Shown: one piece after another, positions 1 through 50,638 of the stretch
Layout of the letters: every line of letters begins with the position of its first letter
How positions within the stretch are numbered: position 1 is the stretch's first letter
Virus record (IMG/VR): IMGVR_UViG_3300044617_000880
Location: 1-50,638 of that record
DNA from: a virus
Strand: one strand, 5' to 3'
DNA: 50,638 bases
Program-made: the position numbers and the translations under genes
The notes under the pieces: model-generated
Told to the model about the DNA's origin: nothing
Database searches by the model: none
What the model saw: only the letters and a program-made list of their open reading frames with translations

Positions 1-127
1 GCCGCGGTGAACGGGCGGGCAAGAGTTGCCACTCGGGTCGACGGGTTGTAGGAAGCAATGACGCGCTCCTCCGTCACACCAAGAGTGGTGCCACCGGCAT
101 TGCTAAGAAGTCGGACAAACTGACCTG
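1..127. repeat. Direct terminal repeat, left copy (circular-assembly overlap)
   Basis: These 127 bases are identical to 50512-50638. The repeat lies in the middle of an open reading frame that continues correctly across the junction, so it marks the overlap of a circular assembly and not a gene boundary. A 127-base overlap equals a commonly used maximum k-mer length of de Bruijn assemblers, which supports an assembly origin over a physical terminal redundancy of the virion DNA. The unit genome is then about 50,511 bp. Confidence 0.95.
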
Positions 128-701
128 CATAGGCATTGTCACGGTAGTCAACAAGACCCAGGTCTGGGGTGTCGTCGAAAGTGAACAAGGTCTTGGTGGC
201 ATCAAGGGTGCCGTAGTTTGTGTAACTGCAGTAGTGGGGCAGCATGTCGCCATTCGTGGTGTACCGAACGGTCCACGTCAGGTTGGTGTATCCGGTGTTC
301 GAAAGGTTCTGCGGGAACGGCCGGAAGCAAAGCATGTTGCCTTCAATCATCCAGCCAGGACCGGTACGACTCTGCTCGTGGTCAGGACGAATGTCGTCAG
401 TCGGAAGACCATTGCTGATGAGATTACCGGTTGCGCCAGTGTACTGAACAACCTCGTGGATCTCACCAACGCAGGGAGGCAGAACGTAGCATTCCTGGTT
501 CTCAACGAAGGTAATGGTGTAGTCCAAGAGAACAGGGTTGTCAGCGCTCAGGGAGCAGCGACTCCACACGTCCACCAGAGATGGCATGACCACGTGCTGA
601 AGCAGGAACTGGTCAGTGTACTTCGAGTCGAAGTCCGGATCGTCGAGGTAGCCTCGGATACGGGCAAGGACTGTCTTGATGAATGATCGGGAGGTGTCCA
701 T
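1..701 (-). CDS. Head-tail adaptor (connector) candidate, N-terminal part, cut by the contig end
   Basis: ATG at 699-701 opens a frame that runs off the left edge and continues in the same frame at 50511 down to the stop at 50268. Joined, it encodes 314 residues. The start MDTSRSFIKTVLARIRGYL, the middle (VLPPCVGEIHEVVQYTG) and the helical C-terminus, rich in A, L and Q, resemble podoviral adaptor or connector proteins that dock on the portal ring. The start codon follows the stop of the upstream gene after two bases (TAACCATG). Neighbours are small unknown proteins upstream and a 180-aa unknown downstream. The assignment rests on overall character and place in a virion gene block, not on a diagnostic motif. 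Confidence 0.55.
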   Translation of the reverse strand, partial: MDTSRSFIKTVLARIRGYLDDPDFDSKYTDQFLLQHVVMPSLVDVWSRCSLSADNPVLLDYTITFVENQECYVLPPCVGEIHEVVQYTGATGNLISNGLPTDDIRPDHEQSRTGPGWMIEGNMLCFRPFPQNLSNTGYTNLTWTVRYTTNGDMLPHYCSYTNYGTLDATKTLFTFDDTPDLGLVDYRDNAYAGQFVRLLSNAGGTTLGVTEERVIASYNPSTRVATLARPFTA

Positions 702-703
702 GG

Positions 704-1258
704 TTAGCCGCTCGTGATGATACGGCCACGAGCCAGATTAGCCAACTCTTCCTTGGCCATGGCCAAAGACTCGCCACCTTCTCGGGTGCCAATGAAAGAG
801 CTTTGTCCACTTGCCATGGCGTTGGCTTCCGCGTGCAGCCCCTTGTACCTCAGGTGCTTGGCCGAGTTCTGACGCTCAGCCATTGACTCATCGCGGATAG
901 CCTGTCGCTCTTCAGCAGCCCGGCGCATCTTCCGACGAATACCCTCGGCACCCTTGTCACACAAGATGATGCGAGCATCCAAGAACCCGCGACTGGGTCG
1001 CTCATCGTGGGGGTACGCCTCCAGTTCTTGGGCCACCTTGCCACGGATCAGCCAGTCGCACAGAACAATGTTGTCTGATTCCAGGTGGTGGTACTCAAAC
1101 AGTGTGGGGCGCTTGTAGTGCCGGCGAAGCCACAGGACAAACTCGCTATCAGGCATAACCCGATGGCGAGTAGCATCCAGAACAAGGCCCTCCCTGTGGG
1201 CTTCTTCGACGGGGTCATAGATGATCTCAATGTCAAGCGGTGCGGTCTTTTCGCTCAT
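704..1258 (-). CDS. Conserved-looking phage protein of unknown function, 184 aa
   Basis: I do not recognise this 184-residue soluble protein. The first half is mixed; residues about 100-165 are strongly charged and helical (RRKMRRAAEERQ and following), suggesting a coiled or RNA/DNA-facing segment. A good ribosome-binding site (AGGAG, 8 bases before the ATG at 1258) lies inside the upstream 54-aa gene, whose stop overlaps the start as TAATG. It is followed after two bases by the adaptor candidate, so it may be a virion or head-completion protein; that is inferred from position only. Confidence 0.75.
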   Translation of the reverse strand: MSEKTAPLDIEIIYDPVEEAHREGLVLDATRHRVMPDSEFVLWLRRHYKRPTLFEYHHLESDNIVLCDWLIRGKVAQELEAYPHDERPSRGFLDARIILCDKGAEGIRRKMRRAAEERQAIRDESMAERQNSAKHLRYKGLHAEANAMASGQSSFIGTREGGESLAMAKEELANLARGRIITSG

Positions 1259-1422
1259 TACTTGCTCCTGCTGCGTGCCATCTTCTTGAAGGTCACAGCA
1301 AGATTGTAGCGCTTTGAGCCGGGCGGGCAGGAGGGACTACCAAACTTTCCGCCGGTGCACACACCCTCAGTGCCCCGCTTCTTGATGCCGGCAGCGACCT
1401 TGCCAATCCAGTTCTTAGCCAC
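1258..1422 (-). CDS. Small basic protein, 54 aa, starts at GTG
   Basis: A 54-residue basic protein starting VAKNWIGKVAAGIKKRG, with a central Cys/Gly part (VCTGGKFGSPSCPPGSKRYN) and ending in a TFKKMAR-type tail. I recall small phage proteins with a KNWI start and an N-x-A-x-TF-x-KMA tail; none has a known function that I can name. The GTG start is chosen because GGAGG lies 8 bases upstream, inside the end of the preceding gene. The gene overlaps the upstream stop (1415-1417) by 8 bases, exactly as the upstream pair does, and overlaps the downstream ATG by one base. Confidence 0.7.
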   Translation of the reverse strand: MAKNWIGKVAAGIKKRGTEGVCTGGKFGSPSCPPGSKRYNLAVTFKKMARSRSK

Positions 1423-1804
1423 GGCCAAGTCCTCCAAGGGAGCGAAGGGGGTTTCTGCGCACGGCCTTCACCTTGGGGCCCGATGCGCCCTGCATTCCGA
1501 CACGAGACTTCTCAGCCTTCTTGGCCGCCAACTGAGAACTGCTCATCTCTCCACGGGTAACGGGAGTCTTGCCACTTACACGCTTGGAGGGGCGGCAATA
1601 CTCATTGCTTCCACCTGCACCGCAAGCCTTGCCGCTCTTGGTGTCCACCCACTTCTCGGCACCCCAGCGCTTCAAATTGGCGCCAGCCTGTGTCTTACGG
1701 ACCTGGCCCTTGGCCTTGCGGCACTTAGCGGTGGCCTGTGCTGCACGCGCAGACCACTTGCCGTAAGACGCCATCACCTTGTTGTAACAGGCGTCCTTAG
1801 CCAC
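1415..1804 (-). CDS. DUF5872-like small basic Cys protein, 129 aa, starts at GTG
   Basis: The start DACYNKVMASYGKWSARAAQ and the block LKRWGAEKWVDTKSGKAC followed by YCRPSKRVSGKTPVT match what I recall of DUF5872, a family in large viruses, phages and some bacteria with no assigned activity. Cysteines pair around residues 65-75 and the protein is strongly basic. I start it at GTG 1804 because an earlier ATG at 1969 would duplicate the coding of the upstream gene, while a purine-rich GGGGGA stretch precedes the GTG. Its C-terminus, PLRSLGGLGRG, nearly copies that of the upstream gene, and the DNA of that tail carries the ribosome-binding site of the next gene. Confidence 0.65.
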   Translation of the reverse strand: MAKDACYNKVMASYGKWSARAAQATAKCRKAKGQVRKTQAGANLKRWGAEKWVDTKSGKACGAGGSNEYCRPSKRVSGKTPVTRGEMSSSQLAAKKAEKSRVGMQGASGPKVKAVRRNPLRSLGGLGRG

Positions 1805-2129
1805 GGGAGAGTCCCCCAAGAGAGCGCAAAGGGCTATATGGCCCAACAAACTTCTTGTTGCCTTGCTTAGGTACTTTTTTGACGCGGGAAGACGGAATAG
1901 AGCTAGTTGTTTTTTGAGCAGCAGTCCGCTGTGCCAGTAGATCCTTATAGAACTGGATCTTTTTTTCATCAGTTAAACGACTGGTTACCCCTTTAAATCG
2001 CGCAGGATCTCCACGCATAATACGCAGATTTTGACCTGCAATACGGGCCTCCTCTGAGGCTTGCGGTAGTTGGGCCCTTGTAATTCTCTGTGCTTTGCTA
2101 AGGGGCTTTTTAATGGGGTTGTGTTTCAT
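1797..2129 (-). CDS. Basic protein of unknown function, 110 aa
   Basis: A 110-residue lysine/arginine-rich protein (MKHNPIKKPLSKAQRITRAQ at the start) with a helical middle and the tail PLRSLGGLSRG. I do not recognise a family. Its tail is nearly the same as that of the next gene, and the same 8-base stop/GTG overlap follows each, so the junction looks duplicated. Start overlaps the upstream stop as TAATG. Third codon positions are richer in A and T than in the capsid genes. The excess of basic residues would suit DNA packaging or ejection partners, but that is a guess. Confidence 0.6.
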   Translation of the reverse strand: MKHNPIKKPLSKAQRITRAQLPQASEEARIAGQNLRIMRGDPARFKGVTSRLTDEKKIQFYKDLLAQRTAAQKTTSSIPSSRVKKVPKQGNKKFVGPYSPLRSLGGLSRG

Positions 2130-2527
2130 TAGTAGGTTCCATCTGGTACGTGGGCATCAATGGCCTCTTCCCATTTGCGCAAAAATTCTTTGCGGCTTGT
2201 TGGAGACGCAATCCGCTTAAGGGCTTCTTCCAGTCTCCGTCGAGAACCTGGGGGGTAATCAGACACCGCACCACTAAAACTTACAAGGGACTTATCACGA
2301 CCCTTAACTACTGACGAAGGTGAAGTAGCCTTGGTAAACAACTGCCTCGTTCTTGCCAAGTTTGCCTCAGTTGGAGTAAATCTCCGCTTTGGCATTGGTG
2401 TACCAGTTGGCTCTCGCATCCTCCGCACCTTTGGACTTGAGCCTGTCTTTATGGAAGAACCCAATAGATCCATAAGCTCGTCAATGAAATGTTGAACCTG
2501 AAATCTAGGGTTAATCCTGTTGGCCAT
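2129..2527 (-). CDS. Unknown protein, 132 aa
   Basis: A 132-residue protein beginning MANRINPRFQVQHFIDELMD, with a basic disordered centre (KVRRMREPTGTPMPKRR) and a helical C-terminal half rich in R, E and K. I recognise no family. The ATG follows a GGAAG stretch by about 8 bases and lies right after the upstream stop (TGACATG). It sits in the run of small basic proteins between the metalloprotease-like gene and the adaptor, so its role may be linked to theirs. Confidence 0.6.
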   Translation of the reverse strand: MANRINPRFQVQHFIDELMDLLGSSIKTGSSPKVRRMREPTGTPMPKRRFTPTEANLARTRQLFTKATSPSSVVKGRDKSLVSFSGAVSDYPPGSRRRLEEALKRIASPTSRKEFLRKWEEAIDAHVPDGTY

Positions 2528-2528
2528 G

Positions 2529-2774
2529 TCAGCACTTCCATGCCCTTCGGGCTTTACGAAGACGACTGTTTGGATCCTTTGCAGCCTTTGGCCACATCTT
2601 CATTTGACCAGCAGACCGGGCACAGAAAGAGTCACGGCGAGAGCCACCCTCAGGCTGGGGAGGCTTCAAGTTGCCACCAGTGGCCTTGTTGTAGGCACTG
2701 CGGCCAAGTTCACTAAGTCCCCCCATGGGGTTCTTGTGCTTGGCCTTGAACTGGAACTTGGGCTTGTCCGCCAT
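2529..2774 (-). CDS. DUF6321-like small protein, 81 aa
   Basis: The string GRSAYNKATGGNLKPP followed by a Gly/Ser-Arg-Arg-x-SFCAR block and an arginine-rich C-terminus ending W-K-C matches what I recall of DUF6321, a small domain of unknown function in phages and giant viruses. Two cysteines (in FCARS and at the C-terminal end) are present. It is one of several small basic families encoded side by side here (see 1258-1422 and 1415-1804). The start ATG is 3 bases after the upstream stop. Confidence 0.65.
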   Translation of the reverse strand: MADKPKFQFKAKHKNPMGGLSELGRSAYNKATGGNLKPPQPEGGSRRDSFCARSAGQMKMWPKAAKDPNSRLRKARRAWKC

Positions 2775-2777
2775 GGG

Positions 2778-3020
2778 TTAGTCCATATCCATTCCAGAAC
2801 CCAGGCGGGTGTAAGGCATTGGAGACTTGCCGCGAGGAGCGCCACCTGCCTTGATTAGCATGCCCACAAGGGCCTTCAGCTGCTCAGGAGACATAGCTCG
2901 CTTGATCTTGCTACCCATGCTGCCCATGCCAACGCTCTGGCTGCGGGCCATGGGCTTCTTGGGGCCGGGCTTCTTGATACCGGCGGAGGCGTACGGATTA
3001 GGCTTAGGCATATTGGGCAT
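2778..3020 (-). CDS. Small Pro/Lys/Met-rich protein, 80 aa
   Basis: An 80-residue protein rich in Pro, Lys, Met and Gly (MPNMPKPNPYASAGIKKPGP) with one likely helix (SPEQLKALVGMLIKAGG). I do not recognise it. It fits tightly between neighbours, with 3 bases to the next start and 3 bases after the previous stop, which is the main support that it is real. No strong ribosome-binding site is visible, so translation may be coupled. Confidence 0.55.
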   Translation of the reverse strand: MPNMPKPNPYASAGIKKPGPKKPMARSQSVGMGSMGSKIKRAMSPEQLKALVGMLIKAGGAPRGKSPMPYTRLGSGMDMD

Positions 3021-3023
3021 AGG

Positions 3024-3476
3024 TCAACTCAGGGTAAGGAGGTAACGGGTGTGTTGCACGAGATCCAGCATCTCGTCGCGGAGGTTCAGGAGCGAGGTTT
3101 CCTTCTCGCCCACAGCGGAGGGGATGTCCTTGCGAAGCACGTTTTCGACGGCCATCAGCACGGACTTCACATCATTCATGATCGACAGGGTGGTGACGGT
3201 GCTAAGAATCTCACGACCCTTGACGCTAATAAAGCTTTCAATGAAACCGTCAATCTTGTCGGCCAGTCCTTCGTAAGCATGCCCCAAAGCCTTGTGCTCA
3301 GCGTACGAAGTGGTCTTCCAGTGGAGGATTGCCAGGGACTGCTGGCACTCCATGAGCTTGGCAAGGAACGACTTGCCACCACCGGAACTCTTGGCTGGGC
3401 CCTTGGGCATCAGCTTGTTCAGGGGGTTGTCATTAGACGAGTCGTACTTGCCGTCTTCTTCGTTTGTGTCGGCCAT
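3024..3476 (-). CDS. DUF5856-like helical protein, 150 aa
   Basis: After a polar Lys/Gly/Ser-rich N-terminus of about 35 residues comes a four-helix-like domain with LAILHWKTTSYAEHKALG, GLADKIDGFIES and a long helical tail. That arrangement (LH-x-x-T-x-SYA-x-HKALG ... D-x-F-x-E) matches what I recall of DUF5856, a phage family with a ferritin-like look; its activity is not known to me. I choose ATG 3476 over a TTG two codons upstream because AAAGG lies at the right distance. It is two bases downstream of the previous stop. Confidence 0.65.
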   Translation of the reverse strand: MADTNEEDGKYDSSNDNPLNKLMPKGPAKSSGGGKSFLAKLMECQQSLAILHWKTTSYAEHKALGHAYEGLADKIDGFIESFISVKGREILSTVTTLSIMNDVKSVLMAVENVLRKDIPSAVGEKETSLLNLRDEMLDLVQHTRYLLTLS

Positions 3477-3478
3477 GG

Positions 3479-3745
3479 TCAAGCCTTTCTAAACTTTGCA
3501 AGATCAACGCCGCCACGGGCCTTGAGCATCTGAGCAACCTTGCTGGACTTAACCTTCCGATTCTGCAAGAGGTTGACCAGCTTGTTCAGCATTGAAGGAT
3601 CACTGGGGTTAAGCAACTGCTGGATATACGCAACCTGCGCAGCCCCTTGCTTACCCGTACCAAGGAAGGAGGCAACGCTCGCCTCCTTAGCTCGTCGGCG
3701 GTACTTACGATCTTCTGAATTAAGTGTACGAAGAGGATCTCGCAT
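3479..3745 (-). CDS. Small basic protein, 88 aa
   Basis: An 88-residue basic helical protein beginning MRDPLRTLNSEDRKYRRRAK, with a middle that reads like packed helices (AYIQQLLNPSDPSMLNKLVNLL). I recognise no family. The start ATG follows the stop of the metalloprotease-like gene after two bases (TAACCATG, the same junction as at the adaptor gene). It belongs to the block of small proteins downstream of the capsid hairpin. Confidence 0.6.
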   Translation of the reverse strand: MRDPLRTLNSEDRKYRRRAKEASVASFLGTGKQGAAQVAYIQQLLNPSDPSMLNKLVNLLQNRKVKSSKVAQMLKARGGVDLAKFRKA

Positions 3746-3747
3746 GG

Positions 3748-4062
3748 TTAGTCCAGTTTACGTCGCCATCCCATCTGGTAAAGAGCCCTAGCAATTGATG
3801 TTGCCGTCTGATCCACTGCAGTCTCTTCCAGCTCAGGGCGTGCTGCGTGCAAGACCTCGTGAATCACGGTGTCTAGAAGGTTGGGTTCGCTGAGGGAGCG
3901 GCGGATTTCGATGAGGGGATGCCGGCCCGGTCTACGGGGTTCCCAGCATCGGCCCCAGTCCTTGCCCATGGCGGCTGCTTCGTTGAGGCGGATTCGCCAC
4001 CGGCGACCGTTGATCTTGACCTTGTAGATCAGGCGTCCATTCGGATCAACTGAGCTTCCCAT
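3748..4062 (-). CDS. HEXXH metalloprotease-like protein (SprT-like), 104 aa
   Basis: The motif H68-E-V-L-H72, followed by acidic residues near 78-80, is the zinc-binding signature of gluzincin metallopeptidases; the short size and the DTVIHEVLHA context resemble phage SprT-like proteins. Expected role: cleavage of an unknown protein substrate, or a structural remnant of such an enzyme. Residues 10-50 look like a short beta-rich lead-in. GAGG lies 7 bases before the ATG, and the gene overlaps the end of the metallophosphoesterase gene by 34 bases. Whether it is catalytic cannot be told from sequence. Confidence 0.65.
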   Translation of the reverse strand: MGSSVDPNGRLIYKVKINGRRWRIRLNEAAAMGKDWGRCWEPRRPGRHPLIEIRRSLSEPNLLDTVIHEVLHAARPELEETAVDQTATSIARALYQMGWRRKLD

Positions 4063-4796
4063 TGGCGGCCTCGATTCCGATGTGAGGGGTCGCGGACCAA
4101 GTCAATTACGGCAATGCTCGCCCCCCACATTGAAGTATCGCGGCGGCTCATCCAGCCGGGGTTGAGGGGTCCGCAGGTTCCCGCATTCATGTACCAGTAT
4201 GGAAGGGGAATGGAACGGGTGCGGTGGCACTGCGTGGGGGGAACCGGACGGTGGGTGTGGCCACGGACGAACAGGCGGTGTGCGTCGCCACCAGTTAGGT
4301 TCATAAACTGGAGGCACTCGAGTTCGTCGGAGTTCTGGCCTACGTCAAAGCCGTGGGTTAGAACGACGGGGCCGATCTCCAAGCAGCCGCGCTTGTCCTT
4401 ACGGTATGGGGTCCAGTGCCAGCGCTTGGCCTCGGACGCAAAGGGCTCCGTGCGCATGAAGTCAGCTACGTCGCGCAGGGCCTTGGGGATGCGGCGCGGG
4501 TCCTGGGAGCGGAGGTTGTCATCGTGGTTTCCCATGATGGCGTGGAAGTGGGTCCTTGTAGGAAGGACAGATCGGATGGAGGCAAGGAAGGCTGCGGCGT
4601 GTCGGTACTCGTCAAGGAGGGTGTGATCGTGTTCGTCCGGGTGGACAGAGGCTGCAGAGGCTTCGAAGATGTCGCCCAGGTGCACAAAGTGAGAAACCCC
4701 ATCCAGAGCGGACAGGGTTTCGAGCAGCCAGTGGTGGACGTTCGGGGGAGTGAAGGGAGCGTGGGTACAGCTGATTGCTGCGATGCGGGTAGGCAT
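4029..4796 (-). CDS. Calcineurin-like metallophosphoesterase, 255 aa
   Basis: Metal-binding motifs appear in order: SCTHAPF at 9-15, HLGDIFE with Asp42, MGNHD in the 80s-90s, a LTHG motif, and RGHTHRP. This is the calcineurin-like phosphoesterase fold, which hydrolyses phosphomono- or diesters with two metal ions. The first motif, normally D-x-H, reads C-T-H, so one usual metal ligand is missing; activity may be altered. AGGAGA lies 8 bases before the ATG. It is the first gene after the capsid hairpin. Phages use such proteins as phosphatases or nucleases; the substrate here is unknown. Confidence 0.85.
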   Translation of the reverse strand: MPTRIAAISCTHAPFTPPNVHHWLLETLSALDGVSHFVHLGDIFEASAASVHPDEHDHTLLDEYRHAAAFLASIRSVLPTRTHFHAIMGNHDDNLRSQDPRRIPKALRDVADFMRTEPFASEAKRWHWTPYRKDKRGCLEIGPVVLTHGFDVGQNSDELECLQFMNLTGGDAHRLFVRGHTHRPVPPTQCHRTRSIPLPYWYMNAGTCGPLNPGWMSRRDTSMWGASIAVIDLVRDPSHRNRGRQWEAQLIRMDA

Positions 4797-4828
4797 GACG
4801 TCTCCTGTACGGTGAGCGGCGTGTCCCT

Positions 4829-4854
4829 GGGGGGTGGACCGAAGTCCACCCCCC
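4829..4854 (-). terminator. Extra-stable UUCG hairpin after the capsid gene
   Basis: Read on the minus strand, an 11-bp perfect stem (GGGGGGTGGAC / GTCCACCCCCC) closes a TTCG loop with a C-G closing pair, the C(UUCG)G tetraloop known for high stability. Flanking bases 4818-4822 and 4860-4864 (GGCGT/ACGCC) can extend the structure. It starts about 40 bases after the capsid stop and precedes the metallophosphoesterase gene. There is no T-run, so it may be a partial terminator, a 3' end stabiliser that keeps capsid mRNA abundant, or an RNA-processing signal. Confidence 0.7.
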
Positions 4855-4894
4855 GTGAGACGCCAAGGGCACCGCAGCCCTTAACAGGAGCCTA

Positions 4895-6487
4895 TTACGT
4901 AGCCGACCAGACGCGGTCGGTCGTAACGCCACTGAGTCGCATACCAGCAGCCTGGTCAGGCACGAGCTGCATACGCAGCATGCCCGGCATCTGCATGGCT
5001 TCCGTCATCAGACCACCACTCAGGATGGGGAACTTGGTGGTAGCCGTGCCGGTGAGGGCCGGGACCACAAAGTTGAACGGAACGAAGCTGTCCGCTTCGC
5101 TGAACTTCTGCACGCCCTTCGGATCCGGCGGCACGTAGCGCTTCCAGTTGGAACCGCCCTTCTTGATGCCGTACACCACGCCGTCCTCGATGTAAGTCGA
5201 GGTGTAGCCGTTGTAGGTGCGGCCTTCGAAGGTGAACTTGAAGCCCTGATCGGAGCCTTCGCTGTTCACGCTCGAGAGCTTGCCCTGACGCTCCAGGGTG
5301 TACTGACCAATCTTCTGGGCCTCGTAGCTCAGCCACACGCCGTCGCTGGCGATGAGGCAGTCGATCGTCTGGCCGTACTTGTTCTTCGCAGCATGGAAGC
5401 GACGGATGTACTGACGGAGCTTGTGCTCAGTCAGGGTACCGACGCTGCTCACGCCGAAAGACTTGAACTCAGGATGCACATTCACGTTGATGGAGTTGCC
5501 GGAGTCATACTCATCACCCAGCAGTGTGTTTGCAACGTTGAAAGTAGAACCGTTGCTGTCGCCAAACTTCAGCCAGCTGTTGATGCCTGCAATGCCGGTG
5601 AAGGCATTGCCACCCTGCAGCTTGCTGTTGGCGTAGCACAGCCAGTACGTCTGGGCCGAGCCGTCCACAGTCACTGCAGTGCCCTTGCTCACGATGCTGA
5701 TGGTCACAGTGGCCTTCAGCTCGTCAACGGCAGACACGAAGCAGTTCAGACGGGTTGCCACCGTGGGGGTACCCGCGTGCTGTTCGTCGTTACGACGATC
5801 CGTGTTGGCCTTGCCGGGGGCGCTGCTGCTGTCCTTAATCACGTCCAGACGCTGACCGACGTAGAAACGGTCGATAGCGTAGTTAGAGGGCGTGAAGGTA
5901 ACAGAAGCAACCGCACCAGCAGTGCTGGTGATGGCCGGGAAGATGAAGGACGCCGAGGACAGCGCGTAGCCCGTGTTCTGACTGGTGTACCAGTAGTTGC
6001 ACAGGGTGTGCGACAGGTTCTGGGCAAAGCCCTTCAGCTTCGGAGCGATGATGTCGCCGATGAAAGCCGGGGTGGCTTCCGCCTGCATCTCGCCCATGGT
6101 GACCGCCAGGTTGGTCAGCATGGAGCGCATGCCGATACCGAGGCGGTAGCTGTTGATGGCCGGACCCTGCAGAGCATCGGGCCAGGTCTGCGTTGCACTC
6201 TGGGTGTACAGCTTCGAGCCGACAGCCGTGGTTGCATCGCCGTACAGGGCAAAGTCGCCTGCCTGTGCGCCCTGGTCGATCACGCCGGTCAGACCGCCGC
6301 GATACAGCTTCAGGATCTTCATGTCACGACCAATCGCCGAAGCGGGGCCCACGCCCTGCGAGGTCACGACGGTGTCGCGCCAAGCGGGATCGAGGGTCGG
6401 CAGCAGCGTGTCGACGTTCTTGTTGATCAGCTCTTCGAGCTGCTGGCTATGCCGGTCGAAGAGTGAATTTGTAGGAGCAAATGCCAT
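4895..6487 (-). CDS. Major capsid protein, 530 aa
   Basis: A 530-residue protein directly downstream of portal and scaffold, with the position and size of a major capsid protein. It begins MAFAPTNSLFDRHSQQLEEL, has a long helical N-terminal part up to about residue 150, a beta-rich centre with probable surface insertions, and a C-terminal segment with RTYNGYTSTYIEDGVVYG typical of capsid beta strands. An HK97-like fold is expected but not shown by sequence alone. AAGGAAA lies 8-10 bases before the ATG. The hairpin at 4829-4854 lies downstream. Confidence 0.85.
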   Translation of the reverse strand: MAFAPTNSLFDRHSQQLEELINKNVDTLLPTLDPAWRDTVVTSQGVGPASAIGRDMKILKLYRGGLTGVIDQGAQAGDFALYGDATTAVGSKLYTQSATQTWPDALQGPAINSYRLGIGMRSMLTNLAVTMGEMQAEATPAFIGDIIAPKLKGFAQNLSHTLCNYWYTSQNTGYALSSASFIFPAITSTAGAVASVTFTPSNYAIDRFYVGQRLDVIKDSSSAPGKANTDRRNDEQHAGTPTVATRLNCFVSAVDELKATVTISIVSKGTAVTVDGSAQTYWLCYANSKLQGGNAFTGIAGINSWLKFGDSNGSTFNVANTLLGDEYDSGNSINVNVHPEFKSFGVSSVGTLTEHKLRQYIRRFHAAKNKYGQTIDCLIASDGVWLSYEAQKIGQYTLERQGKLSSVNSEGSDQGFKFTFEGRTYNGYTSTYIEDGVVYGIKKGGSNWKRYVPPDPKGVQKFSEADSFVPFNFVVPALTGTATTKFPILSGGLMTEAMQMPGMLRMQLVPDQAAGMRLSGVTTDRVWSAT

Positions 6488-6519
6488 GGTTCAGTTTCCT
6501 TGTAAACGGGGTTTAAGAA

Positions 6520-7458
6520 TCAGACGCGACCGTCAGTTCCCGTATCGAGATCGGCGGCCAAACGGCTCAGTGCGTCTGTGTTGTACGCATTCAGAGCAGT
6601 TTCAATGTCGCCGGTACTCATACCCGGCTTCCACGTTGGAGCCGAGACGGGCTTACGGTTAGCAAACGCACTCGCACTGCTGTCTGTTTCCGGGGCCCGT
6701 CCCAAACGGTTGGGGTCGCCGATTACCGAGCGGTACTTCGCAAGGACTTGGTCAGTCGCCCTTGCTGCCTCTTCAGTGACCCACGCTTCTTCGAAAGTCC
6801 CTGCAGCCGCACGTCGCGCCTTGAGATTGTCCATCGCCTGCTGGCGGATGTCACGCTCAAAAGCACTACGAGCATTTGCAACGGCTTCCTTTCCGTTGAT
6901 CTCCTCGAGCTTGCTCAACATCGTACGGGCGTCCTTGTTCAAATCAAGGCCCACGACGATCTGCGAATTCATGCGACCGTTCAGCTGCTCAGCACGCATG
7001 CGATCCAGCTGCTCACGAGCAGCCTGCGCTTCCTGCTGAGCCTGCATGATGGCATTGGCCACCTGCTCTGCGCTGCCGTCATCATCGTCACCTTCCGGGG
7101 TCGTATCCACATTGTCGTTCACGTTCGTTGCTCCTTGCTGAGACTGCATCCAGTCATTGACGTAGTTGTCCACTTCTTCACCCTGATACCCCATGTCAAC
7201 CAGCAGCTGTCGGGCAGCCTGCTCCTTGACCTGGGGATCCACATCCGGACGCATCACCTTGGAGGTGGCGTCGCGGAACGAAACAAGCTTGCTGTAGTCC
7301 TGACGCAGGTACTCCAGGTTCTCTCGGGCATCCACCAGCTCCTTGATGGAAACCTCTTGTCCCCCCACGCGAACGGTGGAGTCAAGGTCAAGAGCGGGCT
7401 TGGCGGTCTCGGGTGCGGGTGTGGTGTCTGCGGTGTTGTCCTGTGTCTCGTCGGCCAT
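6520..7458 (-). CDS. Capsid scaffolding protein, 312 aa
   Basis: Lies between portal and capsid genes, is highly charged, has a disordered N-terminus rich in T, E and A, an acidic stretch (EGDDDDGSAEQ near 125), and a long coiled-coil-like helix (QAQQEAQAAREQLDRMRAEQ), all typical of phage scaffolds that guide procapsid assembly and are then released or degraded. The C-terminal 50 residues, with basic and Pro-rich parts, probably bind the capsid shell. The start codon follows the GGAAT stretch by 7 bases; the stop is 32 bases from the capsid start. Confidence 0.85.
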   Translation of the reverse strand: MADETQDNTADTTPAPETAKPALDLDSTVRVGGQEVSIKELVDARENLEYLRQDYSKLVSFRDATSKVMRPDVDPQVKEQAARQLLVDMGYQGEEVDNYVNDWMQSQQGATNVNDNVDTTPEGDDDDGSAEQVANAIMQAQQEAQAAREQLDRMRAEQLNGRMNSQIVVGLDLNKDARTMLSKLEEINGKEAVANARSAFERDIRQQAMDNLKARRAAAGTFEEAWVTEEAARATDQVLAKYRSVIGDPNRLGRAPETDSSASAFANRKPVSAPTWKPGMSTGDIETALNAYNTDALSRLAADLDTGTDGRV

Positions 7459-7471
7459 TAGGCGTCATTCC

Positions 7472-9529
7472 TTACATGGGCATTCCGGGCATCTGTCCCC
7501 CCACGTTGGGGGGCATCATTCCAGGCTGCTGAGGCTGCATACCCATTGCTGCGGCCTCATCAGGTGTCGGGATCTGCTGCGGCAGGGTCTGGCCCATGAA
7601 CTGCAGCATCGTGTCTCGGAACTTGCGGAACTCATCCTGCACTTCGGGGCTAGCCGCCGCAAGGATCGGGCTGGTCATGAAGCCGCTAAGCACGCGCATC
7701 TGAATGTCCGGTCGGGTCATGTGCTGGGTAAGCACGATCTGGCCAGGGTCCTCGCCGTTGCCATACAGGAGCAGGATGTTCTGCACCACTGACTCGTACG
7801 CACCCTTTTCCTCATCCATCCACATGGCGAAGTCCAGACCTTCCTTGAGGGCAAAGATCTTCAGGCCGGTGGGGTCGGTGAGGCCGGTCTTGAGGAGAGC
7901 CATTGCTTCCTCCTTGCGGGCCACGTCGCTACGGGGGTTGACCTGCTTCACGCCGAAGGTGAGGTAGCCCACCTGCGGCAGTGGGTTTTGGTCAAATGAC
8001 ACCGTCGACTTGTCGATGTCCAGCACTGCACCCGCAAGGTCCAGGGTGACGTAGTTGACGGGGACCGTGCGGGGGAACTTGACGATCTCGGCTACGGCTT
8101 GGGCGGTAAGCGAGCGGTACATGTTGCCGAAGGCGCGCTGAATACCCATTGCTGGGTTGGTCATCGCCTTGGTGATCTGCTCGTCAAGGAACTGCAGGCC
8201 GGGAGCGCTGTCAACGCGACCCTTCTCTTGGAGGAGATCTTGGACGGGGCTGATCTGCTGCATCACATCGCGGGCAAACTGGGCCACCTTACCGGGCGCA
8301 TCGCCGGCATTCCACGGCTGGATCGGGAACGGCTTGAAGTTCTCATTCAGCGGGTCGGGGGTGTAGGTCATCACGCGAAGACCACGGCCCACGTCCTTCA
8401 GTAGAGTGCGCTCGTTCATAGAGCCCTGTGGCAGCACGAGCACGCCGTAGCGATCGGTATCGCGGATGTTGTTGAAGAGGCTCTTCATCATGTGCTCGGC
8501 CTGTCGGCAGATACCGAACAGAAGGTCGAACATGCCGGCTCCGTAGAAGGTGCCGGTATCCATAAAGCGGGCCCAGCCAAGGGGACAGTACATCGCCGCG
8601 TCGTCGTACGACTCGTCGACGAGGATCTCGTTACCGCTAGAGACAACGTAGCGGACGCAGGTGTCGCGTGGGCCGTTGATCCACAACTCGCGGATGCGGG
8701 CCACTTCGTTGACCACGTCGGTGCCTTCTGAAGCGCCGGTGGTAATGCCGCTGTTGTTGAAGGGGTTGCGCATGTACGAGCCGGGCTCGTCAAGGCCAAG
8801 GTCGGTGGTCACGTCGCCGTGGTCAACCTTCCACCACTCCATCTGGTTCTTCTTCTTCTCGGAGATCTTGCCGAACTTCGAGGCAAGCAGGTCGATGGGC
8901 ACCACGCGCTGGCGGATGATGCCGCTCTGCTTAGTGTGATCCTGGTGCAGAGCGGGGAATGGGAACACCTCACGGGGGTGCACCACTTCAAGATCGGCAG
9001 TAAGGCCGACGGTGGGGACATCGGTGAGGTGCCCCATGATTCCGCAGCAACCGAGGGTTGCAAAGATGTGGGCAAAGTCGGAGGTGACCTGGGACAGCTG
9101 GTGGTCAGAGACCAGCGAGTCGGCAATGATCTGTGCGCTGGAACGCTCGCGGATCATGCGCAGACTGGTGCCCTGGCGCATGATCTTGGGACGGAGGTCC
9201 ATGGTGGCAATGCGCGCCACCGTGCGATCAATCATGGAAAGGAGGTCCTGCGACTGGAACTCCATGTTGCCTTCGCGGTCCAGATAGTGGGGAGAGAGGC
9301 GGCCAGTGAGCGGGTCAAAGATGTCGAAGCGTCGAGCTCCGTTCAGGTAGTGCCACGCCAGCAGCCACATGGAGCGGCGATAGTTGTAGCGCACGCGCTC
9401 ACGGTCCACGTGCATGCGCATAAACTTTGCAATATCGGCGGGCTTACTTGGAAGGCTTAGCGGGCTTCGGGTGTTCACTGGGTTTCCTCTGGGCTGCGCC
9501 CTGTGGCTTCCAAGTTGCGGGGATGTCAT
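7472..9529 (-). CDS. Portal protein, 685 aa
   Basis: Size, place between terminase and scaffold, and sequence character (repeated Arg/Trp-rich N-terminal helices such as RRSMWLLAWHYLNGARRF, a stem/crown region, a MYRSLTAQAVAEIVKF segment, and a Pro/Met/Gln-rich C-terminal tail) fit a podoviral portal. The 12-subunit portal forms the DNA entry channel, binds terminase during packaging and the adaptor afterwards. The start is uncertain: ATG 9529 and a TTG at 9535 both overlap the 85-aa gene by more than 80 bases, while a Met at residue 37 (9421) would avoid the overlap but has no ribosome-binding site. Confidence 0.85.
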   Translation of the reverse strand: MTSPQLGSHRAQPRGNPVNTRSPLSLPSKPADIAKFMRMHVDRERVRYNYRRSMWLLAWHYLNGARRFDIFDPLTGRLSPHYLDREGNMEFQSQDLLSMIDRTVARIATMDLRPKIMRQGTSLRMIRERSSAQIIADSLVSDHQLSQVTSDFAHIFATLGCCGIMGHLTDVPTVGLTADLEVVHPREVFPFPALHQDHTKQSGIIRQRVVPIDLLASKFGKISEKKKNQMEWWKVDHGDVTTDLGLDEPGSYMRNPFNNSGITTGASEGTDVVNEVARIRELWINGPRDTCVRYVVSSGNEILVDESYDDAAMYCPLGWARFMDTGTFYGAGMFDLLFGICRQAEHMMKSLFNNIRDTDRYGVLVLPQGSMNERTLLKDVGRGLRVMTYTPDPLNENFKPFPIQPWNAGDAPGKVAQFARDVMQQISPVQDLLQEKGRVDSAPGLQFLDEQITKAMTNPAMGIQRAFGNMYRSLTAQAVAEIVKFPRTVPVNYVTLDLAGAVLDIDKSTVSFDQNPLPQVGYLTFGVKQVNPRSDVARKEEAMALLKTGLTDPTGLKIFALKEGLDFAMWMDEEKGAYESVVQNILLLYGNGEDPGQIVLTQHMTRPDIQMRVLSGFMTSPILAAASPEVQDEFRKFRDTMLQFMGQTLPQQIPTPDEAAAMGMQPQQPGMMPPNVGGQMPGMPM

Positions 9530-9701
9530 CGTCAACCATCGTGAAGTTGCCCGTAAACTTGGGTTCCGGGGTCTCCGATGCGATAGGGCGCGTCACGGGA
9601 AAGTCACCATTCACCCGTCCGTAGTACACACGAGCCATTGCCTCATACAAAAAGTAGGGGATGGTGACGTACTGGGAATCAGACTCTGGTCTCGCCGTCA
9701 T
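9444..9701 (-). CDS. Small protein between terminase and portal, 85 aa
   Basis: An 85-residue protein with an aromatic N-terminal half (VTIPYFLYEAMARVYYGRV) and a Pro/Lys-rich tail. I recognise no family. It overlaps the terminase end by 23 bases and the start of the portal frame by about 86 bases. The first half looks like genuine protein sequence; the tail overlaps coding for the portal N-terminus, which is itself low in complexity, so one of the two frames may be shorter in reality. Confidence 0.55.
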   Translation of the reverse strand: MTARPESDSQYVTIPYFLYEAMARVYYGRVNGDFPVTRPIASETPEPKFTGNFTMVDDDIPATWKPQGAAQRKPSEHPKPAKPSK

Positions 9702-11613
9702 TCGTATGCTCCTCTGGCCTTAAGATATCAAGCACATCATCACTTGGAAGGCTGTTCCAGTCAACCATGGACAGCAGGGACACCCCATTGTCATGTCGCT
9801 CCCCGTCCTTCAACCGCTCGAGGGGGGACCTCAAGGATTCGACACCCAAGCCCCGCTTGGGCAATCGGAACTTCAGGATCATGGAGGACATGGCTACCGC
9901 GTCGATGTGGTCGTCGTGCGCAAGACCGCCATCGCGGGCTTCGGGGTTGAACTGCTCCAACTGGTCAAACAGATCGCGCCACGGCTTGTCCATGCGCTTC
10001 CACATCGGGAGCTTCAAGAGTCCGTGCTCGAAGCGGAACAGGAGACCGGAGATCTTGGCTTCCTTCTGGACCATGCCCACCTTGAGGGGCATGATTCGCG
10101 GCATGTGTTTGGTGCCGGTGATCTCGGTGGCCCGCTGGCGGACCAAGGTTTCAAGTTGCTGGTAGAGGTTGACCGACTCGCGGACCACCTCGGGGTGGAT
10201 AGACGGGACCTTCCACTTGTCGGCAAGGCGGAAGACGTTTCGGATCAGCTGGTCCTCGGGGACTTGGCCTGCCCACATATCTAGAACAAAAAGGCAGTTG
10301 TCACTGTTAACCGCCATGACAACTGCTACCTTATAATCCGAGTCAGGACCATGAGTATACGACGTATCGACAGCCATGAAGGTGAGGGAATTCAAGAGGA
10401 AGTCCTTGATGGGCATCACCTTGATTCCGGTTTTCTCCCCCCACGCGATCTTAGTATCGGAGGTCACCGGGTCAGTGTCGAAGGACGGATCCGGGTCCTC
10501 AATCCACCACCCGTGGTTCTCACGGATGAGGGGCGGGAAGAAGTTCTCACCGCTCTCACCGGGTCGACCGCGATACTCAGCCAGATAGACAGCATTACCG
10601 ATTCGTTCTTTGATTTCCTCAAGGGAAATGCGGTTCGCAAGATCTGGTCGCGCAAGTTTGTCTGCACGGTTGAGGGGCCACATCTCGGGCCAACAGGAGT
10701 GGAGCTTTCCGTCTTTTTCGTACTCCGAGTCAAGAAGCATGCGTGACCAGAACTCGAAGCGGGGATCCCGAGCGCGCGGGCCACTGGGCGTCTGCTCGGT
10801 CTGCATGGCATGCCACGCATAGTGACGCCGGCTGACGAAGGTAGCCAGCCACCGCACCGAGGTGTCGGGGCGGGTAAGCATGGGCAGCACGATCTTGAAC
10901 AGCAGATTCTCCACGTAGTCGCGGAGTACCGCCATGGACGTCGATGCCTTGGGATCGTACTCAGGGTCATCAAGGATGTAGCAACGTGGTCGACCGCCGC
11001 GCTGCTTGCTGGATGCGGAGATGGCCCGGAGCCACGACCCGTTCTTCAGGTACATCATTTCAAGACCGAAGCTGGCTTCGCCACGACGGGGGACAATGCG
11101 ACCGTCGGGGAACTCAGGCGAAAAGTCGTCGAAGATGCGCGAGTTGTCTGTGAACTGACTCTTGATGATCTGGCTCGTCTGCTGCGCGTTGTCGTGCGAG
11201 CTCGTAGCGTAGATAAAGGAGAAGGCCGGTCGGGTGAGCATCTGCAGCAGGATCGACTTGCGGATGCAGTTGCTCTTCGCGTAACCACGAGGGGCCACGG
11301 CAATGCTTGATCGGGATGTCGCCCATTCCTTGTAGATTGAAACATGGCCCTTCGGAGTCGGCACCGGGGTGTCGTCGAAGAACAAAGGATTGAAATCCGT
11401 ATCGGGGTCCGGCCATAGATACCAAGCCTCGAAGAAACGGAGTGAGGAAATGAAATCAATGGCTCGCTGCTTCAGGTCAGTCGAGGGCAGAAGCCACTGC
11501 CGCGTTGCATTGATACGAGCAAGCCGCTGACCCTCATCGGTCAGCGTGTCGTAGTCGGCGGGCAGCGGGTAAAGCGGATTCTCAGGCGGTTGCGGTATTC
11601 GCTTGATCTGCAT
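9679..11613 (-). CDS. terL: Terminase large subunit, 644 aa
   Basis: ATP-driven packaging motor and headful or site-specific nuclease. The N-terminal ATPase has the Walker-A-like APRGYAKS at 107-114 and a Walker B-like CYILDDPE at 211-218. The C-terminal RNase-H-like nuclease has MAVDTSYT (Asp416) and the closing AHDDHIDAVAM. Length and motif order are those of phage terminases. The glycine-rich P-loop is of the short R-G-x-x-K-S type seen in many phages. It overlaps the upstream 139-aa gene by 32 bases. The packaging strategy (cos, pac, direct repeats) cannot be read from the sequence. Confidence 0.93.
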   Translation of the reverse strand: MQIKRIPQPPENPLYPLPADYDTLTDEGQRLARINATRQWLLPSTDLKQRAIDFISSLRFFEAWYLWPDPDTDFNPLFFDDTPVPTPKGHVSIYKEWATSRSSIAVAPRGYAKSNCIRKSILLQMLTRPAFSFIYATSSHDNAQQTSQIIKSQFTDNSRIFDDFSPEFPDGRIVPRRGEASFGLEMMYLKNGSWLRAISASSKQRGGRPRCYILDDPEYDPKASTSMAVLRDYVENLLFKIVLPMLTRPDTSVRWLATFVSRRHYAWHAMQTEQTPSGPRARDPRFEFWSRMLLDSEYEKDGKLHSCWPEMWPLNRADKLARPDLANRISLEEIKERIGNAVYLAEYRGRPGESGENFFPPLIRENHGWWIEDPDPSFDTDPVTSDTKIAWGEKTGIKVMPIKDFLLNSLTFMAVDTSYTHGPDSDYKVAVVMAVNSDNCLFVLDMWAGQVPEDQLIRNVFRLADKWKVPSIHPEVVRESVNLYQQLETLVRQRATEITGTKHMPRIMPLKVGMVQKEAKISGLLFRFEHGLLKLPMWKRMDKPWRDLFDQLEQFNPEARDGGLAHDDHIDAVAMSSMILKFRLPKRGLGVESLRSPLERLKDGERHDNGVSLLSMVDWNSLPSDDVLDILRPEEHTNDGETRV

Positions 11614-12001
11614 TCTTCAGCTTTCCGGCTGCGTACAGCTGGACGGTGATGATGCGCGTGATGGCCACCGCAACGAGGCGGGGATCACGGGCAACCATCG
11701 AGTGAGACAGGTACTGCTTCAGGAGTGGATAGTACTCGGGGAACAGCTTTCCGTTGTCGTCACGAAGCGTCGTCTTCAAGATCATCCCCAGAATCTCCGG
11801 GCTCGCAATCGAGATCACCGGGTCCTGGATCGCCAGATCGTACAACACCTGGCCCGCTGCTCGAGCCATCTGCATGTCGTCCATCGCCTCGATCTGCTGG
11901 ATCGCCTGCACCAGGATCGGGTCTTCCGGCGTGTGGGGAATCTGTGGCTGCGGGGAGGTAGGTGCTTGCGAACTCCGGACGGTCTTGGTCGACGATGCCA
12001 T
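11582..12001 (-). CDS. Unknown protein upstream of terminase, 139 aa
   Basis: A 139-residue mostly helical protein (residues 28-135) after a disordered Ser/Pro/Gln-rich start. A textbook ribosome-binding site (AGGAGA, 7 bases from the ATG at 12001) supports independent translation. The last 32 bases overlap the terminase start. Its first 242 bases overlap the end of the 188-aa gene in another frame. By place it could be a small terminase subunit or a packaging accessory factor, but no DNA-binding motif is evident. Confidence 0.65.
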   Translation of the reverse strand: MASSTKTVRSSQAPTSPQPQIPHTPEDPILVQAIQQIEAMDDMQMARAAGQVLYDLAIQDPVISIASPEILGMILKTTLRDDNGKLFPEYYPLLKQYLSHSMVARDPRLVAVAITRIITVQLYAAGKLKNADQANTATA

Positions 12002-12326
12002 GTACGTTCTCCTGAATCTTGGACACCAGCTTGGAGGTCTCGAAGGAGACCTTCACCTTGCGTCCATCATGCGTCTCAATCGCTTCAGCGGATTGCTTCT
12101 GAATCAGACCAGAAGCCTGTGCGACCTCCCTGATCACGTGACGGAGCCGGGAGTGGGCTCGAAGTGAGATGTTAGGGTCTGTATCGCGGAAATGTCGGAC
12201 CAGTGTCTCCATTTCCTCATGAATGTCAAAGCCCGACGCTCTGAGCGCGCCCCCCACGGATTCGCTCGCAAAGAACGAGGTCAGCGGGTCTGTCGGTTTC
12301 TTGGGGTCAGGCAGTGCGGGGGGCAT
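11760..12326 (-). CDS. Unknown protein, 188 aa, possible small terminase subunit; tail overlaps the next gene
   Basis: Residues 1-108 look like real protein: a helical, charged region (EEMETLVRHFRDTDPNISLR, REVAQASGLIQKQSAEA) of the kind seen in small terminase subunits, which recognise phage DNA. From about residue 109 the frame coincides with the 139-aa gene and becomes a D/G/P/S-rich string that looks like an off-frame by-product. So the true protein may be a short helical domain followed by an acidic disordered tail, or a frameshift may join it to the next frame. Start overlaps the upstream stop as TAATG, with AAGG upstream. Confidence 0.5.
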   Translation of the reverse strand: MPPALPDPKKPTDPLTSFFASESVGGALRASGFDIHEEMETLVRHFRDTDPNISLRAHSRLRHVIREVAQASGLIQKQSAEAIETHDGRKVKVSFETSKLVSKIQENVHGIVDQDRPEFASTYLPAATDSPHAGRPDPGAGDPADRGDGRHADGSSSGPGVVRSGDPGPGDLDCEPGDSGDDLEDDAS

Positions 12327-14245
12327 TAGCCTTCAATGTACTTGATGATGCTGGCAATCTTGTCAGCAGGGAGGCCATTTCGCTGAAGCTTTTTTACAAA
12401 GTCCACCATTGTCTTGCGGTCAACCTCTAATGTGGGTGCAACTACAGCTCCGGTTGGTACCTTCGGAGTTGGGGAGGCCAAAGGTCCTTGAGTTCTGATC
12501 TCTTGGTAGGTCTCTGGTGGAATTCCCTTGTTGATCAAAGACAAAATACGCTTCAATTCCTTCTTGGAAACTCCAGGTCGAAGTTGGGAAATGATGTCCT
12601 TGTAGGTTGGTGAACCCATGAATTCACGCCACCGTTGAGGATCAGCTTTCAAGCCCTTGACTGCGTCATCAATTGCTTGCACAAGAGCAAAATCCTTGGT
12701 GGCAGCCATAGATCGACCAGAAACCATTTCTGGAACGGGGGTTGGGGTAGGTCCTGGTGGGGCTGGGGGTAAGGGCTCGCGGACTTCACTACGAACTGGT
12801 AGTGGGTCCCCAGGGTTTGCAATTGACGGGCGGTATGGCATCCCCCCACGGCGCATTACCTCGGGGATTGGTGGGCCAACCGGCTTGGTAGCGGCTTCTC
12901 TGGCTCGAATCAGCGCAAGAATAGGGTTGGTGCCAGGGGCTTTGGGGTTTACATCAGCAGGACCGGGGGATCGCCTGGACTCTGCCTTGCCGCGAAGCGC
13001 TGCGTTTTCTCGAGCGGCCTGCAGGTCAAGTTTTGTAAGGTTCGCCACACCTATGAGCTTCTTAAGTGATGCCAAGCCCTCTCCAAGCAGCCCAAGCTTG
13101 GTCTTTTTGACTGGGATCAGCTTGCCTTCCGCGTCCTGCGCCATGATGCCGCCGTTTTTAGCGGTGATCTTAGCAAGTTCTCGCAGTGTATCGTCACCAA
13201 AGTTGCTGCGCATCAACATTTCAACCACACGGTTCTTGATAGACGTACGCTGCTCCACAGACACACCTGATGAGGTGTCAATTCGGTCAAAAAGACCCTT
13301 TACTTGCTTGGCTATGCCCTTGCCAGACTGGCCTGTGCGGAGAAGTTCCTTGGCTTCGTCAATAAATGCAGGCACCTCCGCTGGGACTACCTGAGCCAAC
13401 TTGGATTCGACATTGGGAGAGCCAGAGACGTCCCTGCGGTACGCACCAATAGCGGTTGTCCTGAACTTGTTAGCAATTTCAACTTCAATCAATCGACCCA
13501 ACCGCTCTGGATCTTGCAATGCCTGCGGATCTTGCTTCTTGGCGTTGGCCAAAATGAGATCAACGTCAGCCACGGAGATTTGGCCGGTGTTTACTGCCAT
13601 GTTCACAACAGTTTTTGTTTGGTCTGGCAGTGCCTTGTAGTTTTTGTTCTTGTACAGCTGGTCCTGCAGAGCCCTTCGGTCCTTAGTGCGCCGAGCTAGA
13701 CCTTGAACGTCGCCTTCTTTAATAGGAGGAAGCTTTGTGCGGCCGGTGGGTGCCTCAAAGTTCGGGTTACCTTCGCTTCGAAGGAACGACTGCGTAGCAA
13801 CCTTGTCAGCAAGACGTTGGCGGGCCTGAGCCAAAGTCATTAGACGTTCGTCTACAAGTGGCAGTTCCGACATCAAGGCAGCATCCGACTGCAACTTTTT
13901 GATTTGCTTGATAATGGATTCGTATCGAGCGGTTGCTTGCTTGCTAGCCCCCGGGATTGCGGCTTCTACCAGCTTTACAGCATCGTCAAGCGTGTGCCAC
14001 GTCTCTTGCTGGCCACGGCTAATAGCCTTCCCCTGTGCATACCCCGGCCCAAAAGCCAAGAGTAACTGGTTGTCCTGTACCTTGAGGCGGGGTTCCTTAC
14101 CCAACTTTACCAACTCAGCCAAAGTAGGGACTCGAGGCGGCGTACCAGCAATGGCTCGCTTTGGATCACGAAGCCCCGGGGCCCCCATTTGAGCTTCAGC
14201 GGCCTTGATTCCAGCTTTTGGTTTTGATCTGAAAATGGGGGGCAT
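12326..14245 (-). CDS. Large unknown protein, 639 aa
   Basis: A 639-residue, largely helical and basic protein. Residues 30-110 are polar, 110-420 carry many amphipathic helices (for example DAVKLVEAAIPGASKQATAR), 430-510 are Pro/Arg-rich and disordered, and the end is helical again (STSLIN-like LSLINKG, DFVKKLQRNG). I recognise no family. Codon use is A/T-richer at the third position than in terminase and portal. The place at the start of the minus block, upstream of terminase, would suit an internal virion or packaging protein. Its start belongs to a group of three with identical surrounding bases (GGGGGGCATTAG on the plus strand). Confidence 0.65.
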   Translation of the reverse strand: MPPIFRSKPKAGIKAAEAQMGAPGLRDPKRAIAGTPPRVPTLAELVKLGKEPRLKVQDNQLLLAFGPGYAQGKAISRGQQETWHTLDDAVKLVEAAIPGASKQATARYESIIKQIKKLQSDAALMSELPLVDERLMTLAQARQRLADKVATQSFLRSEGNPNFEAPTGRTKLPPIKEGDVQGLARRTKDRRALQDQLYKNKNYKALPDQTKTVVNMAVNTGQISVADVDLILANAKKQDPQALQDPERLGRLIEVEIANKFRTTAIGAYRRDVSGSPNVESKLAQVVPAEVPAFIDEAKELLRTGQSGKGIAKQVKGLFDRIDTSSGVSVEQRTSIKNRVVEMLMRSNFGDDTLRELAKITAKNGGIMAQDAEGKLIPVKKTKLGLLGEGLASLKKLIGVANLTKLDLQAARENAALRGKAESRRSPGPADVNPKAPGTNPILALIRAREAATKPVGPPIPEVMRRGGMPYRPSIANPGDPLPVRSEVREPLPPAPPGPTPTPVPEMVSGRSMAATKDFALVQAIDDAVKGLKADPQRWREFMGSPTYKDIISQLRPGVSKKELKRILSLINKGIPPETYQEIRTQGPLASPTPKVPTGAVVAPTLEVDRKTMVDFVKKLQRNGLPADKIASIIKYIEG

Positions 14246-14682
14246 TAGTTCTTGATCCGAGCTTGGGTGTCCTTGAGGCGCGAGACGACCTCGCCAGCTG
14301 CAGATCTTAAGGTGCCAGGTTGCACTATGCCAAACATCTTGCGACCACGTTCCATGAGCTCAGTGGTCTCGGGGATCGAGTCAATGATTTCTTGGGAGGA
14401 GACGGATGTGCGTGTGTTGGGCCGGTGTTGGGAGCCGGGCAGGGAGAAGTCGGGTGCACCGGGGCGAGTGATGGTGCGCATCGCCAACATAAAGGCGATG
14501 AGATCGACGAGGATGCGATCGCCGGGTGCGTGGATGACCGGCACGTTCAGCTTGCGGAAGAGCTGGCGTAGTCCGCGCTTCGTGAGGCCGAGAGCGGCAA
14601 GCTCGCGGAGGATGTAGTCCTCACCTACAAGGCGCATCCCCCCACCGAAGGAGATGTACATCAAGTTGGGTTGCGTGCTCAT
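14245..14682 (-). CDS. Unknown protein with a possible helix-turn-helix, 145 aa
   Basis: A 145-residue protein. Residues 20-50 (DYILRELAALGLTKRGLRQL) read like a helix-turn-helix, then a hydrophobic helix (DLIAFMLAMRTITR) and a polar, charged C-terminus. This is compatible with a small DNA-binding or packaging protein, but the pattern is weak and I do not recognise a family. It is coupled to both neighbours: it starts next to the upstream stop, and its stop overlaps the next ATG by one base. Confidence 0.6.
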   Translation of the reverse strand: MSTQPNLMYISFGGGMRLVGEDYILRELAALGLTKRGLRQLFRKLNVPVIHAPGDRILVDLIAFMLAMRTITRPGAPDFSLPGSQHRPNTRTSVSSQEIIDSIPETTELMERGRKMFGIVQPGTLRSAAGEVVSRLKDTQARIKN

Positions 14683-16188
14683 TTAAAAAGGCGCGCGAGG
14701 CATTCGGGGCGGCGGCATGTCGGGAAGCATGTTTCGAAGTTTGTTGAATTGCTCCATAGTAATCCGGCCTGAGATCAATTCGTCCAACAAACCTTGAAGA
14801 GCCTGACCAGTTTTAAGTTGGATAGTGTCCTTTGCACTGGTTAGGGCATCAACGCCGGAGGCAATTGTGTTACCAACAGCTCGATCCGCTGCAAGCTTCG
14901 TATTGTCCGCAGCCTCAAAAGCAGAACCAACTGCACCCAGACCCGCGTTAATACCGGAGTCAATTGCATTCAGGCCGGATTCAAGCCCACGCCCAAGGTA
15001 GTCAGCGCCTTGTCCGGCCAGGTCGTAAAGATAACTTCCTGCGCTTCCAATACCCCTTCCAATCCCTTCAACTACCGGGCCAACGGTGTTTCCAATTGCG
15101 CGGTCAACTGCAAGCTTGGCGTTGTCCGCGGTGTCAAAAGCATTGCCAAGGAAACTACCTGTTGCACCCACGGCTTGGCCAACGGAGGTGTTTCCAAACC
15201 GCTCAGCCATGCTAGGTGTGTTACCCGGCATGCCCTGTGGGTAGAGATCGGCAGTGGTGGGGCCCATCTGTCGAGTTGGAGCTGCGGGGGCGGGGGCAGG
15301 AGCTGCAGCGGGTGCGTTTGCTTCAGCGGGTGGGAAGTATGAAGTCGGTTGGCGTCGGTACTTATCACCAATTCTCCGCGCTGCGGCTGCAATGATTGCG
15401 TCTTCAGGAGTCTTGATGGCCTGAACATCCCCGGTAACTACATTAGTTCCCATCCTGGCTAGTTTTGGAACGATGGTTGGTGGCTTGGACTGTGGAGACT
15501 GTGGAGCAACAGACCTAGCGAGGTCCAAGAACTCCTTGGAGCTCACAACGTCAACTAGGTTTGGAGGAGGAGGCGGGGCGGGAGTCGAGGGGGTGAGTTG
15601 GGTGTTGGGCGTTGCGGTGCCGTCACCGTCCCAACCGAGGTCCTTCTTGGGGTTTGCGGCTGCCGCCTGCTTCTGCTTCACGTTTGCCCAGTGGGTTCGA
15701 GTCTTTGTTTCGTGTGCGCGGTCAGCGTCCCACTTTTCGGATCGCCGGATCTCGTTGATCTTGTCCGAGATCATTGTCTGGAGGTGACGCCTGGTCATAC
15801 CGTCGCCCATGCGGTCAACCTTAGCTGCAAGGTCGATTAGTCCGGCAATGGTGTTTGCGTTACCGATTTCGGCAACGGAAACAGTTTCCGGCTTTTGCTG
15901 CTTTGTTGTGTCTGGGGTTTGACCCGGAGTTGTTCCCGGTGTAATGTTCGGCTTGCTAGCAGCAGTGCTAGCCCCACTTGCAGCTCCGACTCCACTGCCC
16001 GAGCCCGAAGTCGTAGAGCCACCCCCAAAATTCAAAGTTGGTGCTTCCCACTTGTAATCAAGCAGGCCTCCGTATGGGTTGTTTTGTGCAGTCGGCGCCT
16101 GAGTGTTGACTGGTGGTAGCGGGTTGAAGAGCGGTGCGCTCTGCCTGCGGAATGCTGGATCGAAATTTGGATTGGAATAGGTCGACAT
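14683..16188 (-). CDS. Large Gly/Ala-rich unknown protein, 501 aa, first gene of the minus block
   Basis: The N-terminal 90 residues are disordered (N, Q, S, T, G-rich), followed by a charged helical part, a Pro/Ala-rich linker near 290-310, and a C-terminal region rich in Gly and Ala. There, NAFDTADNAKLAVDRAIGNT and SAFEAADNTKLAADRAVGNT form an internal duplication of about 20 residues. No family is recognised; the alternation of Gly-rich and amphipathic stretches would fit a membrane-active or internal virion protein. A strong AAGGAG is 8 bases before the ATG. It is the first gene read away from the divergent junction. Confidence 0.65.
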   Translation of the reverse strand: MSTYSNPNFDPAFRRQSAPLFNPLPPVNTQAPTAQNNPYGGLLDYKWEAPTLNFGGGSTTSGSGSGVGAASGASTAASKPNITPGTTPGQTPDTTKQQKPETVSVAEIGNANTIAGLIDLAAKVDRMGDGMTRRHLQTMISDKINEIRRSEKWDADRAHETKTRTHWANVKQKQAAAANPKKDLGWDGDGTATPNTQLTPSTPAPPPPPNLVDVVSSKEFLDLARSVAPQSPQSKPPTIVPKLARMGTNVVTGDVQAIKTPEDAIIAAAARRIGDKYRRQPTSYFPPAEANAPAAAPAPAPAAPTRQMGPTTADLYPQGMPGNTPSMAERFGNTSVGQAVGATGSFLGNAFDTADNAKLAVDRAIGNTVGPVVEGIGRGIGSAGSYLYDLAGQGADYLGRGLESGLNAIDSGINAGLGAVGSAFEAADNTKLAADRAVGNTIASGVDALTSAKDTIQLKTGQALQGLLDELISGRITMEQFNKLRNMLPDMPPPRMPRAPF

Positions 16189-16226
16189 ACTGGCTCCTTA
16201 GGGGCTGAACAACAGGAGGATACGCG
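16189..16226. promoter_or_regulatory. Divergent junction of the two transcription blocks
   Basis: Only 38 bases separate the start codons of the two blocks. Both ribosome-binding sites (minus: AAGGAG; plus: AGGAGG) lie in it, which leaves no room for promoters between them. Promoters must therefore lie inside the first genes on each side. On the minus strand a weak candidate is a TTGCGT (16239-16244) with a 16-base spacer to TATCCT (16217-16222). I see no convincing plus-strand promoter. Confidence 0.45.
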
Positions 16227-17624
16227 ATGAAAGTCTTGACGCAACGGAACCCGCTGAACAGTGCAGAGCCCATGGCAATTGCTAGGGCTATTCTGAGGGC
16301 AAGGTGGACGACACCGCAGGGTCGGATGGGTATTTGGGAGTGGCGTGGAGAGCCGTGGGAGTGGTATGCGGGCAAGTGGGTAAGGAGGGACGAGCGGTGG
16401 TTGGAGGAGGCGCTGTGGTTGGCGATGGAGGATGCGCATATCCAGACTCCGACGCCAACGGGCATCAATACGCGGCGGTTGGGGCCTACGAGTCAGACCG
16501 TGATGAACGTGCAGCAGGCGTTGAGGGCCCTGATTCGGCTGAAGCAGAGCTATGCGCCGGCGTGGCTGGGCAATGTGGTCGATACGCCGGAGCTCGAACG
16601 GTGCGTGGCGTTTGAGGATGTGGTTGTGGACGTGCTGACGGGCAAGACGGTGGTCAGGGACGAGCTGTTCTTTGAGCCGGTGGTTGTGGGGTGCGCGTGG
16701 GACCCGACTGCGGCGTGTCCGACGTGGATGGCGTGCTTGGAACAGTGGAGTGGGGGCGATGAGAAGTGGAAGAGTCTGCTGCAGAGGGCGATGGGGGCGA
16801 TGTTGATGCCCGGCAGACGGTGGCAGCGGTGGCTGCTTATGCAGGGACGGGTCCGTGGCGGCAAGGGAACCATTATGCGGGTCGTGAAGAACCTGATGGG
16901 CGATGGTTTCAGGGGTCTGAGCATGGCTCAGTTGGCTAGTCAGTTCGGGTTGTGGGGTAGCGAGGCGGCCAGGGTGCTGAGTGTCAGTGAGTTTGGGGCC
17001 CTGAATAGCCGGGAGGGCGAGATGGCAGCCAGTACGCTCAAGAATATTGTGGGTGGGGACCCCGTGAGTATTGATAGGAAGTACATGGAGCCTATCCGGG
17101 ATGTGGTGATACCGGGTTTCTTGGTGGTGCAGAGCAACGAGATTCCGAAGTTGCCCAATAAGGGGCAGGGTTTGGCCAGCAAGATGCTGGTTCTGCCGTT
17201 TACCAATAGCTTTTTGGGCCGGGAGGACCTGCAGTTGGCGTCAAAGTTGGCGGGGGAGACTGCGGGTATTGCGGCGTGGGCGCTGCAGGGGGCGAAGGAG
17301 CTGCTTGAGGAGACCGATTCGGGTCAGTTGTGGCCAGTTCCAGCGGCGGCAGAGGAAGTTGTGGGGCGTTTCCAGTCCCTGAACAACCCCGTGCAGGACT
17401 TCTTGGAGTCCCATTTCGTGGAAAGCGAGGGGGGATTCGTCAGTACGACCAATCTGTGGGGTATCTGGAAGCAATGGAAGGCTCGAGTGGGGTATCGGGA
17501 GGAGGTGTCGCAGGCTCAGCTCGTTCATAGGATGGTTGAGGAGAGTACATGGAAGCTTGTTAGGGGTCGATTAGGGGATGAGCGCATTAGGGGCGTCAGG
17601 GGGCTGGTGGTCAAGGAGGGGTGA
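16227..17624 (+). CDS. SF3 (D5-like, P4-type) DNA helicase, 465 aa
   Basis: Residues about 185-400 form a superfamily 3 helicase: Walker A-like GRVRGGKGT at 207-215, Walker B region ARVLSVSEF at 248-256, and the FLVVQSNEIP motif near 305 (sensor Asn). The N-terminal 180 residues (WRGEPWEWYAGKWVRRDERW) are the domain found before D5-like helicases; there is no recognisable AEP primase domain, so priming must come from another protein or the host. Function: hexameric helicase unwinding the replication fork. AGGAGG lies 7 bases before the ATG. Codons are unusually G-rich compared with the other plus-block genes. Confidence 0.85.
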   Translation: MKVLTQRNPLNSAEPMAIARAILRARWTTPQGRMGIWEWRGEPWEWYAGKWVRRDERWLEEALWLAMEDAHIQTPTPTGINTRRLGPTSQTVMNVQQALRALIRLKQSYAPAWLGNVVDTPELERCVAFEDVVVDVLTGKTVVRDELFFEPVVVGCAWDPTAACPTWMACLEQWSGGDEKWKSLLQRAMGAMLMPGRRWQRWLLMQGRVRGGKGTIMRVVKNLMGDGFRGLSMAQLASQFGLWGSEAARVLSVSEFGALNSREGEMAASTLKNIVGGDPVSIDRKYMEPIRDVVIPGFLVVQSNEIPKLPNKGQGLASKMLVLPFTNSFLGREDLQLASKLAGETAGIAAWALQGAKELLEETDSGQLWPVPAAAEEVVGRFQSLNNPVQDFLESHFVESEGGFVSTTNLWGIWKQWKARVGYREEVSQAQLVHRMVEESTWKLVRGRLGDERIRGVRGLVVKEG

Positions 17625-17632
17625 CCACGTCC

Positions 17633-17714
17633 GACCAGGTTATGACCAGGGGTGTGGTCTAGGCTAAGTGCTTGTATTTCCCTTACTTATACTCTTCTGA
17701 CCAGGGAGACCAGG
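17633..17714 (+). repeat. Four direct GACCAGG repeats
   Basis: GACCAGG occurs at 17633-17639, 17644-17650, 17699-17705 and 17708-17714, in two close pairs (start-to-start 11 and 9 bases) separated by 55 bases. The same orientation and pairing suggest binding sites for a dimeric protein, for example a replication initiator or repressor. The TATACT box lies between the pairs. Confidence 0.7.
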
Positions 17715-17771
17715 TAAATAGGAAAACTAGTAAGTGATTGGGCTATGGGGTGTACGGTTTTCTGGAGACAT

Positions 17772-17798
17772 GGTCGGTGTGGTCGGTATGGTCGGAAC
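17772..17798 (+). repeat. Three tandem 9-base GGTCGG repeats
   Basis: GGTCGG is repeated with an exact 9-base period at 17772, 17781 and 17790 (GGTCGGTGT, GGTCGGTAT, GGTCGGAAC). Immediately after it comes a CGTGGGGGG copy of the dispersed motif. Iteron-like arrangement in the main non-coding region. Confidence 0.7.
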
Positions 17799-17936
17799 GT
17801 GGGGGGAAATTTTGGGACGGGTGTCCTCTTTCCCAAGGAAATAATGGACTAATCGAGGGGCCAACGGGGGGTGTGGTACCGTTCCGATCCGGTGCAAGCC
17901 ATTATGGGACTTTGCTGAGTCGTTGTTGGCGGTGTG

Positions 17937-17961
17937 CCGGGCCTTGGCTGCGCAGGCCCGG
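17937..17961 (+). other. Hairpin before the 105-aa gene
   Basis: A perfect 8-bp stem CCGGGCCT (17937-17944) / AGGCCCGG (17954-17961) with a 9-base loop, 50 bases before the next start codon. No T-run follows, so it is more likely part of a control region or 5' leader than a terminator. Confidence 0.5.
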
Positions 17962-18012
17962 ACAGCACCGCGTGGTGTTGCAGTGGCTTGGTCTCCTTAC
18001 GGAGGTTTGCTC

Positions 18013-18330
18013 ATGTCTGATCGCAAGTCCAGCGTTTCCGTTCTGCCCGCTCGTGTTGTTGTTATGCAGACTGATACCTTTACGAAGGTGTCTGTTGAGA
18101 TCTGCGCCGCGGGCAATCTGTGGCTGCCAGTGACTGCTGCGTCTTACAACATCGACGGCCGTACCGTCTTGGGGCTCCAGTGCGCTGGTGTGTCCCTCAA
18201 GGAAATGGTGTTCCGGTCGTCGGGGTTTGAGACCTTCGAGTCGAAGGAGCCGCTGTTGCGTGGCGCAGATCGCTGCGATACCACGGTGGTCCCAGTGACG
18301 GAAGTGACTGAGGATTCGTCGATCTTCTGA
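18013..18330 (+). CDS. Unknown protein, 105 aa
   Basis: A 105-residue protein of mixed, probably beta-rich character (VVVMQTDTFTKVSVEICAAG) with an acidic C-terminus. I recognise no family. GGAGG lies 7 bases before the ATG at 18013, which is preferred to longer frames that would run into the hairpin region. A rho-independent terminator follows directly, so it may be a separate, strongly expressed early transcript. Confidence 0.65.
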   Translation: MSDRKSSVSVLPARVVVMQTDTFTKVSVEICAAGNLWLPVTAASYNIDGRTVLGLQCAGVSLKEMVFRSSGFETFESKEPLLRGADRCDTTVVPVTEVTEDSSIF

Positions 18331-18336
18331 GAAGTG

Positions 18337-18371
18337 AGGCCCGGTAGCGATACCGGGCCTTACTTTATTTC
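18337..18371 (+). terminator. Rho-independent terminator
   Basis: A 9-bp perfect stem GGCCCGGTA (18338-18346) / TACCGGGCC (18351-18359) with a GCGA loop is followed by TTACTTTATTT. It ends the transcript of the 105-aa gene. The only other hairpin in the window followed by a T-rich run of this kind is the one at 38043. Confidence 0.8.
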
Positions 18372-18514
18372 GCGCGGGCGCTACCTAATACGCCTGCCAC
18401 CATCACTACCAAAAAATGGGTCGGGGTCGGCCCCCCCAACGGAGGGGGTCCTCCCCCTAGGAACTGGTGTTCAGTTCCACTGCTTCACACCTCTATCACA
18501 CAGGAGACACTCAC
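18372..18514 (+). promoter_or_regulatory. Leader region with GC-rich inverted repeats
   Basis: No gene here. The stretch holds an A-run (18411-18416), a G/C-rich part (AGGGGGTCCTCCCCCT can form a 6-bp stem), and the ribosome-binding site AGGAGA of the 96-aa gene. Since a terminator lies just upstream, a promoter for the following genes should lie here, but I find no good -10/-35 pair. Confidence 0.35.
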
Positions 18515-18805
18515 ATGCTCGGTATGTACTGCAACACTTGTGGCGGCTCAATGCTCGGCGATGGCGTTACGGCTGTGATCCACTGCGAGCGCCTCTCGGC
18601 TCTGGACTTCACAGTGGCACCGGACTCGGTTCCGGTCCACTGCACTCCGGACCCGGTCGACGGGGACATCCTCACCCCCGCTCAGGTCGCCGCTGGCTGG
18701 CACTACTGCTCTGCCTTCGACGGTCTGCTGACCAAAGGCGAGCGTCCCGAGGGTGGTGGCTGCTTCTGCGCCTCGCCCACCGAGCGCATCGGCTTTAACT
18801 TCTGA
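18515..18805 (+). CDS. Small Cys-containing protein, 96 aa
   Basis: A 96-residue acidic protein with C-x-x-C (YCNTCGG near the start), more cysteines in the middle (HCERLS, HCTPD, YCSAF) and CFC near the end. The spacing would allow a zinc-bound fold. No family recognised. The ATG at 18515 is chosen for the AGGAGA 8 bases upstream. It is the first of several small plus-strand genes divided by GC hairpins, the usual place for phage genes that act on the host early in infection. Confidence 0.65.
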   Translation: MLGMYCNTCGGSMLGDGVTAVIHCERLSALDFTVAPDSVPVHCTPDPVDGDILTPAQVAAGWHYCSAFDGLLTKGERPEGGGCFCASPTERIGFNF

Positions 18806-18814
18806 CCCTCACAT

Positions 18815-18843
18815 CCCCCGGGTGGCGCGTTGTCACCCGGGGG
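18815..18843 (+). other. GC-only intergenic hairpin
   Basis: A 10-bp perfect stem CCCCCGGGTG / CACCCGGGGG with a 9-base loop, placed about 10 bases after the 96-aa gene stop. No T-run. Same type as those at 19226, 19691, 20361 and 32407. Confidence 0.65.
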
Positions 18844-18877
18844 ACCTCACTTCACCCCTTGCATAAGGAATCACGTC

Positions 18878-19213
18878 ATGAACCGTAGCCAACTTGTTCA
18901 CATGCGTACAACCATCACTGGCGCTCGTAGTCTGCTGAGTTTCTTCTTCTACGGCAGCGTAGAGATGTGCTCACTCCGGCAGGTCCTCAAGGACGCCGGG
19001 GTTGACATTGACCTCAACCACGAGCGCGGTGGTGTCATGGACCATCTTGCCAACATCATCGAAGCCTTGGATCAGGCCATTGGTGACGGCGAGCCCGGTG
19101 ACCGCGAGCCTCACTTTCCCGCTCCGGACGCCAACGCGGACTGCTGCAATGCGTGTGGCAACTACCTCGCCCCCACCACAGTGTGCCGCTGTGAAGGCAC
19201 TGGTAATGGCTGA
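18878..19213 (+). CDS. Small protein with C-terminal Cys cluster, 111 aa
   Basis: A 111-residue protein: an N-terminal hydrophobic/aromatic helix (SLLSFFFYGSVEMCSLRQVL), an acidic middle with helices (DHLANIIEALDQAIGDGE), and a C-terminal CC-x-x-C...C-x-C pattern (CCNACGNYL, CRCEG) that could bind zinc. Unknown family. The ATG at 18878 is preceded by AAGGAA. The leader TAAGGAATCAC resembles that of the 174-aa gene at 19830 (TAGGAATCAC). Confidence 0.6.
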   Translation: MNRSQLVHMRTTITGARSLLSFFFYGSVEMCSLRQVLKDAGVDIDLNHERGGVMDHLANIIEALDQAIGDGEPGDREPHFPAPDANADCCNACGNYLAPTTVCRCEGTGNG

Positions 19214-19225
19214 TGTTCAGGCAGC

Positions 19226-19252
19226 CCCCCGCCCCACACGGAGGGGCGGGGG
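19226..19252 (+). other. GC-only intergenic hairpin
   Basis: A 10-bp perfect stem CCCCCGCCCC / GGGGCGGGGG with a 7-base loop, just after the 111-aa gene stop. No T-run. Confidence 0.65.
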
Positions 19253-19282
19253 TCCGCCCACAACTCTAATGAAAGGATTGCA

Positions 19283-19414
19283 ATGTTCAGCACTCTAATT
19301 GCTTTTCTGCTTTTTCTTCTTCTTGGCTGCATCTGGCTTGCAGTCACGACTGCCATCCACGAAGCCAGTGATCGCAAGGAGATGGGTATCCGTCTTCCGG
19401 AGGACGACCAATGA
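19283..19414 (+). CDS. Single-pass membrane peptide, 43 aa
   Basis: Begins MFSTLIAFLLFLLLGCIWLA, one clear membrane segment of about 20 residues, followed by a short polar tail (EASDRKEMGIRLPEDDQ). AAAGGA lies about 7 bases before the ATG, and the stop overlaps the next ATG as ATGA, so the two are translated together. Small membrane peptides in phage early regions often act on host membranes or as superinfection factors; a holin role is also possible, though this is far from the structural block. Confidence 0.65.
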   Translation: MFSTLIAFLLFLLLGCIWLAVTTAIHEASDRKEMGIRLPEDDQ

Positions 19415-19677
19415 GTTGGAGACAAAACTCTGATACGTACTCGGAGAACATCCCTGCTCGTGTCCACATCTTCACGGACCACCAAGGCGCAATTCACGTC
19501 ATGGTGTGGGTGAAGCCTGACAATGAACCAGAATACTGGTTGCGTCCCTTTGCTGTTGTTGAGGGTGGTCATGGTCGGTGCACACCCTACATGGGCTTGC
19601 ACGTTGGTCCCAACTACGAACACACATCTCTTCGCAAGTGGGCTCATAAGCGTGCCAACAGCAAGAGAACTTCTTGA
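19411..19677 (+). CDS. Unknown protein, 88 aa
   Basis: An 88-residue basic protein with beta-strand-like segments (ARVHIFTDHQGAIHVMVWV, YWLRPFAVVEGG) and a basic C-terminus. Not recognised. Start overlaps the stop of the 43-aa membrane peptide (ATGA), which suggests joint expression and perhaps joint function. Confidence 0.6.
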   Translation: MSWRQNSDTYSENIPARVHIFTDHQGAIHVMVWVKPDNEPEYWLRPFAVVEGGHGRCTPYMGLHVGPNYEHTSLRKWAHKRANSKRTS

Positions 19678-19690
19678 CTCCTTGTGCACT

Positions 19691-19725
19691 CCCCCCCGGG
19701 CAGCCGGACGGCCCGCCCGGGGGGG
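19691..19725 (+). other. GC-only intergenic hairpin
   Basis: An 11-bp perfect stem CCCCCCCGGGC / GCCCGGGGGGG with a 13-base loop, placed 13 bases after the 88-aa gene stop; GC-only stem, no T-run right after. Confidence 0.65.
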
Positions 19726-19829
19726 CGTATTAGATATTTCGCATTGCTCACTTAACGGTGTGCAGTGCGTTTCAGGCATCCATGTTGGATGCCTTTTACT
19801 TCCATCCTCCTACATAGGAATCACTTGCC

Positions 19830-20354
19830 ATGAAACTCGCTGACGCTCAGAAGACTCTCCTCGTCGTTCCCGGTAACTACCCCGCCATGCTGACCCTCGC
19901 TACTTGCCAGCCCGGCAAGAAGGATCCGAGCGCCACCAACATCAACGTCGAACTCGACGTCATCTTGGACTCCGGCCGCACCGTCAAGTTGTGGGACCTG
20001 CTGCCCGACATCGAGAAGAACCCCAAGACGTTCTTCCGCTACGAGCAGTACATCAAGGCCCTGGCCCTGACCCTGGCCCCGGACTTCGACCTGACCGCCC
20101 GCTCCTTCGCTGCTGAACTCAACAAGGCCAGCAACGAGGGCATCTGCTTCCAGGTCACTGTCACCATCGAGGAGTCCGCTGGCTATGCACCGCGCAACGC
20201 CATCAAGTACCTCAAGCCCGCTGACATGGACCTGATCCAGCACGTCGCTCGTGCTCAGCGCCATGACTCAGCCACTGACGCTGCTGCTCAGCCCTCCAAG
20301 CTCAGCATCAATGATCAGCAGTCCTCGCCCGATGAAGACCGCCAACTCATCTGA
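19830..20354 (+). CDS. Possible ssDNA-binding (DUF669-like) protein, 174 aa
   Basis: Begins MKLADAQKTLLVVPGNYPAM, then beta-rich (TNINVELDVILDSGRTVKLW) with a helix and a C-terminal GYAPRNAIKYLKP, followed by an acidic Ser/Gln-rich tail. The arrangement (G-x-Y ... long strands ... prN-x-[IV]-K) resembles DUF669-type phage proteins that accompany annealing/recombination ATPases and are thought to bind ssDNA; the acidic tail fits an SSB-like tail. Resemblance is modest. A hairpin follows the stop. Confidence 0.5.
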   Translation: MKLADAQKTLLVVPGNYPAMLTLATCQPGKKDPSATNINVELDVILDSGRTVKLWDLLPDIEKNPKTFFRYEQYIKALALTLAPDFDLTARSFAAELNKASNEGICFQVTVTIEESAGYAPRNAIKYLKPADMDLIQHVARAQRHDSATDAAAQPSKLSINDQQSSPDEDRQLI

Positions 20355-20360
20355 CCCGCA

Positions 20361-20392
20361 ATGGGGGTGGGTACCTGTGCCCACCCCCATTA
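20361..20392 (+). other. Intergenic hairpin after the 174-aa gene
   Basis: A 12-bp perfect stem AATGGGGGTGGG (20361-20372) / CCCACCCCCATT (20381-20392) with an 8-base loop. It lies 7 bases after the stop, and the plus-strand genes from 20414 to 28430 begin 21 bases later. Confidence 0.65.
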
Positions 20393-20413
20393 CCACCACA
20401 AGGAGAACTCGCC

Positions 20414-20956
20414 ATGTCCTTCTATCGAATCAACGACATCCGCCAGTCCGACATTGTCGGTAACACCCTTTCACTCGGTAACATCCCCATCCGTCTCGAG
20501 TCCGGCCGTATGGAACTCGTCGACCCCAACAACGCTGTCCCAGCCGTCGACCCCGACGGTTGCGACACGCCCAACTTCTCGCTCCGCACCTGCGACTCGA
20601 CCCACGCCGAGCGCCTCCGTTCCCTCAACCACGCCACCCGTCGCTCCGCCAACACGCTGCTCATCCAGCGTCTTGGCCACCGCACGGCCCTGGCCTTCAT
20701 CCAGCAGGACGACACGCTGTCCCGCTCCATGGCTGCGTTCTTCGGTCGCTTCAACGCAGGCGACATCGACGCATCCAATCTCCCCCCACGTGTCCGTGAC
20801 CGCAACGCCAACCCGTTCCTCCCTACCTCCGGTGACCCTGACTTCCGTCGCCGCTCTGGTTCCTATCGCCGCTATCGCCGCTGTGACTCACACCCGCAGT
20901 TGCTCGACTCATCGTGGGTCGGGCCTGCTTCTCGCCACTCCTCGGAGATCATCTAA
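20414..20956 (+). CDS. Unknown protein, 180 aa, start of the MoxR/VWA operon
   Basis: A 180-residue protein with a beta-rich N-terminal half (SDIVGNTLSLGNIPIRLESG), an Arg/His/Leu-rich helical middle (STHAERLRSLNHATRRSANT) and a basic, Ser/Tyr-rich C-terminus (RRRSGSYRRYRRC). Not recognised. A strong AAGGAG is 9 bases before the ATG. Its stop overlaps the next start (TAATG). First gene of a coupled run that leads to the MoxR ATPase and VWA protein, so it could be a substrate or partner of that pair. Confidence 0.65.
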   Translation: MSFYRINDIRQSDIVGNTLSLGNIPIRLESGRMELVDPNNAVPAVDPDGCDTPNFSLRTCDSTHAERLRSLNHATRRSANTLLIQRLGHRTALAFIQQDDTLSRSMAAFFGRFNAGDIDASNLPPRVRDRNANPFLPTSGDPDFRRRSGSYRRYRRCDSHPQLLDSSWVGPASRHSSEII

Positions 20957-21519
20957 TGTCCAACCCACTCATCCATTCCATTGCCATCAGCACCGCAACA
21001 GGAGACGGCACAATCATCTCCGTCTCCCGCACACGCACCCGTGGCAACGTCGTCGTCGCTGACCGCGTCGATGCTTGTGACTACGACTGCTTCGCCTCAA
21101 CGCCATTCGGTGGCAAGTCCGGTGTCCAGCACGAGATCCTCACCCAGCAATCCCCCGATCACTGCACCCCTGAGCGTGTGTGGGTTGAGTTCTTCGACCT
21201 GCTGTGCATGAAGCTCATGATGGCCGCTGCCATGCGTGGCACCAACATCCTCAAGGAGCAGGACGACCTCGGTCCTATCTCCCTGCCCGGCCAGCCCGAT
21301 CGTGTCGGTCTGGTCGTGGTCCTGCCCAAGAACGCCAATGAAGAGGACATCTCCATCAACGGCAAGTACATGCCCGAAGTCCTCAAGGCCATGGGCTTCA
21401 ACCCCAAGCCTGCCGCTTACCTCAAGCCCAAGCCACCAACCTTCGACCCGCTCTACAAGGACTCGCCCTACCCGGACGACTACAACGATCTGCCCTCTGA
21501 CCCCAAGTCCCCCTTCTGA
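20956..21519 (+). CDS. Unknown protein, 187 aa, in the MoxR/VWA operon
   Basis: A 187-residue protein: N-terminal beta part (IHSIAISTATGDGTIISVS), a helical middle (RVWVEFFDLLCMKLMMAAAM), a beta strand/turn (RVGLVVVLPKNANEE) and a Pro/Tyr/Asp-rich tail. Not recognised. Starts by overlapping the upstream stop; a 10-base gap with AAGGAA leads to the next gene. Confidence 0.65.
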   Translation: MSNPLIHSIAISTATGDGTIISVSRTRTRGNVVVADRVDACDYDCFASTPFGGKSGVQHEILTQQSPDHCTPERVWVEFFDLLCMKLMMAAAMRGTNILKEQDDLGPISLPGQPDRVGLVVVLPKNANEEDISINGKYMPEVLKAMGFNPKPAAYLKPKPPTFDPLYKDSPYPDDYNDLPSDPKSPF

Positions 21520-21529
21520 AAGGAACCCC

Positions 21530-21727
21530 ATGTCTGACCCCATCATGTCCCGTCTTCTCGAACTCGAGAAGAAGCACAACGCCACCATCAACACCGTCCA
21601 CAAGCTCTTCGAGAACCAGACCAGCCTGATCATGGCTGTTGACAAGAAGTACGAACTCGTCCGCACGCTGCTCACAGAAGTCCTCGAACTCATGAAGAAC
21701 CAGATCTCCAAGGAGACCACCAAGTGA
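21530..21727 (+). CDS. Coiled-coil small protein, 65 aa, before MoxR
   Basis: A 65-residue helix with heptad-like L/V/I spacing (MSRLLELEKKHNATINTVHK ... ELVRTLLTEVLELMKNQ), probably a coiled coil that forms oligomers. AAGGAA lies before the ATG at 21530. Stop and next start overlap as GTGA, so it is coupled to the MoxR gene and may be its adaptor or regulator; inferred from position. Confidence 0.65.
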   Translation: MSDPIMSRLLELEKKHNATINTVHKLFENQTSLIMAVDKKYELVRTLLTEVLELMKNQISKETTK

Positions 21728-22743
21728 ACATCTCACCCACCGCACGCGCCGCAATCCTCGCTCGCATCAACGCTGTCAAGGCAGCCACACCCATCACCAC
21801 ACGGAAGGACACCATGCCCCCCACTATCGAGCCCGAGACCCACAAGCCCGCCTTCGACGACGGCCTCTTCGCCGCCACCACCGACGGCATCTCCGTCACC
21901 GGGACCACGCCTGCCACCCCCACTGAGCGCATCGACCTCGAACTCGATGACAACCTCAAGTCGTTCCTCATGTCCATCGGCACCTCCACCGGCATCGAGA
22001 ACCTGCGCCTCATCGGTCCCGCCGGCTGCGGCAAGACCTCCATCGGTCAGTGGCTCGCACAGGAAACCAACAAGCGCCTGCTCATCATGGACTGCTCCGT
22101 GATCCGTGAGCCACGCGATTGGTTCGGCTTCCGCACCGTCCACAACGGCAGCATCCGTTGGCAGGACACCGAGTTCGTGCGCGCCGTCACCTCCGGCAAC
22201 TGCGTCATCGTCCTCGACGAGCTCAACCGTGCACCCGCCTCCGTGCTCAACGGCCTGATGCCCCTCCTCGATCATCGTCGTGCCTCGTGGATCGAGGAAC
22301 GCGGTGCAGCCGTACGCGTCGGACCCAACACCACGTTCGTTGCCACCACCAACATGGGTGCCAAGTATCTCGGTGCCTCGCCCGTTGACCTGGCCCTCCG
22401 CGATCGCTTCTCGCGTGTCGTCGAGGTCACCTACCTGCCCACCACCAAGGAGGCCATGCTGCTCCAGCGTCGTACCACTCTTGACATCGACTCGTGCGTT
22501 GCCCTCGCTCACATCGCCTCCAACACCCGTGGCAAGAACTCCACGCACGAGCCCATCTCCACCCGTGAACTGCTGGCTGCTGCCTCTGACATTGCCAAGT
22601 ACGGCCAGCAGTCCTTGCGCTACACCATCCTGTCCAAGATCGAGGACCACTCGAAGCGCGCAGCGATGGCCACTCTCCTCGCCGGCAAGTTCCCCGGCCT
22701 CGTCTCCGACACCGTCACCACCACCAACACGGAGCCCTTCTAA
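21724..22743 (+). CDS. MoxR-type AAA+ ATPase, 339 aa
   Basis: An AAA+ ATPase of the MoxR / CobS type: Walker A GPAGCGKT (98-105), Walker B VIVLDELN with Asp165 and Glu166, a sensor-1 ATTN, and an arginine-finger region RDRFSR. Residues 1-90 are a polar N-terminal extension. MoxR ATPases work with VWA-domain partners to insert metals or remodel complexes; the next gene is such a partner and overlaps the stop (TAATG). GTG start, with AAGGAG 8 bases before. Such pairs are rare in phages; the best known comparison is the CobS-like genes of some cyanophages. The target is unknown. Confidence 0.85.
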   Translation: MNISPTARAAILARINAVKAATPITTRKDTMPPTIEPETHKPAFDDGLFAATTDGISVTGTTPATPTERIDLELDDNLKSFLMSIGTSTGIENLRLIGPAGCGKTSIGQWLAQETNKRLLIMDCSVIREPRDWFGFRTVHNGSIRWQDTEFVRAVTSGNCVIVLDELNRAPASVLNGLMPLLDHRRASWIEERGAAVRVGPNTTFVATTNMGAKYLGASPVDLALRDRFSRVVEVTYLPTTKEAMLLQRRTTLDIDSCVALAHIASNTRGKNSTHEPISTRELLAAASDIAKYGQQSLRYTILSKIEDHSKRAAMATLLAGKFPGLVSDTVTTTNTEPF

Positions 22744-24857
22744 TGTTTCAACGCATCCTCGACAACTTCGACATCGATACCAGCGGCTGGTTCGACACCG
22801 ACGAGGGGGTTGCCAAGCGCAACCTCCTCAACCGCACGAGTGAGATCACCAACAAGATCTGGTCTCTCTGGGCTTGCCGCCCCATCCGTGTCCACTACGT
22901 GCCCATCGACACTATTCAGCGTCTCTCCATCACATCCGCCATCGACGCCTTCGCTAGCCACATGGACCGTTTCGTAGCCGACTGGAGGCGACAGCCCAAT
23001 GCCGGCGAGAAGATTGACATCGTCAACAACTTCATCAATGCCTATCGACACGGCGACATCTGGGACAACCCCAACACACCTTATGACCCAATGAGCGACC
23101 AAGGACCCGGCATCTACATCCCGGGCAGTCTCATCTCTGATCGCATGCTTGACCACGTTCCCGACATCTACACCCTGGCCGATGCCATCACTGGCTATGG
23201 CCTCGAGTCCATGGAGCGTGACAACGCATGCCTCAACATCGGTTACGACGGCCTCATGTTCGTGGCCGCCGCACTCAAGTCCAGCAACTTGCCACCCAAC
23301 AGCAGCAACATCACTGACCCACGCTCCGTCCATGCCGACTGCATGCTCGACATCTGGTATGCAGCCTGTGTCCGTGACATCCGCACCAAGATCCTTACCC
23401 AATGGCCGGGCTGGCACTCCATCTTCGAAGCCCAAGACTCCGTGCTCCTTCCCCCCACGGAGGAGGTTGCCTCGGCCGTCAAGACCAAGAGCAAGTACCG
23501 TTCGGAACTGCGTCGCTTCTGCATGGCCCTTGCATGGAACCTCAACGCTGCACCCGACCAGCGCATCCCGTTCCCCAAGCAGTTCAAGTCTGCCTATGAC
23601 ATGGCCGTCCAAGCGTGGCCCGGCATCGTCTCCAAGTGTCGCACCAACGAGGACCACATCTTCGCCATCAGCCAACTCGTCCATGACCTGTCTCGCATCC
23701 TGTCCCCCCACGAGGAGAAGCCCAAGCGCAGTACCACTCCTCGTCGTGGCAGCAGCGGACTCGGTCTCGACGGTGCCCCCGACAAGGACGAGTCCTTCCA
23801 CCGCAGGCAGACTGCAAGCGGTGACTCCGTCATCGAGCCGTCCAAGGAAGAGGCCGACGCTGACCCCACCAACTCGCCCTGTGTGGGCATCCCCCCACCA
23901 TCCATCTTCTACGACATGATGACTGAAGAGCAGATGGCTCCCGTTCTCGCACGCAATCCCAAGTTGCTTGAGTACGCAGTCAAGTCCAAGCGTCTGCAGG
24001 ACAAGGTCCGTGCTCCCATCGCAGAGGCCATCAGTGCTGCTGCGTGGCACGTGCCTGCCCCACCGCCCACTGACCACGCTCAACTCCAGGGTGTGCTCGA
24101 CGAGGGCAGCCTGCTCAACCTTGCAGCCTTTAACGATCCGCGCATCTTCTCCATCCCCCCCGAAGCAGGCCACGGGCAGATCGCCATCGCCGTCGTCCTC
24201 GACTCTTCCTCGTCCATGTCCCTCAACGTCTACCCCACGGAGATCAACCCATCCACCAACAGGTACGAGCCCAGTCACAACGTGATGCAGGAAGCACTTG
24301 CATTCCTTGCCGGTCTCAAGGACGGACTGGCCCGTGCATCCAACGTCTCGCTGTCCTCCTTCGCTTACTTCGGCGGTTGTGTTGCCGATGACAGCGACTA
24401 CATCCTGCACACCAAGTCTGATCCATCTGCAGACAGCAGTCTCTCCGTGTGCAACATGCGTCGCCTCGACACTGACTCGGCTCTCCTCTACTCGTACCCC
24501 ATGGGTGGCACTCCGTCTGCAACCGCGATCAAGTCTGCGTCCGATTACCTCTTTGCTCACCACCCCGACGCAACCAAGATCATCATCCATCTCACTGACG
24601 GTGCACCCTGCGGTGGCGTCGAAGACCCTTATCACAACCAGGAGTCCTTCGACGATGGCATCTCCAGCGTCCGCCACATCGTTGACAACATCCCCATTCC
24701 CGTGTTCACCGTAGGCTTCGGCTTCGGCATTGATGCACAGACTCTCCGTCAGCAGTACAATCACGACAAGTGGTTCAAGGTTGAGTCCCCGCTGGATGCC
24801 GTGCCCGTTGCATGCCAGCTCATCACAGGAATTGGTCAGTGTCTTGCCAACCAGTAG
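22743..24857 (+). CDS. VWA-domain (CobT-like) protein, 704 aa
   Basis: Residues 1-330 are helical with no recognised motif; 330-390 are disordered and charged; the C-terminal VWA domain begins near 478. Its metal-ion-dependent adhesion site is seen as D487-S-S-S-S, Thr590 in GGTPSATAI, and Asp619 in LTDGAP. This is the layout of CobT-type and MoxR-partner proteins, where the VWA binds a metal and the client, and the AAA+ ring provides force. It overlaps the MoxR gene by one base. A gapless open frame on the other strand is caused by its strong C/G third-position bias and is not a gene. Confidence 0.85.
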   Translation: MFQRILDNFDIDTSGWFDTDEGVAKRNLLNRTSEITNKIWSLWACRPIRVHYVPIDTIQRLSITSAIDAFASHMDRFVADWRRQPNAGEKIDIVNNFINAYRHGDIWDNPNTPYDPMSDQGPGIYIPGSLISDRMLDHVPDIYTLADAITGYGLESMERDNACLNIGYDGLMFVAAALKSSNLPPNSSNITDPRSVHADCMLDIWYAACVRDIRTKILTQWPGWHSIFEAQDSVLLPPTEEVASAVKTKSKYRSELRRFCMALAWNLNAAPDQRIPFPKQFKSAYDMAVQAWPGIVSKCRTNEDHIFAISQLVHDLSRILSPHEEKPKRSTTPRRGSSGLGLDGAPDKDESFHRRQTASGDSVIEPSKEEADADPTNSPCVGIPPPSIFYDMMTEEQMAPVLARNPKLLEYAVKSKRLQDKVRAPIAEAISAAAWHVPAPPPTDHAQLQGVLDEGSLLNLAAFNDPRIFSIPPEAGHGQIAIAVVLDSSSSMSLNVYPTEINPSTNRYEPSHNVMQEALAFLAGLKDGLARASNVSLSSFAYFGGCVADDSDYILHTKSDPSADSSLSVCNMRRLDTDSALLYSYPMGGTPSATAIKSASDYLFAHHPDATKIIIHLTDGAPCGGVEDPYHNQESFDDGISSVRHIVDNIPIPVFTVGFGFGIDAQTLRQQYNHDKWFKVESPLDAVPVACQLITGIGQCLANQ

Positions 24858-24870
24858 AAGGATCCGCACT

Positions 24871-25152
24871 ATGCCATCTGAAGCCAACGGAACTAACTTG
24901 CGTACTCTGTGGCACGCTTTCAAGCAGCGACCCATACCCGCCATCACACTTGTGGATCTGCGCCATGAGGACACAGGAGCCCGCTACCCAACCCTTTGCA
25001 TCATCGAGTCTCACCCCGACGGTGACAAACTCTTCCCCTACGCCTTCATGATCGACCGTGATCAGCACGAACTCTGTCGCAAGCTCATCGTGCCCGATCA
25101 GTACGAAGCCATCTGGGATTGGTGCATCCCCCCACAGAAGGAGCCCGCATGA
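24871..25152 (+). CDS. Unknown protein, 93 aa
   Basis: A 93-residue protein, mixed alpha/beta (PIPAITLVDLRHEDTGARYP; FPYAFMIDRDQHELCRKLIV). Not recognised. An AAGGA precedes the ATG at 24871; its stop overlaps the glycosylase start as ATGA, so the two are co-translated. Confidence 0.6.
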   Translation: MPSEANGTNLRTLWHAFKQRPIPAITLVDLRHEDTGARYPTLCIIESHPDGDKLFPYAFMIDRDQHELCRKLIVPDQYEAIWDWCIPPQKEPA

Positions 25153-25838
25153 ACCTACCACTGCTGCCCTCCGCCCCATCCTGCACTGCCTGCGAACTGC
25201 ACAAGCACGCGAAGAACCCTGGAGTCCCCGGGGTTTTTCTTTCTGATTCACTGCCACCCTCACCCACCACACCCATGGTCGCAGTGCTCGGCATGAACCC
25301 AGGCTTCCAAGAGGACCGCTTCAACGAGCCATTCGTTGGGCCATCAGGCAAGATGCTCAAAGAGATCTACCTCCCATCCATCCTGCCTCACGCCTCGGTC
25401 ATCCTTCTCAACGCAGCCCGCTGCTACACGCCAGCCGCAGCCCCGCCAAAGCCCCGTCACTTCCGCACTTGTTTCCCTGCCTTCTCTGCTCAGGATCTCA
25501 ATGCCGTTGGCCAACTCATTGCCCCCCACGTTCCCAAGATCCTGCTCTGCGTCGGTGCCCACGCCATCTCCACTGTCACCAAGTTCACACAGCCCAAGCC
25601 CTGGTCGCTAACCTCTGCATTCAACCGACAAGGTACACCGACCGGACTATGGGGAGACTGGCAACTCTTCACCACGTTCCACCCAGCCGCAGTTCTCCGC
25701 TCACGCAACCTCCTCCACCCCGTCGCAGACCACATGACCCTCGTGCACTCAGCCCTCATCGGCCAGATGCCCGTAGCATCCAGCCCACGCATCGTCACCC
25801 CCTTCTCACCCATTGACTATGCACAATCAAATCCATGA
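25149..25838 (+). CDS. Uracil-DNA glycosylase, family 4/5-like with Fe-S cysteines, 229 aa
   Basis: Removes uracil from DNA. Motif A-like LGMNPGFQEDRFNEPFVG (47-64), motif B-like TFHPAAVLR (176-184), and four cysteines C12, C15, C92 and C108 in the arrangement of the [4Fe-4S] cluster of family 4 enzymes; the last two are 16 apart, as I recall for the Thermotoga enzyme. The usual G-E-A-P-G is G-M-N-P-G here, so the catalytic or base-pocket residues may differ. The phage would use it to repair deaminated cytosines or to attack uracil-containing DNA. In an operon with polymerase and nucleases. Confidence 0.85.
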   Translation: MNLPLLPSAPSCTACELHKHAKNPGVPGVFLSDSLPPSPTTPMVAVLGMNPGFQEDRFNEPFVGPSGKMLKEIYLPSILPHASVILLNAARCYTPAAAPPKPRHFRTCFPAFSAQDLNAVGQLIAPHVPKILLCVGAHAISTVTKFTQPKPWSLTSAFNRQGTPTGLWGDWQLFTTFHPAAVLRSRNLLHPVADHMTLVHSALIGQMPVASSPRIVTPFSPIDYAQSNP

Positions 25839-26037
25839 GTTCCAGCAACTCATCCCAGTCAACACCCCACTAGGTGAGGGGTACCTCCTGTACATATGCA
25901 ACCCAGGTATGTACACCAACTCGTGCTACGCAGTGGTCCTTGACGACGGACGCATCCGCCACTTCATGGATCACCAGATCACAGTCATCCGCAACGACAC
26001 ACTCCAGATCTACCCAAAGGAACCCAATGAAAGCTGA
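25819..26037 (+). CDS. Small unknown protein, 72 aa
   Basis: A 72-residue protein with strands around GEGYLLYICNPGMYTNSCYA and VVLDDGRIRHFMDHQITVIR. Not recognised. It overlaps the glycosylase end by 20 bases, and its own end overlaps the next gene by 11 bases. Confidence 0.5.
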   Translation: MHNQIHEFQQLIPVNTPLGEGYLLYICNPGMYTNSCYAVVLDDGRIRHFMDHQITVIRNDTLQIYPKEPNES

Positions 26038-26263
26038 CAACAACATCGACGAGATCCGTGACACGCTGCGTGTCCTTCGCAACCGCCACGCCAACGAGGA
26101 CGCTACTCTCCGCGCATACAACACCATCGAGTACTGCCTCGAGCAGATCTTCAACTACTGCCACAAGCAGATTGAAGACGGCTACATGCGCAACCGTGAT
26201 CTCAACAAGCGCAACACCCAACTCCTCTCCAAGATCCAAGAACTCGAGGCTCGTGAACAATGA
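26027..26263 (+). CDS. Coiled-coil small protein, 78 aa
   Basis: A 78-residue, almost fully helical charged protein (DEIRDTLRVLRNRHANEDAT; TQLLSKIQELEAREQ). Predicted coiled coil, unknown family. AAAGG precedes the ATG at 26027. Overlaps both neighbours, as usual in this operon. Confidence 0.6.
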   Translation: MKADNNIDEIRDTLRVLRNRHANEDATLRAYNTIEYCLEQIFNYCHKQIEDGYMRNRDLNKRNTQLLSKIQELEAREQ

Positions 26264-26433
26264 AGAAGAAGAAAGACATGATCAAGGATGCAGCCGAACT
26301 CCTTGAGGATATGGACGACGCATTCCTTGACTACACCCTCGAAGAGTTCAACGACTTGGAGTGCGCGTTCGATCTGATCGACCGAGCCCGCACCTTCCTC
26401 ACCGACTACCTCAATCAAAAGGCTGCCCCATGA
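26260..26433 (+). CDS. Acidic helical peptide, 57 aa
   Basis: Begins MKKKKDMIKDAAELLEDMDD and is followed by a strongly acidic helical part (DYTLEEFNDLECAFDLIDRA). Start overlaps the upstream stop as ATGA, and the polymerase start overlaps its stop as ATGA. Its place before the polymerase suggests a small replication accessory or a DNA-mimic, but this is a guess. Confidence 0.6.
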   Translation: MKKKKDMIKDAAELLEDMDDAFLDYTLEEFNDLECAFDLIDRARTFLTDYLNQKAAP

Positions 26434-28430
26434 AACTGATCTCCCTTGACATCGAGACGTACGGCTCATGCGTCGCCAACGCCAAGGGTCAGTCTCTCCC
26501 CTCCCAATCCGTGTTCCATCCTCAGCGCGCCATGCAAACCGACGGCGTCTTGAAGGACAACATGGTCCTCACTTGCACCATCACCACCGAGGTCCACTCG
26601 TGCCCGTGCGCCAAGACTTACCTTGCCCACGTCACCATGGACAAGGCCAAGCCCTGCTGCACCTTCACGCTACACATGGATGTAGAAAAGGATCGCGTAC
26701 TCCTGCATCGTTGGCTTACCTGGGCCGACACGATCCTCGGCATGAACCTGCCCTTTGATCTGCAGTTCCTTCGCGCATGCGATCACCGCTTTCAGTTCGC
26801 TCTGCCCCCACACAGCAAAACTTTGTATGACCTCTCGATCCTTAACTATCTGCACTCGGAACTCAGGCCAGAGCGATCCCTCAAGTCTCTCGGTCCTGTC
26901 CTCGGTACTCATGCGTACAAGCGTACCATCAAGGATGGCAAGTTCAGGTCCCCCCACGATCCGCAGTTCCTTGACTACGCAGCGCAGGACACGCACAACA
27001 CCCTGCTCGCCTCAGCCGAGTTGGCCCGTCGCATCCTGATTGACTGGCCCGACACGGACAAGCTCTCGCCCTACTGCATCCAACATTACTCCGACTGCCT
27101 GTGGACCATCATCACCATGTCCGAGGCTGGTATCCCCATGTCCCGCGAGGACCTGACCGACATGCGTGAGACCATGCTCATCGCCTCCGACCTGGCGATG
27201 AAGTCCGCTGAGTACCACGGTGTCCAGCTGGAGGGCACCGGTTCTGCCAAGAGCAAGACCGCTTTCCTAGACGAATGCGTTCAGAAACTAGCGCTTCGTA
27301 ACATTGACGTCCTGTCCCACCCCCTGGCCCAGTTCACGGAGAAGACTCGTGCGTTCTCATTCTCTGATGCCAACCGCAACCTGATCCGTGGCTTCCTCCT
27401 CGACACCGATGAGAAGGAAGTCGCCGTACTCACAGCTGCAGCCGCTCATCAGCGCGCACAGAAGATGCTCTCCACCTACATTTGGCCCCTGCTCGAGGGC
27501 AAGCGCAACAAGCCCGAGGACAAGTCGTCCACCATTCTCCCGCTCCCATACCCCGGCGAGGCTGACGGGCTCGCCTTCCCAGTCTGGTATCCCGTGCCAT
27601 CCGCCTCCAAGGACGCCTCCGGCTCTGAGGGTGGCACCATCCAGGGACGCATCACATGCAAGAGTCCCTCGGCCCAGACCTTCCCCCCTGAGATCAAAGC
27701 CTGCATCAAGTCCCGCTTTCATGGTGGCACGATCCTGTCTCTCGACCTCTCGCAGATCGAGCTTCGCGTAGCTGCCCTGTGCTCCGGCGACAAGTCCCTC
27801 CTTGCCGCCTTCAATGACGGACTCGACCTGCACACAGACCGAGCCGTCCAGTTGTTCGGCGCGGACTCTATCACCCGGCCTAGCTTCAAGAAGCTGGAGC
27901 GTCAAGTGGGCAAGACCATGAACTTCGCCGACTTGTTCCTCGCCTCCCCCTTCCGCATGCGCATGTCCGTCCATGAGATGACCGGCCAGCTCATGCCCAT
28001 GTCCTTCTTCGAGCAGGTAGCCGAGACCCGACCCGACGCCCGCCCTGGCCTCCATGCCTGGCAGCAGTCCCTCCTCCGCCGGGTCGACTCCGACGGTCAC
28101 CTTACCCTGCCCTTCACCGGCCAGTCCCGCACCTTCGTGGGGGGAAGCGCCGAGCACCTCAACGAGATCGTTAACTTCCCCATCCAGACCCAGGCCGGCA
28201 ACACCCTGCTCGCCATCCAGCGAGCCATCGCCCCCCTGTTGTCCCCCCACGTCAAGATGTTCCTCCAGATCTATGACGCGGTCTACCTCGACGTCCACCC
28301 CTCCGTCGACCTTGACACCCTCAAGTCCAAGATCAAGTTCCACATTGAGGAGGTCCGTGACCGTGGGTACTGGGCCAAGCTCCAGTCCCACTACGGCAAC
28401 ACGGTTCCCTTGGAGTACGACTTCAGCTAG
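26430..28430 (+). CDS. polA: Family A DNA polymerase with 3'-5' exonuclease, 666 aa
   Basis: Replicative DNA polymerase. Exonuclease motifs: LDIETYG (Asp7/Glu9), GMNLPFDLQFL (Exo II), YAAQDTHNT (Exo III-type Tyr and Asp). Polymerase motifs: A, DLSQIELR at 439-446; B, the RQVGKTMNF block at 491-499; C, QIYDAVYLDV with Asp616. Motif C is Y-D-A where E. coli-type enzymes have H-D-E; the essential Asp is kept, the Glu is not. The thumb is short, as in T7-type enzymes. ATG at 26430 overlaps the previous stop. No processivity clamp is seen. Confidence 0.9.
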   Translation: MKLISLDIETYGSCVANAKGQSLPSQSVFHPQRAMQTDGVLKDNMVLTCTITTEVHSCPCAKTYLAHVTMDKAKPCCTFTLHMDVEKDRVLLHRWLTWADTILGMNLPFDLQFLRACDHRFQFALPPHSKTLYDLSILNYLHSELRPERSLKSLGPVLGTHAYKRTIKDGKFRSPHDPQFLDYAAQDTHNTLLASAELARRILIDWPDTDKLSPYCIQHYSDCLWTIITMSEAGIPMSREDLTDMRETMLIASDLAMKSAEYHGVQLEGTGSAKSKTAFLDECVQKLALRNIDVLSHPLAQFTEKTRAFSFSDANRNLIRGFLLDTDEKEVAVLTAAAAHQRAQKMLSTYIWPLLEGKRNKPEDKSSTILPLPYPGEADGLAFPVWYPVPSASKDASGSEGGTIQGRITCKSPSAQTFPPEIKACIKSRFHGGTILSLDLSQIELRVAALCSGDKSLLAAFNDGLDLHTDRAVQLFGADSITRPSFKKLERQVGKTMNFADLFLASPFRMRMSVHEMTGQLMPMSFFEQVAETRPDARPGLHAWQQSLLRRVDSDGHLTLPFTGQSRTFVGGSAEHLNEIVNFPIQTQAGNTLLAIQRAIAPLLSPHVKMFLQIYDAVYLDVHPSVDLDTLKSKIKFHIEEVRDRGYWAKLQSHYGNTVPLEYDFS

Positions 28431-28439
28431 GCTACGGGG

Positions 28440-29063
28440 GTGAACAACGAACTCACGATCCTCGTGGACTCCAGGGAGAAAAAGCCGCTGCCCTTTCCGG
28501 AGCACCTTCCGTCGCTTCGGTCGGACCTGCCTGCTCTCTCCCGGAGTTCACGAACCCACCGCCTCAAGACCGAGAAGGTCACGCTCGTCACCGGGGACTA
28601 CGCACTCAAGGGGTACGAAGCCGCCTGTCTAATCGAGCGGAAGGGTTCACTAGCCGAGGTGGCAGGGAACTGCTTGACCGCCGACGGTCGCCGCAAATTC
28701 ACAGCGGCAATGGACCGACTCAAAGAAGCCTGCTTCTACCCCTACCTCCTGCTCGAGGGGAACCTGCTCGACACCATGAACCCCACCAAGGATCTGCCCG
28801 ATCCTTGGAATGCGATCGACGCACTGCATCGCATCCTGCTTGAAAGAAACATTGGTCTGATTCTCTTACCGAACACCAGCATGAGTGCACGCCGTGCCGT
28901 AGCCGAGTGGGCAGTACGCCTCTTGGTCAACGCGGCACTGTGCCCTATACTCCCTGCTAACCCCCTCTCTAAGGAACACAACAATGGCAGAGATCAACCG
29001 TCAGCGAGTTCAGGAAAACTACACCCCGTGGTCGAGTGTGACCAATCCGAGTCGCGCCAGTGA
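28440..29063 (+). CDS. ERCC4-type nuclease, 207 aa
   Basis: An XPF/ERCC4-like nuclease domain: ILVDSREKKP (Asp10-Arg12), VTGDYAL (Asp53), and IERKGSLAEV (Glu66-Arg-Lys68), the E-R-K core of the ERCC4 nuclease. It probably cuts branched or flapped DNA during replication or recombination. The tail (about 165-207) overlaps the promoter-like element and the next gene in another frame, and is likely dispensable. GTG start follows a CTACGGGG stretch 10 bases after the polymerase stop. Confidence 0.8.
   Translation: MNNELTILVDSREKKPLPFPEHLPSLRSDLPALSRSSRTHRLKTEKVTLVTGDYALKGYEAACLIERKGSLAEVAGNCLTADGRRKFTAAMDRLKEACFYPYLLLEGNLLDTMNPTKDLPDPWNAIDALHRILLERNIGLILLPNTSMSARRAVAEWAVRLLVNAALCPILPANPLSKEHNNGRDQPSASSGKLHPVVECDQSESRQ
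28923..28951 (+). promoter_or_regulatory. Promoter-like sequence before the beta-rich virion gene
   Basis: TTGGTC (28923-28928), a 17-base spacer and TATACT (28946-28951) form a sigma70-like promoter inside the end of the nuclease gene; the expected start of transcription is about 25 bases before the ATG at 28984. The -35 is weak (3 of 6 bases), the -10 good (5 of 6). Confidence 0.45.
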
Positions 29064-29805
29064 CTTCGTCATCCTGAACACCAACCTTTCCACTTCCAAC
29101 CGTGGCGACGCTACAACTGGTGTGTTCGCAGAAGCTATCTGGGACGCTGATCTCACTCCTGGCGCAGCTAACCATACCAATATGATTGCGGTTGATGTTC
29201 CAGTAGATGCTCGTGTGTTTGTGCCCTTCTGGATTGCAACTGCAACCGCAACCTCAATTGACGGTTCAGCCCCTTGCGCTATTACCCAAATTGCAACAAC
29301 TGCTAGTACCGGTGCTGGTAAGGTGCAGATTTATGGATCTGTCCCGGTCAGTAGTCAGTTCAATAAGGCGCTGCCAAGCAGCATCGTAACTAATGCCGCC
29401 CCCAACTACCAACCTTCTGTGACTGTTCCTGTCATGGGTCTCTATCTGGCAGCAGGCACCACAATTGCCCAATACAGCGCCAGTACTGGTGCACCTACCG
29501 GCCAGGTTTCCATGTTCAACCAGTACTTGGATGGCACCGATGGTGGGGTTGTAACGACTATTGCCCCAGTTACTTTTCACACGTCGACTTTGACTTCTTG
29601 GGGATACGTCGCAAACACTACGGCCACTGGAACTAGTGGACTCTCTGTCCCCAATCCGTGTGGTATTCCTGTGAATGGTCTTACTCGGATTACCTGTGCT
29701 GTGGTTGATGCTTTTGGTTTTACGCTTACAGTATCCGACGCCAATAACACCGGTGCCACGGTCAGCAATGCACGTGTGATGCTGGGTGGATTCTTTGCTG
29801 GATAA
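28984..29805 (+). CDS. Probable virion protein, beta-rich, 273 aa, in the replication arm
   Basis: The 273-residue protein is rich in T, S, A, G, N and V with regular strand-turn patterns, ends in a Gly/Phe-rich tail (VMLGGFFAG), and has no catalytic motif; this is the character of a phage decoration, fibre or minor capsid protein. Codons are T/A-richer at the third position than in all its plus-block neighbours, and resemble the beta-rich protein at 38154-38900. A ribosome-binding site (AAGGAA) and a promoter-like sequence precede it. Not recognised by family; a secreted or structural role is an inference. Confidence 0.6.
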   Translation: MAEINRQRVQENYTPWSSVTNPSRASDFVILNTNLSTSNRGDATTGVFAEAIWDADLTPGAANHTNMIAVDVPVDARVFVPFWIATATATSIDGSAPCAITQIATTASTGAGKVQIYGSVPVSSQFNKALPSSIVTNAAPNYQPSVTVPVMGLYLAAGTTIAQYSASTGAPTGQVSMFNQYLDGTDGGVVTTIAPVTFHTSTLTSWGYVANTTATGTSGLSVPNPCGIPVNGLTRITCAVVDAFGFTLTVSDANNTGATVSNARVMLGGFFAG

Positions 29806-29824
29806 ACCCCTTTAGGAGAACAAC

Positions 29825-31120
29825 ATGCCGCCTGAGTTCCGGTCGACCCCAGTGGGGTCGCGCGATCTGCTCGCCCAGCACGGTCTGGTTGAGCGTCGTC
29901 CCCCCGTCCGATCATCCGACTTCCGTTCGCTCGGATCTCCGTTCCACTACTACCTCACTCGCAAGCTGGGCCTGGTCCCGGCGCTGCGCTACAGCGTGGC
30001 CCTCTCGCAGGGCACTTGGTTCCACGCGGCCCTTGAGATCCTCCTGCAGCCGGGCATGACTGGGGACCAAGCACACACCCAGTACAAGGCCAAGCTCGAG
30101 ATCCGCATGGACGAGCTCCGCAATGTGTGCACCACCCTTGCCATGGGTGACGCACGCATCCGTGAGATCCTCGCCACTGAAGAACAGGACGCCACGTGCG
30201 CTTGGGTCTGGGCCCTTACGACCAAGGACATGCCCATCAACGGGGCCATCTCCAATGGTCGCACCCTGCACGAGTTCCTCTCGGATCCCAACTTCACGCC
30301 CATCTGTCAGGAGTGCATCCTTCGCACCCACATGGAGGTGGACGACAAGCGTGTGGCCCCCATCGACTGTGTCATGCAGCCCGATCTCCTGCTACACCAC
30401 CACACCCAGAACTCCCTGTGGATCGTGGACTACAAGACCACAGGCATCAGCCCCCGCATGCGTGCCGCGTCGTGCCCCATCGAACCACAGACCCAGCACT
30501 ACATGCACATCTTGGACCACATGGTCAAGACAGGTCAGCTCCAGGCCAAGTACGACCTGCCCTCGGACGTCACCGTGGGGGGCATGCTTCACGCCATCAT
30601 CCGCAAGCCCACCATCTCCTTCGGCCAAGGCGACCGGGACTACATCTTGGACACCACTCCCTTCAAGAGTGGACCCCGCAAGGGCGAGCCTCGCAATGAG
30701 AAGGTGTACACCGGCGAGCCCCGGCTGGAGAACTACCTCGAGCGTTGCCGCCAGTGGTACCGGGGCGAGAAGGACTACATCCACCTGTCAGGCGACCGGA
30801 TGGCTGACCCTGTCATCGACCTGTCCTTCACCAGCGGTACAGCCCTGATGGATCCCCACTGGACAGCCCAGTACAGGGCCCGGTTGGCTGCGGTGAATAA
30901 GTGGAGAATCGCCGCAATTGAACCACATGAGTATCCGTGGCCCACAGAAGTTCACGGATCTGGTACACTGGACACCTACGCCCCCTTCGTCCTGCGACCT
31001 GTCACGGAATGGCCGGACATCGTACTGCAGGAGGGGTTCCTCGTTTCGGACCGGGACACACCACAGGAGACAACTAATGACAACGGATCCGTATCCGCCC
31101 AGCAAACTGCAGCGCAGTGA
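29825..31120 (+). CDS. PD-(D/E)XK nuclease, RecB/Cas4-like, 431 aa
   Basis: A RecB-family exonuclease core: GTWFHAALE (residues 63-71, the G-x-x-x-H motif), QPDLLLHHHT (Asp187), and IVDYKTTG (Asp202-Tyr-Lys204), with Q and Y residues after it (QTQHYMHI) as in the RecB nuclease family. It probably resects DNA ends for recombination or degrades host DNA. A strong AGGAG precedes the ATG. Sits before a Sak4-like ATPase and an SSB candidate, a usual recombination module in phages. No Cys cluster of the Cas4/AddB type is obvious. Confidence 0.85.
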   Translation: MPPEFRSTPVGSRDLLAQHGLVERRPPVRSSDFRSLGSPFHYYLTRKLGLVPALRYSVALSQGTWFHAALEILLQPGMTGDQAHTQYKAKLEIRMDELRNVCTTLAMGDARIREILATEEQDATCAWVWALTTKDMPINGAISNGRTLHEFLSDPNFTPICQECILRTHMEVDDKRVAPIDCVMQPDLLLHHHTQNSLWIVDYKTTGISPRMRAASCPIEPQTQHYMHILDHMVKTGQLQAKYDLPSDVTVGGMLHAIIRKPTISFGQGDRDYILDTTPFKSGPRKGEPRNEKVYTGEPRLENYLERCRQWYRGEKDYIHLSGDRMADPVIDLSFTSGTALMDPHWTAQYRARLAAVNKWRIAAIEPHEYPWPTEVHGSGTLDTYAPFVLRPVTEWPDIVLQEGFLVSDRDTPQETTNDNGSVSAQQTAAQ

Positions 31121-31490
31121 GTTTGGTACTTTGCTCACCTCTGTGCTGCAGCAAATCATCAAGCCCGCACTTGCCGAGTTGATTCGCACTGACCCTGAGA
31201 TCACCAACAAGTCCACGTTGCACACTGCATTCAAGAAGTCCACGCAGAGCACCGTGTCTTTCTCCACGTTCAACACGTGGCTCGAAGCACTTGGCATTTC
31301 CTTCCGCAAGGTTGTGCAGATCGAAGGCATTACTCCAGTCCCCGCCCCGGGCGGGGGGGCCGGCCCCCGCCCGGATGCAGGGGAACAGGATGTCAAGTTT
31401 GACAACGAAGAAACTTTTGATTTCCGCCCGTCGCGGGGATTCGGTGACGCTTTCGGTGAGATTGCACGCAACTCAGGAGGATTCCAATGA
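31077..31490 (+). CDS. Possible DNA-binding protein, 137 aa, with in-gene palindrome
   Basis: A 137-residue protein. The first 80 residues form helices (TLLTSVLQQIIKPALAELIR; STFNTWLEALGISFRK), the last reading like a helix-turn-helix. Then comes a Gly/Pro/Ala linker encoded by a perfect GC palindrome (31347-31374), and an acidic, aromatic tail. CAGGAGA lies 7 bases before the ATG, which lies inside the end of the nuclease gene. Not recognised; a transcription factor or recombination partner is plausible. Its stop overlaps the next start. Confidence 0.6.
   Translation: MTTDPYPPSKLQRSEFGTLLTSVLQQIIKPALAELIRTDPEITNKSTLHTAFKKSTQSTVSFSTFNTWLEALGISFRKVVQIEGITPVPAPGGGAGPRPDAGEQDVKFDNEETFDFRPSRGFGDAFGEIARNSGGFQ
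31347..31374 (+). other. Perfect GC hairpin inside the 137-aa gene
   Basis: CCGGGCGGGGG (31347-31357) / CCCCCGCCCGG (31364-31374), 11-bp perfect stem with loop GGCCGG, itself self-complementary, giving a palindrome of 28 bases in the middle of a coding region. It encodes a Pro/Gly/Ala-rich linker. Could pause transcription or ribosomes and separate the two protein parts. Confidence 0.7.
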
Positions 31491-32392
31491 GCATTCATCA
31501 GACAACAGCAGCAGGTACCGGCCCCGTTCGGGCATACAAGGGGCTAGGATTCCAGGGTGGACCTGGTCTCTATTCGCTCCGTAATCTTTTCGGCATGGTC
31601 GTGGGTGAGCAGAACTCTGGCAAGTCTTACTTGTTCCAGTCCTGCCCCGACGCCTTTGTCATCAACCTCGATCTCTCGAGCACCGTGTCCCCCCACGCCA
31701 AGTGTGCAGTGTGGCCCGGCATTGGTATTGATGGTCGTCCAATGGACGTCGACGGAAAGCCGCTCATCATTACCTGGGACCACGTCGAAGCCAAGATCAA
31801 GCAGCTATGTGATATGGCTAAGAACGGAGACGAGCGTCCCTCAATGGTCGTCATTGACACCATGATCCCGATGATCCGTCTGCTCAAGCCGTGGGTTGCA
31901 CGGCAGATGGGCAAGGAACTCTTCGAGCAGGCACATGGCCCTGCTGCGTGGGAGCGTCTGTACGACACGGTGATTGATGTGGCTCACCGTCTGCGCTCAC
32001 ACGGTTACGGCGTTTGGCTGCTCGCCCACCTGTCCCGCGACTGGGTGGAGATCGGCGAAGGATCCAAGGTAGAGGAGCACTACCTGTCCCTGCCTCCCGG
32101 CCTGCGGGAGCGACTGTCCAAGGTGGTAGAAATCATTGCACCCATGCGCTCGGAAGTGCGCGAAGTCTCCACCGTGGAACCAACAGTTGTTACCGTGGCC
32201 GGGAAGCAGGTTACGCAGAATCGCACTGTCACCAAGCAGACGATCACGCGTACCATCTCGTTCCGTGACCCGCGCTACCTGCGACTCATCCGTACTCGCA
32301 CTCTCAAGCCGATGCAGGACATCGACGTGACCAGTGCAGTTGACCCTTGGGGCTTGTTCGAAGAAGCCTACAAGACCGCCAACACTCCCTGA
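31487..32392 (+). CDS. RecA-like AAA ATPase, Sak4-type annealing/recombination protein, 301 aa
   Basis: P-loop GEQNSGKS (40-47), Walker B VVID (121-124), and a RecA-like layout with LLAHLSR (near 186) and a C-terminal strand-rich part. Together with the nearby PD-(D/E)XK nuclease and SSB candidate this fits a Sak4-type single-strand annealing/recombination protein. The start overlaps the previous stop by 4 bases (ATGA). A GC hairpin and an inverted repeat follow the stop, so the transcript probably ends or is processed here. Confidence 0.75.
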   Translation: MSIHQTTAAGTGPVRAYKGLGFQGGPGLYSLRNLFGMVVGEQNSGKSYLFQSCPDAFVINLDLSSTVSPHAKCAVWPGIGIDGRPMDVDGKPLIITWDHVEAKIKQLCDMAKNGDERPSMVVIDTMIPMIRLLKPWVARQMGKELFEQAHGPAAWERLYDTVIDVAHRLRSHGYGVWLLAHLSRDWVEIGEGSKVEEHYLSLPPGLRERLSKVVEIIAPMRSEVREVSTVEPTVVTVAGKQVTQNRTVTKQTITRTISFRDPRYLRLIRTRTLKPMQDIDVTSAVDPWGLFEEAYKTANTP

Positions 32393-32406
32393 CCCCCGGA
32401 AGGGCT

Positions 32407-32437
32407 GGGGGTGGGCCCTCGACGGTGTCCCACCCCC
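32407..32437 (+). other. GC-only intergenic hairpin after the Sak4-like gene
   Basis: A 9-bp perfect stem GGGGGTGGG / CCCACCCCC with a 13-base loop. Same stem sequence as the middle of the hairpin at 20361-20392 (GGGGGTGGG / CCCACCCCC). Confidence 0.65.
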
Positions 32438-32452
32438 GCCTCCCGATTACTC

Positions 32453-32481
32453 AATCGACAAGTCCGTATAACGTGTCGATT
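32453..32481 (+). other. Inverted repeat with T-rich tail
   Basis: AATCGACA (32453-32460) / TGTCGATT (32474-32481), perfect 8-bp stem with a 13-base loop, followed by GTTTCGTTGATTTCG. Together with the hairpin at 32407 it is a candidate terminator or operator before the SSB candidate. TATAAC (32467-32472) in the loop is -10-like but has no -35. Confidence 0.45.
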
Positions 32482-32546
32482 GTTTCGTTGATTTCGTTCC
32501 GTGTCTCATTTCCATTTTCATCTCCTTTCACGAAAGGTTTACTGTC

Positions 32547-33071
32547 ATGACTATCAAGTCCACCATGTTCGCTGCGTACAACAACTCCTTCGCCTCGGTC
32601 GAGGCCAACACCGAGGGCTCCGGCGCAGGCTGGCGTCCCGATGCCGGTGACCATGCCGTGCTCGTCACGGGCATGACCATCGAGGAAGGAGAGTTCAAGC
32701 AGAAGGACGGCCAGTTGTTCCCGTCCATCGACATCACGTTTCAGTACCAGATGGTCGAAGATCCGGGCAGCCCCGAGCCTCGCAGCTTTACGGGTGCCCG
32801 TTTCCAGATGCCCGCTGACCCGACCCAGTTGACCGACGAGGGTGCCAAGACCCGCGCTCGCATCGAACTGGAGCGCATCAAGGGCCACCTGACCACCCTG
32901 ATTGGCCGTCGTCCTGAGAATCTGCAGATGGCTATGCAGACCGTGCAGGAGCGCATCAACAACGGCAACGTGATCCCGGTCAAGCTCCGTGCGCGTTACG
33001 ACGAGAGCAAGGCCAAGCCCGGCACCAAGTACTTCAAGGAGTTCTTGGTCGCCCCGCTGTCGCTGTCTTGA
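32547..33071 (+). CDS. Single-strand DNA-binding candidate (DUF669-like), 174 aa
   Basis: Strand-rich N-terminal part (GDHAVLVTGMTIEEGEFKQK; SIDITFQYQM) with Gly/aromatic content, then a helix (ARIELERIKGHLTTLIGRRP) and a C-terminal VKLRARYDESK. This is the look of DUF669-type phage proteins, likely ssDNA-binding partners of the Sak4-type ATPase upstream. AAAGG lies 9 bases before the ATG. Its separate leader with two hairpins suggests independent, possibly strong, expression. Confidence 0.65.
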   Translation: MTIKSTMFAAYNNSFASVEANTEGSGAGWRPDAGDHAVLVTGMTIEEGEFKQKDGQLFPSIDITFQYQMVEDPGSPEPRSFTGARFQMPADPTQLTDEGAKTRARIELERIKGHLTTLIGRRPENLQMAMQTVQERINNGNVIPVKLRARYDESKAKPGTKYFKEFLVAPLSLS

Positions 33072-33081
33072 TTCCAACGCC

Positions 33082-33693
33082 ATGACTTGCTCTGTGGGAA
33101 GCAGTCACTACGATGGCGAGCAATCGTCCCCCCACGATCGCCCCCTGGATTACCCGACCGGTGTCCAGGGGGCTTCCTTTTGCAAGTGGGTCCATGCTGG
33201 AAACGGCATGGCCCATATTCAGTTAGTCCGCCCTGACGCCCGAAACCCCCGGGCCCTACGATTCTGGACCACGATCAAGGGTTCCGGCACCCCCTACCCC
33301 CCAGTCCCCACCTCCCCCCGGCGTAGCCTCCACAGAAGCCGGTGTGCCCTCGACTTGTGGGAGACCCCCCATCCGCTGGGGGGACGCTCCCAGTGGCTCT
33401 TGGCGTCCTGGGCAGCCCAGGAGCCAGCCCCTGCCCTAGATAGGGTCAAGGAGTGGCTGGAGCGCTCGGAGCCCGTACGGGGCAACGTAGTGCGTCTGGC
33501 GGACAGCCTAGACTTCACGGCCTTTCTGGAAGGCGGGCGCTGGCGAGTCGCCTCCTTTCAGATCCCAACCCAGATCCGGGATGCCATGGACGGCATCCTT
33601 GGGTCTGCGGTCCGGCTATCCCCCAAGTCCTGCCAGTGGTCGGCACGTGCCACCACGGACGCCAAAAAATTCCAGTTCTGGTACCGTATATGA
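33082..33693 (+). CDS. Unknown protein, 203 aa
   Basis: A 203-residue, basic, Trp/Arg/Pro-rich protein. The C-terminal 100 residues (DRVKEWLERSEPVRGNVVRL; FTAFLEGGRWRVASFQIPTQ) look like a folded domain; the first 80 are low in structure. Not recognised. The start is uncertain: ATG 33082 follows the SSB stop by 10 bases without a clear ribosome-binding site, while ATG 33208 has a weak GGAAA. The stop overlaps the next ATG. Confidence 0.5.
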   Translation: MTCSVGSSHYDGEQSSPHDRPLDYPTGVQGASFCKWVHAGNGMAHIQLVRPDARNPRALRFWTTIKGSGTPYPPVPTSPRRSLHRSRCALDLWETPHPLGGRSQWLLASWAAQEPAPALDRVKEWLERSEPVRGNVVRLADSLDFTAFLEGGRWRVASFQIPTQIRDAMDGILGSAVRLSPKSCQWSARATTDAKKFQFWYRI

Positions 33694-34070
33694 ACGAAAT
33701 ACTGCTAGGCTCCAACCCTGAGATGAAGCCACAGTATCGGCACCGAGTCAACGGCGGACCTCGGACCCCACGCTCCGACATGGGGTCCAAGAAGTCTGAG
33801 CTGCAGGCTCACGCCGACATGCTCGAGCGCATGGTCACCCGGTTCTCAGAGCGCATCCGTGTGCTCGAGGGACTGCACACCATGCGTGTGGAAGAGGCGG
33901 GCCTCATCATCTCGTCCGTGTTCATGCTGTACCAGCGGTGGCGCGATGAGCACCCCGACGAACCGGACCGTGGCGAGTCCTTCATGGTGTGGATGGAACG
34001 ACTGACCGCCGAAGAGGTTGTCTCATACGCCATGGGTAAGTGGGACTCACTGCCCGGGAACGTTGAATGA
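33690..34070 (+). CDS. Unknown helical protein, 126 aa, last gene of the plus block
   Basis: A 126-residue protein: polar basic start, then helices (ELQAHADMLERMVTRFSERI; SVFMLYQRWRDEHPDEPDRG). No family recognised. It is coupled to the upstream stop (ATGA), and its end overlaps the convergent 1330-aa gene by 24 bases, so no terminator separates the two blocks here. Confidence 0.6.
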   Translation: MNEILLGSNPEMKPQYRHRVNGGPRTPRSDMGSKKSELQAHADMLERMVTRFSERIRVLEGLHTMRVEEAGLIISSVFMLYQRWRDEHPDEPDRGESFMVWMERLTAEEVVSYAMGKWDSLPGNVE

Positions 34071-37000
34071 CGGATTGAACTGGCGAATCGACTGACGCTG
34101 ACGCGCCGTGTCCGAATTCTCCAGCCCACCCGGGGGCAAGCCAAACTGCTCTGACATTCCAGACAGCGACTGCTGGTACTGCTCACGCATATCAGCCGGC
34201 ATCGTGTCAAGCATGCGCTCTGCGAGAGGGGCTGAGCGCAACTGCACGGCACGATCCCACTCGCTGCTCTTCACAGTCATGGGCACGCCATATCGCTTCT
34301 TGTATTCCGCCTCGATGACGCCGGCACCAGACATGTTATTGCCTAGCACCGCGTCCTTGTACTTCCGGCGCATGTCCACCATCTCCGCACGGTTGGCCAG
34401 CAGGAACTTGGTGGCCTCCATGGGCGACTGGAACTTCTTGAAGTCTGCACCAATGCCCCGCATCACCAAGCTCAGCGGCGAGTCAAACGACTGCAACGTG
34501 CCATCATCACGGTACACCGGCACCTGACCCTCAGGCGTGCGGTTGCCCCAGTCAGCGTACTGCGACTGCAACAAGCCGAAGGGTCCACCACCTGGGACGG
34601 CGGGCAGTGCACCCAACGCCTTCTGCAGGGTGACGCCACCCGGTACCAGTCGGAACGCCGCCTGTCGGATCTGCTCCCGATCACCTTGGAGTAGTCCCCC
34701 CACGAGTTGTACCGGAATGTCGATCACTGGGGGGACGGGGATTCCCTTAGTGAAGAACTGGTTGGGCAACTGGGAAATGGCGGCACCGGACAAACCGGGA
34801 GAGAGGTCGAGGCCCAGAAGGTTCTTGCCCACCTCGTAGCCCACTGCGCTCAGACCCAGGATGCGCATTGCGTCACCGGCCAGAGCTGGGATCTCGCCGA
34901 ACACCGGGCCACCAATCTTCTGCAGACCGAACTCACGCACGCCACCACCCATCTGCTGCGACAACATGAAGTTGCCGATGGTGCGGCTGGGGTACTGCAG
35001 GAACATGCGGAGGAAGGGATTGCCCAGCACCTCACCCTTCTGGAACATCTTCATCTGGGTAGCGGGGCTGTAAGAGAAGTTCACCATCGACTGCAGTTCC
35101 TGGATGTGATCCAGAACGCGGCTCGTGGGCAGGTTCATCCCCGTACTCTTCTGCATCTTGTTGTACCAGCTGTACCCAGCCTCGGCGACCACGATGCGGT
35201 TGAGGGCTTCAGCGGTCTGGAACAACTTCAGGGGAGCATCAATGGTCAGGAACTTCAACAGACCGGGCTTGCCCTCAGGCGGCTTCGAGTACACAGCAGA
35301 TTCGAAAGTGGACATCACACCCGGGGTAATGCCGATGAGGTCACGGCCGTACGACTCCTTGCCCGCAAGACGGATGTGCTTCTGCCACAACTCCATCTGG
35401 GTCTGGGGGTCAATACGCAGTGGATGCTTGGCACGCTCCGCCAGGTAACCACCCATCTGCTTGAGGGCGGTGCCGTATGCCTTGATGATCTCGGGCGAAC
35501 CCATCCACGTGGCTGCCCACTGGAAAGGCTGCAGCATGTTCCACGCGGCAGACGCCATGTTGAAACCCAGGTGGGTGGCGTAGAGGTAACCCGTCAGACC
35601 ACCAGCAGCGTGGGCCGCATCCAGTTCGTATGCCGACATGTTGCCGTAGTCGCGCATCTGCTTGACCATGGCCTTGCCCAAGTAGCCGCCGTTGTTCTCG
35701 ATCCACTTTGCGGGGGCCGAGTTGGCGGTGGAAAGTGCTAAGTTGCGGGCCTGCTGACTCATCTGCAGACCAAACATCTGGGTAGGCTTGGTGCCACCAA
35801 ACAATGAGGGGAGCACACCCTTCTCAAAGTATTCTCGGGTAGCCGGCGACTCACGGCCCATGACCACGTCAATTGCATCCGCCATGCTAAGACGGGTAGG
35901 TGTTGTTTCCCCTAGAAGAGCAACGTCAGGCCGCAAGCTAGTTTGACCAAGAATTCGCAGGTCATTCTGCAAGCTATTTATTCTGCGCTTCAAACTTTGA
36001 ATGGCTTCAAGTTGACGGGGGGTTGGACTGGCAATATCCGTAAACGTTTTAAGACGCTGGTGTGCCTGCCGAAGATCTCCACGCAAACCAGGGGCAAGCT
36101 CGTGAGTCTGAAGAGTCTCTGGAACAGTGTATTCGTTTCCCGTCATTAACTCAGGATCAACACCCATCTGCTTCAGTCGACGCTTGGTTGTAGTGCTAAG
36201 TTCATTAACTTCGTTGAGTCGACTACCTGCAAGTTGTTGGGCACGAGGACGTCGAACTGCCCCAAGAACAGTTTCACGTAGTGCGGGCGTAATCTCAAGG
36301 GCGTGTAAGCCAATGGCCGAGTGCATGTCGCCCACGTAGTGACGCATTGCCAACTCGTGGTTAAACGTGTGCGTTGCTACACGACCAGTAGTTACCCTTT
36401 GCAACTCGTTATTTGTGCGCGCCATCACTTCTTCAAGAGTTGCGTCTTGGTACCCAGGTACAACAACGTTTGCCTTACGGTTGCCAATAAGACGCTCAAT
36501 AATCTTTAGATCGTTTGGATCTACAGGCAAAGCATTGCCTCGACGGGGCAGTGCCACACCCGGAACTTCCATTACGTCTTTTGCCCCACGACCACGAAGA
36601 ATGGCGTCCGCGTCAGTAGGCCCAATACCAACCAGCTTGCCTTTTTCTTTTCCATAAAGGCTAAAAGTGTTACGGGGCATGTACGCAGATTCCATCTGAG
36701 GCCCCAACGTCCTACGAATCAAATCGTAAACATCGTCCAACTTGATACCTGGAGTGCCACGACGCAGCGCTTCCTTTGCCCACTCTGGCAAGATTCGATC
36801 AATGGTGTCCATGCCCACAAGTGAGTCAAGAGTCCACTCTTCAAGCGTGGGATTTTTCTTGTTGCCACGTTGTGCACGCATCCAAACACGGGCAACTTTC
36901 TCGGGATCAATTTGAAAGTTAGGAGGAAGTTCGTTGTTGGGCCCCAACACGCCAAACATGTACTTTTTCATTTCCAGCCGATATTCCTCACCGGCCTTCG

Positions 37001-38039
37001 CGTAGTTTGCAAACTCCTCTTCAACACCGTTTCTACGAGCCCATTTCATTGCAAGGTCCTTGTCCAAACCTTCCACGTTGAAGATGTTCTGCACATCGTC
37101 TTCAAGGACGCGGTACTTAGGCAACTCAGCCCTAGGCCCATGCACACTGCGGATTAAGTCGTGAGCGGCCCGGAGTGTGTCTCGGTCATCAACGGTAATA
37201 GGAGCACTGAGCAGTTCATGCTCTACACCCGCAGCATCCGTAATCTTGGCTCCAACTGAAAGCTTGCTTTTGACCTGCTGATACTCCGCTTCTGTAAGCG
37301 TGCGGGCAATCTCGCGTCCCCCCACTTTTAGTTTGGCGACTCGAGTGAAGCCGACCTTGGGGAAGTTGGTGGTGCCGCCGTCAAGGCTGCCCGAAGCCCA
37401 CATATGAGAAAGAAGGTTCAGCTCTTCAAGGAAAGCGCGGGTTTCAGGATTATCTGGGCGAGTAGGGTCAAAGTCGGTGACTCCGTGCTTTGCCTTCAGT
37501 GCCTCCACAAGTTTGCCACGCGCTGCGCCCACAACGTCTGCTTGCTTCTGCTGAAGCTTGAGCAGGCGGGACGTAACGGACTGCACGATCTCGCTGGGTG
37601 CAGTGGTCTCCTGCATGCCCACGAGGGAGGCAAAGGGGGTGAGGCGGAAGAGCTCAGCCACCTTGCCAAATGCCCGGCCGGCAAACTTGCTCTTGTCTAT
37701 TTCACCCAGACCTTGGATCAGCTTGCCACCCGTCTTGATGAACTGGCCGCGGCCGATGGGGCTCGTGAGGAACAGCAACCACACCAGCGGATTCATTGCC
37801 AAGTCAATGGTGGTGTCCATGACGGGGTTGCCGCCATGTGCCTTCTTCAGACGCTGGGCATAGGAGTCACGCTCAGCAGGACTCAGCGACTCCTGCGACA
37901 TGATGGTGCGGATCGCACGACCCAGAGACCCCTCGCCGTCATAGATCTGTGTCAGAATTGTGGCCGGTGCATCGTAGATGCGAACCGGTTCAAACTCGGG
38001 GAATCCGTTGTCGTCGAGTTGTTGCTGCTGTGGTGTCAT
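34047..38039 (-). CDS. Very large internal virion / DNA-ejection protein, 1330 aa
   Basis: A 1330-residue protein, the largest in the genome. Size and place at the end of the virion block fit the large core protein of podoviral ejectosomes, which forms a channel across the host envelope. One hydrophobic stretch is seen near 90 (DLAMNPLVWLLFLTSPIG), and the rest is mostly helical and charged with a Pro/Gly-rich end. The middle (roughly 35,890-37,320) has distinctly A/T-richer codons than both ends, so it may have been exchanged by recombination. A terminator-like hairpin lies only 4 bases before the ATG. No lytic transglycosylase motif is evident. Confidence 0.7.
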   Translation of the reverse strand: MTPQQQQLDDNGFPEFEPVRIYDAPATILTQIYDGEGSLGRAIRTIMSQESLSPAERDSYAQRLKKAHGGNPVMDTTIDLAMNPLVWLLFLTSPIGRGQFIKTGGKLIQGLGEIDKSKFAGRAFGKVAELFRLTPFASLVGMQETTAPSEIVQSVTSRLLKLQQKQADVVGAARGKLVEALKAKHGVTDFDPTRPDNPETRAFLEELNLLSHMWASGSLDGGTTNFPKVGFTRVAKLKVGGREIARTLTEAEYQQVKSKLSVGAKITDAAGVEHELLSAPITVDDRDTLRAAHDLIRSVHGPRAELPKYRVLEDDVQNIFNVEGLDKDLAMKWARRNGVEEEFANYAKAGEEYRLEMKKYMFGVLGPNNELPPNFQIDPEKVARVWMRAQRGNKKNPTLEEWTLDSLVGMDTIDRILPEWAKEALRRGTPGIKLDDVYDLIRRTLGPQMESAYMPRNTFSLYGKEKGKLVGIGPTDADAILRGRGAKDVMEVPGVALPRRGNALPVDPNDLKIIERLIGNRKANVVVPGYQDATLEEVMARTNNELQRVTTGRVATHTFNHELAMRHYVGDMHSAIGLHALEITPALRETVLGAVRRPRAQQLAGSRLNEVNELSTTTKRRLKQMGVDPELMTGNEYTVPETLQTHELAPGLRGDLRQAHQRLKTFTDIASPTPRQLEAIQSLKRRINSLQNDLRILGQTSLRPDVALLGETTPTRLSMADAIDVVMGRESPATREYFEKGVLPSLFGGTKPTQMFGLQMSQQARNLALSTANSAPAKWIENNGGYLGKAMVKQMRDYGNMSAYELDAAHAAGGLTGYLYATHLGFNMASAAWNMLQPFQWAATWMGSPEIIKAYGTALKQMGGYLAERAKHPLRIDPQTQMELWQKHIRLAGKESYGRDLIGITPGVMSTFESAVYSKPPEGKPGLLKFLTIDAPLKLFQTAEALNRIVVAEAGYSWYNKMQKSTGMNLPTSRVLDHIQELQSMVNFSYSPATQMKMFQKGEVLGNPFLRMFLQYPSRTIGNFMLSQQMGGGVREFGLQKIGGPVFGEIPALAGDAMRILGLSAVGYEVGKNLLGLDLSPGLSGAAISQLPNQFFTKGIPVPPVIDIPVQLVGGLLQGDREQIRQAAFRLVPGGVTLQKALGALPAVPGGGPFGLLQSQYADWGNRTPEGQVPVYRDDGTLQSFDSPLSLVMRGIGADFKKFQSPMEATKFLLANRAEMVDMRRKYKDAVLGNNMSGAGVIEAEYKKRYGVPMTVKSSEWDRAVQLRSAPLAERMLDTMPADMREQYQQSLSGMSEQFGLPPGGLENSDTARQRQSIRQFNPSFNVPGQ

Positions 38040-38042
38040 ATG

Positions 38043-38078
38043 AAAAGGCCCCGGAGAGCTTTCGCGTCATCCGGGGCC
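38043..38078 (-). terminator. Terminator-like hairpin abutting the start of the 1330-aa gene
   Basis: On the minus strand, GGCCCCGGA / TCCGGGGCC (9-bp perfect, 14-base loop) is followed by TTTT, then C-A-T and the ATG at 38039. A classical rho-independent terminator would reduce transcription into the next gene; the G-rich arm also overlaps where its ribosome-binding site should be, so it may control translation instead. Confidence 0.65.
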
Positions 38079-38097
38079 CGTTCCGGGGGATCTTAAC

Positions 38098-38139
38098 TCA
38101 GCGGCAGCAGCCGCCCTTCTTCGGGCCCTTCTTCTTCAT
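38098..38139 (-). CDS. 13-residue basic Cys peptide
   Basis: ATG at 38139 with an excellent ribosome-binding site (AAAGGAG, 6 bases before) opens a frame for MKKKGPKKGGCCR and a TGA. It lies between the stop of the 248-aa virion-like gene and a terminator. The strong ribosome-binding site and placement argue for translation, but 13 codons is short enough to be chance. Lys/Gly/Cys content resembles very small phage peptides with C-terminal CC; function unknown. Confidence 0.5.
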   Translation of the reverse strand: MKKKGPKKGGCCR

Positions 38140-38153
38140 GGCATTCTCCTTTC

Positions 38154-38900
38154 TTAAGCAAGACGTTCGCGGTAACGGATCTGCAGCGTACCAACATAGT
38201 TGGTGGTTGCAGCACCACGAGCCTCGATACCGATGACATTGCCAAGAGTCGTCGTGGTACCCACAGTAACAGGGCCCGGCACGACGTTGTTGGCTTCGGT
38301 CACCTCAAGGCTGTTAGGGGCTGCAGTCGGGATTGTAGTCAAGTTGCTGTTGATTGCACCCACCACGATGGTGTTGTCAGTTGCAGCAGACATTGGCGCC
38401 GTCAGCACCGACTTGAACGACGTAGCTTCACCCGATGCGCCAGTGCTGGTGCCTGTAGCAGCAGTGTTGATAATGACAGTGCCCGTAAGGTTGGTCGCAC
38501 TAATTGGGTAGGTACCCAACTGGGAGATGTAAGCGTCAGCCGGGATGTTGGTAAGGACAGCACCGCTATCCTGATCCACCAGTCGATCGCCAACACTCAG
38601 CGAACCAGAAACGGTGCTAGCAATAGTCACCGTTGTACCAGCCGCGACTGAGCAGGTGTAAGTACCAGTCCAAGTCGCGCCAGTGGGGGTAGCACCTGGC
38701 ATAAAACCGACGTCAATCGTCAGGCTTGCCTCGCCGTTACGAGTGATAAGACGAACGTCGTCGATGACGATCTGACGCTTCTCAACGTAGAGCAGCGGGG
38801 TAATTGCACCACGAGTGATGGTGCTACCGTGAAGGGGGAACGAGATCGTCTGAAACTGATCCTGATAGTGTTCGGCAACAACGGGGTTTTGTCCAGGCAT
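38154..38900 (-). CDS. Probable beta-rich virion protein, 248 aa
   Basis: A 248-residue T/S/A/G/V-rich protein with strands and turns (FPLHGSTITRGAITPLLYVE; GTYTCSVAAGTTVTIASTV), no catalytic motif, ending in QIRYRERLA. Likely a capsid decoration, collar or fibre protein; compare the similar-looking 273-aa protein at 28984. The ATG follows the upstream stop after 4 bases with only a weak ribosome-binding site. Confidence 0.6.
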   Translation of the reverse strand: MPGQNPVVAEHYQDQFQTISFPLHGSTITRGAITPLLYVEKRQIVIDDVRLITRNGEASLTIDVGFMPGATPTGATWTGTYTCSVAAGTTVTIASTVSGSLSVGDRLVDQDSGAVLTNIPADAYISQLGTYPISATNLTGTVIINTAATGTSTGASGEATSFKSVLTAPMSAATDNTIVVGAINSNLTTIPTAAPNSLEVTEANNVVPGPVTVGTTTTLGNVIGIEARGAATTNYVGTLQIRYRERLA

Positions 38901-38904
38901 TTGT

Positions 38905-39336
38905 TTATCCCATCAAATCGGACAGTGGGTCGGGTTGTGCGTAGCGTCCACTGTCCATAGACGCAGCTAGTTCTTTCATCAGATCCTGCCTAGGCCGTCC
39001 GCCCAGTACCACAGAACCCTTGGGCACACGTCGCCCAGCCATGACAGAAGTGTAGAGGTCGGGTGCTTGTCGTGCAAGTCGCATCTGGTTCTCGGCAAGC
39101 GCCTTCTCCATACGTGACTGCTCAAGCAACCGAGCAACCTTTTCTGACTTGGATTTTGCAACTGCATTATTCACCAGCTGATCAATCTGCGTGGTGTCCG
39201 GTTCCTTACGCAGCGCCAGTCGGGCACCTGCAATACCGGCAAGAGATGCAAGGGCAATGTTTCCTGCCGTGGGAGTCACAGCAGGTGCCACTGCACTCTT
39301 GATACTGCTTAGCATGCTGGAGATCTTGCGGGGCAT
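38905..39336 (-). CDS. Small helical protein, 143 aa
   Basis: A 143-residue basic helical protein with one hydrophobic segment (GNIALASLAGIAGARLALRK) and an amphipathic stretch (ARLLEQSRMEKALAENQMRL). ATG 39336 is chosen as it directly follows the upstream stop; an earlier start would overlap the neighbour. Not recognised. In the ejection-protein group, so a small internal virion protein is plausible. Confidence 0.55.
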   Translation of the reverse strand: MPRKISSMLSSIKSAVAPAVTPTAGNIALASLAGIAGARLALRKEPDTTQIDQLVNNAVAKSKSEKVARLLEQSRMEKALAENQMRLARQAPDLYTSVMAGRRVPKGSVVLGGRPRQDLMKELAASMDSGRYAQPDPLSDLMG

Positions 39337-39340
39337 TGGA

Positions 39341-40069
39341 TTAGGGGTAGTTGATGCGGTTCGAACCAAAGTCCATCATGCCAGGGTTCTGTGGAAAGAT
39401 ACCTTCCATGGCAAACGCCTGCGCCAGACTCATGGGCTGGTTGTAAGAAATCTTGGCCAGCTGATCCTCGTATCCACGAGTCAGCGCCTGCAGATCCTCA
39501 CGCACACCAGCCATAGGCAACTCGCTACGTGCGGCATCCAGCGTGCGCTGCGACTGCTGTTCTCCCAGCATCTGGTAGAAGTCACTCTGGGTATCGCCGT
39601 ACGACTGGGATGCCTGACCCTCAAGTCCCCCCAGCAACGCCATCAAATCCTGGGGGGACGATCCACCGCCCTCCATTGGCATCTCTTCTCCACCCCCAGA
39701 CATAGCGCCTAGGAGTTCAGGGAGAAGAATAAAGGGAAGAGCACCCACTGTTGCGGCAAGGCCCATCTTGCCAAAGCCCTTCAACTTTGTACCAGCCCCA
39801 GGCTTCAAACTCTTATAGGCTGCGCCACGTGCAGTGGTGCCTTTTAGCGCGCGCTCACCATAGCGCTTAAGAATGATGTCACGAGCTTTATCTGGACCAA
39901 CTCGCTTTGAAACTCTTTTGAACTGGTCTTCAAGAAACTTAGCTTCAACTGCTGGAGTTGGAAGTGGGTTCTTGCCGCTGCCCGTAACTGTACCAAGTCC
40001 TTCTGAAAGGATGAGGGGCAGCAGCCACGAAGCGGCACTAGCAACGGCAGGGGCAATTGGGACGGGCAT
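39341..40069 (-). CDS. Helical protein with hydrophobic segments, 242 aa
   Basis: Begins MPVPIAPAVASAASWLLPLI, which together with a second hydrophobic segment (MGLAATVGALPFILLPELLG) suggests membrane contact, then a charged Met/Gly/Gln-rich tail. Such membrane-active internal proteins are typical of podoviral ejectosomes. ATG 40069 follows the upstream stop after two bases (TAGCCATG). Not recognised by family. Confidence 0.55.
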   Translation of the reverse strand: MPVPIAPAVASAASWLLPLILSEGLGTVTGSGKNPLPTPAVEAKFLEDQFKRVSKRVGPDKARDIILKRYGERALKGTTARGAAYKSLKPGAGTKLKGFGKMGLAATVGALPFILLPELLGAMSGGGEEMPMEGGGSSPQDLMALLGGLEGQASQSYGDTQSDFYQMLGEQQSQRTLDAARSELPMAGVREDLQALTRGYEDQLAKISYNQPMSLAQAFAMEGIFPQNPGMMDFGSNRINYP

Positions 40070-40071
40070 GG

Positions 40072-40440
40072 CTAAAGCACCATTGGTTCGTGGGGCAGAG
40101 TGCAGCCACGCCACGCACGGGCATATCGCTCTGCTACTTCAGGCAGTGTAACAGTGCCAATGTGTACAGTCGATACCCGCTCAATCGGATCGTACTTTGA
40201 AACGAGCATGGACCACGGTCGCTTCATGGCCCGGAGGTGGCGGATCTCCCAGAGCCAGGACCGCACAAGCTTCCCCCGCAGGTAAGGTCCCCCCACGACG
40301 AGGGGGAGGGGGGTGAGGTTGAGGATGGGCAAGTCGTGCCGGGTCTCGAGGTCGAAGGACCGGCCAAGGGCTAGGCGGGCAAAGCCGTCAGTAGCGTGGT
40401 CTCGGCACAGGTCGGCACTGAGAAGTCGCCAGTTGAACAT
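40072..40440 (-). CDS. Unknown protein, 122 aa
   Basis: A 122-residue Arg/Trp/Leu-rich, probably globular protein (LVRSWLWEIRHLRAMKRPWS). Not recognised. It is packed between the ejection-type genes, but its amino-acid make-up is that of a soluble protein; a C-run motif copy lies at 40289. Confidence 0.55.
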   Translation of the reverse strand: MFNWRLLSADLCRDHATDGFARLALGRSFDLETRHDLPILNLTPLPLVVGGPYLRGKLVRSWLWEIRHLRAMKRPWSMLVSKYDPIERVSTVHIGTVTLPEVAERYARAWRGCTLPHEPMVL

Positions 40441-40449
40441 GGCGGTAGA

Positions 40450-42120
40450 TTAGCGACCCTTACGGAGTGCACCCAGTTCATTGGCCAACAACTCCGCCAT
40501 TGCCCGGTTCTCGGCCTTCTTTGCTCCGGCGGTACCCAGCCTGTCAAGCCGCTGGGACTTGCGACCGAGGGCCAACTCGCGTTCAGCCTGCTTCTGCTGC
40601 AAGGCAACAAGTTCTTCCAGGGCCGAGCGGGTCCGACCAATCTGGCCAGCGGTTTGTGTACCCAGCATCTCCTTGATTGGGTCAAGCGCTGTCAGTTCGT
40701 AGGTAGTTCCTACCTTGGCACCAGTCAGAATTCCAAGCGCCTTGCCCAAAGACTTGGCCGTATGCACCTGGCCTTCCGTGACACTACCCAGTGCAAACCG
40801 GAGGTTGGACGCATCGTTTGCGACACCCAGCAGGGCTGAGTTTGCAATGGACTCGGGGCTAACGCCGGGACCCAGCTTTCCAAGCGCGGTAGCGTACTTC
40901 TCACGCATGCCCTGCATTTCGCCAAGGGTCACGTCCAGCACGTCGGCCAACTGACCTTCATAGCCGGGCTTGCCGTAGATAGCCATTGAAGCTTCCTTCA
41001 GCGAGTTGCGAACCATGTTGCCGTACTTGGCTGGGTCAGTGTTGTCAGGCAGATTCTTGATCATCTGCAAGTTGGACATGAGCTCGTTGATGGCGGGAGC
41101 AGCAGCCGTCTGGTCAAAAGCCAAGTTGCCATTAGCCAGCGTTTGCACCAACGCATTGCTAATTGTCTTGTTGGTAAAGCCGTGGGCTCGTGAGGAAGTC
41201 AGGGTGCTGGGATCAATCAATCCTTCCCCTGCAGTGAAAGTCCCGCCCTTTGCAAAGTAATCTGCAATGTTCTTGTTGGCAGCACCGGCCGCAGCAATCA
41301 CCTCTTCTGACAACGCCCCGCCAGCAATTTGAGCCCGGGTACGTGAATCTGCGTTTACGTTTCCAGAAATCAATTCGCCAAGAGTCTCAGCGGTCTGTGT
41401 AAAAGCAAGTCCAGTTTGACGCGCCAAATTGGTGCCAGCACCAAGTCCAGAGGTAGACGAGGTAAGCAGGGAGTCAAAGTAGTTGGGGAGGGTGGCCTGA
41501 GCTGCTGACTTGTAGACATCAATAACCTGCTGCTGTGACTTCAGTCGCTGCTGCATTTCAGAAGCCTGCTTAGCAATCGAGGACTGCGTGTCCTTGCTCA
41601 TACCTTCAGTGCGAGCCTTGACCTGCAGCATCTTTACCTGGCTGTCCGTAAGTTCTTGGTCAACCGCGTCAAGCTCCTCAAGGATTGGGCCCCGAGCTTC
41701 TTCGCTAACCTGGGCAGCCTTGAACTCCAATTGCTTCTTCTTCAGTTCCAACTGGGTCATAGACTCAAGCTGGTACTTCAGCATGTCCTGACCGAGTTGC
41801 TGCTGCTTGTCCATGCGGGCCATTTCCATCTGGTCCCGAGCCTGAAGCATCTGCATCTCACGGGCCTGCTGGCGATCCTCTCGCTCGGTCTGAAGACCGG
41901 CCATGTAGTTGGCCTGCTCACGGGCAGCGCGGAAGTTCTCGTTGTTGATGTTGCGCATCAAGGTGAGATCAACACCCGAGTCGCCACCCGAGACATACTG
42001 ACGTCCACCGCCACCTCCACCCCCACCCTGCATGGCCTGCTGCATGGCGAGAATCTGGTCTGCGTAGGCAGCATTCGCCGCACCGGGATCAATCAATCCG
42101 CCGTAGGGTCCGTCTGCCAT
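40450..42120 (-). CDS. Large helical, ejection-type protein, 556 aa
   Basis: A 556-residue, mostly helical protein with a Gly-rich N-terminus (QAMQGGGGGGGGRQ) and long coiled-coil segments from about 60 to 200 (MLQARDQMEMARMDKQQQLG; LKKKQLEFKAAQVSEEARGP), then an Ala/Asn-rich and helical half. No enzyme motif. The make-up resembles internal core proteins that leave the head with the DNA. AGGAAGG precedes the ATG. Confidence 0.6.
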   Translation of the reverse strand: MADGPYGGLIDPGAANAAYADQILAMQQAMQGGGGGGGGRQYVSGGDSGVDLTLMRNINNENFRAAREQANYMAGLQTEREDRQQAREMQMLQARDQMEMARMDKQQQLGQDMLKYQLESMTQLELKKKQLEFKAAQVSEEARGPILEELDAVDQELTDSQVKMLQVKARTEGMSKDTQSSIAKQASEMQQRLKSQQQVIDVYKSAAQATLPNYFDSLLTSSTSGLGAGTNLARQTGLAFTQTAETLGELISGNVNADSRTRAQIAGGALSEEVIAAAGAANKNIADYFAKGGTFTAGEGLIDPSTLTSSRAHGFTNKTISNALVQTLANGNLAFDQTAAAPAINELMSNLQMIKNLPDNTDPAKYGNMVRNSLKEASMAIYGKPGYEGQLADVLDVTLGEMQGMREKYATALGKLGPGVSPESIANSALLGVANDASNLRFALGSVTEGQVHTAKSLGKALGILTGAKVGTTYELTALDPIKEMLGTQTAGQIGRTRSALEELVALQQKQAERELALGRKSQRLDRLGTAGAKKAENRAMAELLANELGALRKGR

Positions 42121-42159
42121 GGATTATGCCTTCCTCAAGTTTGACATGATTTGACTTTC

Positions 42160-43713
42160 TTACTTAGGCATCTGCTCAGCGGCCCTGCGGTTTGTTTCTG
42201 CCGCATGGTTGTAACCCCACTGGTCATGCCTTGCAGTGCTGCCCAGACCCGTAGGTGCCTGGCCTTCTTCATACCCCATGCGGCCAGCGCCACCAAACTC
42301 ACCAGCAATAATGTGATCTGGCGGCAGACCGTTCTGCTGAATCCACTGCATTGCTTCACGGGAGATTCCAGGCACCTGCATACCTCGCATAATCAAGGCC
42401 TTAACGTCTACACCTTGACCAAAGCCACGGGGTGCCATTGCAGACTGGGCTCGGCTAATTTCGCCACGGACGCGGTCGCGCATTGCAGTGTCATCGGCAA
42501 CAAAGCCCTGACCCGCCATGCCAGCCTGCTTGCCAAGAGCCGCAATTGTCCCCCCAAGAAGGCTGCCAATGATTGGGTTGGCCTGCAGGAAGTTGACGCC
42601 AAACTGGCCCACGTTCATGGCGTACTGGGCAACCATCTGGTTGCGCTGCTGGTCATCAGCTGCGTTAGCCATTGCAATATTTGCACCCATCTTGATGGCT
42701 TCCTGCTTTGCACCCGTTGACTGCAAACCCATCTGAGCAATCGTAGTGCTAAGGTTGGCCTGCGAAGTAGCCATGCCCTGCATTGCTCCAGCCTTAGACT
42801 GCTGAATATTGGCTTGCATAGCAGCATTTTGCTGCATAGCTCCAGCCTTAGACTGTTGAATACCAGCTTGGCCACTAGCTTGTGCTTGCAGAATGCCAGA
42901 CCTAGCCTGCGCACCTTGGAACTGAAGGTTGGAGACATTAGCACCAACGCCACGCTCCATTTCATACTTGCTCTGGCGCTCAGCCTCAGCCATCTGGTCA
43001 GCAGAAATGCCTTGAGACATAAGGGCACCCATCTGCTGTTCCTGCTGCAAGTCAAAGTTCTGGCGCATACCCGCAGCCATTTCAGAAGCGATTTTATCTC
43101 GACCTTCATCAACCTCAGCTAGGGCCCGACCCATAGTGTTGTTGTACCCACCTAAAGCTTGGTCGTAAGTGCTCTCAACCCGACCCATTTGTTCTTGGAA
43201 CTTGCCCAAAGCTTGGTTGTAAGTACCCTCAACTCTGCCCATTTGGTCTTGGAACTTAACTTCAGTCTCCTTGGCCTTCTTTTCAAACGCAGCCGTATCC
43301 GCCTTGGTCTGGTCCATCAACTGCTTCTGGAACCCGTAAGCCTTGTCCCACGCGGGGCTAGGGGTATTCAACTGCTGCTGGGCCCTCTGCATGTTGGCCA
43401 TGGCTTGATCAAAGAACTGCGTATTGCGGTCCTGAGTTTGCCTAGCAACCTGCTCACCCTTCATCGTGTCATACAGGGTGCCCTGCTGGTACATCTGCAA
43501 AGATGGAGCCGTGCCAATCCTGTAGTTGGTGCCCCGCATCATGTTTTGCAGATCTTGTGCGGTGTTGCCGGAAGTAGGAACATTAGCGCCACCAAAAAAC
43601 TGGTTCATATTAAAACCAGCAGGTGCTTGGGTTCCGCTCTTGCTTGACCAAGAGGAGATGGGCGTGAAGCCGCCAAAGGCACCAGGATTAGCAGGCTTGT
43701 TGGTGGGGGGCAT
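42160..43713 (-). CDS. Large helical, ejection-type protein with internal repeats, 517 aa
   Basis: A 517-residue protein with internal repeats: FQDQMGRVEGTYNQALG and FQEQMGRVESTYDQALG in tandem near 155-195, and two copies of QQSKAGAMQ near 290-320 within a Gln/Ala-rich helical part. A hydrophobic Gly-rich segment (NPIIGSLLGGTIAALG) is in the C-terminal half. Again resembles a podoviral internal protein. A GAGGAGA lies upstream of the ATG, which shares its GGGGGGCATTAG surroundings with two other genes. Confidence 0.6.
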   Translation of the reverse strand: MPPTNKPANPGAFGGFTPISSWSSKSGTQAPAGFNMNQFFGGANVPTSGNTAQDLQNMMRGTNYRIGTAPSLQMYQQGTLYDTMKGEQVARQTQDRNTQFFDQAMANMQRAQQQLNTPSPAWDKAYGFQKQLMDQTKADTAAFEKKAKETEVKFQDQMGRVEGTYNQALGKFQEQMGRVESTYDQALGGYNNTMGRALAEVDEGRDKIASEMAAGMRQNFDLQQEQQMGALMSQGISADQMAEAERQSKYEMERGVGANVSNLQFQGAQARSGILQAQASGQAGIQQSKAGAMQQNAAMQANIQQSKAGAMQGMATSQANLSTTIAQMGLQSTGAKQEAIKMGANIAMANAADDQQRNQMVAQYAMNVGQFGVNFLQANPIIGSLLGGTIAALGKQAGMAGQGFVADDTAMRDRVRGEISRAQSAMAPRGFGQGVDVKALIMRGMQVPGISREAMQWIQQNGLPPDHIIAGEFGGAGRMGYEEGQAPTGLGSTARHDQWGYNHAAETNRRAAEQMPK

Positions 43714-46349
43714 TAGACTCGTCTCCTCTGTGTATCAAGTATCCGTCCAGTCAGCGAGAATGCAAGCAGCTTGATTTCCACGCCACAGACGGGGAACACA
43801 AACGACGGGCTCAACGAGGCCCCCATGACACCGTGCTGCCCAAACGAGGCGCGCGGCATTTCATTACCTACATAGCTAACCGTGCTGACCTTGGTACCAC
43901 TCTGGTTCACCGGGGTAGCCGTGTAGATCGGGGTGTCTGAAGTTCCCTCGTAGACCTGTGCACACCACGACTGCGTAAAGGTGGGCGAGTAGGTACCGCT
44001 GATCAGTTCCACGTAGGCAGCCGCGTTGGTCACCTGCTTCTGGCGGAAGAAGTCCTTGAACTCCGGCTGGTCAGGCTGCATCTGGAACCCGATGTTGCCA
44101 CCTGTCCAACGCACCAGGATGGGGGCCACGCTCCAGTTGGAGTTTGCATACGTTGCCGAACTACCGGCGGTAGCCATATCCGCTACCGTGGTCCTGGTCA
44201 TGGTGCCGTCCAACTTGTAACCCGCACAGTCAAACTCATCGGCGGTGGGAGTAAGGGGCGGCGGGGACCCAGTGGTAAACTGCACATTCCGAGCAGTCCC
44301 CCCACAGAGGTTGGTACCGCTCAGGGAGCGCTCGTAGTCCACGATGTACACGCCGTAGGTACCAGAGGCGTCATGGCGCTTGACGAACAGGGACCGGCGG
44401 ACGTTCTTGCCGCTCACGATCCAGTTGCCGCTGCGCATGTGCTTGAAGGGCAAGTCCTTGAGCATGGTGATTCGGTTGGTACCAAACCACATGCAAGCGG
44501 CTTCACCGTCCGGGCCCGTAACCGAGGGCTTCAGAATGGTGAGGCACTGGCCGGTAGCGTCAAATGCCATCTTGAGGTTGGCCTTGGCCGAGGCCCAGTC
44601 CACGTTCAGCAGGGTGTCCAGACTGGTCACGTCTTCCAGCTGGCCGTCTGCAGAGATAGCCTTTAAGCCGGCACCCGACACGAGATATGTCATGGTGCCG
44701 ATGGCCTCGAGGGTGTCCTTGCCCGCCACGCCGTAACCCAGGTGCATCTCTTCCACCTTGATGAAAGAGTCGGCGCGGCTGATCTTGTACATGCGATCCG
44801 TCGAGAAGCCCAGTATGGCCATGCCCACTCGACGCATGGCAATCACTTCATTACCAGGAGTCTGGGGCACCCACCTACTGAACTGGCTGAAGTTCTCCGG
44901 CTGGGTATCCAGGGTCGTGCTCCACCGCAGATCACCCACACCTGGCGGCGGGTTGGGAGGCGTGACGCCAGTGACCGAGTCGGTCAGCGTTGCAGCCGTA
45001 TTGCCCAGCACGCGACTCACAAACAGGGTAGACCCCAGGAACTGAGCCACACCCCCCTGTGGGGGGACATTGTCAGATCGGGTGCGACCAGCAAACGTGT
45101 CCTGATACACCAGCTGGGTGTCAGCCACGCGCACGTTGATGCCCTCTGGAGTAACTATTGAAGTGTCCGCTGGGGCTGTAATAATGCTGTCTAAGTGCAG
45201 GGGGCTGTTTCCGTACAGCGAACCGCCCGCTATGCCTTGATTTACCGTGCGATAGATCAGCGCCTTGTTATACACGCCCGGGGTAGTACCCACACCACGA
45301 ACCCACGCACCGCCGCTGTAGTAGGAGGGGAACCACACCCGCAACATGATGGGCAGGTTCTGGTCAGCGTTGCCATTCCTAGGCATTTCAAGGTAACCGA
45401 TCTCGGAGATCTGACTCTTGCGGCCAGTCGTCGAATCGAGGAACTGCACGGCAAATCCGTAGTTTCCCGACTTGTACAGTGTCTTGCCTGTGTTGCCACG
45501 CTTGTCCACCATAACTGCAAGGCGGCCAGTGGTAGACGCCGTTGCCACACCTGGGTTCACAACTGCAGTGGCAGTTGCAAGCGAAGAGTATCCGCCGCCA
45601 GTAAGAGTAATGCCCGGGGGACTTGCATTGTCATAACCCGAGCCTTGGTCGGTAATCACAATGCTAGTAACCGTACCACTAGAGATGACAGCGTAACCTT
45701 GCGCTGTTCTTCCTGGCTCTGTTGGGGCAGTAAAAGTAAGAACAGGGGGTGAGGTGTATCCAGAACCGGCATTGGTGATTGTTGCACTAGCCACGCCGCA
45801 CGGTGCCGAAATGGTACTGGCAGCTCCGGTGTCAAGCTGGGTTTCCACCGTAGGCACAAGGCCAGGACCAGCAGGCAGCTTGGTCAGGGTGGGAGTTCCG
45901 GAAGCGACGTACACCACCTGCGCTGGGTAACCACGGATATAAATGTAGGCGTACCTGCCAGAGCACTGGATGTCCACCTCAAGGCCACTAGCGTTTACCG
46001 TGTGCTGACTAGTAAACGCGGTGGGACTGGATCCGGTAGAGCTCAAGTAGAAATCAAAGTGGGTTACATCTGGTGTTCCAGCCACCTCGCGCACCACAAC
46101 GTAGCCCACGTAGTAGGTGCTTGCGTCGTAAATCAGGGTGATGGGAAAGAAGTTGACCAGCGTACCGGAAGCGCTGAACGTGGTGATGTTCTTGAAAGCG
46201 GGGTGCGTGCGCAGGCAGCCGGGCGTGTTGCCGTCAATGCCGGTCAGTTCCCACGCGATCTCACGAGGTGTGGAAGGGCGAGACTGAGCCTTCGACATGG
46301 TCGTTGGCCCAGTGAAGTTCCATGTCCATTGAGTGTCGTTGTCAGCCAC
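43713..46349 (-). CDS. Tail nozzle / tail tube-like protein, 878 aa
   Basis: Beta-rich 878-residue protein. The part RWSTTLDTQPENFSQFSRWV (about 470-490) through IAMRRVGMAILGFSTDRMYK and ISADGQLEDVTSLDTLLNVD is the kind of sequence I associate with podoviral nozzle / tubular proteins that close the short tail. Residues 188-265 carry two GSGY repeats (ITNAGSGYTSPPV, ITDQGSGYDNASPP), a beta-helix-like insert found in many phage fibres, in locally A/T-richer DNA (45555-45788). The N-terminus may bind the adaptor ring. Supports a podovirus morphology. Confidence 0.65.
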   Translation of the reverse strand: MADNDTQWTWNFTGPTTMSKAQSRPSTPREIAWELTGIDGNTPGCLRTHPAFKNITTFSASGTLVNFFPITLIYDASTYYVGYVVVREVAGTPDVTHFDFYLSSTGSSPTAFTSQHTVNASGLEVDIQCSGRYAYIYIRGYPAQVVYVASGTPTLTKLPAGPGLVPTVETQLDTGAASTISAPCGVASATITNAGSGYTSPPVLTFTAPTEPGRTAQGYAVISSGTVTSIVITDQGSGYDNASPPGITLTGGGYSSLATATAVVNPGVATASTTGRLAVMVDKRGNTGKTLYKSGNYGFAVQFLDSTTGRKSQISEIGYLEMPRNGNADQNLPIMLRVWFPSYYSGGAWVRGVGTTPGVYNKALIYRTVNQGIAGGSLYGNSPLHLDSIITAPADTSIVTPEGINVRVADTQLVYQDTFAGRTRSDNVPPQGGVAQFLGSTLFVSRVLGNTAATLTDSVTGVTPPNPPPGVGDLRWSTTLDTQPENFSQFSRWVPQTPGNEVIAMRRVGMAILGFSTDRMYKISRADSFIKVEEMHLGYGVAGKDTLEAIGTMTYLVSGAGLKAISADGQLEDVTSLDTLLNVDWASAKANLKMAFDATGQCLTILKPSVTGPDGEAACMWFGTNRITMLKDLPFKHMRSGNWIVSGKNVRRSLFVKRHDASGTYGVYIVDYERSLSGTNLCGGTARNVQFTTGSPPPLTPTADEFDCAGYKLDGTMTRTTVADMATAGSSATYANSNWSVAPILVRWTGGNIGFQMQPDQPEFKDFFRQKQVTNAAAYVELISGTYSPTFTQSWCAQVYEGTSDTPIYTATPVNQSGTKVSTVSYVGNEMPRASFGQHGVMGASLSPSFVFPVCGVEIKLLAFSLTGRILDTQRRRV

Positions 46350-46632
46350 GCTTGCTCTCCAGCCGTTCCAGCCGGGAGCGCATGTCGTTCAAGTCCCGGT
46401 CGTGGATGCGGTCAGTACCAGTCAGGTTGATGGTGGTCTTGACCAAGTCGCTCACCACAGCATGCAGCTCTTCGGTGCTCTTCTGCTGCTGCATGAGGAT
46501 CTGGTCCTTGCGGCCGATCTCGATGGGGATGCTAATCAAGCCATAGATCACGGACACTGCCGTGATTGCCTGGAATGCCAGAGTCGCGTACTGAAACAGG
46601 CTAGGCTTTAGTTGAACAGGCTGTGCATCCAC
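46342..46632 (-). CDS. Membrane protein with coiled coil, 96 aa (holin or spanin candidate)
   Basis: One membrane segment (LFQYATLAFQAITAVSVIYG, about 12-33) followed by a charged, coiled-coil-like tail (QQQKSTEELHAVVSDLVKTT; RIHDRDLNDMRSRLERLESK). The layout N-in, membrane, coiled periplasmic part suits an inner-membrane spanin or an accessory holin. Its start overlaps the end of the upstream gene and its end overlaps the nozzle gene by 8 bases. Confidence 0.55.
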   Translation of the reverse strand: MDAQPVQLKPSLFQYATLAFQAITAVSVIYGLISIPIEIGRKDQILMQQQKSTEELHAVVSDLVKTTINLTGTDRIHDRDLNDMRSRLERLESKRG

Positions 46633-46972
46633 AACGAATCTCCTCTGGATTATTCACGGACTTGGACTCTTCGAGGATAACCGACGCCTTCAGAAGAACC
46701 AAGTAGTTGATGGCGTCCACGATGGTGTCCTGCAGGGACTCGTTGACCTGGAACTTGCCCTTGGTCATGTAGGTCGACAGCCGGCTCACCTTGTCCAGGA
46801 ACCGGATGAAGATGCCCTGCTGCACATTGCCCACTCCCAGAAGGGGGCCCAACTGGAAGTTGCGGAAGGGCTGGTCCTCACCGCTTGTGTAATCAGCTTG
46901 CTTCTTACGCATCAAAGACTGGGCATGTACACAGATGTCCTCGTGGATCTTCAGCACGTCATTGGTGTCCAT
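46601..46972 (-). CDS. Nucleotide-modification-associated domain protein (DUF1599/Nmad1-like), 123 aa
   Basis: Motifs YTSGEDQPFRNFQLG, FIRFLDKVSRLSTYM and ESLQDTIVDAINYLVLL follow the layout I recall for DUF1599 (nucleotide modification associated domain 1), with acidic residues and a D-K-x-S-R-L core. The family is found in phages and near base-modification genes; here no modification enzymes are seen, so the role is open. A C-x-C-x-x-C near the end (RCGCTACST) is unusual. GAGG precedes the ATG. Confidence 0.65.
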   Translation of the reverse strand: MDTNDVLKIHEDICVHAQSLMRKKQADYTSGEDQPFRNFQLGPLLGVGNVQQGIFIRFLDKVSRLSTYMTKGKFQVNESLQDTIVDAINYLVLLKASVILEESKSVNNPEEIRCGCTACSTKA

Positions 46973-46979
46973 CAGTTCC

Positions 46980-47483
46980 TCACTTTCGGCCTTCGCGTCG
47001 GGCTAACCTAGACAGCACTTCAGCATGGCAACTACCCGGATGTCGGAAGCATTGGAGGATAGACCCGGCAGGAAGACCCTTCAAAGCATTTACCAACTTG
47101 GGGCTAAGTTCATTTCGCTTGTGAACATAGATTCCAAAGTCACGCACCGCATTTTCTACTCGTTCGATGTCAGTAGGAAACATTCCGCGGTAGTCAAATG
47201 GGTTACCAAGCAATCCTTCCCGTGGGGTCTTGGCCGTCAACATAGCCGTAAGTGATTGAGGGGTTGGAATCTTGTTGCGGTCAAGCATGACTGTCTTGCC
47301 CTTACCTCGACCTGCATAAGTTCCCGGTTGGCCTACATACCCTCGAATAAGGTCTGACTTGGGACCAGACAGCAGTTCAGCCAACTGGGCTTCTGTCATC
47401 CCCACTTCGGACAGCGGCATGCGACCGGGAGTCCGGTACATCTTGCTGATGAGAGCAATCATCTCCTCAAGAGGGTTAGGCAT
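46980..47483 (-). CDS. Unknown protein, 167 aa
   Basis: A 167-residue basic protein: helical N-terminus (LEEMIALISKMYRTPGRMPL), a Gly/Thr-rich beta part (RGYVGQPGTYAGRGKGKTVM), a further helical part and a basic end. It lies within the candidate lysis group, but I find no catalytic motif of an endolysin (no amidase zinc site, no E-D-T or C-H-N arrangement). Not recognised. Confidence 0.6.
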   Translation of the reverse strand: MPNPLEEMIALISKMYRTPGRMPLSEVGMTEAQLAELLSGPKSDLIRGYVGQPGTYAGRGKGKTVMLDRNKIPTPQSLTAMLTAKTPREGLLGNPFDYRGMFPTDIERVENAVRDFGIYVHKRNELSPKLVNALKGLPAGSILQCFRHPGSCHAEVLSRLARREGRK

Positions 47484-47487
47484 AAAC

Positions 47488-48012
47488 TCAGCCTACCTTC
47501 TCTTTAGCCTTAAGCCATGCGGCGTTGAACTCTGGGTCAGCGGCCCGGCGGGCAGCCAGCCATTCTCGGGCAGTCTCAGGTCGGGATTCGTCGAGGGCGG
47601 CCACAGCGATCTGGGCCTCCTGCACCTTGCGGCGGGGGAGCCAGCCGACGGCAATACGGATGGCGGTTACGGCCCCGGTGGAGTACAGGATCCACACCAC
47701 GAATCCCCCCACGAGGGCGATGAGACCCCACTGGATCAGGGAGGCCCACCAAGGGGTCACGTCCCGGACGCCGGGCAGGGTGGCATGGATTTCCGCTACG
47801 CCCTCACGGATCTGCAGGGCTTCGTTCTTGATGTCGGTGGCGGTACGAATCGACTCAAGTTCTTTGGAAGTGTGGCGGATTTGCTCCGCCAACTTGGTGA
47901 TGTTTTCAGCACTCGCCGAAATGGTGTTGGCCTCCTCAGCGATGTGCTGGGAGGCCGAACACCCTAGAACCAGAGTGACCGAAAGGATCAGCCAAGCTTG
48001 TCGGAGATCCAC
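47488..48012 (-). CDS. Lipoprotein with a membrane segment and coiled coil, 174 aa (u-spanin-like candidate)
   Basis: A lipoprotein signal (residues 1-18: hydrophobic core, then LVLGC with Cys18) is followed by a helical periplasmic-like part (SASQHIAEEANTISASAENI), a membrane segment near 89-113 (WASLIQWGLIALVGGFVVWI), and a basic/acidic cytoplasmic-type tail. An outer-membrane lipid anchor plus an inner-membrane segment is the layout of unimolecular spanins, which fuse the two membranes in phage lysis. It would imply a host with an outer membrane. Start GTG overlaps the 39-aa membrane peptide gene. Confidence 0.55.
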   Translation of the reverse strand: MDLRQAWLILSVTLVLGCSASQHIAEEANTISASAENITKLAEQIRHTSKELESIRTATDIKNEALQIREGVAEIHATLPGVRDVTPWWASLIQWGLIALVGGFVVWILYSTGAVTAIRIAVGWLPRRKVQEAQIAVAALDESRPETAREWLAARRAADPEFNAAWLKAKEKVG

Positions 48013-48107
48013 GACGAGATCTTGCCCAGGGGCAGGATGTTGCCACCGATGTAACCAAAGGCAAAGAGCATGACACCAAACCAGATGCTACCGATGAATG
48101 CGTCCAT
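47988..48107 (-). CDS. 39-residue single-pass membrane peptide (holin candidate)
   Basis: Begins MDAFIGSIWFGVMLFAFGYI, one membrane segment, and a short basic/polar end (GKISSWISDKLG). AGGAGA lies 6 bases before the ATG. It is directly upstream of the lipoprotein, so a holin/spanin pair is suggested by position. Many small membrane peptides look alike, hence the moderate confidence. Confidence 0.6.
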   Translation of the reverse strand: MDAFIGSIWFGVMLFAFGYIGGNILPLGKISSWISDKLG

Positions 48108-48120
48108 TTGTTTCTCCTAA

Positions 48121-48137
48121 CCCCCCGACGTGGGGGG
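48121..48137 (-). other. C/G hairpin upstream of the holin candidate
   Basis: CCCCCC (48121-48126) / GGGGGG (48132-48137) with a 5-base loop. On the minus strand it also holds a CCCCCCACG copy of the dispersed motif. A -10-like TATACT (minus strand, near 48146-48151) precedes it, so it may lie in the 5' leader of the lysis group. Confidence 0.5.
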
Positions 48138-48151
48138 ACCCGCAAAGTATA

Positions 48152-48643
48152 TCACCACTTCCCAAGAGGGCACTTCTCTTCTGGGATCTTTACTTTCAAA
48201 GCCGTGTAGCAGCCGCACATCTTGCAGCTCTTGCCGGTCCACTGGTCACACCCCCCACACACGGCAAGACGGGCCTTGGACTGTTCGGTCTCAGGGTAGG
48301 TCATGGCCTTTGCCGCTTTCACGGCACCCTTAGCGTAGTGCATAATTGAATTTTGCTCGACTGGTTTGTGGCTTGGTGGAGCCATCGCCGGGTCGACAAC
48401 TTGTGCATTGTTTTGGGCCGAGAAGATCAAGGCCTTGTTCAACGCAAGAAGGGTAAACATGACCGTGAACTGCTCCTTCTTGTTCTTCGGCAGTTCAATT
48501 GGAAACTGGCCTCCAGCTTTTCGGTAGGCCTCAATGATTGCGGGGGTGTGCTTGACAAAGACACCGGTCAACGTATCGTTGATCTCTTTGACAAACTCTA
48601 GAAGCTCTGGGGGCACAGGTTGATCGGTAGGTTCGGTTTCCAC
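48152..48643 (-). CDS. Protein with a C-terminal Cys cluster (zinc-ribbon-like), 163 aa
   Basis: Residues 1-120 are helical with no motif; the C-terminal 40 have C-x-x-C (VCGGCDQW) then C-x-x-C-x-C (SCKMCGCYTALK) and end CPLGKW, a pattern I recall from short phage proteins (possibly DUF6171). A zinc-bound ribbon is likely. Role unknown; such ribbons bind nucleic acid or protein. It is followed by the lysis-type genes. Confidence 0.6.
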   Translation of the reverse strand: METEPTDQPVPPELLEFVKEINDTLTGVFVKHTPAIIEAYRKAGGQFPIELPKNKKEQFTVMFTLLALNKALIFSAQNNAQVVDPAMAPPSHKPVEQNSIMHYAKGAVKAAKAMTYPETEQSKARLAVCGGCDQWTGKSCKMCGCYTALKVKIPEEKCPLGKW

Positions 48644-48657
48644 GATTTAGGATCCTT

Positions 48658-49734
48658 TTAGGGGCAATCGCCACACCCAGTGCAACTTGCCGTAGTTGTG
48701 GTTGGCCCGACGCTAGAGATTATGGTACTACCGCTGCACGGGCCGGAACAAACTCTAACTTCAACGCTTTGACCACTAACTAGGGTAACAGGTCCGCAAT
48801 CATCGGCACAAACCTTGACCCCAGAAGTAGTTGTGGTGTTTACATACGAACCTGTTATGGCTACAAAAGAAGTTCCACACTGTGTAAATGAAGTTTGATT
48901 CCAATTGATGTCATAGTCCCTTAGCAACTTGCAGTAAGCCCATGTAGTAATTACTTGACTGCTTGACCTAGTCCTGTTCATGCAGGACACAATTCCTGAG
49001 AGAATGCACCTGTAACCACTGCAGTCCACACAGTTTGGTGTGCCCGCACATGGAGCAAAACCAACGTCCCACCCGTTAGCAAGAGCTTCACAGTTGGTAT
49101 TTGCTGGAGTGTCAGAGCAGTTTCTTCCTGGATCACTGTTGCAATTCGAACCAGTTGAACATTGAACTAAATCACCGTCTTGAAGAATGTCGTTGCTAAT
49201 GATGCTGCAAATAACACAGTCGTTGTCAAGCAGACCATCTCCAGTGCGGTCTACACAATCCCTGTCTACACACGCTGTGGTCGAACTAAAACTACCGCCC
49301 AAAGCTTCACATGTGCAGATGTCCATGTCGTCATTGCAGTCCCCGTCTGGGAAACAGCAAGAACCAATTGCACCGCAGTAGGCTTCATTGCAGGTTTCCG
49401 GTGGCGAACTGGGTGAGATAGATACCCCCCCGAGGTACTCACAGTCGCAAGCTTCTATACCGTCAATCCGCCACGTCCCACCAAGACAACAAGTTACTGT
49501 GCCCGTAAGTGCACACTCACAGTACTCCGGATTAAGACACTCGGATGATGTGCCATCACCTCCATAGACACCATTAAGAACATCAGTGCACTCTGTCTCT
49601 GTAATACCCCCAATACAACCATATGCCGCGGTACAGCAAGCACCCGTGTTAGAGCAGCAGCAAGCGGAGTTGGATGCCAAGCTGGTTCCTACTCGAAGGA
49701 GGGAAGATGTTCCTGCCTTGATGTAGAGGGGCAT
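48658..49734 (-). CDS. Very Cys-rich protein with GACC-type repeats, 358 aa
   Basis: More than 40 cysteines, all consistent with an extracellular disulfide- or metal-stabilised protein. Repeated modules follow a G-x-CC...G-C...C...GG-x-[YF] plan (GACCTAAYGCIGGITETEC; GSCCFPDGDCNDDMDICTC), which I associate with secreted planctomycete proteins. The centre has a T-G-D-G-L-L-D-N-D-C run like calcium-binding/dockerin-type repeats. No signal peptide is evident. DNA is A/T-richer than that of most virion genes. A virion surface or fibre component, perhaps acquired from the host, is a likely reading. Confidence 0.65.
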   Translation of the reverse strand: MPLYIKAGTSSLLRVGTSLASNSACCCSNTGACCTAAYGCIGGITETECTDVLNGVYGGDGTSSECLNPEYCECALTGTVTCCLGGTWRIDGIEACDCEYLGGVSISPSSPPETCNEAYCGAIGSCCFPDGDCNDDMDICTCEALGGSFSSTTACVDRDCVDRTGDGLLDNDCVICSIISNDILQDGDLVQCSTGSNCNSDPGRNCSDTPANTNCEALANGWDVGFAPCAGTPNCVDCSGYRCILSGIVSCMNRTRSSSQVITTWAYCKLLRDYDINWNQTSFTQCGTSFVAITGSYVNTTTTSGVKVCADDCGPVTLVSGQSVEVRVCSGPCSGSTIISSVGPTTTTASCTGCGDCP

Positions 49735-49737
49735 GGC

Positions 49738-50280
49738 TTAGGTGCAAGTTTCGGTGGGGATGTTAATTGCGCTACCAGATGAGGTAGAGGCAATCAGGCC
49801 GTTGGTGAAGTTCAATACCGTAGTGCTAAATTGCAGGTTGCTACCAACCAACGCAGCGCCGGTGATGACGGTCACGGAGGTTGTGGCTCCGGAGTCAAGG
49901 ATGGTGTAGATGTTCTCAATCTGGTTCAGCGCTTCGCTGAAAGACATATTGGAAATCATTTGGTACTGCTCAAACGTCATGTCTTGGAAGTTTTGAAAGC
50001 CAAACTGTGCAAAGTTAATTGTGGGGTCTAGTTGAATCCCCATCCCACCAGCTCCGCCCACACTAACACTAAGGCTGTTATTTATCTTGGGCCCACCAAA
50101 AGACATGGTGGTACTCAAGTCAATTTGTGTCCCCCCACCGGTGCTGCGCTGCGGGCTCTGGAATTCATCGTCGAGGAGGACGGCGCGGCGATTGGGGACC
50201 TGGGACCAGCCAATGGAGCGGCTGTCCCGGGGTTCGAATGTGCTCTGGGGGGCCTGATACCACAGGCTCACGGACGCCAC
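49738..50280 (-). CDS. Unknown protein, 180 aa
   Basis: A 180-residue protein: N-terminal Arg/Trp-rich part, a Gly/Ser/Thr-rich centre (LSVSVGGAGGMGIQLDPTIN), helices with many aromatics (FGFQNFQDMTFEQYQMISNM), and a beta-rich Thr/Ser end. Not recognised. Its place between the adaptor (overlap 13 bases) and the Cys-rich protein suggests a tail or fibre component. Confidence 0.6.
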   Translation of the reverse strand: MASVSLWYQAPQSTFEPRDSRSIGWSQVPNRRAVLLDDEFQSPQRSTGGGTQIDLSTTMSFGGPKINNSLSVSVGGAGGMGIQLDPTINFAQFGFQNFQDMTFEQYQMISNMSFSEALNQIENIYTILDSGATTSVTVITGAALVGSNLQFSTTVLNFTNGLIASTSSGSAINIPTETCT

Positions 50281-50638
50281 CTCGGGTTGTCGCGGGTGTC
50301 CTTCGCGTAGCCCTTGCCAGTGCGGAGGTTCATGTTCGCCAGGTTGTCACCAATCGTCTTGATGGCCGCGCGATACTGCTGGGTCAAGAGCTGGTTCTGA
50401 GCCTGCGAGATCTTGCGCCATGCACCCAGCTTGAGAGCTGCGGCAACAGCAATGGCTTCAACCATACCCTGCGACTGTGGCGGGCACACTTCGTAAGCGT
50501 AGTTGCCTGCTGCCGCGGTGAACGGGCGGGCAAGAGTTGCCACTCGGGTCGACGGGTTGTAGGAAGCAATGACGCGCTCCTCCGTCACACCAAGAGTGGT
50601 GCCACCGGCATTGCTAAGAAGTCGGACAAACTGACCTG
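50268..50638 (-). CDS. Head-tail adaptor candidate, C-terminal part, cut by the contig end
   Basis: The continuation of the gene at 1-701: the frame enters from the right edge and ends at the stop at 50268-50270. The unit gene is 945 bases (701 + 244) and 314 codons. Only 50268-50511 is unique to this end; the remainder repeats the left end. The C-terminal part, GMVEAIAVAAALKLGAWRKI followed by QNQLLTQQYRAAIKTIGDNL, is a helical bundle, as in adaptor proteins that fit the portal stem. Confidence 0.6.
   Translation of the reverse strand, partial: GQFVRLLSNAGGTTLGVTEERVIASYNPSTRVATLARPFTAAAGNYAYEVCPPQSQGMVEAIAVAAALKLGAWRKISQAQNQLLTQQYRAAIKTIGDNLANMNLRTGKGYAKDTRDNPRWRP
50512..50638. repeat. Direct terminal repeat, right copy (circular-assembly overlap)
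   Basis: Identical to bases 1-127; see the left copy. Read as a redundant end of a circular contig. Confidence 0.95.

Follow-up and report, generated by a model that had tools for sequence, protein, structure and literature searches.

A MoxR–VWA gene pair in a tailed-phage replication block that appears to belong to a fast-changing, exchangeable cassette and probably acts as a protein-remodelling motor

Midasin (Rea1) strips factors from pre-ribosomes. For NorQD, the subject of mechanistic work (PMC13036017, PMC9976466), it has been suggested that the N-domain sets target specificity and that the MIDAS binds the target (PMC9976466). In viruses, pairs named 'cobST' have been published in tailed viruses of eight orders and are core genes of cyanophages (PMC8651126), jumbo phages carry a MoxR–vWA pair for which a role in the virion has been proposed (PMC7824862), and haloviruses and Acidianus two-tailed virus (ATV) carry MoxR–VWA pairs (PMC7911831). 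A role in the tail has been reported for the ATV proteins (cited in PMC7824862 and PMC7911831). Although such pairs are widespread in tailed phages and are usually filed as cobalamin genes, we found no test of that assignment.

Here, we analysed a MoxR–VWA locus in an IMG/VR virus record, 50,638 bases long and classed as linear, that is referred to below as the window. The window encodes a large terminase subunit, a primase-helicase, PolA, an ERCC4-type nuclease, an exonuclease, a Sak4-like protein, and a uracil-DNA glycosylase (UDG); because of this combination of terminase with replication and recombination genes, we assign it to a tailed phage. No near relative was found among named phages and no close relative in any cellular genome, with terminase matches being distant only. 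A sequence-only reading of the locus had described five genes that overlap or nearly touch, from p180 to a VWA protein, and all five open reading frames are present as described. The features of the region are as follows.

19830..20354, + strand: p174, 174 aa, upstream of p180, with a weak match to PHROG 2300
20360..20392, + strand: strong hairpin, rich in G+C and with no U tract, lying between p174 and p180
20414..20956, + strand: p180, 180 aa, with an Arg-rich C-terminal part; co-transcribed, judging by position
20956..21519, + strand: p187, 187 aa, fast-evolving, with a TAATG overlap with p180
21530..21727, + strand: coiled-coil-like protein, 65 aa, after a 10-nt gap behind p187 that holds a ribosome-binding-like site, AAAGGA
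21724..22743, + strand: MoxR / CobS-like clade-7 AAA+ ATPase, 339 aa, with a GTG start inside a GTGA overlap with the coiled-coil gene
22743..24857, + strand: VWA partner, 704 aa, with a TAATG overlap with MoxR
24868..25152, + strand: 94-aa protein, directly 3' of the VWA gene
25149-25838: UDG-superfamily gene, within the replication block

The MoxR–VWA cassette lies between the primase-helicase gene and those for UDG, PolA, ERCC4 nuclease, exonuclease, and Sak4, on the same strand as the replication genes, while terminase and putative tail genes are on the minus strand, away from it. A terminator-like hairpin with a T tail (19774-19794), just 5' of p174, is a plausible transcription-unit boundary, and the operon may start at the p174 gene immediately past it. 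Hairpins of unrelated sequence also occupy the p174–p180 site in four related contigs (L005, L052, L059, and L049); since unrelated sequences fold at the same place, it is structure rather than sequence that is kept there. Between the primase-helicase and p180 (16227-20354), several short genes are missing or strongly diverged in relatives. Searches of Pfam and PHROG gave no match for p180, and searches of Pfam, PHROG, and PDB gave none for p187. Compared with close relatives, all five open reading frames differ mostly at third codon positions, with dN/dS of 0.02-0.48, lowest among the longer genes for MoxR (0.04-0.05) and highest for the 65-aa protein (0.26-0.48). This third-position bias, together with dN/dS well below 1, indicates that the five are genuine translated genes.

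The 339-aa protein matches Pfam AAA_5 (PF07728) at 80.8 bits (cut-off 22) and carries Walker A (GPAGCGKT, 98-105), Walker B (VIVLDE, 161-166), sensor-1 (ATTN, 207-210), and arginine-finger (RDRFSR, 226-231) motifs. By its domain and these motifs, it is a MoxR-type (clade 7) AAA+ ATPase. Profile comparison with the PDB gave the AAA modules of midasin as the best match, along with NorQ and CbbQ, and the best PHROG was phrog_249 (111 bits), labelled porphyrin biosynthesis.

Its 704-aa partner comprises a largely helical N-domain (~1-330), a low-complexity linker (~331-405), and a C-terminal VWA domain in which the MIDAS is formed by DSSSS at 487-491 (D487xSxS), T590, and D619, residues kept in nine family sequences. 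The single-sequence Pfam match was weak (19 bits, below the cut-off of 27), while a profile of the protein matched the VWA partners of nine other phages at E=6e-10. A structure model built from six close sequences was too poor to use (mean pLDDT 37); adding the more distant relatives of clades B and C, described below, raised the mean to 60, a middling confidence. A fold search with this model matched the Rea1-MIDAS and NorD VWA domains, and the model, at its middling confidence, has hairpin-like inserts at ~499-510 and ~541-574, candidates for the 'finger' that in NorD enters the ATPase pore. The protein is thus a MoxR-partner VWA protein, with a VWA fold and a DxSxS–T–D MIDAS. None of the nine window-family VWA proteins has an HExxH metallopeptidase motif, which is present in eight of ten sampled VWA partners of other phages (missing in ANB28 and TSP4). 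We considered a decayed HExxH domain as the origin of the N-domain (CVRDIRTKILTQWPGW versus ILEDERIERICGFNFPG) and rejected it, as the N-domain profile comparison gave E=0.3 against 0.68 for a reversed control; fold matches of the full-length model to phage VWA partners are compatible with such an origin, although the model is weak.

IMG/VR searches recovered relatives in three clades. Clade A, the window's own (L002-L006 and L011), has MoxR identities of 90-99%, while clades B (L052, L059, and L060) and C (L062) are 64-65% identical to the window in MoxR and 34-37% in VWA. The Walker and MIDAS residues are intact in the window and the pair is complete, as the sequence-only reading had held. 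Loss of these residues in relatives was looked for and not found: they are kept in every relative checked, down to the ~34-37% VWA identity, with the Walker motifs conserved in clades A and B and the same residues invariant once clade C is added. Within the VWA protein, change is faster in the N-domain than in the VWA domain (36 versus 42% identity to clade B, and 27 versus 43% to clade C).

Clades A and B share the order p174–p180–p187–short helical protein–MoxR–VWA–94-aa protein–UDG–PolA, and clade C, whose sequence begins inside p180, has the same order from there on. The short helical protein of clades B and C corresponds to the coiled-coil protein by position only. The slot between p187 and the coiled coil is empty in the window, L004, and L005, holds a ~100-aa gene in L002, L003, L006, and L011, and a ~180-aa gene, gene X, in clades B and C. 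Upstream, p174 occurs as clearly distinct versions (about 40-50% identical to one another) that are swapped between clades. In one close pair, L052 and L059, identity is 42% for p174 and 67% for p180, compared with 98% for p187, 99% for MoxR, 92% for VWA, and 98% for PolA; the window and L005 are 44 and 59% identical in p174 and p180, and 88, 90, 90, and 99% in p187, MoxR, VWA, and PolA. Because only p174 and p180 differ sharply in both pairs, they move independently of the rest.

The cassette itself diverges out of step with its surroundings. Clades A and B share 80-94% identity in their replication genes genome-wide, and the flanking genes follow this backbone (primase 87%, 94-aa protein 85%, UDG 82%, or 80-82% across clade B, and PolA 86%), whereas identity falls to 33% for p187, 64% for MoxR, and 37% for VWA. 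We compared genes by the ratio of the A–B distance to the mean distance to clade C. This ratio was 0.38-0.54 for polA, UDG, the 94-aa protein, and ERCC4, with intervals not overlapping those of MoxR (0.90), VWA (0.94), and p187 (0.93), although saturation inflates the VWA and p187 values and MoxR alone is clearly unsaturated. The unsaturated MoxR distances make clade B the outlier, and p180 is intermediate at 0.64. As the 94-aa protein diverges at the backbone rate, the exchanged cassette would end at the VWA stop codon. Read most simply, these distances suggest that p187 through the VWA stop codon has been exchanged as one unit between related phages, presumably by recombination. Elsewhere in the window, large putative tail/fibre genes on the minus strand (34047-46349) show mostly 25-46% identity to their clade B counterparts, and in contig G004 several of these genes have been replaced as well, with the MoxR–VWA cassette still clade-A-like.

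A profile search found p187 only in contigs that also carry MoxR–VWA, apart from L049, which stops before the pair's place, and every p187 relative with enough flanking sequence has MoxR–VWA downstream. We therefore regard p187 as a candidate adaptor for the pair. The proposal that all five genes form one coupled unit does not hold, given the independent exchange of p180 and p174 and the extra genes between p187 and the coiled coil; of the suggested linkage of the first three genes to MoxR–VWA in relatives, the part concerning p187, which diverges jointly with the pair, stands, and that concerning p180, which is swapped independently, does not. Nor does the five-gene block recur in distant phages: p174, p180, p187, gene X, and the coiled coil had no significant relatives at twelve other phage MoxR–VWA neighbourhoods. 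Collectively, p187, the variable slot, the coiled coil, MoxR, and VWA appear from these comparisons to form a fast-changing, exchangeable cassette that is novel relative to known phage pairs.

Contrary to the sequence-only reading, the pair itself is not unusual in a phage, being published (see above) and found by us as ten adjacent pairs in public phage records. Using tblastn, we detected MoxR relatives in 33 named phage records; the VWA protein alone gave no match, and other VWA families were reached by profiles only. A MIDAS-bearing VWA gene lies directly beside the ATPase in 10 of 15 loci opened, and ~3 kb off in HHTV-2. At eight of the ten adjacent-pair loci, genes nearby carry an annotation for replication, recombination, or a nucleotide function (DNA polymerase, helicase, primase, DnaB, DnaE, guanylate kinase, RecA-family ATPase, and Holliday resolvase); a ninth (L036) has polymerase-like and RecA-like open reading frames, judged by eye from translations. 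In crAss-like cr114_1 and gut phage MT835473 (L041 and L092), the gene after a CobS-like ATPase encodes ~270-300 aa with no MIDAS, possibly a reduced VWA partner.

Identities for helicase, MoxR, and VWA, respectively, are 96, 91, and 67% between ChisanaKitsune and UBSmoodge, 62, 59, and 42% between GMA6 and ChisanaKitsune, and 50, 54, and 28% between ChisanaKitsune and Cantare. The VWA protein thus changes much faster than MoxR and helicase in Gordonia/Brevibacterium phages, and somewhat faster in a gut-phage pair. Across the other phages compared, MoxR changes at about the rate of the replication enzymes, with no sign of exchange.

Given the AAA_5 and PDB profile matches, the kept catalytic and MIDAS residues, the Rea1 and NorD folds, and the VWA profile match, the pair is very probably an ATP-driven protein-remodelling motor of the MoxR–VWA type, similar to NorQD and midasin. 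MoxR would assemble into a ring, presumably a hexamer by analogy with NorQ and RavA, that would be plugged by the VWA domain in a direct physical interaction. The MIDAS metal site would grip the target, and the fast-evolving VWA N-domain, together with p187, may choose it. The pair would be made together with the replication genes, and the motor could then remodel or disable a host protein complex during takeover. As the NorQD N-domain is suggested to set specificity, a fast-changing VWA N-domain points to a changing target, and joint exchange as a fast-changing cassette is a further hint of a host-side target. Among changing targets, a host complex is the most economical, although fast change alone is no proof; it could instead mean that constraint is relaxed, or that the adaptation is to a phage protein which itself changes fast. 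We favour, tentatively and at somewhat less than even confidence, a motor made with the replication genes that remodels or disables a host complex, as opposed to the phage's own replisome or virion or cobalt insertion.

The likeliest alternative is that the motor remodels the phage's own replication and recombination machinery (primase-helicase, PolA, Sak4, or exonuclease), for instance by unloading or assembling complexes in the manner of midasin. The cassette's setting between primase-helicase and the UDG-to-Sak4 genes would fit, although it also fits a host target, as would the position of MoxR–VWA pairs in unrelated phages amid DnaB, primase, DnaE, PolA, and resolvase; the presence of the pair among replication genes in eight annotated phages would also be in keeping with a target in replication or recombination. 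If its partners are conserved, however, an adaptor should be so too, and the low VWA and p187 identities between clades A and B, beside replication proteins that are well conserved, weaken this reading to the point where we consider it somewhat unlikely. Of the two roles raised by the sequence-only reading, host remodelling is possible and favoured, and maturation of DNA machinery fits the location of the genes but not their rate of change. A role as a virion-assembly chaperone has precedents in ATV and the jumbo-phage proposal (PMC7824862), but the location of the window pair in the replication block and on its strand, apart from the minus-strand terminase and putative tail genes, argues against it, as do the comparable location in other phages and a VWA protein without the HExxH motif; we think it improbable.

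A phage-borne conflict module directed at competing phages, akin to the cellular MoxR–vWA ternary systems (PMC7159879), would account for cassette-wise exchange and a variable accessory slot, and the clade C MoxR (L062) passes the Pfam bpMoxR cut-off (32.1 versus 27). Even so, no VMAP, iSTAND, FtsH, beta-propeller, or effector domain was found among the cassette proteins, and PADLOC gave no meaningful match, those seen looking like P-loop cross-matches, which leaves this reading more improbable still. The least probable is a CobST-like cobaltochelatase, in which the pair would work with a host CobN on cobalt insertion, increasing the cobalamin available to ribonucleotide reductase, a role put forward for viral cobST (PMC8651126). 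Homology to phage genes annotated as CobS/CobT or, in phrog_249, as 'porphyrin biosynthesis' is in its favour, but the pair matched neither the CobS (TIGR01650) and CobT (TIGR01651) NCBIfam models at E<=0.01 nor Pfam CobT_C (PF11775). Moreover, none of the 20 virus records examined encodes CobN, and the large subunit of ribonucleotide reductase was found in only three of the 20 and in none of the window family, although the host could supply both.

A host-directed motor could be extended to a broader proposal that we regard as rather unlikely. In this, p187, the slot gene, the coiled coil, MoxR, and VWA would constitute a horizontally exchanged, target-switching motor for host takeover or counter-defence in which the VWA N-domain and p187 are the swappable parts that select the target, and a constant motor with a fast VWA protein would characterize phage MoxR–VWA pairs generally, replacing the cobalamin reading. 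The observations that separate the readings are the absence of CobN and near-absence of ribonucleotide reductase, the lack of a CobS/CobT match in the window family, a replication-module site, a constant motor with a fast partner, and joint p187 divergence. They narrow the problem to what is gripped by the VWA N-domain and p187, a question addressable in cultivated phages with the same pair.

The window pair belongs to a phage type that is already widely known. It is a variant of that type, set apart by the lack of CobST and peptidase features and by p187, which is clade-specific and diverges alongside it, and is not a new kind of system. It resembles the CobS/CobT-like pairs of GMA6, ChisanaKitsune, Mae-Yong1326-1, BS162P1, Cantare, TSP4, and HHTV-2 in having a homologous MoxR (23-33% by tblastn) beside or near a MIDAS-bearing VWA protein, a location among replication genes, and VWA as the faster-evolving part. 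In contrast to those pairs, the window has p187 and a coiled coil (with gene X in relatives), none of which was found there, and joint cassette divergence was seen only in the window family. The jumbo-phage group 2.2 MoxR–vWA-metallopeptidase (PMC7824862) shares the two-gene layout in a tailed phage but has a peptidase motif that the window lacks. Ternary conflict systems (PMC7159879) likewise have a MoxR–VWA core with variable accessory components, but are defined by third components and effectors, none of which was found in the window. Midasin provides the best PDB profile match to MoxR in its AAA modules and a fold match to VWA in its MIDAS domain, although it is a single giant eukaryotic polypeptide serving ribosome assembly. 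NorQ/NorD acts on a membrane oxidoreductase, and no such target gene was seen in the window phage; it is nonetheless like the window pair in combining a MoxR ATPase with a VWA partner built of an N-domain, a disordered linker, and a C-terminal VWA domain, a likeness that extends to fold and profile matches.
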